A DNA stretch of 64,000 bases from Streptomyces sp. SID11385 (GTDB lineage: Bacteria > Actinomycetota > Actinomycetes > Streptomycetales > Streptomycetaceae). The number at the start of each line of letters is the position of its first letter. The first letter of the stretch is position 1. The notes beneath the pieces are model-generated. The model saw only the letters and a program-made list of their open reading frames with translations. It was not told the DNA's origin and searched no databases. The stretch is from the NCBI RefSeq assembly GCF_010548245.1, contig NZ_JAAGLR010001122.1, forward strand, positions 1 through 64,000. Direction: 5' to 3'. Both the position numbers and the translations under genes were made by a program. Below are positions 1 through 64,000 of the stretch, piece by piece.

Positions 1-285
1 CCGGGGCGCCCCGCACCCGTCCTGCGCACCGCCGCCGACCTCGCGCCGTGGGCCGCGACCGTGGACGAGGTCGCCGCCGCGTTCCCGCCCGCGCGCCCGC
101 TGGAGGGCACGGCGCCGACACGGACGCGGCTCCTGGTCGAGGTCCCGGAGAGCGGTGGCCCTGTCCCCGGGAGCGGCGCTCCCGTCCCGTACTTCGTCGA
201 TTTCACCTGGGGTTTGCTCCAGACCGCGACCCGCCGGGCCCCGGACCCGAAGGATTCGAACACCGGGCCGGACACTCGCTCGTAA
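1..285 (+). CDS. 3' end of an unrecognised gene (truncated by window edge)
   Basis: An open frame runs from base 1 to a TAA at 283-285 (94 codons). The first 60 codons have strong actinomycete third-position G/C bias. The last 30 (from about 190) are less biased and end in a polar tail. I recognise no family. It could be the C-terminus of a real protein or a chance frame in GC-rich DNA. No start is visible because the gene would begin left of the window. Confidence 0.3.
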   Translation, partial: PGRPAPVLRTAADLAPWAATVDEVAAAFPPARPLEGTAPTRTRLLVEVPESGGPVPGSGAPVPYFVDFTWGLLQTATRRAPDPKDSNTGPDTRS

Positions 286-493
286 AGGTGATCAATCCCG
301 TTCAAGTTGCCTCGGGCTACCGGTACGACCGATGCTTACGGGGCGCGAGCGACGGGATGCATACCGTGAGCGAGCGCCGGATTTCCCGGAGGACATGTCC
401 CTTTGCGCACCGGGGAGTTCGTGTCCCACGGGCCCTTGATCCACAGGGGCCCGAGAGTCCCGAAGCAGTACCGAAAGAGAAGGCAGCAACACG

Positions 494-553
494 ATGAACT
501 TCCTCACCGACATCCTCGCCGGCCTCGTCCACGTCGTGGGCTGGCTCGTCTGA
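494..553 (+). CDS. possible 19-residue hydrophobic peptide
   Basis: ATG to TGA encodes MNFLTDILAGLVHVVGWLV, a short peptide that could form one amphipathic or membrane helix. A purine-rich GAGAAGG lies about 10 nt upstream of the ATG, and a strong 14-bp hairpin (576-612) follows the stop by 22 nt, so it has the layout of a tiny independent transcription unit. Codons are the usual C/G-ending type. Function is unknown. Very short hydrophobic peptides can be membrane regulators or subunits, but nothing here says which. It could also be a chance frame. Confidence 0.4.
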   Translation: MNFLTDILAGLVHVVGWLV

Positions 554-575
554 CGTCGGCCACCAGGCACAGCGC

Positions 576-612
576 GGCGCCGTCTCCCCCGGTCCCACGG
601 GGAGGCGGCGCC
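576..612. terminator. bidirectional terminator hairpin
   Basis: Inverted repeat with a 14-bp stem (576-589 pairs with 599-612, one G-T wobble) and a 9-nt loop. It lies between the tiny + strand peptide frame ending at 553 and the - strand protease ending at 659, so it could end both transcripts. Confidence 0.65.
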
Positions 613-658
613 GCCGCGTGGTGCGGGTCAGGGCCTCACGTCACGCTCAGCGCGTCGG

Positions 659-3600
659 TCACTTCACGTTCAGCGCGTCCGTGAGCACCTGCGTGGCCGC
701 GCCGCCCCGGTCGTCACGGACCGAGGCCCGCAGCGAGACGGTCCGCGCGTCGCGCGGCACGCTCACCGCGCCCGTCCAGGTGTCACCCTTCTTCGCGAGG
801 TCGACCTGCTGCCACGTCTTCCCGGCGTCGTACGAGACGGAGAGCGCGCCGGTCGTGAGTCTGCCCGTACCGCTCGCGCCCGCCACGTACGCGGCCGACA
901 GCGCGATCGGCAGCCGCTTCCCGGCGCGTACCGTGCCGTCGAGCGCCGTGTCGACGTCGTAGTTCAGGTTGATCATCGGCAGCGTCGTCTCGGTGTCCGC
1001 CGGCGTCTGCGCGGAGCGGACCTCCCAGGCGGAGTGGCCCTTGACGCCCGTGCCCCACACCTTCGGGTCGAGTGTCGTGTCGGTGATGATCTTGTAGGTG
1101 TGCTCGGCGGGATCGGCGTCCCAGACGTAGGCGCCGGAGCTCGTCGCCTTCGTGACGGTCTCGCCGTCGACCTGGACCTGTGTCGTCTGGGTCAGCGAGT
1201 CGTCGTTCCACACGTCGCCGAAGCCCGTGTGGTCGGGGCCCGAGTCGCCCCAGCCCGGGGTGTTGAAGGCGAGGTCGTCGCCCCTGCGGGTCTGGCCCCA
1301 GCCGAGCCCCGTGCCGAGGTAGGGGTGCAGGACGGGCTTGAACCAGTCCAGCTTCGTCTTCTTGCCCGCCGGGTAGTCGGCGAGCCCGCCGCGCTCCTCC
1401 AGCGAGAGGTTCGCCCCCGCCTGGACCGTCTCGTGCCAGCGCAAATCCTTGCCCGTCGAGACGTAGTCGGTACGGGTGCCGGGGAAGGCGGCCCGCTCCA
1501 GGAAGCCCACGCCGATCGGGAAGGCGTCGGCGATCGAGTAGCGGAACTCGCCACCCGACTGGGCCTTCGCCCCGTAGTACGTCGTGTCGACCGTCGCGAG
1601 ATCCTTGGCGCGCGGGGCGATCGTGAGGTCCTTGTCGGGGATCGCGCCGGGGTGGCCGACCGAGAGGTCGTAGACGTACGGCGTCCGCGGCGTTCCCGTG
1701 AGCTTCAGCTTCTCGCCGCTCTTCGCGGCCCGCGCGAGCACCTTCCCGTCGGCGGCGTTCACGGTCGCGACCGGGAAGGAACGGTCGGTGCCCTCGGCGG
1801 TGCCGAAGGCGGCCATGAGCCGCCCGGGCGCGTCGTCGGTGACGAGCAGCGCCGCGGCGCCCGCGTCCTCGGCGTACTGCGCGAGATCGGCCGGGGCGAC
1901 GGTCTTGTCCGCGTGGACGAGGACCGCCCTGCCCTTGACGTCCTTGCCCTCGTACGCGGGGGCCGCGCCGTTGCCCGCGTCGAAGAGCTTCGCGTTCCGC
2001 GTGCCGTCGAGGCTGCCGGACCCGGACTGGAGCGTCAGCTCCGAGACCGTCCGGCCCCCCGCCTTGCCGCTGAGCAGCGGCTTCCCGAGCCGCCACACGG
2101 TGCGGTACTCGAAGGTGCCGTTCTTCGGCTTCGTGGTGGGCGCGGCGAAGACGCTGTCGTACGTGAGCGGGACCTGCGCCTGCGCGGTGTAGGCCGAGCC
2201 GTTCGCGGAGCGCGTCGCCTCCATGGTGAGCTGCCGGGTCTCCGTCGCGCGCGGGAGCTTCGTGCTGATCTCCCGCAGCGTGCGGCCGTCGAGGGTGACC
2301 TCGCGGTCGCGGTCGAGGGTGATCTCGGGCGCGGTGAGGTAGCCGAGGCCGAGCGAGTCCGCGCCGTGCGAGCCGCGCACGTCGAGGAAGGTGCTCAGCG
2401 CGTAACTCCCGGGCTTGAGACGGAGCTTGACGGTGCCGGACTCGCCGACCGTCTCCGGCAGGGTGTCGGCGCCCTTGCTGAGCGTCTGGAGGGCGAGGTT
2501 CGCGGGGGCCGGGGCGCCGTCGCGGTCCTTGACGTGGACCGTGAGCGTGTAGCGCTCCTCCTCCTTGACGAGGCCGAAGGCGGTGTGGGCGAGGAGCTTC
2601 CCGTCGGCGTCCTTCGCGAGGACCTGCCCGGAGAGCTGCCCGACCGGGGCGCCCGTGCCGTCGCCCGTGACGGTCGTGTGCGCGCTGCCGTGCGCGGGCA
2701 CGGTCAGCTCGGTGTCCGCGAGCGTGACGGTCCCCTCGGGCACGTCGCTCGTGGAGAGGCGCACGGTGAGCGGGCTGCCGGAGTCGTTCGTGTAGGTGAG
2801 GGTCTTCGTGACCGGCTTGTTGTCCTCGTACGGCCAGGAGTAGAAGCCGAGGTCGGCGCTCCCGGTCGCGGTGAGCGGGCTCGTCGTCGCGTCGGGGACG
2901 CTGACGCGCCCGGCGCCGAGGTCGTAGACGGAGGCGTCGAGGGTCTTCGACGTGGACATGAGCGCGTCCTTGAGCCGCGCGGCGTCCCAGTCGGGGTGCT
3001 CCTGCGCGAGCAGGGCGGCCACGCCCGCGACGTGCGGCGTCGCCATCGACGTACCGCTCATCGTCGTGTACGCGCCCTCCCCGGCGACGAGCGAGGAGCG
3101 CGCCGCGAGGATGTCGACGCCCGGCGCGGAGACGTCGGGCTTGAGCGCGTTGTCGAGGTAGCGCGGGCCCTTGCTCGTGAAGTAGGCGGCCTCGTCGGAG
3201 GAGTCGACGGCGCCGATGGTGAGCGCGTCGTCGGCGGCGCCCGGCGAGCCGATCGAGCCCGGCGAGCCGTAGTTCCCGGCGGCGACGACGAAGAGCGCGC
3301 CGGTCTCCTCGGTGAGGGTGTTGACGGCCTGGGCCATCGGGTCGGTGCCGTCGCTCGGCTCGCTGGAGCCGAGGCTCATCGAGACGACCTTGGCGTCGAG
3401 GTCCTTCGCGGCCCACTCCATGCCCGCGATGATCTGCGACTCGCTGCCCTCGCCCGCGTCGCTGAGGACCTTGCCGATGGCGAGGTCCGCGTCCGGGGCG
3501 ACGCCCTTCTCGCGGCCGTCCGAGGCCGCGCCGCTGCCGCCCACGGTCGAGGCGGTGTGCGTGCCGTGGCCGTTGCGGTCGGCGACCTCCTGGCCCTCGA

Positions 3601-4405
3601 TGAAGCTCTTGCTCGCGACGACGCGGCCCTTGAGGTCGGGGTGGTCCGCGTCGATGCCCGTGTCGAGCACGGCGACCTTGACGCCCTTGCCCGTGAGCCC
3701 GGCCTCCCACGCCTGCGGGGTGCCGATCTGCGCGTTGGACTCGGCCATGTCGGCCTCGACCTTCGCGTCGAGCCACACCTTGCCGACGCCGGTGCCCGCC
3801 GCGAAGGAACGCGTGGTCCCCGTCTTCCGCGCGTTCTCGGTGAGGCTCTCCCAGAAGGCCGCGGGCTTCTTCGCCGTCACGGCGGTCGCGCCGATGCTCG
3901 GCAGCGCGCGGACGCGGGTGGTTCCGGCCAACGCCGTGGGCGCGGTACGGGACTTCGCCTGCGCGGCCGTCCCGGTGACGATGAGCGGCAGCGGCGCCGG
4001 GGCCTTGCCGCCCTTGCCCGCGAGCCCCTGGGCGACCAGCTCGGTGACGTCGAAGAGGCGGGGATCGAGAGTCCCCTGCGCGAGGTACGGCTCCGCCTCG
4101 GCCGGGACGACCCTGACGTGCCCGTCGACCTCCTCGGTGCGGACGACGCCGGTCGCCCCGGGGGCGCGGTCCACGGTCACGGTCTGCTTGCCGCCGGGGA
4201 GCGGGGCGAGGGTCACCCGGTCGCCGGTCACGAGGGTGACGGTCGCGGTGGCGTGGGCGGTACGGGCCTGGGCGGCGGTACGAGGGGTGGTGTCCGCCGT
4301 CGCGGGGCCGGTGGCGTGGGCGAGCGCGGTGCCGGGGAGCAGGGCGAGCGCGAGCCCGGCCGGCAGCAGCCCGGCTCTGCGCCACACAGGCGCGGATCTG
4401 GTCAT
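659..4405 (-). CDS. secreted S8 (subtilisin-like) serine protease, large
   Basis: 1248-residue extracellular protease. The start ATG follows GAGAGGG on the coding strand. A signal peptide is obvious: basic N-terminus, Leu/Ala-rich core, then an Ala-His-Ala region near residue 30. The catalytic triad is visible as Asp in VLDTGID (about 250), His in NGHGTHTAS (about 285) and Ser in GTSMATPHVAG (about 460). An N-terminal pro-region precedes it. The C-terminal 750 residues include beta-rich segments and a PA-like insert with the LLVTDDAPG stretch. It is a multidomain peptidase of the kind common in Streptomyces and probably degrades external protein. It is single, has its own upstream region, and shows no link to the cluster. 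Confidence 0.93.
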   Translation of the reverse strand: MTRSAPVWRRAGLLPAGLALALLPGTALAHATGPATADTTPRTAAQARTAHATATVTLVTGDRVTLAPLPGGKQTVTVDRAPGATGVVRTEEVDGHVRVVPAEAEPYLAQGTLDPRLFDVTELVAQGLAGKGGKAPAPLPLIVTGTAAQAKSRTAPTALAGTTRVRALPSIGATAVTAKKPAAFWESLTENARKTGTTRSFAAGTGVGKVWLDAKVEADMAESNAQIGTPQAWEAGLTGKGVKVAVLDTGIDADHPDLKGRVVASKSFIEGQEVADRNGHGTHTASTVGGSGAASDGREKGVAPDADLAIGKVLSDAGEGSESQIIAGMEWAAKDLDAKVVSMSLGSSEPSDGTDPMAQAVNTLTEETGALFVVAAGNYGSPGSIGSPGAADDALTIGAVDSSDEAAYFTSKGPRYLDNALKPDVSAPGVDILAARSSLVAGEGAYTTMSGTSMATPHVAGVAALLAQEHPDWDAARLKDALMSTSKTLDASVYDLGAGRVSVPDATTSPLTATGSADLGFYSWPYEDNKPVTKTLTYTNDSGSPLTVRLSTSDVPEGTVTLADTELTVPAHGSAHTTVTGDGTGAPVGQLSGQVLAKDADGKLLAHTAFGLVKEEERYTLTVHVKDRDGAPAPANLALQTLSKGADTLPETVGESGTVKLRLKPGSYALSTFLDVRGSHGADSLGLGYLTAPEITLDRDREVTLDGRTLREISTKLPRATETRQLTMEATRSANGSAYTAQAQVPLTYDSVFAAPTTKPKNGTFEYRTVWRLGKPLLSGKAGGRTVSELTLQSGSGSLDGTRNAKLFDAGNGAAPAYEGKDVKGRAVLVHADKTVAPADLAQYAEDAGAAALLVTDDAPGRLMAAFGTAEGTDRSFPVATVNAADGKVLARAAKSGEKLKLTGTPRTPYVYDLSVGHPGAIPDKDLTIAPRAKDLATVDTTYYGAKAQSGGEFRYSIADAFPIGVGFLERAAFPGTRTDYVSTGKDLRWHETVQAGANLSLEERGGLADYPAGKKTKLDWFKPVLHPYLGTGLGWGQTRRGDDLAFNTPGWGDSGPDHTGFGDVWNDDSLTQTTQVQVDGETVTKATSSGAYVWDADPAEHTYKIITDTTLDPKVWGTGVKGHSAWEVRSAQTPADTETTLPMINLNYDVDTALDGTVRAGKRLPIALSAAYVAGASGTGRLTTGALSVSYDAGKTWQQVDLAKKGDTWTGAVSVPRDARTVSLRASVRDDRGGAATQVLTDALNVK

Positions 4406-4987
4406 GAAAGCCCTCTCTTCGTCAGCGCGGCCAGGGGGTGGGACGCGCTGCCGAAGAGTGTGAAGTGCGGCCTGTTGCGGATGAGTTGCGGAACGCTGGC
4501 GGAAAGCGGCCATGGCACATTGCCGCCAACGGGCAGGTGGGCGACGGCACATGGGTTTCGGCCAATATCGTGCGCGGGTGGCCGTGGGGTGGCGCGGGGG
4601 TGACAGCGAGGCCGTACGGGCAGGGGCGTGGGGGGGTACGGGCGGGGGAGCGAGGCCGTAGGTACGTGGCTCCTCCGTGCCTGCGGGCACGCGGCGGCCC
4701 GGAGGGCGCGGGAGCCGGACCCGGGCGGCGACGGAAAGATCAGGCCACGTCCGCCGCGTACCGCCGACGCGATCTTGACAGCGGGCCCGCACCCGCCGAG
4801 TAAGGGCCCGTCACGCAGTTTGGGCCTTACCCACCCCCTCGTCCGGCGCAAGCCGAGACGCTTCACCCGTTCCGCCGCGACCCGATCGGCGCAGTCCGGC
4901 GGGCAGGCGGGGCGGGGGGCGACCACCCTCGTGGGCAGGGGCGCCGACCGGTGGCTCCTTCCGGTCCGTACCTCGGGAGGCAAGGCC
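4406..4987. other. 582-bp divergent intergenic region
   Basis: Spacer between the leftward protease and the rightward MreB-like gene. I see no convincing coding region. It must carry both promoters. An imperfect inverted repeat (4800-4809 with 4822-4830, one bulged G, arms GTAAGGGCCC / GGGCCTTAC) lies about 160 bp before the MreB-like start and could be an operator or a leader hairpin. Confidence 0.5.
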
Positions 4988-6019
4988 GTGACCGTCAGCC
5001 TGGAGCAATTGCGCCGCTGCCACATCGCCGTCGATCTGGGCGCCGCCCGGACGCGGGTGTACGTGAAGGGCCAGGGCATCGTGGTCGACGAGCCGAGCGT
5101 CGCGGCCGTCAACACGCGGACCGGGGGGCTCATCGCGGTCGGCGCCTTCGCCCAGCAGATGACGGGCCGCACCCCCGGCTACATCCGCGTCGTACGGCCG
5201 GTCTCGGGCGGCACGGTGGTCGACGTGGACATGGCGCAGCGGATGCTGCGGCACCTGCTCGGCGACAAGCTGCGCCGGGCGCTGCGCCGCAAGCCCCGGC
5301 TGCGCGCCGCCGCGTGCACCCCGCACGAGTCCGACCCGCTCGCGCGCCGCGCGACCGTCGAGACGCTGGTCGGGCTCGGCGCCCGGCGCGTGGAACTGGT
5401 GGACACGCTCATCGCGGCGGCGGTCGGCTGCGGGCTGCCGGTGGAGCGGCCCGAGGCGACGATGATCATGGCGTGCGGCGCCGCGACGACGCAGATCGCG
5501 GTGCTCTCGCTCGGCGCGATCGTCACCGCGCAGCGGCTCCCGGTCGGCGGCGACGCGATCGACCACGCGATCGTCGCCCACCTGCGCCACCGCCACGACC
5601 TGCTGCTGCCCGCGCAGTCGGTACGGCCCCTGCAACTCGCCATCGACGCGGCCGACCCGCACACCGGCACCACCGAGATCCACGGCCGCGACGCGGCCAC
5701 GGGCCTGGCCCGCTCGGTCACCGTCGACACGGCGGCGCTGCGCGAGGCGATCAGCGCCCCGTTCACGACGATCCTCGACGGCCTCAGCCGCGTCCTGCGC
5801 TCCTGTCCGCCCGACCTCGTCGCCGACCTCGCCGAGGGCGGCCTCACCACGGTCGGCGGCAGCGCCCTCCTCCCCGGCCTCGACCGCATGCTCAAGGAGG
5901 CCACGGGCATGCCGATCCGCATCGCGGAGAACCCCGGCATGTGCGCGGTCCAGGGCCTGGGCGCGATGCTGGAGGGCAACGTGAGCCCGATGACCCTGAG
6001 CCCGCTCGCGGCGCGGTAG
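4988..6019 (+). CDS. MreB/Mbl-like actin-family protein (short paralogue)
   Basis: 343-residue bacterial actin homologue. The GTG start is chosen because GGGAGG precedes it and the next residues lead into the phosphate-1 loop (HIAVDLGAARTRVYVKG), followed by the MreB-type DEPSVAAVNTRTG. A later ATPase-fold motif is GGSALLPGLDRMLKEATGMPI near the C-terminus. Streptomyces usually have MreB and Mbl for spore-wall assembly plus a divergent third homologue. The solitary position, away from mreCD, suggests this third type. It would be a cytoplasmic, membrane-associated polymer or ATPase. It is convergent with the lysozyme-like gene. Confidence 0.85.
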   Translation: MTVSLEQLRRCHIAVDLGAARTRVYVKGQGIVVDEPSVAAVNTRTGGLIAVGAFAQQMTGRTPGYIRVVRPVSGGTVVDVDMAQRMLRHLLGDKLRRALRRKPRLRAAACTPHESDPLARRATVETLVGLGARRVELVDTLIAAAVGCGLPVERPEATMIMACGAATTQIAVLSLGAIVTAQRLPVGGDAIDHAIVAHLRHRHDLLLPAQSVRPLQLAIDAADPHTGTTEIHGRDAATGLARSVTVDTAALREAISAPFTTILDGLSRVLRSCPPDLVADLAEGGLTTVGGSALLPGLDRMLKEATGMPIRIAENPGMCAVQGLGAMLEGNVSPMTLSPLAAR

Positions 6020-6144
6020 ACGCGGGGAGCGCCGCGCGCCGGAAGCGCCTCGCCCAGGAAAACGCGGCGGACGCCCGGGCCACGCGCCGACCGTCCCCCT
6101 CCGCCGCCCCGCTCGCCACCGTACGGCCCGTCATGGGCCCCGAT

Positions 6145-6179
6145 CCGCCGACGGCCGGGCCCGCGCGGGCGGCCGGCGG
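6145..6179. terminator. GC-rich hairpin between convergent genes
   Basis: An imperfect inverted repeat (left CCGCCGACGGCC, right GGCCGGCGG) sits between the MreB-like stop at 6019 and the lysozyme-like stop at 6214. It is a candidate shared terminator. Confidence 0.4.
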
Positions 6180-6213
6180 AGTCAGCGGACCGGCTGACAG
6201 TCCGTTCCCCGGC

Positions 6214-6774
6214 TCAGTCCTTCGCCCACTTCTTCAGGGCGGCCTTGTCCTCCCAGTTGCCGATGTTCGTGTCGATGGGGTCGGCGGTGTACTGGTGGAT
6301 GCGCCAGGGGGCCTTGATGCCCGGCTTGCCGGGTTTGCCGTTGTAGTCGGCGATCCACAGGCCGTCCGCCGCGAAGGACGTCGTGTCCCTGTTGAGCCAG
6401 AAGTCGCGGTTGCAGTAGAGCAGTACGCGGTGGTTGGAACCGCGCAGCTTCTGCACCGCCTTGAGGAACTGGTCCTTCTCCTTGTTGCTCGCCGCGGTCC
6501 CGTCGCCCGTGTACTCCCAGTCGCAGGCGAGCAGGTCGTACGGGACGCTCGCGCACTGCTCGACGAAGTACTCCGCCTGCGCCTGGATGTTGCCCGGCCA
6601 CAGGAAGTGGTAGAAGCCGACGACGCAGCCGGCGTCCCTCGCCCGCTTCGCCTGCGCCCGCTGACGCGAGTTGGTATAGGTGCGCCCCTCGGTGGCCTTC
6701 ACGAAGACGAAGGCCATGCCGTCCGCGTCGAACGACTCCTGGTGGCTGCTGACATCGATCCCTTTGACGGCCAT
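6214..6774 (-). CDS. GH25-family lysozyme-like hydrolase
   Basis: 186 residues forming one glycoside hydrolase 25 domain. GIDVSSHQ near the N-terminus supplies the conserved Asp, and the strand ending ACDWEYTGD carries the Asp-x-Glu pair that cleaves the MurNAc-GlcNAc bond. YHFLWPG and the late HQYTADPIDTNIGNW also fit the family. No signal peptide is visible from the chosen ATG, which follows AGGGAGAG. The protein is therefore either exported by another route, cytoplasmic, or not a wall hydrolase. It is small for the family, which often carries added wall-binding domains. Monocistronic. Confidence 0.88.
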   Translation of the reverse strand: MAVKGIDVSSHQESFDADGMAFVFVKATEGRTYTNSRQRAQAKRARDAGCVVGFYHFLWPGNIQAQAEYFVEQCASVPYDLLACDWEYTGDGTAASNKEKDQFLKAVQKLRGSNHRVLLYCNRDFWLNRDTTSFAADGLWIADYNGKPGKPGIKAPWRIHQYTADPIDTNIGNWEDKAALKKWAKD

Positions 6775-7112
6775 GCGTACTCTCCCTGTCGCGGGCCCGC
6801 TCTCCTCTGGGCCCGGCGGGCGGCCCTCGGAGACGCCCGCCGGACTGGTTAGCCTGCCCCCGTCCCGGAGGGGCACTCCGGGCAGCCCCCCGGGTTCAGC
6901 GATCCGGGCGATCGCTCGCACGCACGGCCGAGATCCCGGCTTCGCACACACCCGAGCCCGCGTACGCCCGCCCCCCGTACGCCCGCCGGCTCCCGTATCC
7001 GAGACGAAGGCCACACGCTCGCCCATTGACTAAGGAATACTGAGCGACTTTCCTTTACTGAGTAACTTACGCCCGCCGGATCACCGATCCCCCGCACCAG
7101 AAGGCCCCCTTC
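6775..7112. other. 338-bp divergent intergenic region
   Basis: Lies between the leftward lysozyme-like gene and the rightward FMN reductase gene. No coding region is supported. The AT-rich part at 7026-7070, unusual for this genome, holds the candidate HxlR operator and probably the reductase promoter. Confidence 0.55.
7038..7068 (+). promoter_or_regulatory. candidate HxlR operator
   Basis: Two direct copies of a 13-mer, TACTGAGCGACTT (7038-7050) and TACTGAGTAACTT (7056-7068), differ at two positions. The second includes the dyad TTACT-G-AGTAA (7055-7065). It lies 45 bp upstream of the FMN reductase ATG, in an operon that encodes an HxlR regulator. Such regulators usually control their own operon. 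Confidence 0.5.
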
Positions 7113-7679
7113 ATGCCGAAGCTCAGCATCGTCATCGCCAGCACCCGCCCCGGCCGCGTCGGCCTGCCCGTCGGCCAGTGGATCGACGCCGTCGCCCGGG
7201 AGCACCGCGGCTTCGACGAGGTGGACCTCGTGGACCTGGCCGAGCTGGACCTGCCGTTCATGGACGAGCCGCACCACCCGCGCCTGCGCCAGTACACCCA
7301 CGACCACACCAAGCGCTGGAGCGCCCGGGTCGAGAGCTCCGACGCCTTCGTCTTCGTCATGCCGGAGTACAACTACGGCTACAACGCCGAGATCAAGAAC
7401 GCCATCGACTACCTGTGCCTGGAATGGGCGTACAAGCCGGTCGGCCTGGTCAGCTACGGTGGCGTCTCGGCGGGCACCCGTGCCGCCCAGATGATCAAGC
7501 AGGTGGTGACGACGCTCAAGATGACCCCCGTCTTCGAAGCGGTCTCGATCCCGTTCGTGCAGCAGTTCCTCAAGGACGGCCGCATCGAGGCGAACGACGT
7601 CATGGAGACGAGCGCCAAGGCGATGCTCGACGAGCTGACGCAGGTCAGCGCCGCACTGCTCCCGCTGCGCCGGGGCTGA
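7113..7679 (+). CDS. NADPH-dependent FMN reductase (flavodoxin-like)
   Basis: 188-residue flavodoxin-fold oxidoreductase. The N-terminal IVIASTRPGRVG matches the FMN phosphate loop, and PEYNYGYNAEIKNAIDYL is the characteristic central motif of NADPH:FMN reductases and azoreductase/quinone reductase relatives. It would reduce FMN or quinones in the cytoplasm. The next gene, an HxlR regulator, follows by 3 nt, so this is a regulated redox operon, typically responding to quinones or other electrophiles. It could supply reduced flavin to the two-component hydroxylase at 15,542-16,681, but it lies outside the cluster proper and this is only a possibility. Confidence 0.88.
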   Translation: MPKLSIVIASTRPGRVGLPVGQWIDAVAREHRGFDEVDLVDLAELDLPFMDEPHHPRLRQYTHDHTKRWSARVESSDAFVFVMPEYNYGYNAEIKNAIDYLCLEWAYKPVGLVSYGGVSAGTRAAQMIKQVVTTLKMTPVFEAVSIPFVQQFLKDGRIEANDVMETSAKAMLDELTQVSAALLPLRRG

Positions 7680-7682
7680 GTG

Positions 7683-8057
7683 ATGGCCGACGACGAGGTC
7701 CACCACGTCTGCACCCGTTTCCACCACGCGATCGAGCTGATCGGCGCGCGCTGGACGGGCGCCATCCTGCGCGCGCTGTTCACCGGGCACCACCAGTACT
7801 CGCTCATCAAGCAGGCCGTCCCCGGCCTCAGCGACACGATGCTGGCCCAGCGACTGCGCACCCTGGAGGCCGAGGACCTCGTCGTCCGCCGCGTCCTGCC
7901 CGAAACCCCCGTACGGGTCGAGTACGAACTGACCCCCAAGGGCCGCGAACTCGCCCCGGTCCTCGACGCGGTGGTGGCCTGGTCCCACCGCTGGGTCCCG
8001 CTGCCGGATACGGATACGGACCCCGATCCGGCGGGCCGGGCGGCCGCCGAGCGCTGA
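7683..8057 (+). CDS. HxlR-family transcriptional regulator
   Basis: 124-residue winged-helix DNA-binding protein. The order HAIELIGARWTGAILRAL, then SLIKQAVPGLSDTMLAQRLRTLEAEDLVVRR, then VEYELTPKGREL is the classic HxlR fold. A Cys in the HHVCTRFHH stretch (about residue 9) fits the thiol sensor of some members. It overlaps the reductase operon end (TGAGTGATG), so it is translationally coupled. It probably represses the reductase operon through the repeat at 7038-7068. The start could be the GTG 3 nt earlier. Confidence 0.9.
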   Translation: MADDEVHHVCTRFHHAIELIGARWTGAILRALFTGHHQYSLIKQAVPGLSDTMLAQRLRTLEAEDLVVRRVLPETPVRVEYELTPKGRELAPVLDAVVAWSHRWVPLPDTDTDPDPAGRAAAER

Positions 8058-8175
8058 GCAGGAAGGGGACGGCCGGCGGAGCCGGGTGCGGCGTCAGTCT
8101 CGGAGCCGGGCCGAGGCCCCGCCTCAAGCGGTAGCGCCACCGTGCGCGTGACGTACCTGCGGCGGGGGCCGGGAG

Positions 8176-9372
8176 TCACTTCGCCAGGTTCTCCAGGACG
8201 GGGACCAGTTCCGCCGGGCTCGGTTCGGCCGTCATCTCGGTGCGGAGGCGCTCCGCCGCCTCCCGGTGACCCGTTTCCTCCAGCAGCGCGCCGACCGCTT
8301 CGCCGACAGTCCCGTCCTTGAGGTCGTCCTGGCGCACCTGGAGCCCGGCGCCGGTCGCGGCCAGACGTACGGCGTTGAACTCGCCCTCGGGGATCTTCGT
8401 CACGCCGAGTTGGGGCAAGCCGGCCGCGGCGGCGGTGAGGAGCACGCCCGTGCCTCCGGTGTGCACGATGGCCTGGCACCGGGACAGCAGCAAGTTGAGC
8501 GGCACCCAGTCCACCAGGCGCACGTTGTCCGGCATCGGGCCGAGGTGGCCTACCTGCTCCGGCACCATCCCACCGACGGTCAGCACCACTTCGGCGCCCT
8601 GCCCGGCGATCTCGCGGGTCAGCCGACCGAACATTTCCATGACGCCCTCGCCCAGCTTCTTGTGCTGCGAGGTGCCCCATGTCACACAGATCCGCGGGCG
8701 GCCGGACGGCCGGAGGAGCCAGTCGGGTGCTCTGCCGGGACCGTTGTACGGCACGTACCGCATGGCGTGCCGTGGTGAGATCTCCCGCTGGCCGGGCCAG
8801 CGCAGGCTGGGAGGGCAGGGGTCGATCCACGCCGTGGGGTCCACCCGGGGCGTCCGGTTCCAGCGCTCGAACAGTTCCAGGTACCCCGGCCGTACGCGGT
8901 CCCCCACCCAGTCCTCGATCTCCAGCCTGAGCAGCCGCGCCAGCCCGTAGAGGTGACTGACGGAGGGCACGCCCAGCACTTCGGCCGCGACCGGTCCGGC
9001 GAAGGTGACCGGGTCGTGCACGATGACGTCCGGATGCCAGGCGCGGCCGAACGCCACCAGGTCGTCGACCATCGCCTCGCAGACGCTGTACTGCTTGCGC
9101 GCCAGGTTGTCGGTCACCCGCCGCCAGGCGTCGAGCTCGGAGGTGTCGGTGCTCTCCTGGCGCGGCCTGAAGTTGCCCTTGGCGAACCAGCTCTCGGCGT
9201 CGATGTCGCTCCCGACCGACACCGAGGGCAGACCGGTCCCGTCGATGGCGGCGAGCAGCGACGGGGTGCTGGCGATCCGCACCTCGTGGCCGGCGGCCAG
9301 AGCGGACCAGGCCAGCGGCACCATCGGGTACAGGTGTGGTCTGGCCGCGAACGTGGTGAACAGAAAGCGCAT
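8176..9372 (-). CDS. glycosyltransferase GT-1 (deoxysugar, EryCIII/UrdGT-like)
   Basis: 398-residue GT-B glycosyltransferase of the antibiotic type. The N-terminal Rossmann half starts RFLFTTFAARPHLYPMVPLAW; the linker has the family signature MRYVPYNGPG (about residue 215); the C-terminal nucleotide-sugar site reads IVHTGGTGVLLTAAAAGLPQL. The start is the ATG after GGAGG. It would transfer a dTDP-deoxyhexose to the aglycone or to a growing sugar chain. It lies 109 bp downstream of GT-2 in the same direction and is probably co-transcribed. Acceptor and sugar cannot be deduced. Confidence 0.92.
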   Translation of the reverse strand: MRFLFTTFAARPHLYPMVPLAWSALAAGHEVRIASTPSLLAAIDGTGLPSVSVGSDIDAESWFAKGNFRPRQESTDTSELDAWRRVTDNLARKQYSVCEAMVDDLVAFGRAWHPDVIVHDPVTFAGPVAAEVLGVPSVSHLYGLARLLRLEIEDWVGDRVRPGYLELFERWNRTPRVDPTAWIDPCPPSLRWPGQREISPRHAMRYVPYNGPGRAPDWLLRPSGRPRICVTWGTSQHKKLGEGVMEMFGRLTREIAGQGAEVVLTVGGMVPEQVGHLGPMPDNVRLVDWVPLNLLLSRCQAIVHTGGTGVLLTAAAAGLPQLGVTKIPEGEFNAVRLAATGAGLQVRQDDLKDGTVGEAVGALLEETGHREAAERLRTEMTAEPSPAELVPVLENLAK

Positions 9373-9481
9373 CAGGGCAAACCTCCGGTCGGGCACGGGT
9401 GTGAGGCATCGCACCACTGTCTCCCGGAGCCGAGCTTGAGCCGCCCTGGAAAGCGGTCCTCCCGTCGGCCCGGCCGCCCGG

Positions 9482-10606
9482 TCAAGCCCCCGGCAGCAGG
9501 TCCGGCAGCGTGCGCGCCACGTCGGCCGGCGACGGAGTGGCCGCGGCGGAGGCCGCGACTCTCCCGGCCGCCTCGCGGAACCGGGGTTCGTCGGCCAGCT
9601 CCCGGACCGCGGCGCACAGCACGGCGAGGGCGGCGGGTCCCGGGCCCAGTTCCGAGCGGACGTGGTGGAGTCCGCAGCCGGTGTCCGCGACGGCTGCCCC
9701 CACCAGTTGCTGCTCCGGGCGGGTGGACAGCACGAGTTGCGGAGTCCCGGTCGCCGCCGCTTCGAGGAGCGGGGCAGCAGAACCGGGGTGTACGACGACG
9801 GCGCGACGGGTGGCCGGTGCGATGGCCGTGCCCGGCTCCGCGGACGTCACCTCGAATCCCTCGGTGGTCAGCGCTCCCGCCAGCTCCCGCAGGGTACCGG
9901 CGCCGGGATGACGCCCCTCGGGGACGAGGAGCACCCGGGGGCGGGTACCCGCCCGGAGCGCGGCGGGCGGGAGAAGTCCCGATGCGACGGGCACGGGACG
10001 GATGTCCCGCTGTCCGCCCTTTTGCCGCAGGCGGAGGGCGGGTGGACAGGGTTCCAGCTCGATCCCGGGTACGGCGGCCCGGCCTGCCGCGAATCGCTCG
10101 AAGAGCGCTGCCACGGACGGGAGTTGTTGTCCCGTCGAACGGTCCACGTCCATCCGTACCGGAAGAACCCTGCCCCAGGAGTGGCCTACCGCCGGTAGAC
10201 CGAGCCGGGCCGCCAGCACCGGGCCCGCCAGGCTGGAGGCGTCGTGCAGCACCAGGTGCGGTCTCCAGCGTTCACCGAACTCCACCAGGTCGGGCAGCAT
10301 CGCGGCGGCCGCCGCCACCTGCTTGCCGGCCAGCATGTGCAGGAATTGCCGTTCCCCCTCGTCGAGTACCGAAGGGTCGGACGGCCAGCCGTCCGGCCAG
10401 CGTCTGAAGGTGGCGCCGCGCGCGGGAGGCGCGGCGAGGTCCGGGCCGACCGCCACCGCCGCCAGACTCCGGCGGACCGCACCGGCGGCGGCCTCCGGCG
10501 GCGCTGCGGCTACGACCTCGTGGCCGGCAGCCCGCAGGGCGAGCGCCAGGGGTACCAGCGCCGGCAGGTGGGCGGTCGCGTTCCAGGTGACCAGCAGCAC
10601 GCGCAT
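9482..10606 (-). CDS. divergent short glycosyltransferase homologue GT-2
   Basis: 374 residues, the shortest of the seven. The N-terminus (RVLLVTWNATAHLPALVPLALALRAAGHEV) is a standard GT-B opening. However, the linker signature RYVPYNG is replaced by PVPVASGLLPP, and the HHGG sugar-nucleotide motif is replaced by VVHPGSAAPLLEAAATGTPQL. This family usually needs that loop for diphosphate binding. The protein may be a weak or altered-specificity transferase, or a non-catalytic partner that helps another GT. The ATG follows GAGGG. It heads a leftward GT-2/GT-1 pair divergent from the methyltransferase at 10,843. Confidence 0.82.
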   Translation of the reverse strand: MRVLLVTWNATAHLPALVPLALALRAAGHEVVAAAPPEAAAGAVRRSLAAVAVGPDLAAPPARGATFRRWPDGWPSDPSVLDEGERQFLHMLAGKQVAAAAAMLPDLVEFGERWRPHLVLHDASSLAGPVLAARLGLPAVGHSWGRVLPVRMDVDRSTGQQLPSVAALFERFAAGRAAVPGIELEPCPPALRLRQKGGQRDIRPVPVASGLLPPAALRAGTRPRVLLVPEGRHPGAGTLRELAGALTTEGFEVTSAEPGTAIAPATRRAVVVHPGSAAPLLEAAATGTPQLVLSTRPEQQLVGAAVADTGCGLHHVRSELGPGPAALAVLCAAVRELADEPRFREAAGRVAASAAATPSPADVARTLPDLLPGA

Positions 10607-10842
10607 CGTAATCCCTCGTCCTCTCGTCGTCCGCTCGTCCGGTCCCTCGGTCCGTGCGACGCCGGACCTCCGGTCCGTGCGAAGGCTGTGCCGCCCACGC
10701 TGTGGGGCACCGCTCGGTTTCCGGTCATGTCCCGCCGGAGGGTCCACGCTCTCTCCAGGTGGGCACGAGTCGCCCCGCACACACTCGTCGGGACCAATGG
10801 CGGCCCCGCGCACGGCGCGGACAAGACGAGAGGGTGGATGCG
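10607..10842. promoter_or_regulatory. divergent promoter region with phased heptamers and a 12-bp repeat
   Basis: For the rightward methyltransferase, three heptamers are spaced exactly 11 bp: GTCCACG (10742), CTCCAGG (10753), CACGAGT (10764). This is a candidate SARP site ending 72 bp before the ATG. On the leftward side a 12-mer CGGTCCGTGCGA occurs twice, at 10648 and 10671, 23 bp apart. That does not fit the SARP pattern and could be a different operator. Confidence 0.45.
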
Positions 10843-11880
10843 ATGTCCGAACACGACGGGAGCGGTCCACCGGCAACGGCCCTGAAACTGCACGCGCTCG
10901 CCTACGGCATGGGGATCGCGGCGGCGCTGTCCGCGGCGGTCCGGCTCGGGCTGCCGGACGCGCTGGGCGAGGAACCCGCTTCGGTCGGCGAACTGGCCCG
11001 CGCGGTGGAGGCCGACCCGGGGGCGCTGCGGCAGTTGCTGCTCGCTCTGTCGTGCCGGGAGGTCTTCCGCGAGGCCGGCGAGGACCGTTTCGAGCACACC
11101 GGAATGTCGCGGTTGCTGCGGGCCGGGGAGCCGGGCGGCAAGCGGGACATGGTGCTGCTGGCCAGCGCACCGTTCGCCTGGGACATCTGGTCGCGGCTGG
11201 AGCAGGCCGTGCGCACCGGTGAGAGCGTCTTTCCCGGCCTGTACGGCAAGGGGCTGTTCGCGTACCTGGTCGAGGACGCCCCGGAGCTGGGCGCGCTCTT
11301 CAACCGCGCGATGGCCGGTTCCGGAGCCCTCGTCAACAAGGCCGTCGTCACGTCCCTCGACCTCGCTGGGGTGGAGCACGTCGCCGACGTCGGCGGTGGA
11401 GCCGGGCGCACCTTGCGGGCCCTGCTCGAACACGACGGCGGTCTGCACGGAACGCTGGTGGACCTGCCCCCGGTCGTCGCCGAGGCGGATCCCGGCCTGC
11501 GCGCGAATGGCGCGTTCGCGGACCGCTGCGAGCTCGTGGGATGCGATGTCACCGAGGAGCTTCCCGTCCAGGCCGACCTCTACCTCATCAAGCACGTCGT
11601 GCACATGTGGGACGACGACACCGCCCTGCGTGCCCTGCGGACGGTGGCACGGCGGGCGCGGCCCGGCTCCCGCGTGGTGCTCGCCGAACAGTTGCTGGAC
11701 GCGGGACCCTCGCCCGAAGTGACAACGACGATGGGCCTGTTGATGCTCGTCAGCCAGGGCGGGCGGGAGCGGACCGGTGCCGAGCTGCGGGCGCTGCTGG
11801 AGCGCGCCGGCCTGCGCTGTACGGGTATCCGGCCCACCGGTACCCAGGTGCACCTCGTCGAGGCTGTCGTCGAGAAGTGA
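10843..11880 (+). CDS. SAM-dependent O-methyltransferase (DnrK/TcmO-type fold)
   Basis: 345 residues: an N-terminal dimerisation winged helix (about 10-90, LPDALGEEPASVGELARAVEADPGALRQLL) and a PF00891-type catalytic domain with motif I VADVGGGAGRTL (about 180) and the late IKHVVHMWDDDTALRALR. This family methylates phenolic or sugar hydroxyls in aromatic polyketide pathways. The ATG follows GAGAGGG. The upstream of three phased heptamers suggests SARP control. It is monocistronic and ends at a perfect 26-bp terminator. Whether it acts on the aglycone or a sugar cannot be told. Confidence 0.88.
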   Translation: MSEHDGSGPPATALKLHALAYGMGIAAALSAAVRLGLPDALGEEPASVGELARAVEADPGALRQLLLALSCREVFREAGEDRFEHTGMSRLLRAGEPGGKRDMVLLASAPFAWDIWSRLEQAVRTGESVFPGLYGKGLFAYLVEDAPELGALFNRAMAGSGALVNKAVVTSLDLAGVEHVADVGGGAGRTLRALLEHDGGLHGTLVDLPPVVAEADPGLRANGAFADRCELVGCDVTEELPVQADLYLIKHVVHMWDDDTALRALRTVARRARPGSRVVLAEQLLDAGPSPEVTTTMGLLMLVSQGGRERTGAELRALLERAGLRCTGIRPTGTQVHLVEAVVEK

Positions 11881-11930
11881 GCCGGCAGGGCGGTGCGGCC
11901 CGGGGGCCTGCCGAGTCGCCCGTCCTGCCT

Positions 11931-11986
11931 CCGGCGGCACGGCAGGACCCCGCACCCTTCGGTGCGGGGTCCTGCCGTGCCGCCGG
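11931..11986. terminator. perfect 26-bp bidirectional terminator
   Basis: 11931-11956 is the exact reverse complement of 11961-11986, with a CTTC tetraloop, one of the most stable loop types. It sits between the convergent methyltransferase and ACP genes and should isolate the two transcripts. Confidence 0.85.
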
Positions 11987-12015
11987 TATCCGGCCGGCCC
12001 GCGTCGCCCTTCCTC

Positions 12016-12270
12016 TCAGGCCGAGGCCAGGTGCCGGTTCACGGAGTCGATCAGCAGCTGCGGGGTCGTCTCGGTCGTGATCTCGTCCTCGGGCAGCGCC
12101 ACATCGAATTCGCGCTCGATGTGCGCCGCGGCCTCCAGGACCGCCAGGGAGTCGTAGCCCAGCGCGCCGAAGGAGGTGTCGAGGAAGTCCTCGGCCGCGG
12201 CGGAGTCCTCCTCCGCCCCGCCCACGGAGCGCAGGATCTCTTTCAGGTTCTCAGCACTCAGCGATGTCAT
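12016..12270 (-). CDS. type II PKS acyl carrier protein
   Basis: 84-residue ACP that carries the growing poly-beta-ketone on a phosphopantetheine arm. The attachment Ser is in LGYDSLAVLEAAAHIE (about residue 41), where LGYDSL is the type II PKS variant of the DSL motif. Two in-frame ATGs lie 6 nt apart. The downstream one (12270) is preferred because it is spaced 7 nt from GAGAGGG, whereas the upstream one nearly abuts it. Last gene of the leftward minimal-PKS operon, 68 nt after KS-beta. Confidence 0.95.
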   Translation of the reverse strand: MTSLSAENLKEILRSVGGAEEDSAAAEDFLDTSFGALGYDSLAVLEAAAHIEREFDVALPEDEITTETTPQLLIDSVNRHLASA

Positions 12271-12338
12271 GGTCATTCCCTCTCTGCTCGTGCCGCCGCT
12301 CGGGGCGGACGCGGATCGGTGGCTTCCTGTCCGGGTGG

Positions 12339-13598
12339 CTACCGGGCCGGGGCGGCCGGCACCCGGGGCCCGGGGATCTGCACGGGGGCGGCCGCCGCGC
12401 GGACCACGACCGCGGAGTTGAACCCTCCATGGCCTCTGGCCAGGACCAAAGCCGTGCGTACGGGCGCGGTGCGCGGCTCCAGGACGAGGTCCAGTCGGTG
12501 TTCCGGCGCGGGGCGGGACACGTTCGGCGTCGGTGGAATCCGTCCCGTGTTCAGCGTCAGCAGGGCCGCGGCGACATCCACCGGGCCGGCGCCGGACGAC
12601 AGTCGGCCGGTGGCGCTCTTCGGCGCGGTCACCGGAACCCCGCGCGGGCCGAAGAGGCCGGTGACGGCCTCCGCTTCGGCGCGGTCCAGTTCGGCCACCC
12701 CTGCCGCGTCGGCGAACACCACGTCGATGTCGGCGGGCCGTACGCCCGCATCGGCCAGGGCTCCTTCCGCGGCTCGCCGCAGCCCCGGCGGGCGCCCCGA
12801 GCCCGGCCGCGGGTCGAAGGTGGCGGCGTAGCCGGCGATCGTGCCGTAGACCCGCGGGGCGCCGCGGCGCGCGGCCGCCTCGGAGTCCTCGACGATCAAT
12901 ATCGCGCCCCCTTCACCGGCCACCCAGCCGTTGGCGTCCTCGTCGAAGGGCAGGTAGGCCCGGCCGGCGTCGTCGCGCGTGCTCAGCCGCCCGCCCGCGA
13001 GGTGGGCCGACCAGCCCCACGGGCAGAGAGAACCCTCCATACCGCCGGTGACCACCATGCGTCCGCCCTTGCGCAATTGGCGCCGTGCCTGGCCGAGGGC
13101 GTCGAGACCGCCTGCCTGGTCGGCGACCAGTACGCTGCCGGGGCCGCGCAGGTCGTGCCGGATGGAGATCTGGCCGGTGTTGACGGCATAGAACCACGCG
13201 AAGGACTGGTAGGCGCTGACGTACTTCGGCCCTCGGCTCCACAGCCGGTGCAGTTCCCGCTGGCCGAACTCGAATCCGCCGGAGGAACTCGCTGTCACCA
13301 CGCCCGCGCTGTACTCGGGGAGGTCCTGCGCGGACAGGGCGGCGTCGGCGAGAGCCCAGTCCGAGGCGACCAGGGCCATCCTGGTCATCCGGTCGGTTTG
13401 CGGCAGCAGCCGTTGCGGCAGGCGCTTCGCCGGGTCGAAACCGGTGACCTCGCCCGCCAGCCGGGCCGGATAGCCGTCGGCGTCGAAGCTGCTGATGGTG
13501 CCGATGCCACTGCGGCCCGCCAGCGTGGCGGACCAGTACTCGGACAGTCCGGCGGCGTTCGGTGTGAGGACACCGATTCCCGTCACCACGGCGCTCAT
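12339..13598 (-). CDS. ketosynthase beta subunit / chain-length factor
   Basis: 419-residue partner of KS-alpha. The active-site Cys is replaced by Gln in VADQAGGLDALG (about residue 155), the hallmark of chain-length factors, which generate the initial acetyl unit and set chain length. It begins with an ATG overlapping the KS-alpha stop (ATGA, 13595-13598), giving one-to-one translation as expected for a heterodimer. Chain length cannot be read by eye from the cavity residues. Confidence 0.95.
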   Translation of the reverse strand: MSAVVTGIGVLTPNAAGLSEYWSATLAGRSGIGTISSFDADGYPARLAGEVTGFDPAKRLPQRLLPQTDRMTRMALVASDWALADAALSAQDLPEYSAGVVTASSSGGFEFGQRELHRLWSRGPKYVSAYQSFAWFYAVNTGQISIRHDLRGPGSVLVADQAGGLDALGQARRQLRKGGRMVVTGGMEGSLCPWGWSAHLAGGRLSTRDDAGRAYLPFDEDANGWVAGEGGAILIVEDSEAAARRGAPRVYGTIAGYAATFDPRPGSGRPPGLRRAAEGALADAGVRPADIDVVFADAAGVAELDRAEAEAVTGLFGPRGVPVTAPKSATGRLSSGAGPVDVAAALLTLNTGRIPPTPNVSRPAPEHRLDLVLEPRTAPVRTALVLARGHGGFNSAVVVRAAAAPVQIPGPRVPAAPAR

Positions 13599-14863
13599 CG
13601 GGATGCTCCGTCCACGCGGCCGAGCACGATCGCGCTCTGAAAGCCCCCGAACCCGCTGCCGAGGCTGAGTACGGAGTCCAGCCCGGCCTCCCGGGCTGTG
13701 AGCGGTACATGGTCCAGGTCGCACCGGGGATCGGGGTCCGTGAGGTTGGCGGTCGGTGGGATGACGCCGTTCTCGATGGCCAGTGCACAGGCGGCTATCT
13801 CGATGGAGCCGATGGCTCCGAGCGAGTGCCCCACCATCGACTTGATGGAACTGACCGGGGTGGTCCGGGCGTGCTCACCGAGGCTCCGCCGGATGGCCGC
13901 GGTCTCGTGCCGGTCGTTCTGCACGGTCCCGGAGCCGTGCGCGTTGACGTAGTCGATGTCACCCCGCTCCACCCGGGCTTCGGCCAGCGCCGCGTCGATG
14001 GCCTCGGCCAGCTCTCGGCCGTCCGGACGCAGGCCGGTCATGTGGTGGGCGTTGCACCGGGTGGCGAATCCGGTGATCTCCGCGTACACGTGGGCGTCCC
14101 GCGCCCGTGCGTCCTCCAGCGTCTCCAGTACGAACACCGCGGAGCCCTCCCCGAGGACGAAGCCGTCCCGGGTGCTGTCGAACGGCCTTGAAGCGTGCTC
14201 CGCATCGTCGTTGCGCGCGCTGGTCGCCCTGATCGCGTCGAAACAGGCCACGGTGATCGGTGAGATGGGCGCCTCGGTGGCACCAGCGATCATGATGTCG
14301 GCGCTGCCCTCCCGGATCAGGTCCACGGCGTGGCCGACCGCGTCGATGCCCGAGGTGCACCCTGTGGAGACCACCCGTACCGGCCCCTCCGCGCCGAAGC
14401 GGACCGCCAGTTCGGCGGCCATCGAGCTGGGCACGAAGTAGTCGTAGGTGGTGGGGAGCACCGAGGTGTGATCGACCTGCCAGTCCCGGCCGCCGTCGCT
14501 GGCGACGGCGAACTCCCGTTCCAGGCTGACCGTGCAGCCGACCGCACTGCCCAGGCTGACGCCGAAGCGGTGCGGGTCGAGGGTGTCGGTGCGCAGGCCG
14601 GAGTCGGCCACGGCATCGCCGGCGGAGACCAGGGCGAACTGCGCCGCGCGGTCCAGCCGCCGGATCTGTCTCGGGGTGAGCCCCGCGGCCTCCGGATCGA
14701 AGTCGCACTCCGCCGCGATCCTGGAGCGGAACGGCGAGGCGTCGAAGCGCTGGATCGGACGCGTCGCGGTGCGCCCGGACGTCAGCAACTCCCAGAATCC
14801 CTTCACACCGGGACCGGCGGGCACCACCGTTCCGATGCCCGTGATGACGACCCGTCTGTCCAT
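13595..14863 (-). CDS. ketosynthase alpha subunit (type II PKS)
   Basis: 422-residue condensing enzyme that elongates malonyl units on the ACP. It has the nucleophile in STGCTSGIDAVGHA (about 170) and histidines in NAHGSGTVQNDRHE (about 310) and GHSLGAIGSIE (about 345). N-terminus RRVVITGIGTVVPAGPG is typical. The ATG overlaps the upstream epimerase stop by one base, so expression is coupled. Together with KS-beta and ACP it forms the minimal PKS. Malonyl-ACP transferase is absent here and presumably comes from fatty acid synthesis. Confidence 0.96.
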   Translation of the reverse strand: MDRRVVITGIGTVVPAGPGVKGFWELLTSGRTATRPIQRFDASPFRSRIAAECDFDPEAAGLTPRQIRRLDRAAQFALVSAGDAVADSGLRTDTLDPHRFGVSLGSAVGCTVSLEREFAVASDGGRDWQVDHTSVLPTTYDYFVPSSMAAELAVRFGAEGPVRVVSTGCTSGIDAVGHAVDLIREGSADIMIAGATEAPISPITVACFDAIRATSARNDDAEHASRPFDSTRDGFVLGEGSAVFVLETLEDARARDAHVYAEITGFATRCNAHHMTGLRPDGRELAEAIDAALAEARVERGDIDYVNAHGSGTVQNDRHETAAIRRSLGEHARTTPVSSIKSMVGHSLGAIGSIEIAACALAIENGVIPPTANLTDPDPRCDLDHVPLTAREAGLDSVLSLGSGFGGFQSAIVLGRVDGASR

Positions 14864-15528
14864 CACTTCTCCCTTCCGGCCGGCCGCGCGCGGCCCGCCT
14901 GGTTGTCGCTGTCGCCCGCCGGTGCCGGGGCAAGAGCCCGGTACAGCTCGACGCAGTCTGCGTACCGGGGCAGCACCCCGGCGCGGGCCGCGTCGGCCAC
15001 CGTCGGCGCGGCGGCGTCCTTGTCCGACAGGAGCGGCTCCCCCTCCAGTTGCCAGGGCAGGCCGAGGGCAGGATCGAGCGGGTGGATGTCGATCTGCGTG
15101 CCCGGCACGTAGGCGGTCGAGCAGACGTAGCTGATGCAGGTGTCCTCGGCCAGTGCCAGGAACCCGTGGAAGAGCCCCTCTGCGACATAGACCGCCGTGC
15201 CCGAGGCGGCGTCCAGCACGCTGCTGGTGTACTGGCCGAACGTGGCGGAGCCGAGCCGCAGATCGACCACGATGTCCTGGAGCACGCCGCGCACGCAGCT
15301 CACGTACTTGGCCTGTCCCGGGTCCAGGGCGACGCCGTGCAGTCCGCGCAGCGTCCCCCGTGCCGAGACCGAGTAGTTGATCTGCTGCACCGCGAACCGG
15401 TGGCCCGCCGCGGCACCGATCTCCTCGCACCGCAGGGACTCGAAGAAGCATCCGCGGGCATCCGTCTTCCGGTCCGGTGTCACTCTGAGGACCCCGGGCA
15501 GCCGCGTCCTCGCGATGTGGTGCGTCAT
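14863..15528 (-). CDS. dTDP-4-keto-6-deoxyhexose 3,5-epimerase (RmlC family)
   Basis: 221-residue cupin that epimerises C-5 (or C-3/C-5) of a dTDP-4-keto-6-deoxyhexose and so opens the L-sugar branch. Family motifs: DARGCFFESLR near residue 22, QQINYSVSARGTLRGLHG (about 50-66, containing the substrate-binding Arg and catalytic His), VVDLRLGSATFGQY, and VAEGLFHGFLAL. The internal ATG at 15528 is preferred over 15573 because family homology begins there and the longer start would overlap the upstream gene. It is embedded between the flavin hydroxylase and KS-alpha in one operon. Confidence 0.92.
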   Translation of the reverse strand: MTHHIARTRLPGVLRVTPDRKTDARGCFFESLRCEEIGAAAGHRFAVQQINYSVSARGTLRGLHGVALDPGQAKYVSCVRGVLQDIVVDLRLGSATFGQYTSSVLDAASGTAVYVAEGLFHGFLALAEDTCISYVCSTAYVPGTQIDIHPLDPALGLPWQLEGEPLLSDKDAAAPTVADAARAGVLPRYADCVELYRALAPAPAGDSDNQAGRARPAGREK

Positions 15529-15541
15529 CGGCCCGGTGCCC

Positions 15542-16681
15542 TCACGCGCCGAGCACGTGTCCGGCATACACACCGGCCGCTGTCTCGAACTGCAGAGCCG
15601 CGTGGCTGGTGGCCGCGTTCACATCGCGCCAGTACCGCTGCACGGTGCTGCTCTCCTCCTGCCCGCCGGCGCCGGTGCACCGTTGCAGGCGGTCCACCGC
15701 GGAGCGCGCGAAATCGGCTGCGACGGCGTGGTCGCGGTGGCTGCGGACGACCAGGTCGGTGGTCCACGGCCCGGACGAGTCCGCCGTCGCGGCAATCCTG
15801 CGGAGCAGGAGCGCGGCGGCGTCCACCTCCGCGGAGGACCGGGTCACGGCGAAGCGCGCCCCTGCCTTCTCCCTGACCCGTACGGCTCTCCCCATGACGA
15901 CCTCGGTCCGGTCCACCATCCGCCGCGACCACGCCGACAGCGCGCCGCTCGCGGCTCCGACAGCGGGGGTGGCCATGGTGAGCCCGTTGACCAGCCGGAA
16001 GGGAACCCGGTGGCAGTGCGCCGCCGGCTCTTGCGCCGTTCCCTCCAGCAGGGCCGTCTGGAGAAAGGTGCGGTGCGCGGGCACGAAGACCTTCTCCAGC
16101 ACCGCCGTACGGCTGCCCGTGCCCCGCATCCCCACCGTGAACCAGGTGTCGTCCACCTGGACGTCTGCGGCCGGGACCGCGAACACCCGCAGGGCCGAGC
16201 GCGCCTGGCCGGGGTCCCGGGCGAACAGCAGCACCCAGTCGGCGAAGTCGATGCCGCTGACGAACTTCCAGCGTCCCTCCAGCACCCAGCCGCCCTCGAC
16301 GGCCTCGGCGGTGCCGCTGGGGACGACTCCGGCGCAGATGATCGCGTCCGCGCCGCTCGACCACACCTCCTGCCGCCCACGCTCCGGCAGGTATCCGGCC
16401 AGGCGGGCGTGCGAGGCGAACAACGAGGCGCACCAGGCCGCCGCGGCACACTCCTGTGCCACGGCGAGCACGGCGTCGACGAAGCCGGAGAAGTCACCGC
16501 CCTGCCCGCCGTGGTCGCGGGCGACGAAGTGGCCGGGGAATCCGGCCGTCCTGATCGCGTCGACGACGGGGCGGGCCAGCCGGCGCTCGCTGTCGGCCTC
16601 CCCGGTGTACTGTGCCGCGGTCTCGGCGACCTCGGCCGCGCGGACGGGCAACGGCGACAAGGACATACTGTGCTGGAGCAT
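15542..16681 (-). CDS. two-component flavin-dependent hydroxylase (ActVA-ORF5/HpaB-like, acyl-CoA dehydrogenase fold)
   Basis: 379 residues with the acyl-CoA dehydrogenase fold but class D monooxygenase character: FPGHFVARDHGGQGGDFSGF near residue 50, AAAWCASLFASHARLAGYLPE (about 90), and the diagnostic WKFVSGIDFADWVLLFA (about 150). Such enzymes use reduced flavin from a separate reductase to hydroxylate aromatic rings or quinones. No dedicated reductase lies next to it; the one at 7,113 is a candidate. A prolyl-PCP dehydrogenase or sugar nitrososynthase shares the fold but fits the motifs and sugar gene set less well. The ATG follows GAGGAGG. Confidence 0.8.
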   Translation of the reverse strand: MLQHSMSLSPLPVRAAEVAETAAQYTGEADSERRLARPVVDAIRTAGFPGHFVARDHGGQGGDFSGFVDAVLAVAQECAAAAWCASLFASHARLAGYLPERGRQEVWSSGADAIICAGVVPSGTAEAVEGGWVLEGRWKFVSGIDFADWVLLFARDPGQARSALRVFAVPAADVQVDDTWFTVGMRGTGSRTAVLEKVFVPAHRTFLQTALLEGTAQEPAAHCHRVPFRLVNGLTMATPAVGAASGALSAWSRRMVDRTEVVMGRAVRVREKAGARFAVTRSSAEVDAAALLLRRIAATADSSGPWTTDLVVRSHRDHAVAADFARSAVDRLQRCTGAGGQEESSTVQRYWRDVNAATSHAALQFETAAGVYAGHVLGA

Positions 16682-16710
16682 GCAAGCCTCCTCGGGCCGG
16701 CCTCGCGGAC

Positions 16711-17742
16711 TCAGGGACGTTCGGCGATGAAGACGCGGTGCATCGCCCGGGGACCGGAGTGCGAGCGGACGTCGGTGAACCCCGCGCTCTGAAGCATCCG
16801 TTGATAGGTGCCGACCGAGTGCGTCTGCCCGTCGAAGGTCTGCACGAGCATGATCACGGAGAACAGGTAGGGCAGCGGGTTCGTCTCCGGCGTGTCCTCC
16901 TCCTCGCGGGTGTGCCCGACGACGGCGATCCTGCCGCCCGGCTTGACCGCCTTCGCCACCCTGCTCAGCAGCTCCGTGGCCTTTTCCTCACGGAAGTGGT
17001 GGAGCACGTTGGTCAGCATCACGATGTCGTAGGGGCCGCCCAGGTCGGTCTCGAACATGTCGCCCGGCACGAACGAGGTCCGGTCCAGCAGGCCCAGTCG
17101 TTCGGCATTCCGCTCGGTGATCTTCAGTACGTTCGGCCAGTCCAGGCACCACAGCTTCGCCCTGGGCTCGCGCCGGGCGAAGAAGAAGCCGTACGAACCG
17201 TGGCTGCACGCCACGTCGAGCACGTCCACCGATTCGCGTCCGGCCGACCACGGCACCAGCTGATCGGCCATCACGTCCGCCGCGCCGTTGTTGAACCAGC
17301 TGGTGTGGTGGGCGAAGTCCTCCCAGTAGTCGAACTCCGGGGTGAGGGCGTGCGTTTCGGTGACGGCGCGGCCCGCGCGCACGGCGTCCACCAGGTTCTT
17401 CTGCGCGTCCCATTCCCAGTCGCTGGCGCCGATCCGTACGGCACCGCCGATGAACCGGCTGCCCGAACTCACCAGCAGGTCCGCGCCTCCCGCCGGGAGC
17501 ATGTAGCGCCCCTCCCCGGTGCGCAGCAGACCGATCGCGGCAAGCGCGTCGAGCAGGATGCGCATGCCCCTCGTGTCCGTCCCCAGGCGGTGGGCCACTT
17601 CCCGGGCCTCCAGCGGCCCGCTCTCCAGCTCGTCGAAGACCCGTAGCTGCACGGCGGCACGCAGCAGCGCGGTCTTCACGTAGCCGCGCAGGATGTCGTG
17701 CAACGCCTTGGGGTCCAGCTGTTCCTCGTCCTGTACGGACAT
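16711..17742 (-). CDS. SAM-dependent methyltransferase with altered motif I
   Basis: 343 residues with an N-terminal dimerisation domain (LHDILRGYVKTALLRAAVQLRVFDEL) and a Rossmann methyltransferase domain. Motif I reads DVLDVACSHGSYGFFFA (about 180) instead of the DVGGGxG of the two other methyltransferases here. Later motifs DMFETDLGGPYDIVMLTNVLHHF and GGRIAVVGH are intact. It probably methylates the aglycone (C- or O-). The ATG follows GGAGGAG. First gene of the leftward operon continuing to flavin hydroxylase, epimerase, KS-alpha, KS-beta and ACP, which argues for an early polyketide-stage role. Confidence 0.85.
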   Translation of the reverse strand: MSVQDEEQLDPKALHDILRGYVKTALLRAAVQLRVFDELESGPLEAREVAHRLGTDTRGMRILLDALAAIGLLRTGEGRYMLPAGGADLLVSSGSRFIGGAVRIGASDWEWDAQKNLVDAVRAGRAVTETHALTPEFDYWEDFAHHTSWFNNGAADVMADQLVPWSAGRESVDVLDVACSHGSYGFFFARREPRAKLWCLDWPNVLKITERNAERLGLLDRTSFVPGDMFETDLGGPYDIVMLTNVLHHFREEKATELLSRVAKAVKPGGRIAVVGHTREEEDTPETNPLPYLFSVIMLVQTFDGQTHSVGTYQRMLQSAGFTDVRSHSGPRAMHRVFIAERP

Positions 17743-17838
17743 CGTCACCTTCTCCTCCGGGAAACCTCCCGCCCCGGCACGGCAGCCCTGAGGCCACACG
17801 ATCGACGGGGTGGCATACGGCAGATGCTGGCAACGCCG

Positions 17839-17902
17839 TCTCGAAGGCCGCTCGAGGCCCGGTGCACATGTGTCCGCATCGCGGTTCAAGTGCCCTTCCA
17901 GG
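17839..17902. promoter_or_regulatory. divergent SARP-type heptamers for the minimal PKS operon and FAD hydroxylase
   Basis: On the - strand, CTCGAGC (17856-17850) and TTCGAGA (17845-17839) are 11 bp apart, facing the methyltransferase/PKS operon. On the + strand, TTCAAGT (17885-17891) and TTCCAGG (17896-17902) are 11 bp apart and end 53 bp before the FAD hydroxylase ATG. Cores are TCNAG in each case. Confidence 0.6.
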
Positions 17903-17955
17903 GCCCGGATGTTGGGTGTTCGTGCCAGACCGCCGAGCCGTGGAGGAACCCGGAG

Positions 17956-19596
17956 ATGACCGAGACCCCTGTACTGATCTGCGGTGGTGGCCTCGTCGGC
18001 CTGTCCACCGCCGTCCTGCTGGCCGGCCGGGGTGTCCGCCCCCTGGTCGTGGAACGCCACCCGGGTACCTCGCTCCTTCCGAAGGGACGGGGGCTGAACG
18101 TACGGTCCATGGAGATCTACGGCGCGGCGGGCCTGGCGGGCGCCCTTGCCGCGGCACCGCAATCGGTGCTCACCCGCTGCACCGAGGTGATCCGGGCAAG
18201 GGACCTGTGCGCGCCGGTGGAGAGCCGCTCCGCCAGACAGGCCCCCGGCAACCTGGCGGGACTGAGCCCCGCGAAGCCGCTCATGGTGGACCAGAACGTG
18301 GTCGAACCCGTCCTTCGGGAGCGCGCCCGACAGCTGGGGGCGCAACTGGAGTTCGGAACCGAACTGCTGGGGCTGGACCAAGACGCTTCCGGGGTGACGG
18401 CCCGGCTGCTGGACCGCGACAGCGGCCGGGAGCGTGAGCTGCGCGCACGGTACCTGGTGGCCGCGGACGGGCATCGCTCCCCCGTGCGGGAGGCATTGGG
18501 CATCGGGGTGGACCGGATCGGCCGGTCCCGGCAGTTCGTCAACATCCCCTTCCGCGCCGACCTCTCCGGGCTGCTCGCCGGTCACCGGACCGCCCTGGCG
18601 TACCTGGGCCGCCCGGTCCCGGACACCATGCTGACCCGGCTGGACAACGAGGAGACCTGGGTGCTGATGGTCCCCTTCGACGGGGCCACCGCCGCCGAGG
18701 AGGTATTCACCCGGGAACGCTGCGCACACTCGGTCAGGGCGGCGCTGGGCGCGGACGTGGACGTGGAGCTGCTGTCCCTGAATCCCGGGGAGCCCACGCT
18801 CGTCCAGTCCTGGGAGCTGTCCTCCTGGGTCGCGCGCCGCTACCGCGCGGGCCGGGTGCTCCTGGCGGGCGACGCCGCACACGTGATGGCACCGGCCGGC
18901 GGGCTCGGTGGCAACACCGGCGTCCAGGACGCGCACAACGTCGCGTGGAAGCTCTCCCTGGTGGTGCGAGGACTCGCCGGCGACGCACTGCTGGACAGCT
19001 ACGAGCTGGAGCGCAGGCCGGTCGCGCTGGTGACCCGCGACTACTGTGCGCAGCGCCAGGAGAGTCGCACCTCGGGCGACGGTGACCGGTCCATGGCGGT
19101 CGACCCCCTCTCCATGAGCCTGGGATACCACCAGTTCTCGGCCGCCGTCCGCGCACCGGGAACATCCGGCGCCATCACGCCGGCATCCGAGCTGTGGGGT
19201 GCTCCCGGCACCCGGGTGGCCCACGCGGTGCTGCGCGGCCGGGACGGGGAGATCTCCACCCTGGACCTGTGCGCCGGCGGCTTCTGCCTCCTCGCGGCCG
19301 CGGACGGCGAGAAGTGGGTGCGGGCCGCCCGCGCCGCAGCCGAGGAGCGTGGCCTGCCGCTCTCGGCGGGCCGGCTGGACAAGGAGTGGGAGGACATCGG
19401 TGGAGTGGCGGCCGCCACGCTGCGCCTGAGCGGCGAACAGGCGCTGTTGCTGCGTCCGGACGGCTACGTGTGCTGGCGCTCCGAGGAGGGGGACGATCCG
19501 GGGCGTGCTCTGCCGGAGGTGCTGGACACGGTCCTCGCGCGGGAGGGGCTCGTGACCGCCTCCCACAACGAGCGCAGCGCGTCGGACGTGCGGTAG
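17956..19596 (+). CDS. FAD-dependent aromatic polyketide hydroxylase (RdmE/PgaE-type)
   Basis: 546-residue class A flavoprotein monooxygenase. The ADP-binding loop is LICGGGLVGLSTAVLLAGRG (residues 7-26). The DG motif is YLVAADGHRSPVREALG (about 172). The FAD ribityl motif is RVLLAGDAAHVMAPAGG (about 300), followed by GGNTGVQDAHNVAWKL. A C-terminal thioredoxin-like extension (about 410-540) matches aklavinone-11-hydroxylase and PgaE relatives. It would hydroxylate the polycyclic aglycone with NAD(P)H and O2. It has its own SARP-type promoter. Its 3' end overlaps the convergent 4-ketoreductase gene by 133 bp. Confidence 0.93.
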   Translation: MTETPVLICGGGLVGLSTAVLLAGRGVRPLVVERHPGTSLLPKGRGLNVRSMEIYGAAGLAGALAAAPQSVLTRCTEVIRARDLCAPVESRSARQAPGNLAGLSPAKPLMVDQNVVEPVLRERARQLGAQLEFGTELLGLDQDASGVTARLLDRDSGRERELRARYLVAADGHRSPVREALGIGVDRIGRSRQFVNIPFRADLSGLLAGHRTALAYLGRPVPDTMLTRLDNEETWVLMVPFDGATAAEEVFTRERCAHSVRAALGADVDVELLSLNPGEPTLVQSWELSSWVARRYRAGRVLLAGDAAHVMAPAGGLGGNTGVQDAHNVAWKLSLVVRGLAGDALLDSYELERRPVALVTRDYCAQRQESRTSGDGDRSMAVDPLSMSLGYHQFSAAVRAPGTSGAITPASELWGAPGTRVAHAVLRGRDGEISTLDLCAGGFCLLAAADGEKWVRAARAAAEERGLPLSAGRLDKEWEDIGGVAAATLRLSGEQALLLRPDGYVCWRSEEGDDPGRALPEVLDTVLAREGLVTASHNERSASDVR

Positions 19597-20549
19597 CGCG
19601 CCGTCCACCCGAGGGCCTTCGCGGCAACGGCCGGATCGACCTCCTGCCAGCCGAGCGCGGAGCGCAGCCCCACGCCGGAGCCGGCGTCAGGACCGGCTCC
19701 GGCTCCGCCCCGCTCCGGTTCGGCCGGTGCGGGCAGTTCGGCGGGGATGCCGCTGATCGCTATGAGCGCGTGGACGAGCTCGCGGGCGGTGAGCGCGCGC
19801 CCGCTTCCGACCGGCACTGCTGCTCCGGGCACCCGGCCGCGCGCTGCGGCGAGGACAGCGTCCGTCATGTCCCGCGCGTCGAAGAAATCGCGTGCGGAGG
19901 GCGTCAGTTCGAGCCGGAGCCGCAGCGTGCGGCCCGGCTCGGCAGCGGCCAGCGCGGCGGCGGTCCGGCCCGGCAGGCTCTGCTCGGGGATGCCTGGCCC
20001 CAGTACGTTCGCCAGCCGCAGGACCACCGCGTCCACCTGCCCGGCCGCGCCCGTCACCAGCCGGGTCGCCGCCAGCTTGGTGCGCCCGTACGCGGCGGTG
20101 GGCCGGCACGGCGTCGTCCCGGTCAGCCGCACGCCCGCCGGGGTGTCCCCGTACTCGTGCACGGTCCCCAGGTGGACGAAACGGGGCCGGGCCTCCAGCG
20201 CCGCCAGCGCATCGAGGACGGTACGGACCACCAGGACGTTGGACCGCCGCATCTCCTGCTCGGTGACGCCGCCCCACAGTGCCCCTGCCGCGTTGACGAC
20301 GAGAGCGGGTGACAGTTCGGCGAACAGACGCGTGAGGGCGTCAGCCGGGACCGCTGCGAGATCGACGCCGATCGTCCGTGCGCCCGGTACCGCCACGTGC
20401 CGCCTGGCCAGCGCCACCACGTCGTAGCCGTGTGCCGTCAGTGCCGCGCACAGGTGCCGCCCGACGAAGCCCGTCCCGCCGAGGACGACGGCCCGCCACC
20501 GCACCGGTCCGCTCGCCGCGGTGCCCTCCGGCATTCCCGCTCCCCCCAT
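19464..20549 (-). CDS. NDP-hexose 4-ketoreductase (SDR-e, first copy)
   Basis: 361-residue NAD-dependent epimerase/dehydratase-fold reductase. Nucleotide loop GGTGFVGRHL (about residue 25); catalytic Tyr/Lys in AAYGRTKLAATR. It resembles deoxysugar 4-ketoreductases that finish 2,6-dideoxy or 2,3,6-trideoxyhexoses. Homology with the second copy (22,130-23,113) ends about 25 residues before the stop, so the C-terminal SPSRART tail is extra and is encoded opposite the end of the FAD hydroxylase. ATG 20549 follows AAGGGA; ATG 20534 is an alternative. Last gene of the long leftward operon from 29,178. Confidence 0.87.
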   Translation of the reverse strand: MGGAGMPEGTAASGPVRWRAVVLGGTGFVGRHLCAALTAHGYDVVALARRHVAVPGARTIGVDLAAVPADALTRLFAELSPALVVNAAGALWGGVTEQEMRRSNVLVVRTVLDALAALEARPRFVHLGTVHEYGDTPAGVRLTGTTPCRPTAAYGRTKLAATRLVTGAAGQVDAVVLRLANVLGPGIPEQSLPGRTAAALAAAEPGRTLRLRLELTPSARDFFDARDMTDAVLAAARGRVPGAAVPVGSGRALTARELVHALIAISGIPAELPAPAEPERGGAGAGPDAGSGVGLRSALGWQEVDPAVAAKALGWTARYRTSDALRSLWEAVTSPSRARTVSSTSGRARPGSSPSSERQHT

Positions 20550-20573
20550 CGCCGTCCCTTCGCCCTCGCCGCC

Positions 20574-20640
20574 CCGTCTTGCGACCGGGCTGCCCAGCGC
20601 CGCACCGTCTTGCGACCGGGCTGCCCAGCGCCGCACCGTC
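20574..20640. repeat. 31-bp tandem duplication
   Basis: A 31-bp unit occurs twice head to tail (20574-20604 and 20605-20635, identical by eye) plus the first five bases of a third copy at 20636. It sits between the 3-dehydrase stop (20644) and the 4-ketoreductase start (20549), as if a replication slip had lengthened the spacer. Confidence 0.8.
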
Positions 20641-20643
20641 CGT

Positions 20644-21942
20644 TCAGGCCGAGGCCACGAACTCCTTGATCGTGTCGACCACGTAGTCGATCATCTCGGT
20701 CGTCAGCCCCGGGAACACGCCGACCCAGAAGGTGTTCTCGGTGATGAGGTCGCAGTTGGCCAGGTCGCCGCTGATGCGGTGCCGGCGGTTCAGGTAGGCC
20801 GGGTGGCGGGTGAGGTTTCCGCCGAAGAAGCGGCGGGTGCCGATCCTGCGTTGCTCCAGGAAGTCCACGAGCGCCCGCCTGCTGAAGGGGGCGTCCGGCT
20901 CGACGGTGAGCACGAAACCGAACCAGCTCGGGTCGCTGCCCTCGGTCGGGCGGGGCAGCAGCAGTCCGGGCACGCCCTCCAGTCCCTCGCGCATCCTCGC
21001 CCAGTTCCGCCGCCGCAGGGCGCCGAACTCCTCCAGCCTCGCCAGCTGGCTCAGCCCCAGGGACGCCTGGAGATCTGTGGACTTCAGGTTGTACCCGACG
21101 TGGGAGAAGATGTACTTGTGGTCGTAGCCGTGTGGCAGCGTGCCGAGCTGGTAGTCGAACCGTTTGAAGCAGGTGTTGTCCTCTCCCGGTTCGCACCAGC
21201 AGTCCCGGCCCCAGTCGCGCAGCTGCTCCACGATGCGCGCCAGCGCGAGATTGCCCGTCAGTACGCACCCGCCCTCGCCCATGGTGATGTGGTGGGCCGG
21301 ATAGAAGCTGGTGGTGGACAGGTCCCCGAACGTGCCGGTCATCCTGCCCTGGTAAGTGGAGCCGACCGCGTCGCAGTTGTCCTCGACGAGGAAGAGGTCG
21401 TGCTCTTCCGCGAGTTGTGCGATCTCTGTCGCCCGGTAGGGGTTGCCCAGGGCGTGGGCGATCACGATCGCCCGGGTGCGCGGGGTGATCGCGGCGGCGA
21501 CCTGGTCCGGGGTCGCGTTGTAGGTGCCCAGCTCCACATCGACGAAGACCGGCGTGAGCCCGTTCTGCACGATGGGGTTGACGGTGGTGGGGAAGCCCGC
21601 GGCGACGGTGATGACCTCGTCCCCGGGGCGCAGCCGCCGGTCCTCCAGCTGGTCCGAGGTGAGCGCGGACACCGCCAGCAGATTCGCAGAGGAACCGGAG
21701 TTGGTCAGGTGTGCCTTGCGGAGCCCGAAGGTCTTGGCGAACTCCTTCTCGAACCTCCGCGCGCTCGTTCCGGCCGCGATGCGCATCTCCAGCGCCGCCT
21801 CGGTCAGGGCGACCCGGTCCTCCTCGGTGAGAACCGCTCCGGAGCTGGGGACCGGGGTGACACCGGGGACGAAACGCTGCCGGTTCTGCTCCTGATGGTA
21901 CTTGCGCACCTCTTCGAGGATTCGGTCCTTGGTCTCCGGCAC
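20644..21942 (-). CDS. NDP-4-keto-6-deoxyhexose 3-dehydrase (RfbH/UrdQ/SpnQ type)
   Basis: 432-residue PMP- and iron-sulfur-dependent enzyme that removes the C-3 hydroxyl on the way to 2,3,6-trideoxyhexoses. It has the aminotransferase fold, but the PLP-binding Lys is replaced by His in [14 protein letters not shown], as in the E1 dehydrases. The [2Fe-2S] ligand pattern C-x57-C-x-C-x7-C is exact: Cys in EDNCDAVG, then CWC and a further Cys in EDNTCF. The GTG start follows AAGGAGAG. Its electron-donating reductase is not encoded here, and related pathways borrow cellular ferredoxin or flavodoxin systems. It implies rhodinose/amicetose-type sugars. Confidence 0.95.
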
Positions 21943-22129
21943 GGTTTCTCTCCTTAGCTGGGAAGGGACCTTCGTGGGGCCGGTTCGGCCCCGTCGGGCG
22001 GACGGGCTGGACGGGACCGCCCGGACGGGCAGCGGTGACGTTCTCCGTTACCGCTCTGCCGCCGGCCAGCCTGTGCGTGCGCGCTCAAGACGCCCTTGAT
22101 GCCCGGGTGAGCGCCTTCTGAGGTGCCGG

Positions 22130-23113
22130 TCACCGGCGTCGGGCCGACTCCCACATGTCCCGGAGCGTTTCGTCCCGTCCCCGGCGCGGGTGCCACCGCA
22201 GCAGACGGGCTGCGAGACGGGGGTCGATCTCCTGCCAGTCCGGTCGGCCCCGCTCGCCGGGCCCGGCGGGCCGACGCTCGACGAGGCGCGCGGGCACCCC
22301 GCTCGCCTCGATCAGTCCGAGCACCAGCGAGCGCACCTGGACGGCCCGGCCGGAGCCGATGTTGACCACCCGTGCGGTGGCATCGGCCTGCGCGGCCAGG
22401 AGCACGGCCACCGCCGCGTCCCGCACGTCGAGGAAGTCCCGACGGTCGCTGAGCGTGAACAGCTCGATGGTGGCGGGCGAGCGGGTGCGGTCGGCCTCGG
22501 CGAGCCGCGCGGTCACCCCGCCGAGCATGCTGCGGGGCGGCATGCCGGGTCCGAAGACATTGCCCAGCCGCAGTACGAGTCCGTCCACCCGGCCCTCGCC
22601 GGCTGCCCCGAGCACCAGGCGCGAAGCCTGGAGCTTGGTCTCCCCGTAGGGGGAGACGGGCCGGCAGTCGGTGGTCTCGGTAAGGCGGGCACCGGCCGGG
22701 ATGTCGCCGTATTCGTGGGTGGTGCCGAGATGGATCAGCCGGGGGGCGAAGGGCAGCGGCGCCATCGCTTGGACCAGGCGCTCCACGAGCCGGACGTTGG
22801 AATCCACCAGCTGCTGCCGCGCCGGACTGCCCCACACCGCGCCCGCGGCGTTGATTACCGCGGTGGGACGCTCCGCGTCGATCAGCCGGCGCAGTCCGGC
22901 AGCGGGCAGGGCGGCCAGGTCCAGCCGCAGGGAGCGGACGCCGGCCGGGCCCGGCCCTCGGGAGATCGCCAGCACCTCGTAGCCCCCGGCGGCGAAGGCC
23001 CCGCAGATGTGCCGCCCCAGGTGGCCCGATCCCCCGAGAACGAGCACCCGCGGGCGGCGCCCGGCACGGACCGGGCCTGGCGGCGTCGCTTGCCCGTTCA
23101 CCGGAGCGCGCAC
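22130..23113 (-). CDS. NDP-hexose 4-ketoreductase (SDR-e, second copy)
   Basis: 327 residues, clearly paralogous to the protein at 19,464-20,549: VLVLGGSGHLGRHICGAF loop, then SPYGETKLQASRLVLG with the Tyr/Lys pair, then PDWQEIDPRLAARLLRW near the end. Two such reductases, with the 3,5-epimerase, would allow products of opposite C-4 configuration or D- and L-series sugars. The GTG at 23113 has GAGG at good spacing. A GTG at 23101 would give a GTGA overlap with the upstream oxidoreductase. Part of the leftward aglycone and sugar operon. Confidence 0.87.
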   Translation of the reverse strand: MRAPVNGQATPPGPVRAGRRPRVLVLGGSGHLGRHICGAFAAGGYEVLAISRGPGPAGVRSLRLDLAALPAAGLRRLIDAERPTAVINAAGAVWGSPARQQLVDSNVRLVERLVQAMAPLPFAPRLIHLGTTHEYGDIPAGARLTETTDCRPVSPYGETKLQASRLVLGAAGEGRVDGLVLRLGNVFGPGMPPRSMLGGVTARLAEADRTRSPATIELFTLSDRRDFLDVRDAAVAVLLAAQADATARVVNIGSGRAVQVRSLVLGLIEASGVPARLVERRPAGPGERGRPDWQEIDPRLAARLLRWHPRRGRDETLRDMWESARRR

Positions 23114-24087
23114 CTGCGGACCTCGTCCACGAGAGCGGCCTGAGCGGCTGTCCCCGCGTCGTCCGCGCCGGACCCGCCACGGGCGACGGCGGCGGCGAAC
23201 CGCGCCAGGGACTTGGCGTACTGGTCATCCGGGGGCAGCGTGAACTCCTCGGCATGCCCGTGCCGCCGGACCCTGACCACCGCCGCGTGGTGCTCGGTGG
23301 GGGCGAAGGCGTGCGGGACCTCGATCGAGCCGGCCGATCCGAGCAGGTGGTAGTCGGCCCGGTAGAAGTGATCCATGCCGAAGACAGCCTGCGCGGTGGC
23401 ACCATCGGCCGGACGGCACAGCAACGCGGAGCCCGCCACGTCCACTTCGCACCCCTGGGGCCGGCGCAGCACCGCGCCCGCGACCTCCAGGTCGTCCCCG
23501 AGGAACAGCCGGGCGACGTGGACCGGGTAGCCTCCGTTGTCGAGGAGCGATCCGCCGCCCAGTTCCGTTCTGTGGCGGAAGTCCCCCGCGGGACGCGGTG
23601 GCACCGTGAACGTGCTGCTCAGCGTGCGCAGTTCGCCGATCGTTCCGTCCGCCAGAAGCGTGCGGACGAATGCGTGCTGGGCGTGCTGGGGGAACATGTA
23701 GTTCTCCCGCAGCACGAGATCCCCCCGGCGGGCGACTTCGAGCAGTTCCCGGGTTTCCGCCGCCGAGGTGGTGAGGGGTTTCTCCGCCAGTACGTGCTTG
23801 CCGTGACTGAGTGCCTGCCAGATCCACCGCGCGTGCAGGCCGCTGGGCAGCGGCACATAGACGGCGTCCACGTCGGGCTGCCGGAGAAGTTCGGCGTAGC
23901 CGGTCACCGGGCGTCCGCCGAAGCGGGCGGTCGCGGCGGCGGCCCGCTCCGGCGACCTGCTGGCGATCGCGGTGAGCCGGACCGCCTCGGTCCGCCGCAC
24001 CGCGGGCAGCACCCGCCGCAACGCCACGTCGGCGCAGCCCAGTACGCCCAGGCGCAAGGGAGCACCGGAGTTGTCGGAGTACGGCAT
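23098..24087 (-). CDS. NDP-hexose 3-ketoreductase (Gfo/Idh/MocA family)
   Basis: 329-residue NAD(P)-dependent reductase. N-terminal dinucleotide loop GVLGCADVALRRVLPAV; catalytic Glu-Lys-Pro in HVLAEKPLTTS (about 97); conserved LLDNGGYPVHVARLF (about 180). Members of this family reduce the 3-keto group left by the NDP-hexose 2,3-dehydratase, giving a 2,6-dideoxy-4-ketohexose. The configuration at C-3 cannot be predicted. The ATG follows AGGAGGAG. Its end overlaps the next gene (4-ketoreductase), consistent with consecutive steps. Confidence 0.9.
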   Translation of the reverse strand: MPYSDNSGAPLRLGVLGCADVALRRVLPAVRRTEAVRLTAIASRSPERAAAATARFGGRPVTGYAELLRQPDVDAVYVPLPSGLHARWIWQALSHGKHVLAEKPLTTSAAETRELLEVARRGDLVLRENYMFPQHAQHAFVRTLLADGTIGELRTLSSTFTVPPRPAGDFRHRTELGGGSLLDNGGYPVHVARLFLGDDLEVAGAVLRRPQGCEVDVAGSALLCRPADGATAQAVFGMDHFYRADYHLLGSAGSIEVPHAFAPTEHHAAVVRVRRHGHAEEFTLPPDDQYAKSLARFAAAVARGGSGADDAGTAAQAALVDEVRRCALR

Positions 24088-24119
24088 GGGCGAGTTCTCC
24101 TCCTGGGACGGGGCCGGAC

Positions 24120-25709
24120 TCACGTCCGGTCGGCGGCAGTCGGCACGGTCATGCCGACGCGGCGCAGCAGGCCGGCCGGGTCCGGGAGTCCGCTGCCGCT
24201 CGCGCAGCGGTAGCCGTCCGGGCGGACGAGGGCCCAGTGGCCGGCCGGCAGTCGGAGCCTGCGGGCCAGCAGACCCCGCGGATCGGCCACGTCCAAGGGG
24301 GACAGGAGGAGGACGACCGGCGTATCCGGGCAGGCGGCGGCATCGGTGAGCAACTCTTTCAGGGCGCGGCGCGGCACCTCGGGCGCGGGGTTGACCCACA
24401 GCATCCACCGAGGTTCGCGCAGCCGTTGGGACAGAGCCTCGGGCTCGGTGGTGTCAGCGGCTGCCCACCCGATCCGCTCGCCCGCTCCGGCGCCACCACC
24501 CGCCGCGCTGAGCGCACTGTCCGCGTAACCGCGGGTCAGCCCGGACATACCGCCCATGATGCGGTGTTCGATCCACCGCTTGAGCGGCCGCACCCTGCGC
24601 AGCACACCCAGCCCGAGGGGCATCAGCGTGGAGAGGGCCGCGCTCCTGAACGCCACCAGCCTGGTGGCCGCCCGGGTCGAGCCCAGGAGCGCCCTGCCGA
24701 CCGGCACCCGCTCCTGGCCGTAGGTGTCCAGGAGATCGGGCCCGGAGTGCCCCGAGATCACGGCGGCGAGTTTCCAGCCGAGGTTGTAGGCGTCCTGGAT
24801 CCCGGTGTTCATGCCCTGGCCGGAGGCCGGGCTGTGCACATGTGCCGCGTCGCCCGCCAGGAAGCAGCGGCCGGCTCGCATCGTGGCGATCATGCGCTGC
24901 TGAATAGTGAAAACCGATACCCAGGTAGGTTCTTCGACCCGTACCTGCCGGCCCACGGCACGGGAGATCTTGGCGGCGAAGCGGTCGGCCACCTGCCGGG
25001 GGCCGTCGTCGGTGACTTCCGCGGTATCCAGCAGCCGCCACTTGCCGGGGTCCGGGAAAGGGATCAGCATGACGGTGCCCTCGCCCGTGTCCATCCAGTG
25101 GATGCTGTCGCGCGGCAGGTCGCTGTCGAGGACCGCGTCCGCGATCAGCCAGGTCTCACTGGAGTCGCCGACCAGCGGCAGCTCCAGTTTCCGGCGGACG
25201 GTGCTGTGGCCGCCGTCCGTGCCGACCAGCCATCCGGTCCGGAGTGTCTCCGGCTGCCCGTCCGGGCGCCGCAGCCGCGCGGTGACGCCCGTGTCGTCCT
25301 GCTCGAAGCCCACCAGTTCGGTGGACCATTCGACAGCGACCCCCCAAGCGGCCAGCCGGTCCCGCAGCACCTCCTCGGTGATCACCTGGTCGACCATCAG
25401 GGTGTAGGGGAAGCGGGTGGGGAGCGCGTCGTAATTGGTGTCGAACCGGATCAGCTGTCTGCCGCGCCGGTGCAGGGTGAAGTGCTCCACCCGCTGCCCT
25501 CTCGGCAGCAGTTGGTCCGCCACACCCATCTGGTCCCACACCTCCAGCGTCCTGGCGTGGGTGGCCAGGGCCCGGCTGGTGGTCGCCGGGCCCTGGGCCC
25601 GGTCGATCAGTCGTACCCGCACGCCGCGACGGGCCAGTTCATGGGCCGCGGTGAGCCCGGCCGGGCCGGCGCCGGCGACCAGTACCTGCGGGGGCACGGA
25701 GCGTGTCAC
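24120..25709 (-). CDS. FAD-dependent polyketide monooxygenase (MtmOIV/OxyS-like fold)
   Basis: 529-residue class A flavoprotein. GAGPAGLTAAHELARRG loop near residue 13; DG motif WLVGTDGGHSTVRRKL (about 165); RCFLAGDAAHVHSPASG (about 285) with GMNTGIQDAYNLGWKL; C-terminal thioredoxin-like region. A hydroxylase, or possibly a Baeyer-Villiger enzyme of the MtmOIV kind, acting on the tetracyclic intermediate; sequence alone does not separate these. The GTG start follows GGAGGA. It lies between the acyl-CoA ligase and 3-ketoreductase genes in one operon. Confidence 0.9.
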   Translation of the reverse strand: MTRSVPPQVLVAGAGPAGLTAAHELARRGVRVRLIDRAQGPATTSRALATHARTLEVWDQMGVADQLLPRGQRVEHFTLHRRGRQLIRFDTNYDALPTRFPYTLMVDQVITEEVLRDRLAAWGVAVEWSTELVGFEQDDTGVTARLRRPDGQPETLRTGWLVGTDGGHSTVRRKLELPLVGDSSETWLIADAVLDSDLPRDSIHWMDTGEGTVMLIPFPDPGKWRLLDTAEVTDDGPRQVADRFAAKISRAVGRQVRVEEPTWVSVFTIQQRMIATMRAGRCFLAGDAAHVHSPASGQGMNTGIQDAYNLGWKLAAVISGHSGPDLLDTYGQERVPVGRALLGSTRAATRLVAFRSAALSTLMPLGLGVLRRVRPLKRWIEHRIMGGMSGLTRGYADSALSAAGGGAGAGERIGWAAADTTEPEALSQRLREPRWMLWVNPAPEVPRRALKELLTDAAACPDTPVVLLLSPLDVADPRGLLARRLRLPAGHWALVRPDGYRCASGSGLPDPAGLLRRVGMTVPTAADRT

Positions 25710-25745
25710 AGGGTCCTCCTCCTCGTGTTCTCGGTACCGGCCGGT

Positions 25746-27338
25746 TCACTGGCCACGTCTGCGGCGGCGCAACATCTCCGCGCGCAGGTAAGGGCGTTGG
25801 ACCTTGCCGCCTGCCGAGCGCGGTATCTCCTCGACGACTTCGACGAATTCGAGGTGCTCGTAGCGGGGCGCCTCGGTGTTCGCGAAGGCGACGATCTCGT
25901 CGATCTGGCGGTCCTCGAAGCCCGGTTCCGGCACCACGAAGGCAGCGGCCACCGCGCCGGCGAACTTGTCGGGGTAGTCGACGACCACGCACTCGGCCAC
26001 GGCCGGATGCGCACGCAGCCGCTTCTCGATCGCGCCGGGTGAGACGAGCAAGTTGTCCCGTTTGAAGACGTCCTTGATCCGGTCGATCAGCACCAGCCGG
26101 CCGTCCGGCTCCATCCGGCCGACGTCACCGGTGGCGAACCAGCCGTCGGCATCGAGGTGCGAACCGGGCTCCTCACCGACGTAACCGAGCATGACCTGTG
26201 GCCCGCGCACCCGTACCTCGCCGCTCCGCCCCGGGGGCTGCGGCGCCCCGCTGTCCAGATCGGTCACCATGCACTCGGTCCGTGCCACCGGGAAGCCGAC
26301 CGACCCGCGCAGCGGGAGGACGGGTTCGTCGGAGTGGGTCAGCGGCGAGGTCTCGGCCAGTCCGTAGCCCTGGAGGACCGGAACCTCGAAGTGCTTGGTC
26401 AGCAGGTCGGCCGCGTCGGCCGGCAGCGCGGATCCGCCGGAGGCGATCACGCGCAGTTCCGGAAGCCGGGTCTCCACCAGCCCGGTATGGGTGGCCAGCC
26501 GCATAAGCCAGACCGGCATGCTGTAGTAGTGCGTGGCCCGGTGCTCGCGGGCCAGTCCGATCGCGGTGCCGACATCCGGCACCGGGCACAGCACCTGCAC
26601 GGCACCGCTGAGGATCGCCGGGTTGAGGTGCATCGGGTGGTACGTGGGCAGGTTGACCAGGCTCACCGTCTCCGGGCCCAGCCGGTGGGCCTGCGCGACC
26701 TGGAGGGCGTTCACCGTGATGTTGTGGTGCGAGAGGACGACCGCCTTCGGCATCCCGGTGGTCCCGCTCGTGAAGAGTACACAGGCGGGGTCGGCCGGCG
26801 CCCGCTCCGGGAGGATGGCTGGTTCCGCGCCCGGCCGGCCGGGGCCGCGGGCCTCGGAAAGGCCCGTGACGAGCATGCCTGCGGGCAGTTGTCCGCGTAC
26901 TTGCGCCAGTCGCTCGGCGACCTCGGGAGTCGCCAGGACCAGCGCCGCCTCCACTCGCGACAGGTTGTGTGCCAGCATCGGGCCGGGCAGCAGCGGGTTG
27001 AGCGGAGCGATCACGTTGCCGCTGCGCAGCACGGCGTAGTACGCGACGACGTAGTCGATACTGAGCTGTGCGGAGACCCCGACCACGGCGCCGGAGCCGC
27101 CCAGCCGGGCGCGCAGCCGGTGGGCCAGCCGCCCGACGGCGTCCTCCAGCCCGGCGAAGGTGACCCGGCCGTCCTGATCGATCACGGCGGTCCGGTGCGG
27201 CCACCGGTCGGCCGCCCGAGCAAGCATCCGGTCGGCCGGGGCCTCCAGGTGGTGGACGAGGTCGGGGGGCAGCTCGGGGCCCACGGCCACCAGGGGGCCG
27301 GGCTCACCGGCCCCGGCGGCACTCACGCGCTCACTCAC
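25746..27338 (-). CDS. acyl-CoA ligase (ANL superfamily, MtmL/OxyH-like role)
   Basis: 530-residue AMP-forming ligase. P-loop-like LFTSGTTGMPKAVVLSHHN (about 180); YGLAETSPLTHSDEP; hinge region FATGDVGRMEPDGRLVLIDRIKDVFK (about 420); C-terminal catalytic Lys in RSAGGKVQRPYLR. Similar ligases occur in aureolic acid and tetracycline-like type II PKS clusters, where their exact substrate is often unclear. Here it could activate the polyketide acid or an acyl decoration. The GTG at 27338 overlaps the aromatase stop by 8 nt and has GGAGG. Confidence 0.9.
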   Translation of the reverse strand: MSERVSAAGAGEPGPLVAVGPELPPDLVHHLEAPADRMLARAADRWPHRTAVIDQDGRVTFAGLEDAVGRLAHRLRARLGGSGAVVGVSAQLSIDYVVAYYAVLRSGNVIAPLNPLLPGPMLAHNLSRVEAALVLATPEVAERLAQVRGQLPAGMLVTGLSEARGPGRPGAEPAILPERAPADPACVLFTSGTTGMPKAVVLSHHNITVNALQVAQAHRLGPETVSLVNLPTYHPMHLNPAILSGAVQVLCPVPDVGTAIGLAREHRATHYYSMPVWLMRLATHTGLVETRLPELRVIASGGSALPADAADLLTKHFEVPVLQGYGLAETSPLTHSDEPVLPLRGSVGFPVARTECMVTDLDSGAPQPPGRSGEVRVRGPQVMLGYVGEEPGSHLDADGWFATGDVGRMEPDGRLVLIDRIKDVFKRDNLLVSPGAIEKRLRAHPAVAECVVVDYPDKFAGAVAAAFVVPEPGFEDRQIDEIVAFANTEAPRYEHLEFVEVVEEIPRSAGGKVQRPYLRAEMLRRRRRGQ

Positions 27339-28314
27339 CGCCGGCCTCCGCGAACTGCTTGGCCAGCGCGAGCGTCGCCGTACTGTTGCCGCCCAGCGCA
27401 CGCCGGATGAACGACCGGGCCGAGGCCACCGTCGCTTCCGGTCCGAGAACCGAGGTGATCGCGTCTTCCTTCAAGGTCACGGTGTGCCGCGAGACGGCAC
27501 GCACCTTCGTGCCCTCGGACCGCAGCGACCACTCCCCGGTGTGCGCGCTCATCAGCGCCGGGACCACCGTCTGCTTGTAGACGATCCGGCTCTCGGGAAA
27601 GCAGACCCGCACCGACTCGGTGGTGTGCGTCGAACCGTCCCCGGTCCGGGTGTCCATCGCCATCAGCTGCACGCCGGGGACGTCCTCCCGCAGATCCAGC
27701 CGTGACACGTGGGGCAGCCGTCGCGGCCACTCCTCGGCGCGGGCGAGGAAGGTGTACACCTGCTCGGCAGGACCGTTGATCTCCACCTCGTCGGTGAAGG
27801 TGAAGGTCAGCTCGTCGTTCCTGTCCGCCTGTTCGGCCAGCGCCTTGACGTTGGCCAGTTCCGCGCGGCTGTTGCGGTCGGTCGCCTCGTGGATCCACTG
27901 GATACCGGCAGGATCGTCGTCCACCGCGCTGAACTCGTGCAGCAGCGTCAGCGTGCAGGCGGCCGCGCCGGCCGGCTCGACCACCCACTCGCCCCGCATC
28001 GAGGCGACCGGCGGGGCCGACGCCTCCTGGCGGAAGACGATCCTGCGGGCCGCCGGGTCGAGGTCGCGCCGGGAGGTCCAGCTCTTCACCTCCCCGTTGG
28101 CCGTGGCCCACATCCGCAGCCGCTCCCAGCCGTCGCCGGAGGCCGTCCGCTCGACGTGGATGTTCGGCGGGAAGCGCAGGGGCCAGGCCGTCGCGTCGGC
28201 GAGCAGAGCGTAGACCGTGTCGGCCGGGGCATCCACGGTGACGTCGTGAGTGGTGGCATGAGCGGTGGCGTCAGCGCCTGCTCGGCTCGTGGCTTGGGGC
28301 TCTTCGGTGCGCAC
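27331..28314 (-). CDS. didomain polyketide aromatase/cyclase (SRPBCC)
   Basis: 327 residues with two START/SRPBCC domains: domain 1 about 25-170 (VTVDAPADTVYALLADATAWPLRFPPN) and domain 2 about 175-325 (EVEINGPAEQVYTFLARAEEWPRRLPHV). Didomain members aromatise the first ring of C-9-reduced polyketide chains, which matches the ketoreductase directly upstream. The GTG at 28314 is used because GAAGGGA precedes it; an earlier GTG/ATG frame contains a short Pro-Asn-Thr repeat and is less likely. Coupled to the acyl-CoA ligase by overlap. Confidence 0.94.
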   Translation of the reverse strand: MRTEEPQATSRAGADATAHATTHDVTVDAPADTVYALLADATAWPLRFPPNIHVERTASGDGWERLRMWATANGEVKSWTSRRDLDPAARRIVFRQEASAPPVASMRGEWVVEPAGAAACTLTLLHEFSAVDDDPAGIQWIHEATDRNSRAELANVKALAEQADRNDELTFTFTDEVEINGPAEQVYTFLARAEEWPRRLPHVSRLDLREDVPGVQLMAMDTRTGDGSTHTTESVRVCFPESRIVYKQTVVPALMSAHTGEWSLRSEGTKVRAVSRHTVTLKEDAITSVLGPEATVASARSFIRRALGGNSTATLALAKQFAEAGGE

Positions 28315-28395
28315 CGGGACGGTTCCCTTCAACGTGTTCGGCGTGTTCGGCGTGTGCGGCATGTTCTGCGGGTCGAGGTGTTCGCCGTGAGGACG

Positions 28396-29178
28396 TCAGT
28401 AATTGCCCAGTCCGCCGCAGACGTTGAGCGCCTGCGCGGTGATCGAGGCGGCCGTGTCGGTGAGCAGGTAGTCGACCAGCCCGGCGACCTCCTCGGGCGT
28501 CGAGTAGCGGCCCAGCGGGATCTTGGCCTCGAACCGGGCGAGCACATCGGCCTCGGCGATTCCCCACTGCTCCGCGTAGCCGGCCCGCACGCGCTGGGCC
28601 ATCGGGGTCTCCACGTAGCCGGGACAGACGGCGTTGACCGTGATGCCGCTCTGGGCGAGTTCCTTGCCCAGAGCCTTGGTGAAGCCGATCACGCCGTGTT
28701 TCGCCGCGGAGTACGGGGCGCCGAGCACGACGCCCTGCTTTCCGCCGGTCGACGCGATGTTGACGATGCGCCCGGTGGGGCACTCGCGCATGCGGCCGGT
28801 GGTCAGGACCTCCCGCGTCACCAGGAAGACGCTGTTGAGGTTGGTGTCGATGACGTCGTACCAGAGGTCGTCCGCGATGTCCGCGGTGGTTCCGCCGCCG
28901 TTCCGCCCCGCGTTGTTGACCAGGACGCTGATCGGTCCGAACTCCTCCGTCGCGGCCGCCACGAGCGCGGCGACCGAGGAACGGGAGCGGACATCGGCGA
29001 CCGCACCGGCCACCGGATACCCCTCGGCCCGCAGCTCCTTGACCGTCGAGGCCACCGCCTCCTCGTTCCGGGCACACAGGAAGGTGCGCACCCCCCGCCG
29101 TCCGAGCGTCCTGGCCACTGCGAGACCGATTCCGCTGGTGCCGCCGGTGACCAGGGCGACATGACTGGTGCCGTCCAT
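28396..29178 (-). CDS. C-9-type polyketide ketoreductase
   Basis: 260-residue short-chain dehydrogenase very like actinorhodin KR: TGGTSGIGLAVAR loop (residue 12), NNAGRNGGG, Ser/Tyr/Lys catalytic residues in VNIASTGGKQ and APYSAAKHGV, and the late IPLGRYSTPEEVAGLVDYLL. It would reduce the C-9 ketone of the nascent polyketide and thereby fix first-ring folding. First gene of the long leftward operon (29,178 to 19,464). Its promoter carries three phased heptamers ending 55 bp upstream of the ATG. Confidence 0.95.
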   Translation of the reverse strand: MDGTSHVALVTGGTSGIGLAVARTLGRRGVRTFLCARNEEAVASTVKELRAEGYPVAGAVADVRSRSSVAALVAAATEEFGPISVLVNNAGRNGGGTTADIADDLWYDVIDTNLNSVFLVTREVLTTGRMRECPTGRIVNIASTGGKQGVVLGAPYSAAKHGVIGFTKALGKELAQSGITVNAVCPGYVETPMAQRVRAGYAEQWGIAEADVLARFEAKIPLGRYSTPEEVAGLVDYLLTDTAASITAQALNVCGGLGNY

Positions 29179-29232
29179 ACGTGAGCCCTCCTCCGTGCTG
29201 TGTGATCCGCGGGGCCCAGCGTGCCGGGCGCC

Positions 29233-29299
29233 GCTGGAGCGGCGGCGGAAGGGCGCTGGACCGCTGGGGTGTTCAGCCCGTCTCCAGGCTGCTTCGAGC
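29233..29299. promoter_or_regulatory. divergent pair of SARP operators (KR operon and SnoaL-like gene)
   Basis: - strand: GTCCAGC (29261-29255), TTCCGCC (29250-29244), CTCCAGC (29239-29233), each 11 bp apart, pointing at the ketoreductase. + strand: GTTCAGC (29271-29277), CTCCAGG (29282-29288), TTCGAGC (29293-29299), each 11 bp apart, ending 61 bp before the SnoaL-like ATG. Best example in the window of the repeated promoter pattern. Confidence 0.68.
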
Positions 29300-29360
29300 A
29301 GCCGCGGTCAGCCTGGGAGAGCACGAGGCCGGAAACGGAACATCAGGACAGAGGTCTGAC

Positions 29361-29804
29361 ATGACGGTTCAGCAGGACCCCCGACTCGGCGCCTTCGCCG
29401 CGGACCACCTCGCGATACAGAATTTCTACGCACGTCAGATGCACTGCCTGGACGAGGGACGGGTGGACGACTGGGCGGCCACCTTCACCCCGGACGGCAC
29501 GTTCGCCGCCAACGCCCACCCCGAGCCGTACACGGGTCGCCCGGCGATCGCCGAGGGAGCGCGCGCGGCGCACCGGGCACTGCGGGAGGCGGGGGTGCGC
29601 AGGCGTCACTGGCTCGGCATGCTCGCGGTGGAGCCGCGGGCCGACGGTTCCGTGTTCGCACGTTCCTACGCGCAGATCCTGGAGATCCCCTCGGGCGGCC
29701 CGGCCCGGCTGCTGCTGAGCACGACCTGTGAGGACGTCCTCGTCCGCGACGGGGGGTCCTGGCTCGTGCGGGACCGCCAGGTCCGCCGCGACGACCTGAC
29801 CTGA
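29361..29804 (+). CDS. SnoaL-like (NTF2-fold) protein
   Basis: 147-residue cone-shaped alpha+beta-barrel protein of the SnoaL_4 type: AIQNFYARQMHCLDEGRVDDWAATFTPDGTF at the N-terminus, RRHWLGMLAVEPR and ARLLLSTTCEDVLVRDG later. Relatives act as polyketide cyclases, hydroxylases or dehydratases. Which one applies cannot be told, since the catalytic Asp/His arrangement varies. It is a single gene with its own triple-heptamer promoter and ends at a strong hairpin. Confidence 0.82.
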   Translation: MTVQQDPRLGAFAADHLAIQNFYARQMHCLDEGRVDDWAATFTPDGTFAANAHPEPYTGRPAIAEGARAAHRALREAGVRRRHWLGMLAVEPRADGSVFARSYAQILEIPSGGPARLLLSTTCEDVLVRDGGSWLVRDRQVRRDDLT

Positions 29805-29838
29805 GCCTGCCGGGCTCGCGCGTCCCGTACCCGAAGTA

Positions 29839-29876
29839 CCGGGGCCCACCTGCCGTTCGCGGCGAGTGGGCCCCGG
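29839..29876. terminator. bidirectional terminator
   Basis: Perfect 11-bp arms CCGGGGCCCAC (29839-29849) and GTGGGCCCCGG (29866-29876) with a 16-nt loop, between the convergent SnoaL-like and SARP genes. Confidence 0.75.
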
Positions 29877-29896
29877 CGCGTCGGGGCTCCGCGCAC

Positions 29897-30691
29897 TCAG
29901 CGGCTGCCGACACGGACCGCGCTGTCCAGTCCTGGGTCGCTGGCCAGTATCGCCTGCTGGACCGCCCGCAGTTCGGTGCACGGCTCCAGTCCCAGCTCGT
30001 CGATCAGGAGCTGCCGGCCCTTCTGGTAGATCGACAGCGCCTCGTGCCGGCGTCCGCACCGGTACAGGGCCACCATGTACTGCGCCCGCACGTTCTCGTT
30101 GAAGGCGTGTTCGGCGGTCAGGGCGGCGAGTTCGCTGAGCACCCGGTGGTGGAAGCCCTGTCGCAGGTCCGCCTCGATCCGCTGCTCCAGCACGGTGGCC
30201 CGCGAGTTCTCCAGCCGCAGCACCTCGGTCTCCAGCAGCGGACCCGCCTGCACATCGACCAGGGCTTCGCCCTGCCACAGGCACAGTGCCCCGCTGAGCA
30301 GTTCGGAGGCCCGCTTGTCATGGCCGGCCTGCAGCGCCGCCTCGCCCTCCTCGGTGAAGCGACGGTAGGCGTCGAGGTCCCGGCAGTCCGGCTCCATCCG
30401 GAACATGTAGCCGGTGGGACAGGTGGTCAGCACCTGTTTCGCGTCCGGTTCCGCGCCGCCGGCGGCCTGTGTCAGCAGCTTGCGCACCTGGAGGATGTAG
30501 GTCTGGAGGGTGGTGAGCGCGCTGCGCGGCGGATGCTCTCCCCACAGCTCCTTCTGGAACGCGTGCGTGGAGACGACCTTGTTGGGGTTCAGCAGAAGCA
30601 GTGCCAGCACTTTGCGCGGCTTCGCCGCCGACGGGACGAACGACCTCCCGTTGACCTCTGCGCAGAGCGGGCCGAGAAGACGGATATCCAT
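29897..30691 (-). CDS. SARP-family pathway activator (first)
   Basis: 264-residue Streptomyces antibiotic regulatory protein. OmpR-type winged helix at residues 1-95 (MDIRLLGPLCAEVNGRSF, then HAFQKELWGEHPPRSALTTLQTYILQVRKLL), then a BTAD domain of about 160 residues ending LIDELGLEPCTELRAVQQAIL. Such proteins bind 11-bp-phased heptamer direct repeats and recruit RNA polymerase, and repeats of this form precede most units in this window. The ATG follows AGGAAAGG. It has no obvious repeat at its own promoter. Confidence 0.94.
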   Translation of the reverse strand: MDIRLLGPLCAEVNGRSFVPSAAKPRKVLALLLLNPNKVVSTHAFQKELWGEHPPRSALTTLQTYILQVRKLLTQAAGGAEPDAKQVLTTCPTGYMFRMEPDCRDLDAYRRFTEEGEAALQAGHDKRASELLSGALCLWQGEALVDVQAGPLLETEVLRLENSRATVLEQRIEADLRQGFHHRVLSELAALTAEHAFNENVRAQYMVALYRCGRRHEALSIYQKGRQLLIDELGLEPCTELRAVQQAILASDPGLDSAVRVGSR

Positions 30692-30998
30692 GGTTCGCCT
30701 TTCCTGACGTGCCGGTCCCCGGCCTCCGCGTGACGTGTCCGCGTTTGCGCGAGACGTGCCGGGAGGCGTCGGGGCATGAGTGGGCGCAACACCGGGCGCC
30801 GGTTCGGGGAACGAGGTGGCGCGGTGGCAGGGGGGGGACGGTCGGGAAGCCTCGGCGAGGCAGGGGCAGGTGCGGCTCCGGTCCGCGGTGGAGCAAGGGC
30901 CGAGGCCGGGTGGGCGTCGCCGCGGCGGAGGCGGCCCGGTCAAGGGCCGGTCGGCAACAGGTCGGTGAGTGTGCCGGCACCGGGCCGAGGGGGCGTGG
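30692..30998. other. 307-bp spacer: SARP promoter and multicopper oxidase 3' region
   Basis: No gene supported. On the right, perfect arms GGCCCGGT (30933-30940) and ACCGGGCC (30979-30986), with an inner palindrome GTGCCGGCAC (30971-30980), could terminate the leftward glycosyltransferase/oxidase transcript. The left part is the SARP promoter region, very GC-rich and without a recognisable box. Confidence 0.45.
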
Positions 30999-32435
30999 TC
31001 AGCGGTTGATCTCCATCTGCGCCATCATGCCCATCGCCGAGTGTTCGAGCAGGTGGCAGTGGTAGAGGTAGCGCCCGGTGTGGTTGTCGAAGGTGACCTG
31101 CAGGCGCACGTCCCCGCCCTTCGGTACGGCCACGGTGTCCTTCCAGCCGGTCTCGTGGCCGTGTACCGGCTTGCCGTTGCGCTCCAGCACCCGGAAGTGC
31201 ACGCCGTGCAGGTGCATGTTGTGCCGGAAGGGCGTGGCCGTATCCCGGTTCTCGATGTGCCAGGTCTCGGTGTCCCCGAACCTGATCCGCTGGTCGATCC
31301 GGTCGGGGTCGAACGTCCGTCCGTCCATGGTCACCCCGCCGCTCTCCAGGTCGAAATCCATGACGACCTTCCGGTTCACCGTGGGGGTGCGCAGCGGCGG
31401 CAGCACGGACAGTTTTGACGGTACGCGGCTGAAGTCGGCCGTCCTGGCGCCGACGTCGAAGCGCATCACCGAGCGGGTGGCCGCGTCGGCCTCCTCGTCC
31501 ACGTTCTCCAGGACCACGGCCGTGCCCGGGGCGAACGCGGCGAAGTCCACGACCACCTCGGCCCGTTCGCCGGGCGAGAGCAGGACGGTCCCGGCGGGGA
31601 CCGGGGCGGCCAGCAGACCGCCGTCGGAGGCGATCTGCACCAGTGGGTCGCCGGTGCTCAGGCGGAGGGCGAAGTGCCGTCCGTTCGAGCAGTTCATCAG
31701 GCGCAGCCGGTACCTGCGTCCGGACACCCGGAAGTAGGGTTGCGGTCGTCCGTTGACCAGGACGACGTTCCGGTCGGCCACCTCGTCGATCAGGCTGAAC
31801 CCGAGCCGTCCCTCGGTGTCGAGGCGTACGTCGCGGAGCATCAGCGTCACGTCCTGGGGGCCGTGCGGCAGGCCGAGCAGCGATTCCAGCGGATCATGGA
31901 CAAGGTAGGCGCCCGCCAGTCCGCGGTAGACCGATTCGGCCTCGCTCATGTGGGCGTGGTCGTGGTACCAGAGCGTGGCGGCGGGCTGGGAGTTGACGTA
32001 CCGGTACTCCCGGCTCGCCCCCGGTTCGATGGTGTCCATCGGGTAGCCGTCCTGGTCGGCGGGCACGTGGCCACCGTGCAGATGCGTGGCGATGGGCAGG
32101 GACAGCGCGTTGGTGTACCGGATCGCGGTCTCCCGTCCGCGGAGTGCCCTGATGGTGGGGCCGGGAAAGGACCCGCCATAGGTCAGCACGGGGGTGTCCA
32201 CCCCGGGAAGGATCTCTGCCGTCGCCTCTTGGACGGTGACCTCGTAGTGGTCCGCCGTCGGCGTCCGGCGCACCGGCCGCAGCAACGGTGGCACGGACAG
32301 CGGGACGGAGAAGGGGGCGGGCGCGGATGACGGCGAAGGGCTTGCCGCCGCGCGCGTACCGCTCGGCAGCACCCCGCAGGCCGCCGTTCCGGCTGCCGCG
32401 CCCAGCTTGATCAGGTTCCGTCGGTTCAGCGTCAT
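30999..32435 (-). CDS. Tat-exported multicopper oxidase (CotA/phenoxazinone-synthase-like)
   Basis: 478 residues. A twin-arginine N-terminus (NRRNLIKLGAAAGTAACG) predicts export across the membrane already folded. All four copper motifs are intact: THLHGGH (about 115), WYHDHAH (about 165), FRHNMHLHGVHF (about 420) and HCHLLEHSAMGMM (about 465), the last with His-Cys-His-x3-His-x4-Met of the type 1/type 3 sites. It would oxidise phenols or hydroquinones with O2, causing quinone formation or aryl coupling. It is 28 nt downstream of glycosyltransferase GT-3, which makes a late, possibly extracellular, tailoring role plausible. Confidence 0.92.
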   Translation of the reverse strand: MTLNRRNLIKLGAAAGTAACGVLPSGTRAAASPSPSSAPAPFSVPLSVPPLLRPVRRTPTADHYEVTVQEATAEILPGVDTPVLTYGGSFPGPTIRALRGRETAIRYTNALSLPIATHLHGGHVPADQDGYPMDTIEPGASREYRYVNSQPAATLWYHDHAHMSEAESVYRGLAGAYLVHDPLESLLGLPHGPQDVTLMLRDVRLDTEGRLGFSLIDEVADRNVVLVNGRPQPYFRVSGRRYRLRLMNCSNGRHFALRLSTGDPLVQIASDGGLLAAPVPAGTVLLSPGERAEVVVDFAAFAPGTAVVLENVDEEADAATRSVMRFDVGARTADFSRVPSKLSVLPPLRTPTVNRKVVMDFDLESGGVTMDGRTFDPDRIDQRIRFGDTETWHIENRDTATPFRHNMHLHGVHFRVLERNGKPVHGHETGWKDTVAVPKGGDVRLQVTFDNHTGRYLYHCHLLEHSAMGMMAQMEINR

Positions 32436-32463
32436 CGCTTTCACACACCTTGTGAGGTCGTGG

Positions 32464-33744
32464 TCAGTCGCTCAGGTCCTGCTCGGTCAGCCCGCCGTCC
32501 CGGGCCAGTCGCTCCAGCCGGTGCACCACCCGGCCCAGCGGGGGACGCTGCGCGTTCTCCTGCTCCAGCGCGGCCGCCGCCGCCCGCGGTTCCGGGTCAC
32601 CGACGATCCGGGCGACCGCGCGGTGGATGTCCTCGGCGGTGGCCTCGAGTCCCGCGAGCGCCACGCCGGAACCGCCCCGGGAGAACCTGCGACCGATCTC
32701 GACGCCGTCGTCCGTCAGGCCCAATGCCAGCTGGGGGACGCCCAGCCCGGTCATCATCGGGTTGACGCTGCCCTGGTGGATCAGGGCGTCACAGCCGGGC
32801 AGCAGCAGACGCAGCGGGAAATCCCGCAGCACGCGCACCGATCCGGGCATCGGGCCGAGCGCCTCGGCCTGCTCCGCACTCGCGGTGAGCAGCAGCTCCG
32901 CACCGGTCGCCAGCACCGCGTCCACCGCGTGCCGCAGCACGGGTGCCTCGGTGCCGAAGATGTTCCGCGCCGAGTTGCTCCACACCAGGCACACCCGGGT
33001 ACGAGGCGCGGGTTCCAGCAGCCACGGTTCCTGGTGGCCGGGCCCGTTGTAGGGCACGTAGCGGACGGGCAGCGTCAGCGCGTTCCCGTGCGGCGGCGCG
33101 ATGCTCCCCGGCGTCGGGTCGATGGTGTACTCCACGGCGCCGCGGCCCGCGCCGGCGGGACCCGGGGCGGACTGGCCCGGCGGGGTGGTCCCCAGGGGTG
33201 CGACGCCATGGCGCTCGAAGGCGCCGGTGGGGTCCGCCAGGGCCGCCTCCTGGCTGCCGAACATCCCCGGGGAGTGGAAAACGGCCGGCACACCCGCCAC
33301 TCTGGCGGCCAGCACTCCCTCCGGCGTCATGAGGTCGTGCACCACCAGATCGGGACGCCAGACGCGAGCGAAAGCCGCCGCCGCGTCGCAGTTGCGGCCC
33401 AGCACCGCGTGGTGCGCGGCTCTGATCCGGGGTTCCTGCACCGCCACGTCGAACTCGGCGAGGGACTTCACCGGCGCGCCCGTGAGCGGGTGCAGCGGCG
33501 GCGGGCCGGTGAACGTCCCGGGACTGCGCACCGCCTCGGCGTACCGGGCGAGCCGCTCCAGCCGCATGGTGTCGAAGTCCTCCAGCACCGGTGCCGGCAC
33601 CAGGCCCGCACCGCCCAGAGCGCCCGCCTGAGACGGCGGACAGGCCACCCGCACCTCGTGACCGGCCGCCTGGAGTGCCCAACCGAGCGGTATCAGGCTG
33701 AAGTAGACGCCCTTCCAGCCCGTCACCGTGAACAGCACACGCAT
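32464..33744 (-). CDS. glycosyltransferase GT-3
   Basis: 426-residue antibiotic GT-B glycosyltransferase. RVLFTVTGWKGVYFSLIPLGWALQAAGHEV opens the protein; VRYVPYNGPG marks the linker (about 233). The donor loop is DALIHQGSVNPMMTGLGVPQLAL, with Gln-Gly-Ser in place of the usual His-Gly-Gly, a variant shared in part with GT-4. In an operon with the multicopper oxidase and divergent from GT-4. The promoter has phased heptamers on its strand. Transfers a deoxyhexose; acceptor unknown. Confidence 0.9.
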   Translation of the reverse strand: MRVLFTVTGWKGVYFSLIPLGWALQAAGHEVRVACPPSQAGALGGAGLVPAPVLEDFDTMRLERLARYAEAVRSPGTFTGPPPLHPLTGAPVKSLAEFDVAVQEPRIRAAHHAVLGRNCDAAAAFARVWRPDLVVHDLMTPEGVLAARVAGVPAVFHSPGMFGSQEAALADPTGAFERHGVAPLGTTPPGQSAPGPAGAGRGAVEYTIDPTPGSIAPPHGNALTLPVRYVPYNGPGHQEPWLLEPAPRTRVCLVWSNSARNIFGTEAPVLRHAVDAVLATGAELLLTASAEQAEALGPMPGSVRVLRDFPLRLLLPGCDALIHQGSVNPMMTGLGVPQLALGLTDDGVEIGRRFSRGGSGVALAGLEATAEDIHRAVARIVGDPEPRAAAAALEQENAQRPPLGRVVHRLERLARDGGLTEQDLSD

Positions 33745-33806
33745 CTCGTCTCCGTCCGACCGCTCCCACGTGTGCCAGGGAGGCTACGAGTGGCCGGTAG
33801 AGCCGC

Positions 33807-33836
33807 GTTGGAGCGGGGACTTGAGGGATTCTCGAA
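33807..33836 (-). promoter_or_regulatory. SARP-type heptamers upstream of GT-3/oxidase operon
   Basis: - strand: TTCGAGA (33836-33830) and CTCAAGT (33825-33819) are 11 bp apart, followed by a one-base-shifted CTCCAAC (33813-33807). They end about 63 bp upstream of the GT-3 ATG. Confidence 0.5.
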
Positions 33837-33886
33837 TGCGCGGTCCGACCCTGGTCCCCGTACACCAGAGCGGGAGGAGAGCGCGA

Positions 33887-35179
33887 ATGCCGGACAGGGA
33901 CCGTCGTCGACGCGTGTTGTTCGCCGCGTCGGACTGGCCGGGGCACCACTTCTGCATGGTGCCTCTGGCCTGGGCCATGCAGGCAGCCGGCCACGACGTG
34001 GCAGTGGCCTGCCCGCCGGGGCGGGCGGCCTCGCTCCAGGCGGCCGGGCTGATCCCGGCACCGGTCCTCTCCGCCGTCGACATGGTGACGACGGCGCGGA
34101 TGTTCACGTATCTCGCCGCCGTCAACGGCGAGCAGCCGGGGACGATGCCGCTGCACCCCTACACCGGCCGGCCCGTGCGCGGGCTCGCCGAGTTCGATGT
34201 CGTCGCGGAGCTGCCGGCCTTCCAGGAACGCTCCCACGAGATGCTGCGCCGCAGCTTCGACGGCATGGTCGCCTTCGCCCGTGCCTGGCGGCCGGACCTC
34301 GTGCTGCACGATCTGACCGCGCCGGAGGGCGCACTCGCCGCGGAACTGCTGCACGTGCCCTCGGTCTACCACCCGCCGGGGCTGTTCGGCACCGCTGAGA
34401 CGGAACCGGGGGTGGACCTCGGGGACGGGGACCCCTCGGGTTCCTTCCCGCGCTACGGGCTCCCTCGCTGGAACACCGGCCACGTGCGCTACGTCGTGGA
34501 TCCCTCACCGGCCACGATCCGCCCGCCGCACACGGACGCCCTGTTCATGGGCGTCCGCTACATCCCCTACAACGGCGCCGGCGGGATTCCCGAGGACCTC
34601 TCCCGGCCGTCCGATCGGCCCCGGGTCTGCGTGCTGTGGGGCCGGTCCGCCGCCTTCGACGACACGGGCCTCCCGGCGCTGCGCTCGGCTCTGGAGGCCG
34701 TACTCGACCAGGGTGCCGAGGTGCTGCTCGCCACGAGCGGCGAGCAGCACGACGTCGCGGCGAGGCTGCCCCCGCGGATCCGCGTCGTGCACGACCTGCC
34801 GCTCCGGCTGCTGCTCGCCCACAGCCGCGCGCTGATCCATCACGGCAGCGTCAACGCCCTGCTCACGGCGGCCGCGCTGGGTGTTCCCCAGCTCGCCCTG
34901 CCACGTACCGCGGACACCGAGGTCGTCAGCGCGCGAATGACGGCCACCGGTGCCGTCAGATCGCTGCCGGTCCGAAAGGCGGATCCCGGCGAAGTGGGCG
35001 CGGCCGTGGCGGAACTGCTGGCTGACGGGCCGCACCGGCAGGCGGCCGGGGAGCTGCGCACGGTGATCGCCGCCCAGCCCAGCCCCGCCGAACTGGTGCG
35101 CCCGCTGGAGCTGTTGGCCGCACGGGGCGGGCTGGACAAGGCTGGTCTCGACGCGGCGCGGGGAAACTCACCGCGGTGA
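33887..35179 (+). CDS. glycosyltransferase GT-4
   Basis: 430-residue GT-B glycosyltransferase: RVLFAASDWPGHHFCMVPLAWAMQAAGHDV at the start, MGVRYIPYNGAG in the linker (about 223), and the donor loop RALIHHGSVNALLTAAALGVPQLALP, with Ser replacing the second Gly of the HHGG motif, as in GT-3. The ATG follows GGAGGAG. Closest in style to GT-3, from which it is divergent, so the pair may have arisen by inverted duplication. Its stop overlaps the convergent GT-5 gene by 12 nt. Confidence 0.9.
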   Translation: MPDRDRRRRVLFAASDWPGHHFCMVPLAWAMQAAGHDVAVACPPGRAASLQAAGLIPAPVLSAVDMVTTARMFTYLAAVNGEQPGTMPLHPYTGRPVRGLAEFDVVAELPAFQERSHEMLRRSFDGMVAFARAWRPDLVLHDLTAPEGALAAELLHVPSVYHPPGLFGTAETEPGVDLGDGDPSGSFPRYGLPRWNTGHVRYVVDPSPATIRPPHTDALFMGVRYIPYNGAGGIPEDLSRPSDRPRVCVLWGRSAAFDDTGLPALRSALEAVLDQGAEVLLATSGEQHDVAARLPPRIRVVHDLPLRLLLAHSRALIHHGSVNALLTAAALGVPQLALPRTADTEVVSARMTATGAVRSLPVRKADPGEVGAAVAELLADGPHRQAAGELRTVIAAQPSPAELVRPLELLAARGGLDKAGLDAARGNSPR

Positions 35180-36433
35180 GGCGAGCTCTCCCGCGGGCGC
35201 CGATGCCCACCGGGCGCAGACCTCCGCCGGCGTCGGCATCGCGTCCCGTTCGGCCCGCACGGCGGCGACGGCCGCGCGGTAGCGGCCGTCGCCGAGCACC
35301 GAGAGCAGGGCGTCCCGTACGGCGCCGCCGTCGGCCTCCGGGTCGACGACGACACCCGCGCCCGCCTGTTCCACCCGGTAGGCGATCTCCGTGTGCGGTG
35401 GCGACTGCGGCAGGATCACCTGCGGAACACCGGCGTGCACGGCCGTCATGGCCGTTCCCGCGCCGCCGTGGTGGATCACGGCGTCGCAGCTCGGCAACAG
35501 CTGGTGGAAGGGCGGGGACTCGGCGAAGCGGGCTCCTCCCGGAAGACCGGCCGCGAGGTCCCGCTGGTCCGCGGTCCCCGCCAGCACGACCTCGATGTCC
35601 AGGCCGGCCAACGGCCCCACGAACGCGCGCATCGCGTCGGCGGCGGTCTCCTTGTCGAAGCCACCGAGTGCCAGCCCGCTCGTCACGCAGACACGGGGCC
35701 GCTGCGAACGCGTGCGGAGCCACGGCGGCAGCGCACCCGACCCGTTGTAGGGCACGTAGCGCATCGGGATCTCCGTCTGTCCGAGGGACGCCGGAACCGT
35801 CATGGCCGGTGGGGCCAGCTGGATCATGCGATCCGAGCAGGGCCTCGGGGGGAGGCCGAAACGTGCGAAGAGCGCGGTGTACTCCGGGCGCAAGCCGCCG
35901 GTGCGGCCCGTCCGTTCGGTGTGGGCCATGGTCGCCACCTCCCACCCGTGCGACACGTGCGGCACGCCGACCGCCGCGGCGGCGACCGGCCCGGCGTGGC
36001 AGAGGACATCGCACACCACCACGTCCGGACGCCAGTGGCGGGCGAAGGCGACCAGGTCCTCCACCATGCCCGCGGCCTTGTGCAGTTGCTTGCCCGCGGT
36101 GAATTCCAGTACGGCGCTCTGCGTCTCGTCCAGCAGCTCGGGCCGGGATGTCCAGCCCGCGGGCCACGGCCGGTCGCTGCCCCAGTCGCGGGAGAAGCGC
36201 GGCGGCCCCTTGCGCACCGCCTCGGTGGCGTCGCCGACCGGAACGGCCGGCAGTCCGGTCCGGTGGACGGCCGGCAGGCAGTAGGGCGGGGCGGCGACCA
36301 CGACCTCCATGCCCGCTGCCCGGCAGGCCCAGGCGGTGGGCACCATGGGGAAGAGGTGTCCCGCGGCGGACCAGGTCGCGAACAGCGCCCGCCGGGGGCG
36401 ACCGGCTGCCGGACGTCCGCGCTCACCGGCCAC
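35168..36433 (-). CDS. glycosyltransferase GT-5
   Basis: 421-residue GT-B glycosyltransferase with RALFATWSAAGHLFPMVPTAWACRAAG at the start, MRYVPYNGSGALPPWL in the linker, and an intact donor loop DAVIHHGGAGTAMTAVHAGVPQVILP. The start is a GTG at 36433 with GGAGGT 5 nt upstream; this overlaps the end of the upstream short-chain dehydrogenase gene by 11 nt, so translation is coupled. Of the seven it is one of three with the fully canonical donor motif (with GT-6 and GT-7). Confidence 0.92.
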   Translation of the reverse strand: MAGERGRPAAGRPRRALFATWSAAGHLFPMVPTAWACRAAGMEVVVAAPPYCLPAVHRTGLPAVPVGDATEAVRKGPPRFSRDWGSDRPWPAGWTSRPELLDETQSAVLEFTAGKQLHKAAGMVEDLVAFARHWRPDVVVCDVLCHAGPVAAAAVGVPHVSHGWEVATMAHTERTGRTGGLRPEYTALFARFGLPPRPCSDRMIQLAPPAMTVPASLGQTEIPMRYVPYNGSGALPPWLRTRSQRPRVCVTSGLALGGFDKETAADAMRAFVGPLAGLDIEVVLAGTADQRDLAAGLPGGARFAESPPFHQLLPSCDAVIHHGGAGTAMTAVHAGVPQVILPQSPPHTEIAYRVEQAGAGVVVDPEADGGAVRDALLSVLGDGRYRAAVAAVRAERDAMPTPAEVCARWASAPAGELASPR

Positions 36434-37178
36434 CGGACACCTCCAGTACCTGGCCGCTGATGTTCCCGTTGGCGCCCGAGCCGAGGAACAGCACGGCCGC
36501 CGCCACATCGCCGGGCTCGCTGAGGCGGCCGGTCGCCGTCCGCGCGCGTTCGCCCTCCCGCAGAGCGGCCGGCAGTTGCTGCCGGACGCCCTCCGTGCGG
36601 GTCAGTCCGGGCGCCACCACGTTGACCAGGACACCCTCCTTCCCGGCCTCCCAGGCCAGGCTGCGGGCGAAGCCGTGCAGGCCCGACTTGACGGCCGCAT
36701 AGGTCTCCTGACCGCGGCGACCGTGTCCGACGATGTGCGAGGAGAGGTAGACGACGCGTCCCCACCGCCGGCCGCGCATGTCCGGCAGCACGGCCTGGGT
36801 CAGGGCCATGGTGGCGATGAGATTGTCGGTGATCGTCGCCTGCCATTCGGCGGCGGCCACCTGCTCGAAGCTCTGTCCGGCAGGGCGTCTGCCGGTGCGG
36901 TGGTAGGCGTTGGCCACCAGGACGTCGACACCGCCCCAGCGCTGCCGCACCTCGTCCAGGGCGGCCCGCGCCGAGTCGGGCTCGTCGAGGGCGTAGCGGA
37001 CCGCCATGGCCCGCTCGGAGCCGAGTCCGGCGGCCGCGCGCTCGGCGGCTTCCTCGTCGTTGCGGTAGGTGAGGGCCACCCGGGCCCCCTCCGCCGCGAA
37101 TGCCTCCGCGACCGCGGCTCCGATCCCCCGGGTTCCCCCGGTGACCAGCACCACTCGGTCGTTGAGTGCGGAATCCAT
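36423..37178 (-). CDS. short-chain dehydrogenase/reductase
   Basis: 251-residue SDR with TGGTRGIGAAVAEAFAAEG loop, NAYHRTGRRP in place of the usual NNAG, Ser in YLSSHIVG and Tyr/Lys in TYAAVKSGLHG, and C-terminal GNISGQVLEVSGGR typical of FabG-like enzymes. Probably reduces a keto group of the aglycone or an attached group. The substrate is unknown; it is not close to the ActKR-type enzyme at 28,396. The ATG follows GGAGG. Heads the two-gene operon with GT-5. Confidence 0.85.
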   Translation of the reverse strand: MDSALNDRVVLVTGGTRGIGAAVAEAFAAEGARVALTYRNDEEAAERAAAGLGSERAMAVRYALDEPDSARAALDEVRQRWGGVDVLVANAYHRTGRRPAGQSFEQVAAAEWQATITDNLIATMALTQAVLPDMRGRRWGRVVYLSSHIVGHGRRGQETYAAVKSGLHGFARSLAWEAGKEGVLVNVVAPGLTRTEGVRQQLPAALREGERARTATGRLSEPGDVAAAVLFLGSGANGNISGQVLEVSGGR

Positions 37179-37202
37179 GGGCGCCTCCGGTGCTCTCGTC
37201 GG

Positions 37203-37241
37203 GCCGTACCGGGGGGTACGGCTCAGGAGGCGGAAGCCTCC
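37203..37241 (-). promoter_or_regulatory. two tandem hairpins in the SDR/GT-5 leader
   Basis: GCCGTACC (37203-37210) pairs with GGTACGGC (37215-37222), loop 4 nt; GGAGGC (37226-37231) pairs with GCCTCC (37236-37241), loop 4 nt. Both lie between the candidate SARP site and the SDR start codon, so they would form in the 5' leader. They could stabilise or attenuate the transcript. Confidence 0.5.
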
Positions 37242-37267
37242 TCGCTCGGGGCATCGTCCGCGGGCGC

Positions 37268-37351
37268 GCTGGAGCACCGCTCGTGCGGCGTTCGACCGGG
37301 CGGGCGGCCAGGGGACCGGGCGGTCAGCCGGGAGTCCAGCCGGATTCCAGC
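37268..37351. promoter_or_regulatory. divergent SARP operators (SDR/GT-5 and methyltransferase)
   Basis: - strand: GTCGAAC (37296-37290), CACGAGC (37285-37279), CTCCAGC (37274-37268), 11 bp apart. + strand: GTCAGCC (37323-37329), GTCCAGC (37334-37340), TTCCAGC (37345-37351), 11 bp apart, followed after 9 bp by TACGTT, a plausible -10 element, and ending 60 bp before the methyltransferase ATG. Confidence 0.65.
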
Positions 37352-37411
37352 ACCTCGTCCTACGTTCTCCGCAGGCCCGGCCGGGCCTGGACACGAGGAC
37401 GGGAGAATGAG

Positions 37412-38452
37412 ATGCCGCACGAGGATTCCCCGGGAGCAGCGGAGGAGTTCGGTTCACTGCTCTTCTCGGTGCTGTCGTTCCGGGTGTACGCCACCGCCGT
37501 ACGCCTGGGCATCCCCGAAGCCATCGGCGAGGAGGTGCGTACGGGCGCCGAGATCGCCGCGGCGACCGGGACCGACGAGCCGGCCCTGCAGCGACTGCTG
37601 CGGGCACTGGCCGGCCAGCGGCTGGTGGAGTCCCGGGGCGAGGACGCCTGGGCGCTGACCGGCTCGGGCCGTCAGCTCCTGCCCGGTGTACCGGGGTCGG
37701 CACGCGACATGGTGCTGTTCTACGGCGATCCGCTGACCTGGCAGACCTTCGGCGCGCTCGAAGCGACGGTGCGCACCGGACGGACCGCGTTCACCGAGGT
37801 GACGGGCTCCGCCTTCTTCGACCACTTCGCCGCCGACGACGTGTACGCCCGCAGGTACCACGCGGCCATGCGCGCGGGTTCGCAGATGCTCGCCCCGCTG
37901 GTCGTGCACGGCTACACCTGGGACAAGGCCGCCACCATCGTGGACGTGGGCGGCGGCGACGGCACCACGCTCGCCGCCGTGCTGGCGGCCCATCCCACCG
38001 CGCGCGGCACGCTGTTCGACACGGCGGAGGCCCTGCGGGACAGCACCGGTGTCCTGGAGGCGGCCGGCGTGGCGGACCGCGTGGAGCTGGTGACGGGCGA
38101 CTTCCGCACCTCTGTGCCGGAGGGCGGCGACCTGTACCTGCTCAAGAACGTGCTGCACGAGTGGGACGACGAGGACTGCGTGCACGTGCTGCGTTCCTGC
38201 GCGGCGGCCGCCGCTCCGGGAGGCAGCGTCGTCGTCGTGGCCTCGCTGCTGCCGGACGCGGAGGAGCGGATGGACCCGGCCGCCACGATGTATGCGGTCG
38301 TCAGCGACATCCAGCTCATGTGCCTGAGCGGCAAGGAGCGGAGCCGGTCCGGTTACCGGGAACTGTTCGAGCGGGCCGGCCTGACGCTGTCCGAGGTACG
38401 GCCGCTGCCCTTCCTGCCCAATTACCACGTGCTGGTGGCGACCGCGGCCTGA
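37412..38452 (+). CDS. SAM-dependent O-methyltransferase
   Basis: 346 residues, PF00891-type: N-terminal dimerisation helix bundle with LGIPEAIGEEVRTGAEIAAATGTDEPALQRLLRAL, then motif I IVDVGGGDGTTLAAVL (about 185), and LLKNVLHEWDDEDCVHVLRSC with the catalytic-type His (about 250). Methylates a phenol or a sugar hydroxyl. The ATG follows GGGAG. Single gene behind a triple-heptamer promoter; convergent with the 2,3-dehydratase gene 34 bp away. Confidence 0.9.
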   Translation: MPHEDSPGAAEEFGSLLFSVLSFRVYATAVRLGIPEAIGEEVRTGAEIAAATGTDEPALQRLLRALAGQRLVESRGEDAWALTGSGRQLLPGVPGSARDMVLFYGDPLTWQTFGALEATVRTGRTAFTEVTGSAFFDHFAADDVYARRYHAAMRAGSQMLAPLVVHGYTWDKAATIVDVGGGDGTTLAAVLAAHPTARGTLFDTAEALRDSTGVLEAAGVADRVELVTGDFRTSVPEGGDLYLLKNVLHEWDDEDCVHVLRSCAAAAAPGGSVVVVASLLPDAEERMDPAATMYAVVSDIQLMCLSGKERSRSGYRELFERAGLTLSEVRPLPFLPNYHVLVATAA

Positions 38453-38486
38453 GCCCGTGGGGCGTCGGCCGCGGGGCCGGGGTCAG

Positions 38487-39917
38487 TCAGTGCAGGGCGT
38501 GCAGCAGTGCGATCAGCGTCCGGGCCTGCATGTTCAGGTAGTAGCTGTGCTCCAGCAGCCGCTGCACCTGCGCCACTGTGACCCAGGTGAACGCGGGGGG
38601 CACGTCGAGCGGGAAGTCCTCACCGACATCGATGACCAGGTACCGGTTCTCCGCGTCCAGGAAGCGGGCCCCCTCCTCGCACATCCTCACCTCGCAACGG
38701 ACCCGGTCCCCGGGCATCGCGAGGGCCGCGTCCAGGAAGTGCGGCCGCGGCCACCCGGGGCGGCCCTCGTGGTTGCTGGGTGTGCACTGCACCGTCGGGC
38801 GGAACTCGGCGACGTCCAGCGATCCCGCCTCCACCCGGGCTTCGAGCAGGACGTGCAGTACGCCGTCGATGCTGCGGGTGAAGAGCGCGGACAGACCACC
38901 GGGCACGGGGGCCAGGAGCGGCTGCGTCCAGTGGGCGACCTCCCTGCTGCGCGCCGTCACCTCGGCGCCGACGACGGCGAAGTAACGGCCGTCCGGACGG
39001 GATATCTCCTCGTCCAGCCGCTGCCATCCGGCTACTTCGGACAGCGGAACGGTGCGCTGTCCCACCTCGTGCAGGGCCTTGACGGCGGTCAGCCGGCTGA
39101 TGACCTCGGGCAGCCGGTGCCGGCTGGCGGCCTGTTCGTCCAGGGACTTCAGCAGCGCCGCCCGGAAACGCGACTGCCGGTGGCCGGCTTCCCCTTCTTC
39201 CGGCGCCCGCTCCGGCAGGCAGGCCAGGACCGAGCAGGTCTCCATGCTCAGCAGGTGGTCGCGGGACATCAGGCGTCGCAGCTGCCCCAGCGTGAGCCAG
39301 CAGAAGTCACCTCCGGACGGGATGTCGGCGGTGGACTCGACCACCAGGTGCCGGTTGCGCTTGCGCAGGAACCACGCGCTGCGCTCGGACTGGAGGTTGT
39401 CCAGGAGCACCTGCTCGGGAGGGGGGGCGAGGAAGTACTCGACATAGGGGATGGACCGCCCGTTGTGGACGCCGGTGTAGTTGCTGCGGGTGGCCTGGAC
39501 CGTGGGCGAGATCCGAACCGCTCCCGGGTTGCCCGGTTCCGCCTTGGCCTGCACCAGGAAGTGCAGGACGCCGGCCAGCTCGCGGACCACGAAGCCGAGG
39601 ATGCCGATCTCGCGCTGGACCAGGACGGGCTGCTCCCACGGCGGGCTGTCCCCGTCCGGCTGGACGCGCAGGCCCTCGACCGAGAAGAAGCGGCCGCTGC
39701 GGTGTGTCAGCGCCCCGGTGTCCGGGTCGAATCCCCAGCCCGACATCCGGGAGAAGGGGATGCGGGTCACCACGAAACCGGCCCGTCGGCGCTTTTGCGC
39801 GAACCACTGCTCGAAGCGGTGGTTGGGGGTCACGGTGCTGTCCGTCGTCCGCGCGGAGAGGGCGAACCGCCGGGCGGCCTCCTCCCGGCTCGCCGTTTCC
39901 GGGGCGGAACTGCGCAT
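38487..39917 (-). CDS. NDP-hexose 2,3-dehydratase (first copy)
   Basis: 476 residues of the PF03559 family, made of two homologous halves (about 30-240 and 255-470), each with a TVQATRSNYTGVH or TVQCTPSNHEG stretch that aligns with the other. It eliminates water from C-2/C-3 of NDP-4-keto-6-deoxyglucose, the committed step to 2-deoxysugars; the unstable product is then reduced by the 3-ketoreductase. The ATG follows GGGAGG. It is monocistronic and far from the other sugar genes, which may mean it serves a separate branch. Confidence 0.94.
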   Translation of the reverse strand: MRSSAPETASREEAARRFALSARTTDSTVTPNHRFEQWFAQKRRRAGFVVTRIPFSRMSGWGFDPDTGALTHRSGRFFSVEGLRVQPDGDSPPWEQPVLVQREIGILGFVVRELAGVLHFLVQAKAEPGNPGAVRISPTVQATRSNYTGVHNGRSIPYVEYFLAPPPEQVLLDNLQSERSAWFLRKRNRHLVVESTADIPSGGDFCWLTLGQLRRLMSRDHLLSMETCSVLACLPERAPEEGEAGHRQSRFRAALLKSLDEQAASRHRLPEVISRLTAVKALHEVGQRTVPLSEVAGWQRLDEEISRPDGRYFAVVGAEVTARSREVAHWTQPLLAPVPGGLSALFTRSIDGVLHVLLEARVEAGSLDVAEFRPTVQCTPSNHEGRPGWPRPHFLDAALAMPGDRVRCEVRMCEEGARFLDAENRYLVIDVGEDFPLDVPPAFTWVTVAQVQRLLEHSYYLNMQARTLIALLHALH

Positions 39918-39964
39918 CGGGTGCCTCCCAGTCGTCTGCACGTGCCGGAAGGATCGGGTACGCG

Positions 39965-39982
39965 GTTCCAGTACCGCTCGAA
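39965..39982 (+). promoter_or_regulatory. possible SARP heptamer pair
   Basis: GTTCCAG (39965-39971) and GCTCGAA (39976-39982) are 11 bp apart, between the divergent 2,3-dehydratase and AfsR-like genes. They lie inside a larger inverted repeat with arms CGTGCCGG and CCGGCACG. They read as direct repeats toward the AfsR-like gene, but the site is closer to the dehydratase. Confidence 0.35.
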
Positions 39983-40076
39983 TCCGGCACGACCCCGGTC
40001 GCCCCCGGTCCCGGCCCCGGCCCGGGGAGGTCCGTCCGTGCTGTGGCCGCGGTGGTACCGGCGGTAGGCTGCCGGG

Positions 40077-43000
40077 GTGGGTACGACAGTCGGGCACGGT
40101 GTTCAGCTGGGCGTTCTGGGACCCCCCGTGGCACGTGACAGTGAAGGGGAACCCGTCACTGTGCCGGGCCGGAGGCTCGGTGCGCTGGCGCTCGTCCTGG
40201 TTCTGGCCCGCGGCCGCGAGGTCTCCCGGGACAGGCTGGTGGCGGCGCTGTGGGACGAGCGGACCCCGGCAAACCCCGCGAACGCCGTGCAGGCGCTGGT
40301 CTCCCGGCTGCGCCGGGCCGCCCCCGGAGTGACGGTCCGCTCCGGGCCCACCGGTTACAGCCTGCGGGCCGAGCCCGGGGCGGTGGACGCCTGGCTGTTC
40401 GAGGAGCTGTGCCGCAGGGGCCGGGCCGAGCTGCCTGGCGATCCCGCCCGTGCGGCGGAGTTGCTGCGGGAGGCGCTGGCGCTGTGGCGGGGCGATCCGC
40501 CCATTGGCGCGGCAGCGGCCCGCGCCGGTATGACCCGGCTGGAGGAGCTGCGCCGCGCCGCGCTCGCCGACCGCGTCACCGCCGACCTGTCCCGTGGCGA
40601 GAGTCACGCACTGCTCCCGGAGCTGGAGCAGCTGACGGTCGCCGAGCCGACGTGTGAGCAGTGGTACGTCCTGCTCATGCGCGCCCTGCGGGCGTGCGGC
40701 CGGCAGGGCGAGGCGCTCCGGGTCTACGCCAGGGCCCGCACTGTTCTCGCGGAGGAGCTGGGCGCGGACCCGTCCGCGGAACTCCGCCGCGCCCATCTCG
40801 CCGTGCTCCGCGACACCGCGGGAAACGAGGGGGCCGAGAGAAGCGGCGGGAGGGGCGCCGCCGACGGGGCCGGCGGGAGCGGCAGCAGTGGGGCGCAGGA
40901 CCGCCCGGCGGGCGCTTCCCCGCCTCGCACCGCCCCTCCCCCTGATGACCTGCCGCCCCCGGGCAACCTGCCGCTCCGCCTGACCCCGCTGCTCGGCAGG
41001 GAGCAGGAGCGCGAGTTGCTGACGGGCCTGCTGGAGGAGGCCAGGCTGGTGACCCTGGTGGGGCCGGGCGGAGTGGGCAAGACACGGTTGTCCATCGAGA
41101 TCGCGGAAGAGGTGGCCGGCCGCTTCGGCGACGGCGCCTGGTTCGTGGACCTGTCCGGTCTCTCCGACTCCACCCAGCTCGCGGGTGCTGTGCTCGGCAC
41201 GGTCGGCGCCCAGGGCCCCACCGTGCTCCAGGCAGCGGAACGGACCCCGTCCGGCGCACCCGCCGAACGTCTCGCGGCGGCCATCGGGCGGCGCCGGCTG
41301 CTGCTGGTGCTCGACAACTGCGAGCACCAGCTCGACGCGGTCGCCGAGCTGGTGGAGGGCGTTCTCACGTCCTGCCCCGGTGCGCACGTGCTTGCCACCA
41401 GCCGGGAACCGCTGGCGGTCGCCGGGGAGCGGCTGGTCCCGCTGGAGCCGCTGCGCTGCCCGCCGCCCGGCGCGTGCGGCCCCGCGCTGTTCGAGAACGC
41501 CGCGGTGCGGCTGTTCACCGACCGCGCCGTCACCGTGCGGCCCTCCTTCGCGCTCACGGAGTCCGACGCGTCCGGCGTGGCCCGTATCTGCCGGGTGCTG
41601 GACGGGCTGCCGCTCGCCATCGAGCTGGCCGCTTCCCGGCTGCGGGCCCTGTCGATCGCGCAGATCGCGGAACGGCTGGAGGACCGCTTCCGGCTGCTGG
41701 TCGGGGGGCGCAGGGCTCAGCCGGCCCGGCACCGGACCTTGGAGGCGGTGGTGTCCTGGAGCTGGGACCTGCTGGACGCCGACGAGCGCGAACTGGCCAT
41801 GCTGCTGGCCGCCTTCACCGGCGGTGCCACCCTGGAAACGGTGGAGAGCCTGTGGGCGGCGCTGCACCCGCCTGGCGAAGCCGTCCGGGACGTGCTCGAC
41901 CTGCTCACCGCGCTGGTGGACAAGTCCTTGGTGAGCACGGGGGAGGCCGAGTCCGGGGTGCGTTACCGGATGCTCGGCACGATCCAGGAGTACCTGCGGG
42001 GCAAACTGGCCGCGTCGGGCGGGGAGAGCAGAGTCCGCCGGGCGCACGCCGAGCACTTCCTCGCGTTCGCCGAGTCCTCGGCGCCCGAGTTGCTCCGCGC
42101 CGGCCAGGTCCGGCGGCTGGCACGGCTCAACGACGAACATCAGAACATGCTCTCCGCGCTCGCCTGGCGGATCGACGGGGGCGAGGCGGACGCCTCGGTC
42201 CGGATGGTGGCCGCACTCGGCTGGTACTGGTTCCTGTGCGGCCACCACGTGGAGGCGGCGAGCTGGGCCGAGCGCGCCCTCGCCGTCCCCGGGGCACCCG
42301 GCGGTATGGCACGGGCGCTGGTGACTGTGATGTCGGCGCTGACGCCCGCCGCTGGTCCTGAGGGCGCGGCCATGATCCTGGACCGGGTGCGGCGCGGCAT
42401 GGCCTTGGCCGCGCAGGCCCGCCGGGACGGAGAGCCCGAGCGGCTGGAGCTGTCCGTCATCGCGGGAGTGTTCGAGGGCGACCCGGTCGCCATGCTGGAG
42501 TCGACGCGTCGGCTGACCGCCGCCCGCGACCCTTGGGTCCGCGCCTGTGGTCACCTCAACTCCGGCCATCTTCACGCGACATGGGGTCAGGCCGAGCAGG
42601 CCGAGGGGCATTTCACCTCGGCGCTCGCGGAGAGCCGCTCGATCGGGGAGCGGTGGGGCCAGGTCCAGGCGCTCAGCGGTCTGGCCAAGATCGCGGGTGG
42701 CCGGGGCGACACCGCCGCCGCGGTGCGGCGGCTGCACGAGGCGTTGCGGCTCGCCGTGGAGCTGGGGGCCCGCCAGGACGAGGCCATGGTGCGCGGCTGG
42801 CTGGGCGCGGAGCTGGCGCACAACGGGGACCTCGCGGCCGCCCGGCGGGAACTTGACACCGCCCTGACGGTCGCCCGGCGAGCCGGGGCGGCCCGGATGG
42901 CGCCTTTCGTGCGGGTCCGGCTCGCCGACGTGGCACGGTTCCAGGGCGATCTGCAGACGGCTGCCCGGATGCTGGCGGCGGCGTCGGCGGAGTGCCTGGA

Positions 43001-43430
43001 GGACGCTGTGCCCGACATCGGCCGGCTGGTGCCCGTGCTGTGCGGGCGCGGCCACCTCGACGTCGCCCTGCACCGTACGCCGGAGGCGCGCGAGCAGCAC
43101 GCCCGCGCTGTCGAGCACGTGCTGTTGCTCAACGACCCCCGGTCGGCGGGCGGCGTGGCCACGCTCGCCGCCGACATCGCACAGGCCGAGGGGGACCCGG
43201 AGCACGCGGCGGCTCTGCTGGGCCTCGCCGCCGCGCTCACCGGCGTCCCCGACCACGCCGAGCTGGACCGCACCCGCATCCGGGACCGGTGCCGACAGGC
43301 CCTTGGCGAGGCGGCGTTCGCCACCGCTCACCGACGCGGAGCGGCCGCCTGGAAGGATGCCCCGGCCGGGGAACTGGCCGGCGTCCTCGCCCTTGCTTCC
43401 TCGGCGCGATCCAGGCCGGACGGACCGTAG
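40077..43430 (+). CDS. large AfsR/SARP-type regulator with NTPase and repeat domains
   Basis: 1117-residue regulator. Winged-helix plus BTAD at 1-240 (GVQLGVLGPPVARDSEG, then VVALWDERTPANPANAVQALVSRLRR-like helices); Gly/Pro/Ser-rich linker (about 255-300); NTPase from about 300 with Walker A TLVGPGGVGKTRLSIEIA and Walker B LLLVLDNCEH; C-terminal TPR-like helices to the end. It probably activates cluster genes in an ATP- or ligand-dependent way. The GTG start has a weak ribosome site, and nearby alternatives exist. The ABC exporter follows, preceded by four phased heptamers, so this gene or the small SARPs may control export. Confidence 0.9.
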   Translation: MGTTVGHGVQLGVLGPPVARDSEGEPVTVPGRRLGALALVLVLARGREVSRDRLVAALWDERTPANPANAVQALVSRLRRAAPGVTVRSGPTGYSLRAEPGAVDAWLFEELCRRGRAELPGDPARAAELLREALALWRGDPPIGAAAARAGMTRLEELRRAALADRVTADLSRGESHALLPELEQLTVAEPTCEQWYVLLMRALRACGRQGEALRVYARARTVLAEELGADPSAELRRAHLAVLRDTAGNEGAERSGGRGAADGAGGSGSSGAQDRPAGASPPRTAPPPDDLPPPGNLPLRLTPLLGREQERELLTGLLEEARLVTLVGPGGVGKTRLSIEIAEEVAGRFGDGAWFVDLSGLSDSTQLAGAVLGTVGAQGPTVLQAAERTPSGAPAERLAAAIGRRRLLLVLDNCEHQLDAVAELVEGVLTSCPGAHVLATSREPLAVAGERLVPLEPLRCPPPGACGPALFENAAVRLFTDRAVTVRPSFALTESDASGVARICRVLDGLPLAIELAASRLRALSIAQIAERLEDRFRLLVGGRRAQPARHRTLEAVVSWSWDLLDADERELAMLLAAFTGGATLETVESLWAALHPPGEAVRDVLDLLTALVDKSLVSTGEAESGVRYRMLGTIQEYLRGKLAASGGESRVRRAHAEHFLAFAESSAPELLRAGQVRRLARLNDEHQNMLSALAWRIDGGEADASVRMVAALGWYWFLCGHHVEAASWAERALAVPGAPGGMARALVTVMSALTPAAGPEGAAMILDRVRRGMALAAQARRDGEPERLELSVIAGVFEGDPVAMLESTRRLTAARDPWVRACGHLNSGHLHATWGQAEQAEGHFTSALAESRSIGERWGQVQALSGLAKIAGGRGDTAAAVRRLHEALRLAVELGARQDEAMVRGWLGAELAHNGDLAAARRELDTALTVARRAGAARMAPFVRVRLADVARFQGDLQTAARMLAAASAECLEDAVPDIGRLVPVLCGRGHLDVALHRTPEAREQHARAVEHVLLLNDPRSAGGVATLAADIAQAEGDPEHAAALLGLAAALTGVPDHAELDRTRIRDRCRQALGEAAFATAHRRGAAAWKDAPAGELAGVLALASSARSRPDGP

Positions 43431-43453
43431 CGGCCTCGCCCCGCCCCGCGCGC

Positions 43454-43502
43454 TGTCAGCGCCGTGTCAGCTGCCGTGGAGCGCTGTCAGCCCCGTCTCA
43501 GC
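43454..43502 (+). promoter_or_regulatory. four-heptamer SARP operator before the ABC exporter
   Basis: TGTCAGC at 43454, 43465 and 43485 and TCTCAGC at 43496. The first two and the last two are each exactly 11 bp apart, with 20 bp between the pairs. The last ends 56 bp before the ATPase ATG. The near-identical heptamers make this the clearest repeat of its kind in the window. Confidence 0.68.
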
Positions 43503-43558
43503 CGACCCGGAGAAACTCTCCTCATCCGGTACGGCCCGAGCGTTGAAGGCGGTTTTCC

Positions 43559-44551
43559 ATGACATACGCGGTGCGAGCGGAGGGACTGCGGAAACGCTAC
43601 GGCGCTGTGACCGCCCTCGACGGTGTCGATCTTGAGGTGTCGCAGGGCACCGTGCTGGGCCTGCTCGGCCCCAACGGGGCGGGCAAGACGACCACCATCC
43701 GGATCCTGTCCACCCTGCTGCGCCCGGACTCCGGGAGGGCGTCCGTCGGCGGCTTCGACGTCGTCCGCCAGGCCGACCAGGTGCGCCGGCTGATCGCGCT
43801 GACCGGTCAGTACGCGGCCCTGGACGAACACCTGACCGGCGCCGAGAACCTTGAACTCTTCGGCAAGCTGCTGGAACTGGGTAAGCGGGAGGCTCGGCGC
43901 CGGGCGGCGGGGCTGCTGGCGGACTTCGGTCTGGAGGAGGCCGCCGACCGCCCGGCGAAGACCTACTCGGGCGGGATGCGCCGCCGCCTCGACCTGGCAG
44001 CCGGTCTGGTCGGCCGGCCCAGCGTGCTCTTCCTCGACGAGCCCACCACCGGCCTGGACCCGGAGAGCCGGCTGGCGCTGTGGCAGGCCGTCCGGCGGCT
44101 GGTCACCGAGGGGATGACGGTGGTGCTCACCACCCAGTACATGGAGGAGGCGGACCAGCTCGCGGACGACCTCGTCGTGGTCGCGGGCGGCGCCGTCGCG
44201 GCCCGTGGCACGGCTGCGGCGCTCAAGGCGAAGGTGGGTGACCGCACCCTCGTCCTACGCCCCGAACGGCCCGGGAAGCTGAACGAGTTGCTGGTGGCGG
44301 CCGCGCAGGCGGCGCCCGCCGCTCGCACCGAGGGCGAGGAGCGGGTCGTGATCCCGTCCGCCGACGGCGCCCTGATGAATGCGGTGCTCGACCGGGTCAC
44401 CGAGGCCGGCCTGACGCTGGACGAGGCGGAGTTCCGCAGGCCCAGCCTGGACGAGGTCTTCCTCGCAGTGGTCGGCCGGACCGTCGGTCAGGCGCAGCAG
44501 GACACGGAAGCGACCAGGCGCGACACGGAGCCGGAGGTGGACGCAGCATGA
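43559..44551 (+). CDS. ABC exporter ATPase (DrrA-like)
   Basis: 330 residues. Walker A LLGPNGAGKTTTIRIL (about 35), Q-loop TGQYAALDEHLTG, signature YSGGMRRRLDLAAGL (about 140), Walker B VLFLDEPTTGLDPESRL, switch His replaced by the TTQYMEEADQL region typical of drug-resistance DrrA proteins, and a C-terminal regulatory tail (about 230-330). Energises export of the glycosylated product and so gives self-resistance. The stop overlaps the permease ATG (ATGA). Confidence 0.95.
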   Translation: MTYAVRAEGLRKRYGAVTALDGVDLEVSQGTVLGLLGPNGAGKTTTIRILSTLLRPDSGRASVGGFDVVRQADQVRRLIALTGQYAALDEHLTGAENLELFGKLLELGKREARRRAAGLLADFGLEEAADRPAKTYSGGMRRRLDLAAGLVGRPSVLFLDEPTTGLDPESRLALWQAVRRLVTEGMTVVLTTQYMEEADQLADDLVVVAGGAVAARGTAAALKAKVGDRTLVLRPERPGKLNELLVAAAQAAPAARTEGEERVVIPSADGALMNAVLDRVTEAGLTLDEAEFRRPSLDEVFLAVVGRTVGQAQQDTEATRRDTEPEVDAA

Positions 44552-45390
44552 ACGCGACAACGGAGGAAACCGGGACGCCCCGCACGAGGCCCGAGGCGCT
44601 GCCCCTGCACGCCGAGGCCCGGCGGATGACCCCGGCCCGGCTCGTCCGGCACACCGGGGCGCTGACCTGGCGGCTCCTGGTCCAGCTCAAGCACAACCCG
44701 GAACCGCTGTTCCTGCTCGGTGCGCAGCCGATCCTCTTCCTGGTGCTGATCACCTACATCTACGGCGGGCAGTTCGCCGGATCGACCGGCGCCTACCTTC
44801 AGTACGCGCTGCCCGGCGTGATGGTCTACAACGCCGTGTTCGCCACGATGAGTTCGGCGCCCTCCCTCTTCGCCGACATCGGCGGCGGCGTCTTCGACCG
44901 CTTCCGGAGCATGCCGATCGCCCGTTCCGCCCCGCTGATCGCCCGGGTCCTCGCCGACCTGATGCTGCAGGCCATCGCGCTGGTCTTCCTTCTGGCCGTC
45001 GGCTTCGCCATGGGCTTCCGTATCGAGACCGGCGTGCTCCACCTCCTCTGCGGGGTTGTGCTGATCGCGCTGTTCTCCGTCGCGCTGGCCTGGCTCCCGA
45101 TGCTGTTGGCGCTGAGCATCAAGTCGGGCGACAGCGTCCAGATGATCCTGTTCGTCACGACCTTCCCGCTCAGCTTCATCAGCGGCGCGTTCGCCAGGGT
45201 GGACACCATGCCCGGCTGGCTCCAAGCCCTGGTCAAGGTCAACCCGGTGACGTGGCTGGCGCAGGCGGAGCGCGCCCTGCTGACCGGCGGCCCGGTCTTC
45301 CGCCCGGTCCTCTACACCCTGGTCTGCGCTGTCCTCCTCGCCGCGGTCTTCGCTCCCCTCGCCGTCCGCGCCTTCCGCCGCCGCGATTGA
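44548..45390 (+). CDS. ABC exporter permease (DrrB-like, ABC-2 type)
   Basis: 280 residues with about six membrane segments: FLLGAQPILFLVLITYIYGG (about 55), LPGVMVYNAVFATM, LMLQAIALVFLLAVGFAMGF, LLCGVVLIALFSVALAWLPM, MILFVTTFPLSFISGAF and the C-terminal VLYTLVCAVLLAAVFAPLAV. ABC-2 permease motif around FDRFRSMPIARSAPL. It pairs with the upstream ATPase through a 4-nt stop-start overlap. Exports the antibiotic. Confidence 0.94.
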   Translation: MNATTEETGTPRTRPEALPLHAEARRMTPARLVRHTGALTWRLLVQLKHNPEPLFLLGAQPILFLVLITYIYGGQFAGSTGAYLQYALPGVMVYNAVFATMSSAPSLFADIGGGVFDRFRSMPIARSAPLIARVLADLMLQAIALVFLLAVGFAMGFRIETGVLHLLCGVVLIALFSVALAWLPMLLALSIKSGDSVQMILFVTTFPLSFISGAFARVDTMPGWLQALVKVNPVTWLAQAERALLTGGPVFRPVLYTLVCAVLLAAVFAPLAVRAFRRRD

Positions 45391-45532
45391 GCGGGCCGAG
45401 GCATCCGGCCACCCGCCGAGGCCCGGCCGCCCGTCCCGTTCGCCGATGAGCCGCCGCCCCGCCGCATCCGGTCCCCTCCCCCGCACCGGGACCGTCCGCG
45501 GCGGGGCGGCCGTGTGCGTCACCTCCGTCCGG

Positions 45533-45550
45533 GTTCAAGCGGTTTCCAGC
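45533..45550 (+). promoter_or_regulatory. possible SARP site before the NRPS operon
   Basis: TTCAAGC (45534-45540) and TTCCAGC (45544-45550) match the heptamer consensus but are 10 rather than 11 bp apart. A weaker CTCCGTC lies 11 bp before the first. The site ends 52 bp before the NRPS ATG. Confidence 0.4.
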
Positions 45551-45602
45551 CAGGGCGCGCGAGTGTCGTCGCCGACAGCGGACGCGGAGGCGGGAAGGGC
45601 AG

Positions 45603-48600
45603 ATGACTGGAACCGGAACCGACGCGGGTGCCCCCCGGGGCGACACCGTCCACGGGTTGTTCGCCTCGTGCGCCGAGCGGTGGCCGAGCGCCGTCGCCGT
45701 GGTGCACGGGGAGCGCAGGGTCTCCTACGCGGAATTGGAGGCGGCCGCCGAGGATTTCGCGGCCGGGCTGGAGGAGGCCGGGGTAGGGCCCGGGGACCGG
45801 GTGCCGGTGCTCATGCCGCGTACCGTCGAGTTCCTCGTCGTGCTGCTCGCGGTACTCAAGCGCGGCGCGGCGTACGCGGCTTTGGACGTGCGCTGGCCGC
45901 GGTCGAGGATCGAGGAACTGCTCGCCCGGCTGGACGCCCCGCTGCTGGTGACCTCGGAGGACGGCGGCTGGGCGGTACCGGCCGTCTCCGCGCCGGTGCC
46001 GGGCGGGCACGCCGGGCGGCGGACCACCCCGATCGAGGTCCGGGCGGACGACCCCTGCGCCGTGTTCTTCACCTCGGGCTCCTCGGGCCGGCCGAAGGCT
46101 GCCGTCTCCCCCCACAGCGGAACGGTCAGGCTGTTCGCGGACTGCGACTTCGCCGATCTGGGCCCCGGCAACGCCATGCCGCAGCTCGCTCCCGTCCCCT
46201 GGGACGGCTTCACCCTGGACTGCTGGAGCGTGCTGCTCAACGGCGGGACCTCGGTCTTCGTCGACGAGTTGCTGGTCCCGCGCACCCTGCGCGAACTGAT
46301 CGCCCGCGAGGGCGTGACGGGGATCTTCCTCACCCGGTCCGTCTTCGACCTGATCATGGACGAGGACGCGGACGCGTTCACCGGTCTGAAGTGGTTGCTC
46401 ACAGGAGGCGAGGCGGCGTCCTCCGCGACCATGCGCCGCTTCCTGGAACGCCATCCGGGCACCGTGCTGCGCAATGTCTACGGTCCGGTGGAGTGCACCG
46501 CACTGGCCACCGAGCGCCGGGTGACCGCCGCCGACTGCGAGGACCCGGGCGGTGTCCCGCTCGGCCGCGCGCTCAACGGCACCTCCGTCCATGTGCTCGA
46601 CGGCCGCCGTGCGTGCGCTCCTGGCGAGGTCGGGGAGATATGCCTGTCGGGAAGCGGCCTCGTGCACGGGTACCTCGGCGACCCCGACGCCACCGCTGCC
46701 GCCTTCGAGGAGCTGGAACTGGACGGCGCGGTGCGCCGGATCTACCGCACCGGGGACCGCGGTCGGCTCTCCGCCCAGGGGGTGCTGCACTTCGCCGGGC
46801 GCGCCGACCGGCAGTTCAAGGTGCGGGGCCACCGCATCGAACCGGCCGAGATCGAGCAGGCCGCGCGGCAGGTGGACGGGGTCCGTGAAGCCGTGGCCCT
46901 GCCGATTCCCGCGGCTGGTGGCGGACACGTCGGCACCGTGCTGTTCCACACCCGCACCGGGCCGTCCAGGGAGGACGTGAAGGCGGTGCTGGCGCGCCGG
47001 CTCCCGTCCCATCTCGTCCCCGACAGGGTGGTCGAACTGGAGTCGATGCCCCAGTTGTCCAACGCCAAGACGGATCTGAGAGCGCTGGCGGAACGGGTGC
47101 CGACGCTGTCCGGCAGCGGCACTGCGGCCGGAAGCGGTGGTGCGGGGGCTGGTGCCGACGCCGGGACGGAGCGGGCGGTCGCGGAGGTCTTCGCCGCGGT
47201 CCTGGGGCTCGAACAGGTGCCGGTCGACGTCCCGTTCATCGAGCTGGGCGGTGACTCCCTGGGGGTGGCGAGGCTCTGCGCGAGGCTGGACGAGCGGCTC
47301 GGCGTGGCCGTTCCCCCTTCGCGGGTCTTCGCCGCGCAGACCGTGTCGCGGCTCGCCGCCTGGCTGGACACGCTGCCCGCGGACACGCCGGAGACCGGAG
47401 CGGCGGACGTGCGGCGGGTGCCGCTCCCGACGCACCAGGCCCTTTACCTCTGGGAGGGGGTCCATCCCGACGCCGATGTCGCCTACACCTGCCCGATGGC
47501 GTGGGAGATCGACGGGGACCTGGACATCGACGCGCTGACCGCGGCACTGCTGGACGTCCAGGAACGCCACGAAGCCCTGCGCTCCCGGTACCTCCGTGAG
47601 GAGGGGCCGGTGGCGGAGGTGCTGTCCGAGGCGCCCGCCCCGGAATTCTATTTGCTGCCTCGGGCGGCGGACGGGAAAAGCGCCAGGGCCGCCTTGGAGG
47701 ATGTGCTGTTCACCCCGCTCTCCCTCGCCCGGGGCCGCATCTGGCGCTGCGCCGCCGTCCCGCTGCCGGACGGGCGTGGGCACCTGTTCGGCCTCGTCGT
47801 GCACCACGTGGCGTTCGACCAGGGGGCGGAGTCGGTGCTGGCCGGCGACCTCGGCACCGCTTACGCGGCCCGGCGAACCGGTGCCGCACCGCACTTCGCC
47901 TCGCCTGCCGTGACGCTCGCTGAGCTGGCACAGGAGTACCGGCGGCGGGAGGCCCTCGTCGATCGATCGACGCAACTTGCTTACTGGGACCAGGAGTTGG
48001 CCGACCTTCCGGAACTCAATCTGCCGCAGCGGCTGGAGAGCGACGCGGTGGTCGGGCCGCGCGCGTCCCTCGTACGCGAGGTGGACGCGGCCGACCTGGC
48101 TCAGTGGGAGGCGGACGCCCGGCGCCGTGGATCGACCCGGCTGGCCTTCCTGGCCACCGCCTTCGGCGAGGTGCTCGCCGCACTGTCCGGTTGCCCGGAC
48201 TTCGCCGTACTGGTTCCGGTGAGCCGGCGGAACAGCCGCGCCGATGCCACGGTCGCCTGCCGGGTGGACACCATGTGCCTGCGGCTGCGGCTCGCCGGGC
48301 AGGAGCCGCTCGAACAGGTCGGCGCTGCCGTCCGCGAGGCCCTCGCCGCTCAGGACGTGCCGTTCACGGAGGCGGCCCGCAGCCTGTTCGCCTCCGGTCG
48401 GCATCACACCGTACTCGACCTGCCGGTGCTGATGATCGAGGACGAGCCGCTGCCGCGGCTGTCGCTGGAGAGCTGCCGCACCACCTTCTTCCGGCCGGAC
48501 AACCCCACCACCATGACCCAACTGGAGCTGCGCGTCTGCCGGGCCGAGGGCGGCGGCCTCCAGGTGGTCTGCACCGTGTGGACCGACCGGTTCACCGCTG

Positions 48601-48683
48601 ATTTCGCCGCCGAGGTGGCCGACCGGTTCATCGGTGTCCTGCGCCGAGGGCCTGCCGCCCTGCGGCGCCCTGAACGACCATGA
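45603..48683 (+). CDS. A-PCP-C non-ribosomal peptide synthetase
   Basis: 1026 residues in an unusual order. Adenylation about 15-500 (FFTSGSSGRPKAAVSPH, VYGPVECT, YRTGDRGRL, GRADRQFKVRGHRIEP, A10 Lys in SNAKTDLRAL); carrier about 520-595 with Ser in ELGGDSLGVARL; condensation about 605-1020 with HHxxxD in VVHHVAFDQG. My by-eye specificity residues read D-G-L-F-L-G-V-A-L-K, nearest to the published isoleucine code (DGFFLGVVYK). With C last, the enzyme should pass its own aminoacyl group to a free acceptor such as a sugar or aglycone. First gene of the operon with an SDR, GT-6 and GT-7. No MbtH-like protein seen. Confidence 0.92.
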   Translation: MTGTGTDAGAPRGDTVHGLFASCAERWPSAVAVVHGERRVSYAELEAAAEDFAAGLEEAGVGPGDRVPVLMPRTVEFLVVLLAVLKRGAAYAALDVRWPRSRIEELLARLDAPLLVTSEDGGWAVPAVSAPVPGGHAGRRTTPIEVRADDPCAVFFTSGSSGRPKAAVSPHSGTVRLFADCDFADLGPGNAMPQLAPVPWDGFTLDCWSVLLNGGTSVFVDELLVPRTLRELIAREGVTGIFLTRSVFDLIMDEDADAFTGLKWLLTGGEAASSATMRRFLERHPGTVLRNVYGPVECTALATERRVTAADCEDPGGVPLGRALNGTSVHVLDGRRACAPGEVGEICLSGSGLVHGYLGDPDATAAAFEELELDGAVRRIYRTGDRGRLSAQGVLHFAGRADRQFKVRGHRIEPAEIEQAARQVDGVREAVALPIPAAGGGHVGTVLFHTRTGPSREDVKAVLARRLPSHLVPDRVVELESMPQLSNAKTDLRALAERVPTLSGSGTAAGSGGAGAGADAGTERAVAEVFAAVLGLEQVPVDVPFIELGGDSLGVARLCARLDERLGVAVPPSRVFAAQTVSRLAAWLDTLPADTPETGAADVRRVPLPTHQALYLWEGVHPDADVAYTCPMAWEIDGDLDIDALTAALLDVQERHEALRSRYLREEGPVAEVLSEAPAPEFYLLPRAADGKSARAALEDVLFTPLSLARGRIWRCAAVPLPDGRGHLFGLVVHHVAFDQGAESVLAGDLGTAYAARRTGAAPHFASPAVTLAELAQEYRRREALVDRSTQLAYWDQELADLPELNLPQRLESDAVVGPRASLVREVDAADLAQWEADARRRGSTRLAFLATAFGEVLAALSGCPDFAVLVPVSRRNSRADATVACRVDTMCLRLRLAGQEPLEQVGAAVREALAAQDVPFTEAARSLFASGRHHTVLDLPVLMIEDEPLPRLSLESCRTTFFRPDNPTTMTQLELRVCRAEGGGLQVVCTVWTDRFTADFAAEVADRFIGVLRRGPAALRRPERP

Positions 48684-48694
48684 GAGGGACGCAC

Positions 48695-49447
48695 ATGGGA
48701 AAAATGGATGGAAGGGTCGTACTCGTCTCCGGCGGAGCCAGGGGGCAAGGGGCCGAGCACGCCCGGCTGCTGGTGGCCGAGGGCGCCCGCGTCGTCCTCG
48801 GCGACCTCCTCGACGAGGAGGGCAGGGCGGTCGCCGAGGAACTGGGCGAGCACGCCCGGTTCTGCCACCTCGATGTCCGTCTGCCGCAGGAGTGGGCGCG
48901 GGCGGTGGAGACGGCGCGCGAGGCCTTCGGCGCACTCGACGGCCTCGTCAACAACGCCGGTGTGCTGTCCATCGGCTACGCCGCCGAGATGCCGGTCGAG
49001 GAGTTCCGGCACACCGTTGAGGTCAACCAGGTCGGGACTTTCCTGGGCATGCAAGCCGTCGTCCCCTCGCTGCGCGCGGCCGGCGGGGGAACCATCGTGA
49101 ACGTCTCCTCCACGGCGGGACTGTCCGGGGACCGCGGCCTGATCGCCTACAGCGCGAGCAAGTTCGCCGTCAACGGCATGACCAGGGTCGCGGCCATGGA
49201 GCTGGGTCCCGACCGGATACGGGTGAACTCCGTGTGCCCGGGGGTCATCGCCAGCGACATGACCGAGGGCTTCCGCTCCGACATGATGAGCGCGCTCGCC
49301 GCCCAGCTCCCCCTCGGCCGCTTCGGTTCCGCCGACGAGGTATCCCGTTTGGTGCTCTTCCTCGCCTCGGACGACTCCTCCTACGTCACCGGCACCGAGC
49401 TGGTCGCGGACGGTGGCCGGCTCGCCGGAATCCTGCCGCCCCGATGA
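48695..49447 (+). CDS. short-chain dehydrogenase/reductase (hydroxysteroid-dehydrogenase-like)
   Basis: 250-residue SDR: SGGARGQGAEHARLL loop, NNAGVLSIG, catalytic Ser in VNVSSTAGLSG and Tyr/Lys in AYSASKFAVNG, C-terminal YVTGTELVADGG. The ATG at 48695 is chosen because GAGAGGG lies 6 nt upstream; an ATG at 48680 would overlap the NRPS stop. Its place directly after the NRPS suggests it modifies the amino-acid-derived group or its acceptor, for example oxidising an alcohol. Unproven. Confidence 0.85.
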   Translation: MGKMDGRVVLVSGGARGQGAEHARLLVAEGARVVLGDLLDEEGRAVAEELGEHARFCHLDVRLPQEWARAVETAREAFGALDGLVNNAGVLSIGYAAEMPVEEFRHTVEVNQVGTFLGMQAVVPSLRAAGGGTIVNVSSTAGLSGDRGLIAYSASKFAVNGMTRVAAMELGPDRIRVNSVCPGVIASDMTEGFRSDMMSALAAQLPLGRFGSADEVSRLVLFLASDDSSYVTGTELVADGGRLAGILPPR

Positions 49448-49482
49448 GCGCACCACACACCCCCGACACCAGGAGAGGTCCC

Positions 49483-50676
49483 ATGCGGGTCCTGATCATG
49501 GCAACTCCGGCGCCCAGCCACTTCACCCCGATGGTGCCGCTGGCCTGGGCACTTCGCGCCGCCGGTCACGAAGTGCTGGTCATGGGCCAGCCGGACATCA
49601 CCGAGCCCGCCGTCACCGCCGGCCTGCCCGCCGTCACCGTGGGAGAGCGCTACGACGCCAACGAAGTGATCGCCTCCAAGCTGGCAGCGGGCAGGCGGCC
49701 GAACCAGAGCGGAAGCGCCCAGGCCGGGCCCGCCAACCCACTGCTTCTCGCCCAGCCCTGGCTGATCCACGCCAAGTACCTGACCCAGCAGTACCTCGCG
49801 CTCGCCCGGGAGTGGCAGCCGGACCTGATCCTCAGCGACCCGCTGGAGTTCAGCGCGGCCGGTATCGGCGGCATCCTCGGCGTCCCCGTCGTCCATCATC
49901 GCTGGGACATCGAACCGCCGGGTGACACCCCGCTGGAGCTGGCGCGCAAGGTACTGGGGGGCCGGATGGCGGCGGCGGGTCTGGACGGCGACATCCCGGA
50001 TCCCGCACTGGTACTTGACTGCGCTCCCCGCAGCATCCGGGGCGCCTTGCCGGACGCCTCAGCGCCGGACCCGGCGCGCTCGCTGCGCTACGTCCCCTAC
50101 AACGGCACCGGCACCGTACCCGCCTGGGCCTCCGAGCGGGTCCGGAAGCGGCGGGCGGTGGTCAGCCTCGGCAGCCTGACAGCGGCGCTGAACGGCGTCC
50201 CGCTGTTCCGCAGTGTGGTGGACGGGCTGGAGAAGCTTCCGGACACGGAGATCGTCGTCACGCTCCCGGCCCGCCACCGGGAGGCGCTCGGCCCCGTGGG
50301 GGCGGACACCCGGGTGGTCGACCCCACTCCGCTCAACCTCTTCCTCGGCTCCTGCGACCTGCTGGTCCACCACGGCGGCACCGGCAGCTCGCTGACGGCC
50401 TGCGCCTTCGGTGTACCGCAGGTGGTGCTGCCGCAGATCGGCAACGAGTCGGTGTGGGCGGCCGGTCTCGCCGATGCGGGAGTGGCCCTCGCCGTCGTCG
50501 ATCCCGACGCCCAGGACGATCCGGGGCGGGTGCACGAGGCCGCGCGAGCCGTGCTCGGCGAACCCGGGTTCGCCGAGCGGGCCCGCGCCGTGGCCGAGGA
50601 GATCGCCGCCCTCCCCTCCCCCGCGGACGTGGTGGCCGACCTCGAAGCGCTCCTCGTTCCAGCGGAAGGGAGGTGA
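49483..50676 (+). CDS. glycosyltransferase GT-6
   Basis: 397-residue GT-B glycosyltransferase. RVLIMATPAPSHFTPMVPLAWALRAAGHEVLVMG at the start, LRYVPYNGTGTVPAW in the linker (about 202), and an intact donor loop DLLVHHGGTGSSLTACAFGVPQVVLP. The ATG at 49483 follows AGGAGAGG; an upstream ATG at 49444 overlaps the SDR stop but lacks a ribosome site. Overlapping frames join it to GT-7, and the two share similar openings (APSH--MVPLAWA), so they are probably tandem duplicates. Confidence 0.93.
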   Translation: MRVLIMATPAPSHFTPMVPLAWALRAAGHEVLVMGQPDITEPAVTAGLPAVTVGERYDANEVIASKLAAGRRPNQSGSAQAGPANPLLLAQPWLIHAKYLTQQYLALAREWQPDLILSDPLEFSAAGIGGILGVPVVHHRWDIEPPGDTPLELARKVLGGRMAAAGLDGDIPDPALVLDCAPRSIRGALPDASAPDPARSLRYVPYNGTGTVPAWASERVRKRRAVVSLGSLTAALNGVPLFRSVVDGLEKLPDTEIVVTLPARHREALGPVGADTRVVDPTPLNLFLGSCDLLVHHGGTGSSLTACAFGVPQVVLPQIGNESVWAAGLADAGVALAVVDPDAQDDPGRVHEAARAVLGEPGFAERARAVAEEIAALPSPADVVADLEALLVPAEGR

Positions 50677-50681
50677 CCCCG

Positions 50682-51902
50682 GTGCGCGTTCTTCTGGTGG
50701 CGCTGGCCCCGAGCCATCTGCTGTGCATGGTGCCGCTGGCGTGGGCGGCCCGTGCCGCCGGGCACGAGGTCGCCGTCGCCGGCAGGGAGCCGGTCGCCGA
50801 GGCCGCCCGGCGAGCCGGTCTGTGCGCCTTCGAGGTGGCCGAGGCCGGTCCGGAAGCCGCCCCGGCCTCCCCTAACCGGGGAGAGGTACGGGCGGAGCCC
50901 GCGTTCGCGGGGATGGCCGCGCTGCTGAGGCGGCGCGGGGACGGCGCGGTACCGGGCCGCTCGTGGGTGGCCGGCTCACATCCGTGGGAGCGACGGGTCG
51001 TGAGCGTGCTCGACGGGTACCTGGCCGCGGCCCGGAGCTGGCGCACCGACCTGATCCTGTGCGACCCCATCGAGTTCACCGGTCTCGTCGTCGGCGGGAT
51101 GCTGGACGTCCCCGTCGTGGTACAGCGCTGGGGCGGTCCCGACTCGCTCAGCTCGGAGGCGATCTCGCGGGCCGGCACGGTCCTCGGTGACCTGTGCGTC
51201 GAGGCCGGCATCGGCGCGCTCCCGGCCCCGGCCCTGACAGTCGATCCGTGCCCACCCAGCCTCCGTTCGCCCGCTGCCGGGCCCGCGAGCCCCATGCGGT
51301 TCGTTCCCTACAACGGGGCGGGGGCACTGCCGGCGTGGAGCCGCGGACGGGACGCGCGTCGCCGGGTCTGCGTCTCCTTCGGCCTGTTCGGCACGCAGGC
51401 CGCCGTGCACGGGGACGAGTTCGTACGGGGTGGCGGGCTGGCCGGGCGGTACCGGACACTCGCCGCCGCCCTGGCCCGACGCCCGGACGTGGAAACCGTC
51501 TTCTCCGTACCGCAGGAGGTACGGGGCGAGCTGGGAGAGCTGCCGGGCCCGGTACGGGTGGCTCCGTGGATACCGCTCGACGCGGCGCTGCGTGCGGGGG
51601 ACCTGGTGATCCACCACGGCGGCATCGGCACCGCGATGACCGCGTGCGTCCGCGGCGCGGTGCAACTGCTGATGCCGCCCCCGCACCCGGTGTTCCTGGA
51701 CTGCGCGACCTCTCTGGCCGCCCGGGGAGTCGGGCGCACGCTGGACGAAACAGAGCAGGAGGACGCGGAGTCGCTCACCCGGACCGTGCACGAGATGCTG
51801 GACTCCGCGGCAGAGGAGGAGCAGGCCCGGGAGCTCGCCACGGAGATCGCCGAACAGCCGTCTCCGGCCGAGGTGATCGCCGATGTCCTCGGCTGCCTCT
51901 GA
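50682..51902 (+). CDS. glycosyltransferase GT-7
   Basis: 406-residue GT-B glycosyltransferase: RVLLVALAPSHLLCMVPLAWAARAAGHEV, linker MRFVPYNGAGALPAWSRG, donor loop DLVIHHGGIGTAMTACVRGAVQLLMP. The GTG at 50682 is 8 nt after GGAGG; the GTG at 50673 overlapping the GT-6 stop is too close to it. Lacks much of the mid-N-terminal variable loop seen in GT-3 and GT-4 and carries a short Arg/Gly-rich stretch near residue 85. Last gene of the NRPS operon, followed by a hairpin. Confidence 0.92.
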   Translation: MRVLLVALAPSHLLCMVPLAWAARAAGHEVAVAGREPVAEAARRAGLCAFEVAEAGPEAAPASPNRGEVRAEPAFAGMAALLRRRGDGAVPGRSWVAGSHPWERRVVSVLDGYLAAARSWRTDLILCDPIEFTGLVVGGMLDVPVVVQRWGGPDSLSSEAISRAGTVLGDLCVEAGIGALPAPALTVDPCPPSLRSPAAGPASPMRFVPYNGAGALPAWSRGRDARRRVCVSFGLFGTQAAVHGDEFVRGGGLAGRYRTLAAALARRPDVETVFSVPQEVRGELGELPGPVRVAPWIPLDAALRAGDLVIHHGGIGTAMTACVRGAVQLLMPPPHPVFLDCATSLAARGVGRTLDETEQEDAESLTRTVHEMLDSAAEEEQARELATEIAEQPSPAEVIADVLGCL

Positions 51903-51929
51903 GCCGACCGCGGTCGCGCTGTCGCCGAC

Positions 51930-51966
51930 GGGAGCGGGGCACCGGTGCCCGGAGTCCCGCTCTCCC
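51930..51966. terminator. terminator hairpin between convergent GT-7 and PH-domain genes
   Basis: Outer arms GGGAGCGGG (51930-51938) and CCCGCTCTCCC (51956-51966, small bulge) enclose an inner palindrome GCACCGGTGC (51939-51948). Confidence 0.55.
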
Positions 51967-52003
51967 GGCGGATCCGGCTCGACCGGCTCAGGACCCCGCC
52001 CCG

Positions 52004-53494
52004 TCAGTCCGCCTGGATCAGGTATGGGTCGAGAAGACCCGGTACCGTCCGCCCGGCCAGCCGGACGGCGTCGTCCGGTGCGATGTCGACGATCTCGTAG
52101 CGCCGTTTGCCGGCCGGTGTCGAAACGACCAGGGTGGCCAGCCCCGCGCGTCGCTGGAAGAACGAACGGCGCATCGAGAAGCCGATGACGGCCTTGCCGG
52201 AGAGCATCCAGCGCTCCCGGGTCAGGGAGCCGGACCGGCCCACCAAGTGGCCGTCGACCAGCGCGTGCCCCAGGCCCCGGTACCGGTCGAGGGCGAGCAG
52301 CAGGCACAGCGGGAGCGCGGCGGCCGGCAGCGGCCAGGTCCAGAGCGGCACCACTTCGGCGCCCACCAGCACGGCGAAGGCGACGGCGACAAGCAGCCAC
52401 GGCCCCACCACACGGGTGATACGCCGGAACAGCGCCCGCCGGCCGTGCCCCGCCAGCGCGGCAGTGGCCGGCGCCGGATCACGCAGCACACGGGCGACGA
52501 CTCCGCCGACATCGCGGGCAGGAGCGGCCGGCACGATCAGGGACGTGCTGCCTCCGGTGTGCAGACCGGTGGCGATCACCGCGGCGCGCGCACCCCCGAG
52601 CAGCCTGATGACCAGGTGCTCGGAGAGTTTGACGCCGCTGACCCGACGCTCCTCGATCGTCGTGGTGCGGGTCGTCACCAGGCCGTAGGTGACTCGCAGC
52701 GTGTTGCCGGGCGTGCGGGCCAGCCGGAAGTTGGTGAACATGAACAGCGAGACGGCGAAGCCTGCGAGCAGACAGCCCGCGGCGAGTCCGGCGACCGCTT
52801 CCGCCACCCCCGTCCACGGGTGCGGACCGCGTAGCCGGGCCAGCACGGAGGGCACCGGGCCCGAGGACATGGGGTCGATGTCGACCTCCGGCAGGAACAG
52901 CACCACCATGCCGAAGACCACGATCCCGGCCAGGTTGAACGGGGCGAAGCGCAGCCAGGCGGGACGGCTGCGGACCAGCTCGGTCTCGGCTGCCCCCGTG
53001 GCGCCGGGGAAGAGATCGATGTGCAGCCGGGCGGCCTCACCGGCGTCCAGCCCGTCCAGGGTGAGCATCCCGCCGCGGCCGCGTTCGGACTGGCCGGTGC
53101 CGATGGTGAGCCTGGCCAGCCCGAGGGCGCGGTGCAGCGCGTGAGCGCTGGAATCGGCCGTGCGCACCCGGTCCAACGGGACCGATGTCCGCTGCCGCAG
53201 AACGATGCCCTTGCGCAGTTCGACGCGGGCAGCGGTGAGGCGGTAGGAGGTGGTCAGCCAGCGCAGCGGGCCGAGCAGGATCACCACAGCCGAGACCCCG
53301 TAGCTGAAGACATCGCCGTGCCCGGTGTGAACGCCGGCCACCAGCGCGGCCAGCAACGCGGGCAGCGCCCGCACCAGTTCCTGCACCGGGTGCACCAACA
53401 GCATCCGGGGACTGAGCCGCCGCCAGCCCGCCTCCTCCGCCGCCTCCGGCTCGTTCGTCCCGGGGGCCCGCTCCCTCTCCGGCTCCTCCTGCAC
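52004..53494 (-). CDS. bacterial PH-domain membrane protein (YdbT-like)
   Basis: 496-residue membrane protein with repeated bPH2 modules: membrane pairs near residues 30-75 (ALPALLAALVAGV, VVILLGPLRWL), 180-270 (FNLAGIVVFGMVVLFL, AVAGLAAGCLLAGFAVSLFMF) and 355-410, separated by PH-like strands such as LTAARVELRKGIVLRQRTSVPLDRVRTAD and VTYGLVTTRTTTIEERRVSGVKLSEHLV. The GTG at 53494 has GGAGGAG at good spacing and gives a 43-nt gap after its partner; a longer start would overlap it. In Bacillus the homologous pair is linked to resistance to some bacteriocins. Role here unknown. Confidence 0.85.
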   Translation of the reverse strand: MQEEPERERAPGTNEPEAAEEAGWRRLSPRMLLVHPVQELVRALPALLAALVAGVHTGHGDVFSYGVSAVVILLGPLRWLTTSYRLTAARVELRKGIVLRQRTSVPLDRVRTADSSAHALHRALGLARLTIGTGQSERGRGGMLTLDGLDAGEAARLHIDLFPGATGAAETELVRSRPAWLRFAPFNLAGIVVFGMVVLFLPEVDIDPMSSGPVPSVLARLRGPHPWTGVAEAVAGLAAGCLLAGFAVSLFMFTNFRLARTPGNTLRVTYGLVTTRTTTIEERRVSGVKLSEHLVIRLLGGARAAVIATGLHTGGSTSLIVPAAPARDVGGVVARVLRDPAPATAALAGHGRRALFRRITRVVGPWLLVAVAFAVLVGAEVVPLWTWPLPAAALPLCLLLALDRYRGLGHALVDGHLVGRSGSLTRERWMLSGKAVIGFSMRRSFFQRRAGLATLVVSTPAGKRRYEIVDIAPDDAVRLAGRTVPGLLDPYLIQAD

Positions 53495-53537
53495 GGATGC
53501 TCTCCTCCGGTCGGGGCCGGTCACTGCCGTACCATCC

Positions 53538-54056
53538 TCACGTGGCGTCGTCGACAGCGAGGCGCGCCTGTTCATGGACGCCCGCGACGACCTGCTCGGC
53601 GACCTTGCTGTCGAGTCCGCGCACGACGATCGCCCCGGCGGCCGACGCGGTCGTCACCACCACACTGGCCAGGCCGAGCCACTGCTCCAGCGGGCCCCGC
53701 TTCTGATCCACCGTCTGGATGCGGGCGACCGCTGTCACCCGGCGCTCCTGCACCCACCAACCCGTCTGCACATAGAGCGAGTCCGGCTGCACCTCCCAGC
53801 GGTGCACCCGGTATCGCCAGGGCGGCATGACCAGAACATGACACGCCCCCAGGAAGGCCGTCAGCACCAACGCCCACCTCAGAAAGGGCAGTACGCCGTC
53901 CGGCGAGGCGAACAGGGCGACGACCTCCAGGACAAGCACGACGGTCCAGGTCACCAGCGCCCGGACCCGCCAATAACGCACTGCCCGGTCCGCGACCCTG
54001 TTGCGCGGCTCGCGCAACAGGAGGACGGACTCCGGCCGCGGTGTCTTCGGCGTCAT
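53538..54056 (-). CDS. bacterial PH-domain membrane protein (YdbS-like)
   Basis: 172 residues: two membrane helices (VTWTVVLVLEVVALFA about 37, FLRWALVLTAFLGACHVLVM about 57) followed by one bPH2 domain (YRVHRWEVQPDSLYVQTGWWVQERRVTAVARIQTVDQKRGPLEQWLGLASVVVTTA). The ATG follows GGGAGG. With the YdbT-like gene it makes the standard two-gene unit. Such pairs are widespread in actinomycetes, so this may be a passenger rather than a cluster member. Confidence 0.87.
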   Translation of the reverse strand: MTPKTPRPESVLLLREPRNRVADRAVRYWRVRALVTWTVVLVLEVVALFASPDGVLPFLRWALVLTAFLGACHVLVMPPWRYRVHRWEVQPDSLYVQTGWWVQERRVTAVARIQTVDQKRGPLEQWLGLASVVVTTASAAGAIVVRGLDSKVAEQVVAGVHEQARLAVDDAT

Positions 54057-54134
54057 CCTGCCTCCCCTGAGCGCTGCCCGGATCAGATGCACAATAGCGT
54101 GAGCCCGGGTGCGGCCGGGAAACGAAGAGCGGGT

Positions 54135-55127
54135 TCACCGGGGCCCGCCCGGGGCGCACGCCTCGTCGCCGAGGCCGTCCCACAGCTCCGGACGCTGCCG
54201 GTACCAACCGACGAGATCGGCCAGCCCCTCGTCGAAGGACCACCGAGGTTCGTAGCCGAGCTGCTCCCGGATCTTCGCATCGTCCACGGCGTAGCGCAGG
54301 TCGTGGCCCTTGCGGTCCTCGACGGGCCGCACCATGTCCCAGCCCGCGCCGCACAGTTCGAGCAGCTTGGCGGTGACCTCGCGGTTGGTGAGTTCGGTGC
54401 CGCCGCCGATGTTGTAGATCTCCCCTGCCGCGCCCTTGGTGAGCACGAGCTGCACGGCGCGGCAGTGGTCGTCCACGTGCAGCCACTCGCGGGTGTTGCG
54501 GCCATCGCCGTAGAGCGGGACAGGGCGGCCGGCGAGCAGGCTGGTGATGAAGAGCGGGACGAGCTTCTCGGGGTGCTGGCCCGGTCCGTAGTTGTTGGAG
54601 CAGCGGGTGACGCGCACGTCGAGGCCGTGGCTGCGCCAGTAGGCGCGGGCGATCAGGTCGCTGCTCGCTTTGGACGCGGAGTAGGGCGAGTTGGGCAGCA
54701 ACGGGCGGTGCTCGTCCCAGGACCCGTTGGCGATCGACCCGTACACCTCGTCGGTCGACACATGCACCACGGTGGACACCCCGACCCGTACACAGGTCTC
54801 CAGGAGCGCCTGGGTGCCGCCCACGTTGGTGCGGACGAAGTCCGCGGCCCCCTGGAGCGACCGGTCCACGTGGCTCTCCGCGGCGAAGTGGACCACTGCC
54901 TCGTGTCCGGGCAGCAGCCGGCCCAGGAGGTCCTGGTCGCACACGTCACCCCGGACGAAGGAGAGCCGCGGCTCGTCGGTGGGCAGGTTGTCCAGATGGC
55001 CGGCGTAGGTCAGTTTGTCGAGGACGGTGATCTCGGCGTCCTCGTATCCCGGGTAGGCACCCGCCAGCATGCCGCGCACATAGTGCGAGCCGATGAAGCC
55101 GGCTCCGCCTGTCACCAGTACCTTCAC
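54135..55127 (-). CDS. rmlB: dTDP-glucose 4,6-dehydratase
   Basis: 330 residues; converts dTDP-glucose to dTDP-4-keto-6-deoxyglucose, the common precursor of all deoxysugars here. TGGAGFIGSHYVRGML loop (residue 7), HVSTDEVYG (catalytic Asp/Glu type), NSPYSASKASSDLI with Tyr/Lys, and RCSNNYGPGQHPEKLVP. The GTG start overlaps the upstream rmlA stop (GTGA, 55124-55127), with GGAGGTGA upstream. Cluster-type copy, separate from any rhamnose operon. Confidence 0.96.
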   Translation of the reverse strand: MKVLVTGGAGFIGSHYVRGMLAGAYPGYEDAEITVLDKLTYAGHLDNLPTDEPRLSFVRGDVCDQDLLGRLLPGHEAVVHFAAESHVDRSLQGAADFVRTNVGGTQALLETCVRVGVSTVVHVSTDEVYGSIANGSWDEHRPLLPNSPYSASKASSDLIARAYWRSHGLDVRVTRCSNNYGPGQHPEKLVPLFITSLLAGRPVPLYGDGRNTREWLHVDDHCRAVQLVLTKGAAGEIYNIGGGTELTNREVTAKLLELCGAGWDMVRPVEDRKGHDLRYAVDDAKIREQLGYEPRWSFDEGLADLVGWYRQRPELWDGLGDEACAPGGPR

Positions 55128-56188
55128 GGTGTCACCTCCGCACGGGCGTGGTCGCCGACGATGAGGCGGCACGGCTGTGCGTGATCCGCCACGCTCAGGT
55201 CGGCGAAACGGCCGACGATCGACCGGCGAAGGTCGGGAATGCTGTGCGCGGTCACCCCCTCCAGCAGGATCGACTCCGCCACACGGGCGCCGTTGAGTAC
55301 GCAGTTCTCACCCACCGAGACATCGGGCCCGATGATGCTGTCGGACACCACGCTGCCGGAGCCGATCACCAGCGGGCCCCTCAGCTGTGAGCGACTGACC
55401 TTGGCGTCCGCCGCGATGACGACGGAACCTTCGATGGTGGTCTCCTCGTCCACCTCGCCCTCCACCGTCGTCTCCAGCCGGGACAGCAGTTCGCGGTTGC
55501 ACTCCAAGAGGTCCTCCGGGTTCCCGGTGTCCTTCCAGTAGCCGCGGTAGCGCTGCACGGTGACGGTGCCACCGGCCTCGATGGCGTGCTGGATGGCATC
55601 GGTGACCTCCAGCTCCCCGCGCGCGCTGGGGCTGATGGCCGCGACCGAGGCGTGGATGGCCGCGGTGAAGAAGTACACGCCGATGACCGCGAGATTGCTG
55701 CGGGGCTCCTGCGGCTTCTCCGTCAGGCGGCCAACGGTGCCGTCCGGGGCGAGTTCCGCCACCCCGTAGGCGCGGGGATCGTCCACCGCGGAGACCAGGA
55801 CCGTGGCGTCCGGCCGACGCGCGCGGAATTCCTCCGCGTGCTCCTCGATGCCGTCGGCCAACACGTTGTCACCCAGGTACATCACGAAATCCTCGCTACC
55901 GAGGAAATCCGTGGCGAGCGCGATGCAATGGGCCAGGCCCAGGGGTTCCTCCTGCCTGATGTACGTGATGTTCAGTCCGAAGCGTCCGCCGTCACCGATG
56001 AACTGCGCGATCTGCTCACCGTGATCGCCCACGACGATCCCGACCTCGATTATCCCGCATTCTCGGATGTTCTCCAGACAGTGCTGGAGAACGGATTTAT
56101 TGGCCACCGGCAGCAGTTGCTTGGCCGTCGAATAGGTGAAGGGCCGCAGTCGCGTCCCTGTTCCGCCTGACAATACAAGCGCCTTCAT
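55124..56188 (-). CDS. rmlA: glucose-1-phosphate thymidylyltransferase (StrD-type, long)
   Basis: 354 residues; makes dTDP-glucose from glucose-1-phosphate and dTTP. N-terminal ALVLSGGTGTRLRPFTYSTAKQLLPVANK holds the nucleotide loop and catalytic Lys; YLGDNVLADGIEEH and WKDTGNPEDLLECNRELL are family motifs. Residues 250-354 add left-handed beta-helix hexapeptide turns (EETTIEGSVVIAADAKVS), giving the longer antibiotic-cluster form compared with about 290 residues for RmlA proper. Divergent from the second 2,3-dehydratase gene. Confidence 0.95.
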   Translation of the reverse strand: MKALVLSGGTGTRLRPFTYSTAKQLLPVANKSVLQHCLENIRECGIIEVGIVVGDHGEQIAQFIGDGGRFGLNITYIRQEEPLGLAHCIALATDFLGSEDFVMYLGDNVLADGIEEHAEEFRARRPDATVLVSAVDDPRAYGVAELAPDGTVGRLTEKPQEPRSNLAVIGVYFFTAAIHASVAAISPSARGELEVTDAIQHAIEAGGTVTVQRYRGYWKDTGNPEDLLECNRELLSRLETTVEGEVDEETTIEGSVVIAADAKVSRSQLRGPLVIGSGSVVSDSIIGPDVSVGENCVLNGARVAESILLEGVTAHSIPDLRRSIVGRFADLSVADHAQPCRLIVGDHARAEVTP

Positions 56189-56264
56189 GCGGCACAGCTT
56201 GCAGACGGCGGCTCAAGTCCGGGTCGATGACGGCTCGTGGCATCTCCTCCCCGCCGCCAGCCGC

Positions 56265-56294
56265 CCCGAATCGCTGCGCCCGGGGCGATTCGGG
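56265..56294. promoter_or_regulatory. 10-bp inverted repeat between rmlA and 2,3-dehydratase genes
   Basis: CCCGAATCGC (56265-56274) and GCGATTCGGG (56285-56294) are perfect complements with a 10-nt centre, so the half-sites are about two helical turns apart. This suits a dimeric regulator controlling the divergent sugar genes; it could also be a leader hairpin. Confidence 0.45.
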
Positions 56295-56340
56295 ACGGGT
56301 GCGAGCGGGGCTCAAGCGCCTTCGTCCATCGTTCACGGCC

Positions 56341-57819
56341 ATGGGACCGAAGAACAGTACTGCACCGGTGCACGACAGGACGAAGGCGGGGGACAGCGCT
56401 TCCCCGGCCGGGCGGCTTTGGGATTCCGCATCGGCGTACGACAGTTCCGTCACATCTCTTGCCGATTTCCACAAGTGGTTCGACCAGCAGCGAACGGAAA
56501 GCCACTACGCGGTTGAACGCATTCCCTTGTCGGCGCTCTCCGGCTGGCATTCCGCGCCGGAGAGCGGCGATCTGGTCCACGAGTCCGGCGGCTTCTTCAG
56601 CGTTTCCGGGCTCCGGGTCCGCACCGACTTCGGGCGCCTCCGCCAGTGGACCCAGCCGGTGATCGTGCAGCCGGAGATCGGTCTGCTGGGCCTCCTGGTC
56701 AAGGAGTTCGACGGCATTCCGCACTTCCTGATGCAGGCCAAGATGGAACCGGGGAACCTGAATCTGGTGCAGCTCTCCCCCACGGTGCAGGCCACACGCA
56801 GCAATTTCACGGGCGTGCACCGGGGCCGGGGCGTGTCCTACCTCGAGTACTTCATCGGGCCGCGGCGGGGCACCGTACTGGCCGACTCGCTCCAGTCGGA
56901 ACAGGGCTGGTGGTTCCTGCACAAGGGCAATCGCAACATGGTCGTGGAGACCGCCGAGGAGGTCCCGCTTCGACCGGGCTTCCGCTGGCTGACGTTGCGA
57001 CAACTCGGGGAGCTGTTGCGCGAGGACCACCTGGTGAACATGGACTCGCGCACGGTTCTCGCCACGCTTCCGCTCGGCCCTCCCGGCCCGAGGTCGGCCG
57101 GCGGGGCGGGCGGCGATGCGCTGCGCCACTCCCTGATGCGCTCGCACACCCCCGGGGAAGCCTCCCTGCACAGTTTCCAGGAGGTGCTGACCCTCCTGAC
57201 CGAGGCCCGCAGCCGCTACCGCCTGGAGCAGCGGCAGGTGCCGTTGCGGGAAGTGCTCGACGAGGGCCGGTGGCAACGCACGGACTCCGGGATCGCTCGG
57301 CCGGACGGCAGGTACTTTTCGGTGGTCGGCGTCGACGTGCACGCCCGCCGTCGCGAAGTAGCGCGCTGGTCACAGCCTTTGATCGCCCCGGTGGCGGGCC
57401 TGTCCGGGCTCCTGGTGAAGCGGGTCAACGGCGTGCTGCACGTGTTGCTGCACACCAGGGTGGAGGCGGGCACACTGCGGGTCTGCGAGTTCGCCCCGAC
57501 CGTGCAGTGCTCTCCGGCCCCGCACGGGCAGGACGCCTCGGCGCATCGGTCTCCGTTCCTGGAGCATCTCCTGTCGGCACCGGCCGATCGGGTGCGGTAC
57601 GACACCGAACTCTCCGAGGAGGGCGGTCGCTTCCTGCACGCAGCCACCCGCTACCTCATCGTCGAGGCCGGGGACGAGGTGGCGGTGACCGAGCCCCCGG
57701 ATCACTGCTGGCTCACGCTGCGCCAGGTCGCCGCGCTGCTGCGGCACGGCAACTACCTGAACGTGCAGGCCCGTACCCTCGTCGCCTGCGCCAACCTGGC
57801 CTTGACTGCCCGAAATTGA
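56341..57819 (+). CDS. NDP-hexose 2,3-dehydratase (second copy)
   Basis: 492 residues, two-domain PF03559 enzyme paralogous to that at 38,487: FHKWFDQQRTESHYAVERIPLSALSGW (about 42) matches FEQWFAQK of the other copy, and both halves carry the TVQATRSNFTGVH / TVQCSPAPHG stretch. Same reaction (C-2 deoxygenation). The ATG at 56341 is chosen because the following length before the first motif equals that of the paralogue, although its ribosome site is weak; an ATG at 56227 is possible. Adjacent to rmlA/rmlB, so this may be the main copy. Confidence 0.93.
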   Translation: MGPKNSTAPVHDRTKAGDSASPAGRLWDSASAYDSSVTSLADFHKWFDQQRTESHYAVERIPLSALSGWHSAPESGDLVHESGGFFSVSGLRVRTDFGRLRQWTQPVIVQPEIGLLGLLVKEFDGIPHFLMQAKMEPGNLNLVQLSPTVQATRSNFTGVHRGRGVSYLEYFIGPRRGTVLADSLQSEQGWWFLHKGNRNMVVETAEEVPLRPGFRWLTLRQLGELLREDHLVNMDSRTVLATLPLGPPGPRSAGGAGGDALRHSLMRSHTPGEASLHSFQEVLTLLTEARSRYRLEQRQVPLREVLDEGRWQRTDSGIARPDGRYFSVVGVDVHARRREVARWSQPLIAPVAGLSGLLVKRVNGVLHVLLHTRVEAGTLRVCEFAPTVQCSPAPHGQDASAHRSPFLEHLLSAPADRVRYDTELSEEGGRFLHAATRYLIVEAGDEVAVTEPPDHCWLTLRQVAALLRHGNYLNVQARTLVACANLALTARN

Positions 57820-57949
57820 GCCCTCCGGGGCGCGAGCGGGGCCCGCTCCCGCCGACTACGGAAAGGCCGTCCCCGCATCCCCGGCGGTCCCGCACAGGTA
57901 CTGACGCGTCACGAACATCATTGACATAATCCCAGGAACGTTCGCAACG

Positions 57950-58576
57950 GTGTGGATGATGGGGGACATCGTGATCCGGGTTCTACTGGCGGAGGATGTA
58001 CAGATCCTGCGGCGCGCACTGGCATCCCTGATCGCTTTGGAACCGGACATCGATGTGGTCGCGGAGCTGGCCGACGGCGACCACATCGTGAGCACGGCGG
58101 AACGCTACCGGCCGCACGTGGCCGTACTGGACATCGATCTGCCGGGCACGGACGGGATCACCGCCGCGGAGGCGCTGCACACCGCCGTCCCCGAGTGCCG
58201 CGCCCTGATCCTCACCAGCCTGGGCCGGCCGGGGAACCTGCGCCGCGCGGTCGCCGCCTCGGTCTCCGGCTTCCTCCTCAAGGACATCGACCCCGAGCGC
58301 CTGGTGGCAGCCATCCGCGCTCTCGCCAGGGGTGAGCACGTGGTCGACCCGGAACTGGCCATCGCCGCTCTCGAACCGAAGGCCACCCGGCTCACCGCCC
58401 GTGAGGTCGAAGTCCTCCAGCTCACGGCCGAGGGGGAGGGCACCCGGCAGATCGCCTCCCGGCTCTGCCTCTCCGTGGGAACCGTGCGCAACTACCTGAC
58501 CGCCACGGTCAGCAAGCTCAACGCCCGCAACCGCGTCGATGCCATCCGGATCGCCCAGCAGGGCGGCTGGCTGTGA
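57950..58576 (+). CDS. LuxR/NarL-type response regulator
   Basis: 208 residues. Receiver domain (IRVLLAEDVQILRRALASLI; phospho-acceptor Asp in VLDIDLPGTDG about 61; Lys in GFLLKDI about 110) and C-terminal helix-turn-helix (LTAREVEVLQLTAEGEGTRQIASRLCLSVGTVRNYL). Several starts are possible: GTG 57950, ATG 57956 or 57959, and GTG 57971 with GGGGGA just upstream; the last would begin exactly at the receiver domain. Convergent with its probable kinase 18 bp away. Confidence 0.92.
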   Translation: MWMMGDIVIRVLLAEDVQILRRALASLIALEPDIDVVAELADGDHIVSTAERYRPHVAVLDIDLPGTDGITAAEALHTAVPECRALILTSLGRPGNLRRAVAASVSGFLLKDIDPERLVAAIRALARGEHVVDPELAIAALEPKATRLTAREVEVLQLTAEGEGTRQIASRLCLSVGTVRNYLTATVSKLNARNRVDAIRIAQQGGWL

Positions 58577-58594
58577 CCGCGTCCGCCGGGCCGC

Positions 58595-59833
58595 TCAAGT
58601 CGGCCCCACGGGAGCTGACAGGCCGCTGCCCGGCTCGCCCGGCCGGGCGTCGTCCGCCCCGGTGAGCTCCAGCACCGCCTCCAGCACGAACCATCCGTCA
58701 CCCCGCACCCCCGCCACCAGCCGCCCGCCCAGCGCCTCGATCCTGGCAGCGAGGTTGTCCAGACCCCGTCCGCCGCAGTCCGCCGCCCCGCCGCTGCCGC
58801 CCGTCGCCGAAGGGCCCGCCCTGACACCGTCGTTGGTCAGCCGGAGCCGCACCGTGGCGGACTGCCGCACGGCCGTGATGGTGCAGCGGCCGGGCGCGCC
58901 GTGCCGCAGCATGTTGGTGATTCCCTCACGTACGACGGTGGCCAGCTCCGCGTCGACATGGCGGGGCAGCGTCCCGCACTCGACGCGGGAGACGGTGTGG
59001 ACGTGCAGCGCGCGGAGCATCCAGGCCGCGTCCCCGACCTCCTTGTCCAGCGACAGTTCACGGTAGCCGGAGGCCACCTTCCGTACGTCCGCCAGCGCCT
59101 TGCGGGCGATCTCCAGCACTTCGGTCAGCTCCTGCCGGGTCCGATCCTCGTCGGCCGGGAGCAGCCTGCGCGCCAGCTCGCACTTGGCCGTGGTCGCGGA
59201 GAGGCCGTACCCGAGCAGATCGTGCAGGTCGCGAGCGAACCGCAGCCGCTCGTGCTCGACCGCGAGCCGGGAGAGTGCGACGCGGGAGTCGTGCACTTCG
59301 CTGACCAAGTCGCTCAGCCGGGAAAGACCGAAGACCCCCAGCCCGGTCAGCACGACCGACACCACGCCGGAGAGTGCCTCCGCCCATCCCGGCCCCGCGG
59401 AGAGGTACAACAGTCCCTCTCCCAGGGTGACCAGGGCGAAGGTGCTCCAGGCGGCAGCCGTGGGAAGGACCAGCAGCACGGAGCCGGAGAACAGCCCCGG
59501 CAACGGCATCCACGCCTCCTCGAACGTCGTGAACGGGAGGAAGGTGAGAAGAAACTGCACCGGGACGAGCCAGTTCCGGTACCGGCCCAGCCTCGGGACC
59601 AGCCGCGGGAAGGATATGACGAGTTGAATCGCCAGAGCCGGCGGCAGCAGCAGCATGGCTTCGAGGAATTTCCGCGGTTCCGGGTGCGAACTCAGTTCGT
59701 TGACTATTCCGAGCAGCAGGAATGAACAGAGCACCACCGCGGTGATGGTCAGTGAGAGCAAATGCGCCGAGCGGCCCGCGCGCTCACCTCTCGACACCCA
59801 TGACGACTGATCGGGCAGCATGACATTCTCCAT
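58595..59833 (-). CDS. membrane sensor histidine kinase (HisKA_3 type)
   Basis: 412 residues. Five or six membrane segments at about 25-170 (LLSLTITAVVLCSFLLLGIV, AMLLLPPALAIQLVI, WLVPVQFLLTFLPF, VVSVVLTGLGVFGLS); dimerisation/phospho-acceptor His in RFARDLHDLLGYGLSATTAK (about 205); ATP-binding N box VREGITNMLRHG and G box GRGLDNLAARIEALGG. No large external loop, so it may sense the membrane or an intramembrane ligand. Probable partner of the facing response regulator. ATG 59821 is an alternative start. Confidence 0.92.
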   Translation of the reverse strand: MENVMLPDQSSWVSRGERAGRSAHLLSLTITAVVLCSFLLLGIVNELSSHPEPRKFLEAMLLLPPALAIQLVISFPRLVPRLGRYRNWLVPVQFLLTFLPFTTFEEAWMPLPGLFSGSVLLVLPTAAAWSTFALVTLGEGLLYLSAGPGWAEALSGVVSVVLTGLGVFGLSRLSDLVSEVHDSRVALSRLAVEHERLRFARDLHDLLGYGLSATTAKCELARRLLPADEDRTRQELTEVLEIARKALADVRKVASGYRELSLDKEVGDAAWMLRALHVHTVSRVECGTLPRHVDAELATVVREGITNMLRHGAPGRCTITAVRQSATVRLRLTNDGVRAGPSATGGSGGAADCGGRGLDNLAARIEALGGRLVAGVRGDGWFVLEAVLELTGADDARPGEPGSGLSAPVGPT

Positions 59834-60592
59834 GTCCGAAACGAGAGAGACAGCTTGTGGCCTGGGGTGGCCTCAGCACGCCGTCCGTGGCAATGGAATC
59901 GGAGTAAGGCTCCGAGCCGTCGCTGCTTTCCGCGGAACATGGCGTGGACAGCAGGGTCGCGACGATTTCCTGGAGCTTTTCGAGTGCACGGTGATTGGGC
60001 TCGTTCATCGCGAGCCCGCGCCTCACTCCGTGCTGCGCCGTCCTGTCCTCCGAGAGCACCCTCGCGCCTTTTCGGCGGGAAGTACCGGGTTGCTCCCCCC
60101 AGAGGTTCCGAGCTCTCTGGTTCGTCGCCGTGTCGTCGTGGATTCCGCCCGGTCGGGCATCGCCAACCTCCCCCGTGAGTAGTCCGGCGACCGCCCTGGA
60201 GCGCTCGCCGACAAGGCGCCTACCGGTGTCGAACCATACCCGCCCGAATGCGGTGCGCAACATGTATAGACCACTGTCATCAAAGTGCCGCAGGAACAGG
60301 GGATCGCGAGCAGGGAATAACAGGGAAAGAAAGCTTTGTCAGGATTTATTACGCGCGAGCACACCACCGACTGGTCGCACGCGGCCCAGGTCTCCGGACC
60401 CCGGTGGGAAAACACGCGCAGGGTATGAGGAACTCACGCTCGCGCATGAACAACGTGCGCACGGTTCAGGATCGTGGCACTGGGCCGGTGTCAGCCCTTG
60501 GGACATCCTCGAAGGGCCATGCAGTGCGACTGGAATCCGGTCCTCGAACAGACCAGTGCGACCGGGCCACCGCCTCAGACGGAGGTCTCTTC
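59834..60592. other. 759-bp regulatory region between kinase and SARP genes
   Basis: Divergent promoter region for the histidine kinase and the SARP. It is clearly less GC-rich than its surroundings, especially 60,260-60,360, where TTGTCA and TTTATTAC stretches suggest SARP promoter elements and a leader of about 230 nt. A - strand frame 60,008-59,784 (74 codons plus stop, beginning MNEPNHRALEKLQEIV) overlaps the kinase start and has moderate codon bias; I do not call it. No phased heptamers seen. Confidence 0.45.
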
Positions 60593-61399
60593 ATGAACAT
60601 CCAGCTTCTGGGCCCCCTGAACGCCGTGCTGAGCGACACGTCCATCGTTCCCGAGGCTGCCAAGCCGCGGCAGCTCCTGGCCCTGATGACCGTGAGGGCC
60701 GGGCAAGTGCTGCCGGTACCCCTGCTGATGCAGGAGTTGTGGGGCGACCACCCGCCCCGCAGCGCCGTCACCACCCTCCAGACCTACGTACTCCAGCTGC
60801 GCCGGCTCATCGGGGCGGCGCTGGGCCCGGACAGCACCCTGGCCCCGAAGGAGGTCCTGCTCACCCGGCACGGTGGCTATCAGCTTCAGGTCCCGCAGGT
60901 CTCCGTGGACACCTACGAGTTCGAACGCCTGGTGGCCGCCGGCAGGCGGGCGGAGGACAGGGCCGACGACGAGGCCGCCTCGGCCGCCTACCGCGAAGCG
61001 TTGTCGCTGTGGCGCGGCCCCGCACTCGTGGACGTGCGGACCGGGCCGGTGCTCGATGTGGAGCTGACCCGGCTGGAAGAGAGTCGGTTGGGCGCACTGG
61101 AACTGCGGATCGAGGCGGATCTTCGACTGGGCCGGCACACCCGGGTCCTCACGGAGCTGGCCACTCTGACCGGCTATCACCCACTGCACGAGAACCTGCA
61201 CGCGCAGTGCATGCTGGCGCTGCACCGCTCGGGCCGCCGCTGGCAGGCGCTGGAGGTGTACAAGACGCTGAGAGGCCGACTGGTGGAGGAGCTCGGCCTG
61301 GAGCCCTCTGCCCGGGTACGCAAGCTCCATCAGGCGATTCTGGCCGCCGATCCGAGGCTGGACCCCGTCCCCGCACCGGGCCGCCAGGCCGCCGCCTGA
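60593..61399 (+). CDS. SARP-family pathway activator (second)
   Basis: 268 residues, same architecture as the protein at 29,897: MNIQLLGPLNAVLSDTSIVPEAAKPRQLLALM winged-helix start, LLMQELWGDHPPRSAVTTLQTYVLQLRRLI recognition region, BTAD domain ending VEELGLEPSARVRKLHQAIL. The ATG follows GGAGG. The recognition-helix segment is nearly the same as in the first SARP (WG-HPPRSA-TTLQTY-LQ-R-L), so both may bind the same heptamers. Beside a two-component pair, and followed by polyketide cyclase, thioesterase and oxygenase genes. Confidence 0.94.
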   Translation: MNIQLLGPLNAVLSDTSIVPEAAKPRQLLALMTVRAGQVLPVPLLMQELWGDHPPRSAVTTLQTYVLQLRRLIGAALGPDSTLAPKEVLLTRHGGYQLQVPQVSVDTYEFERLVAAGRRAEDRADDEAASAAYREALSLWRGPALVDVRTGPVLDVELTRLEESRLGALELRIEADLRLGRHTRVLTELATLTGYHPLHENLHAQCMLALHRSGRRWQALEVYKTLRGRLVEELGLEPSARVRKLHQAILAADPRLDPVPAPGRQAAA

Positions 61400-61520
61400 G
61401 AGCCCGCGCCACCCTCGCGTCCGCGCGCCCAGCCGTCCTCGATCGGTACTCCAGCAAGGCCCCGCACAGTGCTCGGGAAGCGTTTCGCCACAGAGCACCG
61501 GAGCGGGAAGCGGGGTTGTC

Positions 61521-62294
61521 TTGCGCATCATCGACCTGTCGTCGCCGATCGACGCGGCCGGCTGGGAGCCGGACCCGGTCGTGCACGAGACCATGACCCC
61601 CGCCGAGGGCGCCCGTCACATGAGCGAGGAGGTGCGGGAGCACTTCGGTCTGGTCCTCGACCCCGCCGACCTGCCCGGGGGTGAGCTGCTGTCCCTGGAC
61701 ACGCTCACGCTGACCACGCACACCGGCACGCACGTCGACGCGCCGTCGCACTACGGATCGGTCGGGGACTACGGCCCCCCGCGCCACATCGACCGGATGC
61801 CGCTGGACTGGTTCCTGCGCCCCGCCGTGGTGCTGGACATCAGCGACGTCGGTGTCGGCGTGGTCGGGGCGGAACGGGTGCGGCAGGAGCTGGAACGGCT
61901 CGACTACCACGTGCGGCCACTGGACATCGTCTTGTTCCACACCGGCGCCGCCCGGCACGCCGGAACCCCGGCCCTCTTCACCGACTTCACGGGGCTGGAC
62001 GGCTCCGCCGTGGACTATTTGCTGGACCTCGGCGTGCGCGTGATCGGCACCGACGCCTGGAGCCTGGACGCACCGGTCGGCCACATGCTGGAGCGCTACC
62101 GCGAGACGGGCGACCCCTCGGTACTGTGGCCCGCGCACTTCGCCGGCCGCCGCACTGAGTACTGCCAGATCGAACGGCTTGGCCAACTGGACCTCCTGGA
62201 GCGACCGTTCGGCTTCCGTATCTGCTGCTTCCCGGTAAAAGTGGCTGGTGCGGGGGCGGGCTGGACCCGGGCCGTGGCCTTGATGGACGAGTGA
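61521..62294 (+). CDS. PF04199 polyketide cyclase (DpsY/MtmX-like)
   Basis: 257-residue metal-dependent hydrolase-fold cyclase. Motif HTGTHVDAPSHYG (about residue 74) carries the metal-binding His/Asp, with IGTDAWSLD (about 178) and WPAHFAGRR later. In anthracycline and aureolic acid pathways this family helps close the later rings. The TTG start is used because the protein begins RIIDLSSPID at once; the ribosome site is weak. The stop overlaps the thioesterase start (GTGA). Confidence 0.9.
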   Translation: MRIIDLSSPIDAAGWEPDPVVHETMTPAEGARHMSEEVREHFGLVLDPADLPGGELLSLDTLTLTTHTGTHVDAPSHYGSVGDYGPPRHIDRMPLDWFLRPAVVLDISDVGVGVVGAERVRQELERLDYHVRPLDIVLFHTGAARHAGTPALFTDFTGLDGSAVDYLLDLGVRVIGTDAWSLDAPVGHMLERYRETGDPSVLWPAHFAGRRTEYCQIERLGQLDLLERPFGFRICCFPVKVAGAGAGWTRAVALMDE

Positions 62295-63178
62295 CCGGCG
62301 AGCGGCCCGTCCGGTTGCTCTGCTTCCCGCACGCGGGCGCCGGTGGCGCGGCCTTCGCCCGGTGGCAGTCGGTGTTCGGCGATCATCCGCAGGTCGTGCC
62401 ACTGCCTCTGCCGGGCCGCGACACGCGAGCCGGGGAACCCCGCCTGACCGACCCGACTGCCCTGATGGACGATCTGCTGTGCCGGGCAGGCCCGCTGACC
62501 GACGCCCCCTACGCGCTCTACGGACACAGCCTGGGCGCACTGGTCGCCCACCACTTCGCCCACGAAGCCGCCACCGCCGGGTACCGCCCGCCCGTGTCGG
62601 TCGTCCTGGGCGCCGTCCAGCCGCCGCACCTGCCGTCCCCCCTGCTGCGCCACGAACTCCCCGCCGACGACAAGGCGGTGCTGCGTCGGTTGGTGTCCTG
62701 GGGGCTGCTGCCGGAGCGGGCGGCGCTGGAGGGCGAGGATACGGCCGGGCTCTGGCGCCGCCGGGTGCTGCCCGTGCTCCGGGACGACCTGCTGCTCGCC
62801 CACGCCCTGCGCGCCGGTGCGGCCGGCCCCCTGGACATGCCCGTGCTGGCCGTCGCCGGGCGAGCGGACACCCTCGCACCGCCCGGCCTGGTCGCCCAGT
62901 GGCGACAGTACGCGCCGGCGGGGTTCGCCCTGCGCACCGTGCCCGGCGGGCACTTCTTCGTCCGCGAGCGCCGGCTGCCCGAGCTGCTGGCCCGAGCCCT
63001 CGACGCGGCCGCTGCGGACGGCTGCGACGGGCGGCCCGTCATCCCACAGTCCACCATTGCGCCGTCCCGCCCCACGGCGGGCGGCCGAACCAGGAAAGGC
63101 GGCCGCCGTGCAGGCTCCGCAGTTCACAGTGATCAATACCTTCACCCTCAAGAACCCGGGGGACGCCGGGACTTTTGA
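62291..63178 (+). CDS. type II thioesterase (alpha/beta hydrolase)
   Basis: 295 residues. LLCFPHAGAGGAAFARW (residue 9), nucleophile Ser in LYGHSLGALVAHH (about 78), Asp in GRADTLAPPG (about 195) and His in VPGGHFFV (about 222). It would clear stalled acyl groups from the ACP or the NRPS carrier. The GTG start overlaps the cyclase stop. Family homology ends near residue 245; the remaining 50 residues are low-complexity and run 71 nt into the next gene, an unusually long same-strand overlap. Confidence 0.92.
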   Translation: MTGERPVRLLCFPHAGAGGAAFARWQSVFGDHPQVVPLPLPGRDTRAGEPRLTDPTALMDDLLCRAGPLTDAPYALYGHSLGALVAHHFAHEAATAGYRPPVSVVLGAVQPPHLPSPLLRHELPADDKAVLRRLVSWGLLPERAALEGEDTAGLWRRRVLPVLRDDLLLAHALRAGAAGPLDMPVLAVAGRADTLAPPGLVAQWRQYAPAGFALRTVPGGHFFVRERRLPELLARALDAAAADGCDGRPVIPQSTIAPSRPTAGGRTRKGGRRAGSAVHSDQYLHPQEPGGRRDF

Positions 63179-63740
63179 GCGCCGCTTCCTCCAGCACGTC
63201 GCATGGATGCGGCAGCAAGAGGGTTTCGCCGCACACCAGGCGGTCCGCCTGACGGCCACGGCCGGTATCTACGTCAACGTCGGCTGGTGGGCGCGGGGCG
63301 AGGACTTCCAGCAGGTTCTCGCCAGCGCGACGTTCCAGGAACACGCCCGCGAGTTCCACCGGCTCGTGGACGTCGAGGCCGCACCCTCGCTCAGCGTGCT
63401 GCGCGGGGACGTCCCCGGGGACGCGCCCTCGGCGCTGACGGTCGAGCGGCTCACCCTGCCGGACGGCACCGGGACGGCCCCGGGGTTCGAGGCGGCCTAC
63501 CGGGCCTATGCCGAGGCAGCCGCCCGCGTCGACGGCTTCCGCCACATCGACCTGACCAAGTCCCTCACGCAGAACGGGGTGTACACCGCCCTTGTCGCTT
63601 GGCGCGACGAACAGGCCCGCGAGAGAGGCGAGAACGTCCCCGAGTACGCCGCCCTCGCCTCTCTCGCCCGTCGGCACACCGAGCCGGCCGCGCCCCTCGC
63701 TGGCGACCGCGCCGGTCAGGAGGCGGCCGACCATGCCTGA
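63108..63740 (+). CDS. duplicated ABM-domain oxygenase (ActVA-ORF6/SnoaB type)
   Basis: 210 residues with two ferredoxin-like ABM halves: QFTVINTFTLKNPGDAGTFERRFLQHVAWMRQQEGF (1-95) and SALTVERLTLPDGTGTAPGFEAAYRAYAEAAARVDGF (105-195). Cofactor-free relatives oxidise anthrones to quinones with O2. The GTG at 63108 is supported by AGGAAAGG 8 nt upstream although it lies inside the thioesterase frame. It overlaps the next reductase gene by 8 nt. Probably forms a ring quinone in the aglycone. Confidence 0.88.
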   Translation: MQAPQFTVINTFTLKNPGDAGTFERRFLQHVAWMRQQEGFAAHQAVRLTATAGIYVNVGWWARGEDFQQVLASATFQEHAREFHRLVDVEAAPSLSVLRGDVPGDAPSALTVERLTLPDGTGTAPGFEAAYRAYAEAAARVDGFRHIDLTKSLTQNGVYTALVAWRDEQARERGENVPEYAALASLARRHTEPAAPLAGDRAGQEAADHA

Positions 63741-64000
63741 CCTCGGCCTCAGCGGCAAGGTGGCGGTGGTCACCGGAGGCACCCGCGGGGTCGGCCTGGC
63801 CATCGCCCGGAAACTCTGCGGCGAGGGCTGCCACACGGTCGTCACCTACGCACACAGCACGGAGGCGGCCGACTCCGCCCTCGGGCTCCTCTCCGGCCTG
63901 CCGGGCAAGGCCGTCGCACACCGGGCGGACATCACCAGGCCGGAATCGCTGGACGGTCTTCTGACGGCTGTGGGCGAGGAGTTCGGGCGAGTGGACATCT
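63733..64000 (+). CDS. short-chain ketoreductase, N-terminal part (runs off window)
   Basis: First 89 residues of an SDR: LSGKVAVVTGGTRGVGLAIARKL with the TGxxxGxG loop, then DITRPESLDGLL (cofactor-specificity region). Catalytic residues lie beyond the edge. Overlaps the ABM oxygenase stop by 8 nt, so part of the cyclase-thioesterase-oxygenase operon. Likely a second polyketide ketoreductase. The cluster clearly continues past 64,000. Confidence 0.88.
   Translation, partial: MPDLGLSGKVAVVTGGTRGVGLAIARKLCGEGCHTVVTYAHSTEAADSALGLLSGLPGKAVAHRADITRPESLDGLLTAVGEEFGRVDI

Follow-up and report, generated by a model that had tools for sequence, protein, structure and literature searches.

A stand-alone A-PCP-C nonribosomal peptide synthetase as a candidate amino-acid cap enzyme in a Streptomyces type II polyketide glycoside cluster

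An A-PCP-C protein within an aromatic glycoside cluster

What would a nonribosomal peptide synthetase (NRPS) that ends in a condensation (C) domain do inside a type II polyketide synthase (PKS) glycoside cluster, and to which acceptor would it pass its amino acid? The question is raised by a 64,000-nucleotide stretch of Streptomyces sp. SID11385 (hereafter, the window), in which an open reading frame of 1026 aa (45603..48683, + strand; start ATG at 45603, stop codon at 48681-48683) encodes an adenylation (A), a peptidyl carrier (PCP) and a C domain. The initial annotation had described an A-PCP-C protein inside such a cluster, and both parts of this description hold. Pfam matched AMP-binding at aa 22-358 (221 bits), AMP-binding_C at aa 416-489 (22.9 bits, slightly below the cut-off of 24.5), PP-binding at aa 525-588 (56 bits) and Condensation at aa 624-1014 (92 bits), and the core motifs of the three domains are in place (FTSGSSGRPK, YGPVE, YRTGD, GRADRQFKVRGHRIEPAEIE, NAKTD, LGGDS, RHEALR, HHVAFD and QDVPF), an observation far beyond chance. 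On the + strand, the A domain spans 45666..47096 (aa 22-498), the PCP 47175..47366 (aa 525-588, with Ser552 in LGGDS) and the terminal C domain 47472..48644 (aa 624-1014), whose active-site motif HHVAFD lies at 47802..47819. A structural model of the A domain, proposed in the initial annotation, was obtained with AlphaFold2 for the NRPS (mean pLDDT 76, pTM 0.52), and its A-PCP part resembles A-PCP crystal structures (e.g., 4dg9; Z 43.7, rmsd 4.6, 542 residues); the model serves as a domain check only, its VIA-align rows covering mostly residues 2-596 and scarcely the C domain.

The surrounding cluster is real, as judged by its PKS, sugar and glycosyltransferase genes, with sugar and PKS genes flanking the NRPS on both sides. 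The minimal type II PKS (12016..14806, - strand) consists of an ACP (12016-12276), a CLF (12339-13598) and a KS (13595-14806) whose true start is probably farther upstream than the 14806 end. The sugar genes include two NDP-hexose 2,3-dehydratases (38487..39917, - strand; 56227-57819, + strand) and a DegT-family enzyme (20644..21942, - strand) that is not an aminotransferase but an RfbH-type NDP-sugar 3-dehydratase (660 bits vs. a cut-off of 423), i.e., one for 3-deoxygenation towards sugars of the rhodinose/amicetose type. Six EryCIII-like glycosyltransferases are encoded, four of them at 8176-9396 (-), 32464-33588 (-), 33914-35179 (+) and 35168-36310 (-). The conserved core of the cluster family is represented by an acyl-CoA ligase (25746-27290, -), an aromatase/cyclase (27331-28236, -), a ketoreductase-like short-chain dehydrogenase (SDR; 28396-29091, -) and a SnoaL-like gene (29361-29804, +), and a PF04199 cyclase (61521-62294), a thioesterase (62291-63178) and an ABM monooxygenase (63129-63740) lie on the + strand. 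The trideoxysugar genes and the several glycosyltransferases are features of the cervimycin/polyketomycin-like cluster type.

Downstream of the NRPS gene itself, and on its strand, come an SDR (48680..49447), whose first ATG (48680) overlaps the stop codon of the NRPS (a second ATG at 48695 has the better ribosome site), and the remaining two glycosyltransferases (49483..50676 and 50682..51902), probably of the same operon; the successive gaps are at most 11 bp, 35 bp and 5 bp. A DrrAB-like ABC transporter pair (43607..45390, + strand) lies upstream.

Sister clusters and their cap genes

Typing the cluster by KS and CLF was tried and abandoned: the 11 best CLF neighbours share 69-72% (KS) and 66-70% (CLF) identity with the window, values as high as those of the sister clusters described below, and among these neighbours, read as stretches, the PF04199 cyclase occurs in G207 only. 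Since KS and CLF do not discriminate, the cyclase was chosen as the query, and it revealed 12 sister clusters with 74-79% identical cyclases. All 12 have the core of the window in common, which in the CerJ-bearing clusters among them includes KS, CLF, ACP, ketoreductase, aromatase and PF04199 cyclase as well as thioesterase, ABM monooxygenase, acyl-CoA ligase and SARP regulator, and they point to a cluster of the cervimycin/polyketomycin-like type. By KS and CLF, other aromatic clusters are at least as close to the window as the sister clusters are, and the case for kinship therefore relies on the cyclase, on the accessory genes in common and on the sugar genes. An ordinary angucycline cluster was set aside, the CerJ-bearing family being the closest by cyclase and accessory genes among the clusters compared. 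Among eleven more loosely related loci with 67-71% identical cyclases, several are anthracycline-like by gene content, two (G238 and G271, in stretches of at most 20 kb) have no KS/CLF there, and the NRPS had no match at E<=1e-20.

What the sister clusters carry in place of the NRPS bears directly on its possible role. CerJ is reported to transfer dimethylmalonyl onto a sugar hydroxyl of cervimycin through an ester (PMC4425429), and six of the 11 sister clusters with usable flanks encode a CerJ-like KASIII together with both an AMP ligase and a carrier. For one of these KASIII proteins (G093), the best PDB match is CerJ (351 bits vs. 258 for the daunorubicin KASIII); the five others are 57-71% identical to it, and all six have Cys, His and Asp aligned at the CerJ triad sites. 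Another sister cluster (G418) carries an anthranilate-type cassette, i.e., an anthranilate synthase, a benzoate-CoA-ligase-like protein and two KASIII-like proteins. The A-PCP-C protein occurs in none of the 12 sister-cluster stretches, one of which is incomplete. Conversely, a CerJ-like query (E<=1e-5) had no match in the genome of the window and a match in each of the 11 others searched, solely outside the cluster in four of these (G014, G083, G306 and G319). The comparison with cervimycin drawn in the initial annotation is thereby borne out: CerJ-like cap genes are present among the sister clusters and absent from the window. A cap is not universal in the family, however, because the stretches of two sugar-bearing sisters (G306 and G319) have no KASIII, and the NRPS does not sit at the position that the CerJ cassette takes in the sisters.

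We lean towards the view that the NRPS is a self-contained aminoacylating enzyme, exchanged as a cap module into a cervimycin/polyketomycin-like glycoside pathway. That is, the A domain would activate probably a branched-chain aliphatic L-amino acid as the adenylate and load it onto its own PCP, and the C domain would then esterify a hydroxyl, either on a deoxysugar or on the aglycone, with the PCP-bound aminoacyl group. The NRPS would thus occupy the functional slot of the sisters' CerJ-like acyltransferase, AMP ligase and carrier, and the cluster would have swapped an acyl cap for an amino-acid cap. We infer the acceptor from gene company, and the bond and the product are likewise proposals.

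The amino acid and its acceptor

The pocket code read from the alignment, DGLFLGVALK (aa 201, 202, 205, 242, 266, 268, 292, 300, 301 and 489), is identical to the one aligned by hand in the initial annotation, where it was called isoleucine-like. Seven of the ten positions agree with DGFFLGVVYK, which we take to be an isoleucine code, and three changes from the valine-like codes of the wider A-PCP-C family (DAxWxGGVFK-like in most members) point in the same direction. In the A-domain tree, by contrast, the supported sisters of the window A domain (99/96), A-PCP proteins of Amycolatopsis and G062, bear an unlike code, DALFGGM(V/I)AK. Hence, the activated amino acid is probably aliphatic, and isoleucine is plausible but unproven because the nearest A domains carry a different code. 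The window A domain also departs from the near-invariant Trp of the valine-like family code: its fourth code position is occupied by Phe242, as opposed to Trp in 90% or more of the aligned rows; Phe is also found in L022, L023 and the Amycolatopsis kin. An amino-acid-derived PKS starter unit was judged unlikely, as priming needs no C domain and the core is also present in clusters without the NRPS.

A phylogeny of the C domain, also proposed initially, placed it inside the clade of the stand-alone A-PCP-C family (98/99). Such proteins are common in the genus (about 16 in 198 other genomes), and the window NRPS shares architecture, size and 37-42% identity with 13 aligned relatives. In sequence scores against the PDB, the window C domain reaches its highest values with Txo1 (95 bits) and Txo2 (86), presumably both peptide-bond formers, and 54 bits with 4znm, which we take to be the C-domain protein SgcC5; FUM14 is absent from the 34-entry PDB match list. 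These scores weigh against the cap reading, and the class of the C domain does not settle acceptor chemistry. Its end branch is the longest of the 25 C domains in the tree (1.24), which would fit a changed acceptor; the argument is weak because those of L042 (1.20) and L040 (1.13) are almost as long. Further, HHVAFD is followed by Gln instead of the Gly present in at least 90% of the family alignment (G740Q), and this change and the long branch might also signal weakened function. These two features, and the absence of the NRPS from the 12 sister stretches (one incomplete), are what would be expected of an unrelated or decaying passenger with no role in the glycoside; against this, which we regard as the least probable of the alternatives considered here, stand core motifs that are intact across 1026 codons, the tight same-strand spacing with the SDR and two glycosyltransferases, and the sugar and PKS genes on either side.

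The initial annotation had further read a C domain placed after the carrier as donating to a free acceptor. Such an acceptor is likely in the window because a scan of 41 of its 52 predicted proteins found no carrier other than the PKS ACP and the PCP of the NRPS itself. This reading is not a general rule because several relatives have an A or A-PCP protein nearby (L032, L033, L035, L038 and L041; the neighbours of L038 and L041 by motif scan only). The same relatives, and other NRPS pieces in the genome, would also suit the first half of a split dimodular NRPS, which would form a peptide bond with an aminoacyl-PCP in trans and yield a dipeptide unit, joined or not to the polyketide. We consider this unlikely: the scanned proteins include neither an extra carrier nor a second amino-acid A domain, the AMP ligase at 25746 is acyl-CoA-ligase-like with counterparts in the sister clusters, and the NRPS gene is linked to glycosyltransferases instead.

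Similarly, A-PCP platforms are common sites of on-carrier modification, and relatives of the NRPS often lie near a P450; with an SDR immediately downstream, the amino acid might be modified on the PCP, and the C domain might then pass on a derived acid, e.g., of the branched hydroxy, keto or malonyl type. Neither a P450 nor an aminotransferase proper was found among the 41 scanned proteins, and an SDR by itself would presumably not suffice to turn an aliphatic aminoacyl group into such an acid, which makes this possibility somewhat more remote than the split enzyme. C domains usually form amides, and an amine of either the aglycone or a sugar could accordingly be the acceptor in place of a hydroxyl. 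We give this slightly less credence again, given that the DegT-family enzyme at 20644 is the 3-dehydratase noted above and that no sugar aminotransferase, other aminotransferase or amidotransferase was found in the scanned 41 of 52 proteins. It is important to note that the genome is a draft of 1202 contigs, and an acceptor module or aminosugar genes could therefore sit elsewhere.

Implications and comparison with known systems

A more specific form of the cap proposal, which we advance only tentatively and hold to be somewhat less than evenly probable, is that a carrier-to-carrier C domain has come to transfer aminoacyl groups to a hydroxyl of a deoxysugar or the aglycone, with the NRPS replacing the CerJ-type cassette and cap modules being exchanged across enzyme classes. 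The activity of aromatic glycoside antibiotics can be influenced by the caps that their deoxysugars carry, and the cluster family would represent a natural series for cap exchange (malonyl type, anthranilate type and aminoacyl). If the proposal is true, cap modules were swapped between KASIII/malonyl, KASIII/anthranilate and NRPS/amino-acid classes, the C domain is a case for the switch from a carrier-bound to a free acceptor, and the compact A-PCP-C architecture provides a single protein with which basic, chiral groups could be put on aromatic glycosides.

Among known systems, the stand-alone A-PCP-C family (e.g., on NZ_CP108163.1 and NZ_CP108701.1) matches the window NRPS in architecture and size. 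Unlike the window NRPS, these relatives mostly have DAxWxGGVFK-like codes, are often neighboured by a P450 or an A domain, and have no aromatic KS/CLF close by; and the window A domain, unlike its C domain, groups with the Amycolatopsis and G062 A-PCP proteins. Plasmid records hold two A-PCP-C proteins at 41% identity, each adjoining an annotated P450 and with no match to an aromatic KS/CLF nearby. In named genomes, 46 loci were found by one contig scan, and the three whose gene content was read (L076-L078) have type I PKS-like genes.

With regard to the acyl transfer, the window A domain is 27-30% identical to the solved A domain of AstC (8www), which we take to be the ansatrienin enzyme that loads the amino acid destined for a polyketide hydroxyl; its pathway is a type I ansamycin one, as opposed to the type II PKS of the window, and a literature search for AstC returned no match. 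SgcC5 (C-1027) is free-standing and FUM14 (fumonisin) is a bidomain protein, and the window C domain is closer in score to Txo1 than to 4znm, presumably SgcC5. Ester formation catalysed by the C domains of both SgcC5 and FUM14 is described in PMC10212144, and is the chemistry proposed for the window C domain.

Finally, polyketomycin carries an aryl-acid cap, as opposed to the amino-acid cap proposed for the window cluster. The polyketomycin and dutomycin clusters, likened here by description, are of the same general class as the window, and 41% and 39% of the cervimycin (cvm) genes, respectively, are reported to resemble theirs (PMC5797532). The cvm cluster itself (BGC0001439), compared by description as well, is a type II PKS glycoside cluster like the window, with six deoxyhexoses, several glycosyltransferases, a SARP regulator and two named asparagine-unit genes according to the same source; no passage on dimethylmalonate, valine or a gene cluster was found in PMC11237698. 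The window differs from cvm in having six glycosyltransferase genes vs. five, in showing no gene of amidotransferase type among the proteins scanned (41 of 52) vs. the two asparagine-unit genes, in a genome without a match (E<=1e-5) to the CerJ-like proteins that sister clusters carry, and in possessing the A-PCP-C NRPS.

Domain architecture and gene neighbourhood of the A-PCP-C protein

The ORF at 45603-48683 (+) encodes a 1026-aa NRPS in which Pfam recognizes, in this order, AMP-binding, AMP-binding_C (weak), PP-binding and Condensation domains, and the core motifs of the A, PCP and C domains are all present. Alignment of the A domain gives the code DGLFLGVALK, identical to that derived by hand in the initial annotation, with the first Asp retained as expected for an alpha-amino acid. 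The HHxxxD motif of the C domain reads HHVAFD. The next residue is Q, whereas G fills this position in at least 90% of the family rows; the PCP-C didomain 8fx7, which we take to be fuscachelin FscG, likewise lacks this G. In the AlphaFold2 model (pLDDT 76), the A-PCP part fits solved A-PCP structures (4dg9; Z 43.7, rmsd 4.6, 542 residues). The earlier observation of an A-PCP-C NRPS within a type II PKS glycoside cluster was thus confirmed with respect to ORF, domains, code and setting.

The window covers the first 64,000 bases of a contig of 68,245 bases (draft genome of 7.5 Mb in 1202 contigs), and 41 of its 52 predicted proteins were scanned against Pfam. The scan revealed polyketide genes (KS, CLF, ACP, aromatase/cyclase, PF04199 cyclase and thioesterase (TE)), tailoring genes (ABM and FAD monooxygenases, three O-methyltransferase-family proteins and an acyl-CoA ligase) and sugar genes (six EryCIII-like glycosyltransferases, two 2,3-dehydratases and a 3-dehydratase of RfbH type, the latter by NCBIfam at 660 bits vs. 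a cut-off of 423); no P450, aminotransferase proper or amidotransferase was found among these 41 proteins. A DrrAB-like transporter pair is located 212 bp upstream of the NRPS, while an SDR gene and then two glycosyltransferase genes follow at its 3' side, with gaps of ≤11 bp, 35 bp and 5 bp. Because these downstream genes are on the same strand and the gaps are short, the NRPS is very likely part of one operon with sugar-transfer genes.

Sister clusters and their cap cassettes

Searching with the PF04199 cyclase (own genome included in each count) returned 36 of 295 genus genomes at E≤1e-60, four others of which share 76-79% identity, and 9 of 150 family genomes at E≤1e-125, the eight others sharing 75-79% (74% for G373 when its stretch was compared). 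At the class level, 4 of 246 genomes matched at E≤1e-120, with no new close cyclase among the three others. Up to 80 kb were fetched around each of the twelve sister cyclases; the G304 stretch ends at a contig end, leaving eleven sister clusters with usable flanks. Cyclase, TE, KS, CLF and ACP are common to all twelve, and deoxysugar genes occur in 9 of the 11 (the G014 and G083 stretches show none). The sisters' KS (70-74%) and CLF (61-68%) are no closer to those of the window than their counterparts from other aromatic clusters (69-72% and 66-70%, respectively), and the kinship rests on the cyclase together with accessory and sugar genes.

In the window, the cyclase and TE (61521-63740) and the KS, CLF and ACP (12016-14806) lie at opposite cluster ends, ~47 kb apart, unlike all twelve sisters, where these genes are grouped together. 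A multicopper oxidase inside the cluster (30999-32285 (-)) has no counterpart listed in the twelve sisters, and an HsaA-like two-component flavin hydroxylase (15542-16681 (-)) has a listed match (49%) in one of them, G304. Beside SARP, 11 of the 12 sisters (all but G014; e.g., G093 L186:2301-5407) encode a YcaO protein together with one of 227 aa that has no Pfam match; neither gave a tblastn match in the window.

Six of the eleven usable sisters (G048, G093, G309, G320, G338 and G373) carry a cap cassette, that is, a KASIII resembling the cervimycin acyltransferase CerJ, an AMP ligase and a carrier. Relative to G093, the other five cassettes are 57-71% (KASIII), 68-72% (AMP ligase) and 50-60% (carrier) identical. 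CerJ is the best match of the G093 KASIII among solved structures (351 bits; daunorubicin KASIII, 258), its AMP ligase and carrier were confirmed by Pfam, and Cys, His and Asp occupy the aligned triad sites in all six KASIII proteins. A further sister, G418, has genes at L210:14907-L211:5248 for anthranilate synthase, for a protein resembling benzoate-CoA ligases (369 bits; cut-off, 375) and for a pair of KASIII-like proteins (38-41%); judging from these genes, it probably makes an anthranilate-type ester cap. No KASIII was found in the stretches of G306 and G319, though sugar genes are present.

None of the twelve sister stretches encodes an A-PCP-C protein; their matches at E≤1e-20 show 29-33% identity and are AMP ligases, apart from a distinct, large NRPS in G048. 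The NRPS was also unmatched at eleven more distant loci. The CerJ-like query had no match at E≤1e-5 in the window's own draft genome. Each of the 11 other genomes tested gave a match; for G014, G083, G306 and G319, matches were confined to regions outside the cluster.

A proposed cap enzyme and its alternative

The domains and motifs of the NRPS, its gene company, the lack of a CerJ relative in the draft and the other cap cassettes of the sisters form the basis on which we lean, by a modest margin of confidence, towards the explanation that the NRPS aminoacylates a cervimycin/polyketomycin-like glycoside, replacing the CerJ-type cassette. Its position differs from the site of the cassette in the sisters; assigning it to the cap slot is an argument from replacement, not position. 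The A domain would activate an aliphatic amino acid and load it on Ser552 of the PCP, from which the C domain (His735) would transfer it to a glycoside hydroxyl. An ester is preferred to an amide since no amine-forming gene was seen among the scanned window proteins. The initial annotation had proposed donation to a free acceptor and considered a cervimycin-like logic conceivable; this reading is supported in part, with activation, loading and transfer to a hydroxyl being the steps that we infer.

Among 199 genus genomes searched (own included), 16 others gave a match of more than 460 bits whose span and open frame correspond in size to an A-PCP-C protein, and thirteen aligned relatives are 37-42% identical to the window protein. 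P450s occur near several of them (annotated beside two plasmid genes, Pfam-tested for two, by motif for others), and no KS/CLF matches above 36% identity are listed in the stretches around relatives L005, L006 and L027-L045. The cap enzyme of the window was apparently recruited from this widespread family of stand-alone A-PCP-C proteins. Alternatively, the C domain might form a peptide bond with an aminoacyl-PCP supplied in trans, which we consider improbable. An A or A-PCP protein is encoded close to the A-PCP-C protein in L032, L033, L035, L038 and L041, which fits carrier-to-carrier condensation there; apart from the PCP of the NRPS itself and the PKS ACP, the 41 window proteins scanned include no carrier. 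The window C domain falls inside the A-PCP-C clade (98/99) and, among the 25 rows of the tree, has the longest terminal branch (1.24; median, 0.44). Because the branches of two relatives are almost as long (L042, 1.20; L040, 1.13), the cap-enzyme explanation becomes slightly weaker and the in-trans alternative slightly stronger.

The window A domain, on the other hand, shares a supported clade (99/96) with A-PCP proteins from Amycolatopsis and G062, which have the code DALFGGM(V/I)AK; since the A and C domains group with different proteins, the two halves may have different histories. The A-PCP protein nearest to the window A domain belongs to a side-by-side trio of C-A-PCP, A-PCP and P450-like genes in L076-L078 (Amycolatopsis) and L039 (G062), adjoining type I PKS-like genes (C-A-PCP by Pfam for L076; P450-like motif seen in L039). 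Most A-PCP-C relatives have the code DAxWxGGVFK, presumably valine-like, from which the window code departs at positions 2 (A to G), 4 (W to F) and 7 (G to V), all towards an isoleucine code. The tentative isoleucine call rests on that code and these three changes; Phe at position 4 is also found in the sister A domains of Amycolatopsis/G062, which neither support nor exclude isoleucine.

Comparison with published systems

The cervimycin cluster is described as 40 kb long, with five glycosyltransferase genes, two genes for an asparagine unit, and resemblance to the polyketomycin and dutomycin clusters in 41% and 39% of its genes, respectively (PMC5797532). CerJ is described as placing dimethylmalonyl on a cervimycin sugar hydroxyl as an ester (PMC4425429) and as moving a malonyl unit onto a sugar hydroxyl (PMC9573744). 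Ester formation by condensation-type domains has also been described: SgcC5 is named among ester-forming condensation-like enzymes (PMC4425429), and SgcC5 and FUM14 are both presented as C domains that form esters (PMC10212144). The window appears to be a variant of the cervimycin/polyketomycin-like cluster type that is new in having an A-PCP-C protein as its apparent cap enzyme.
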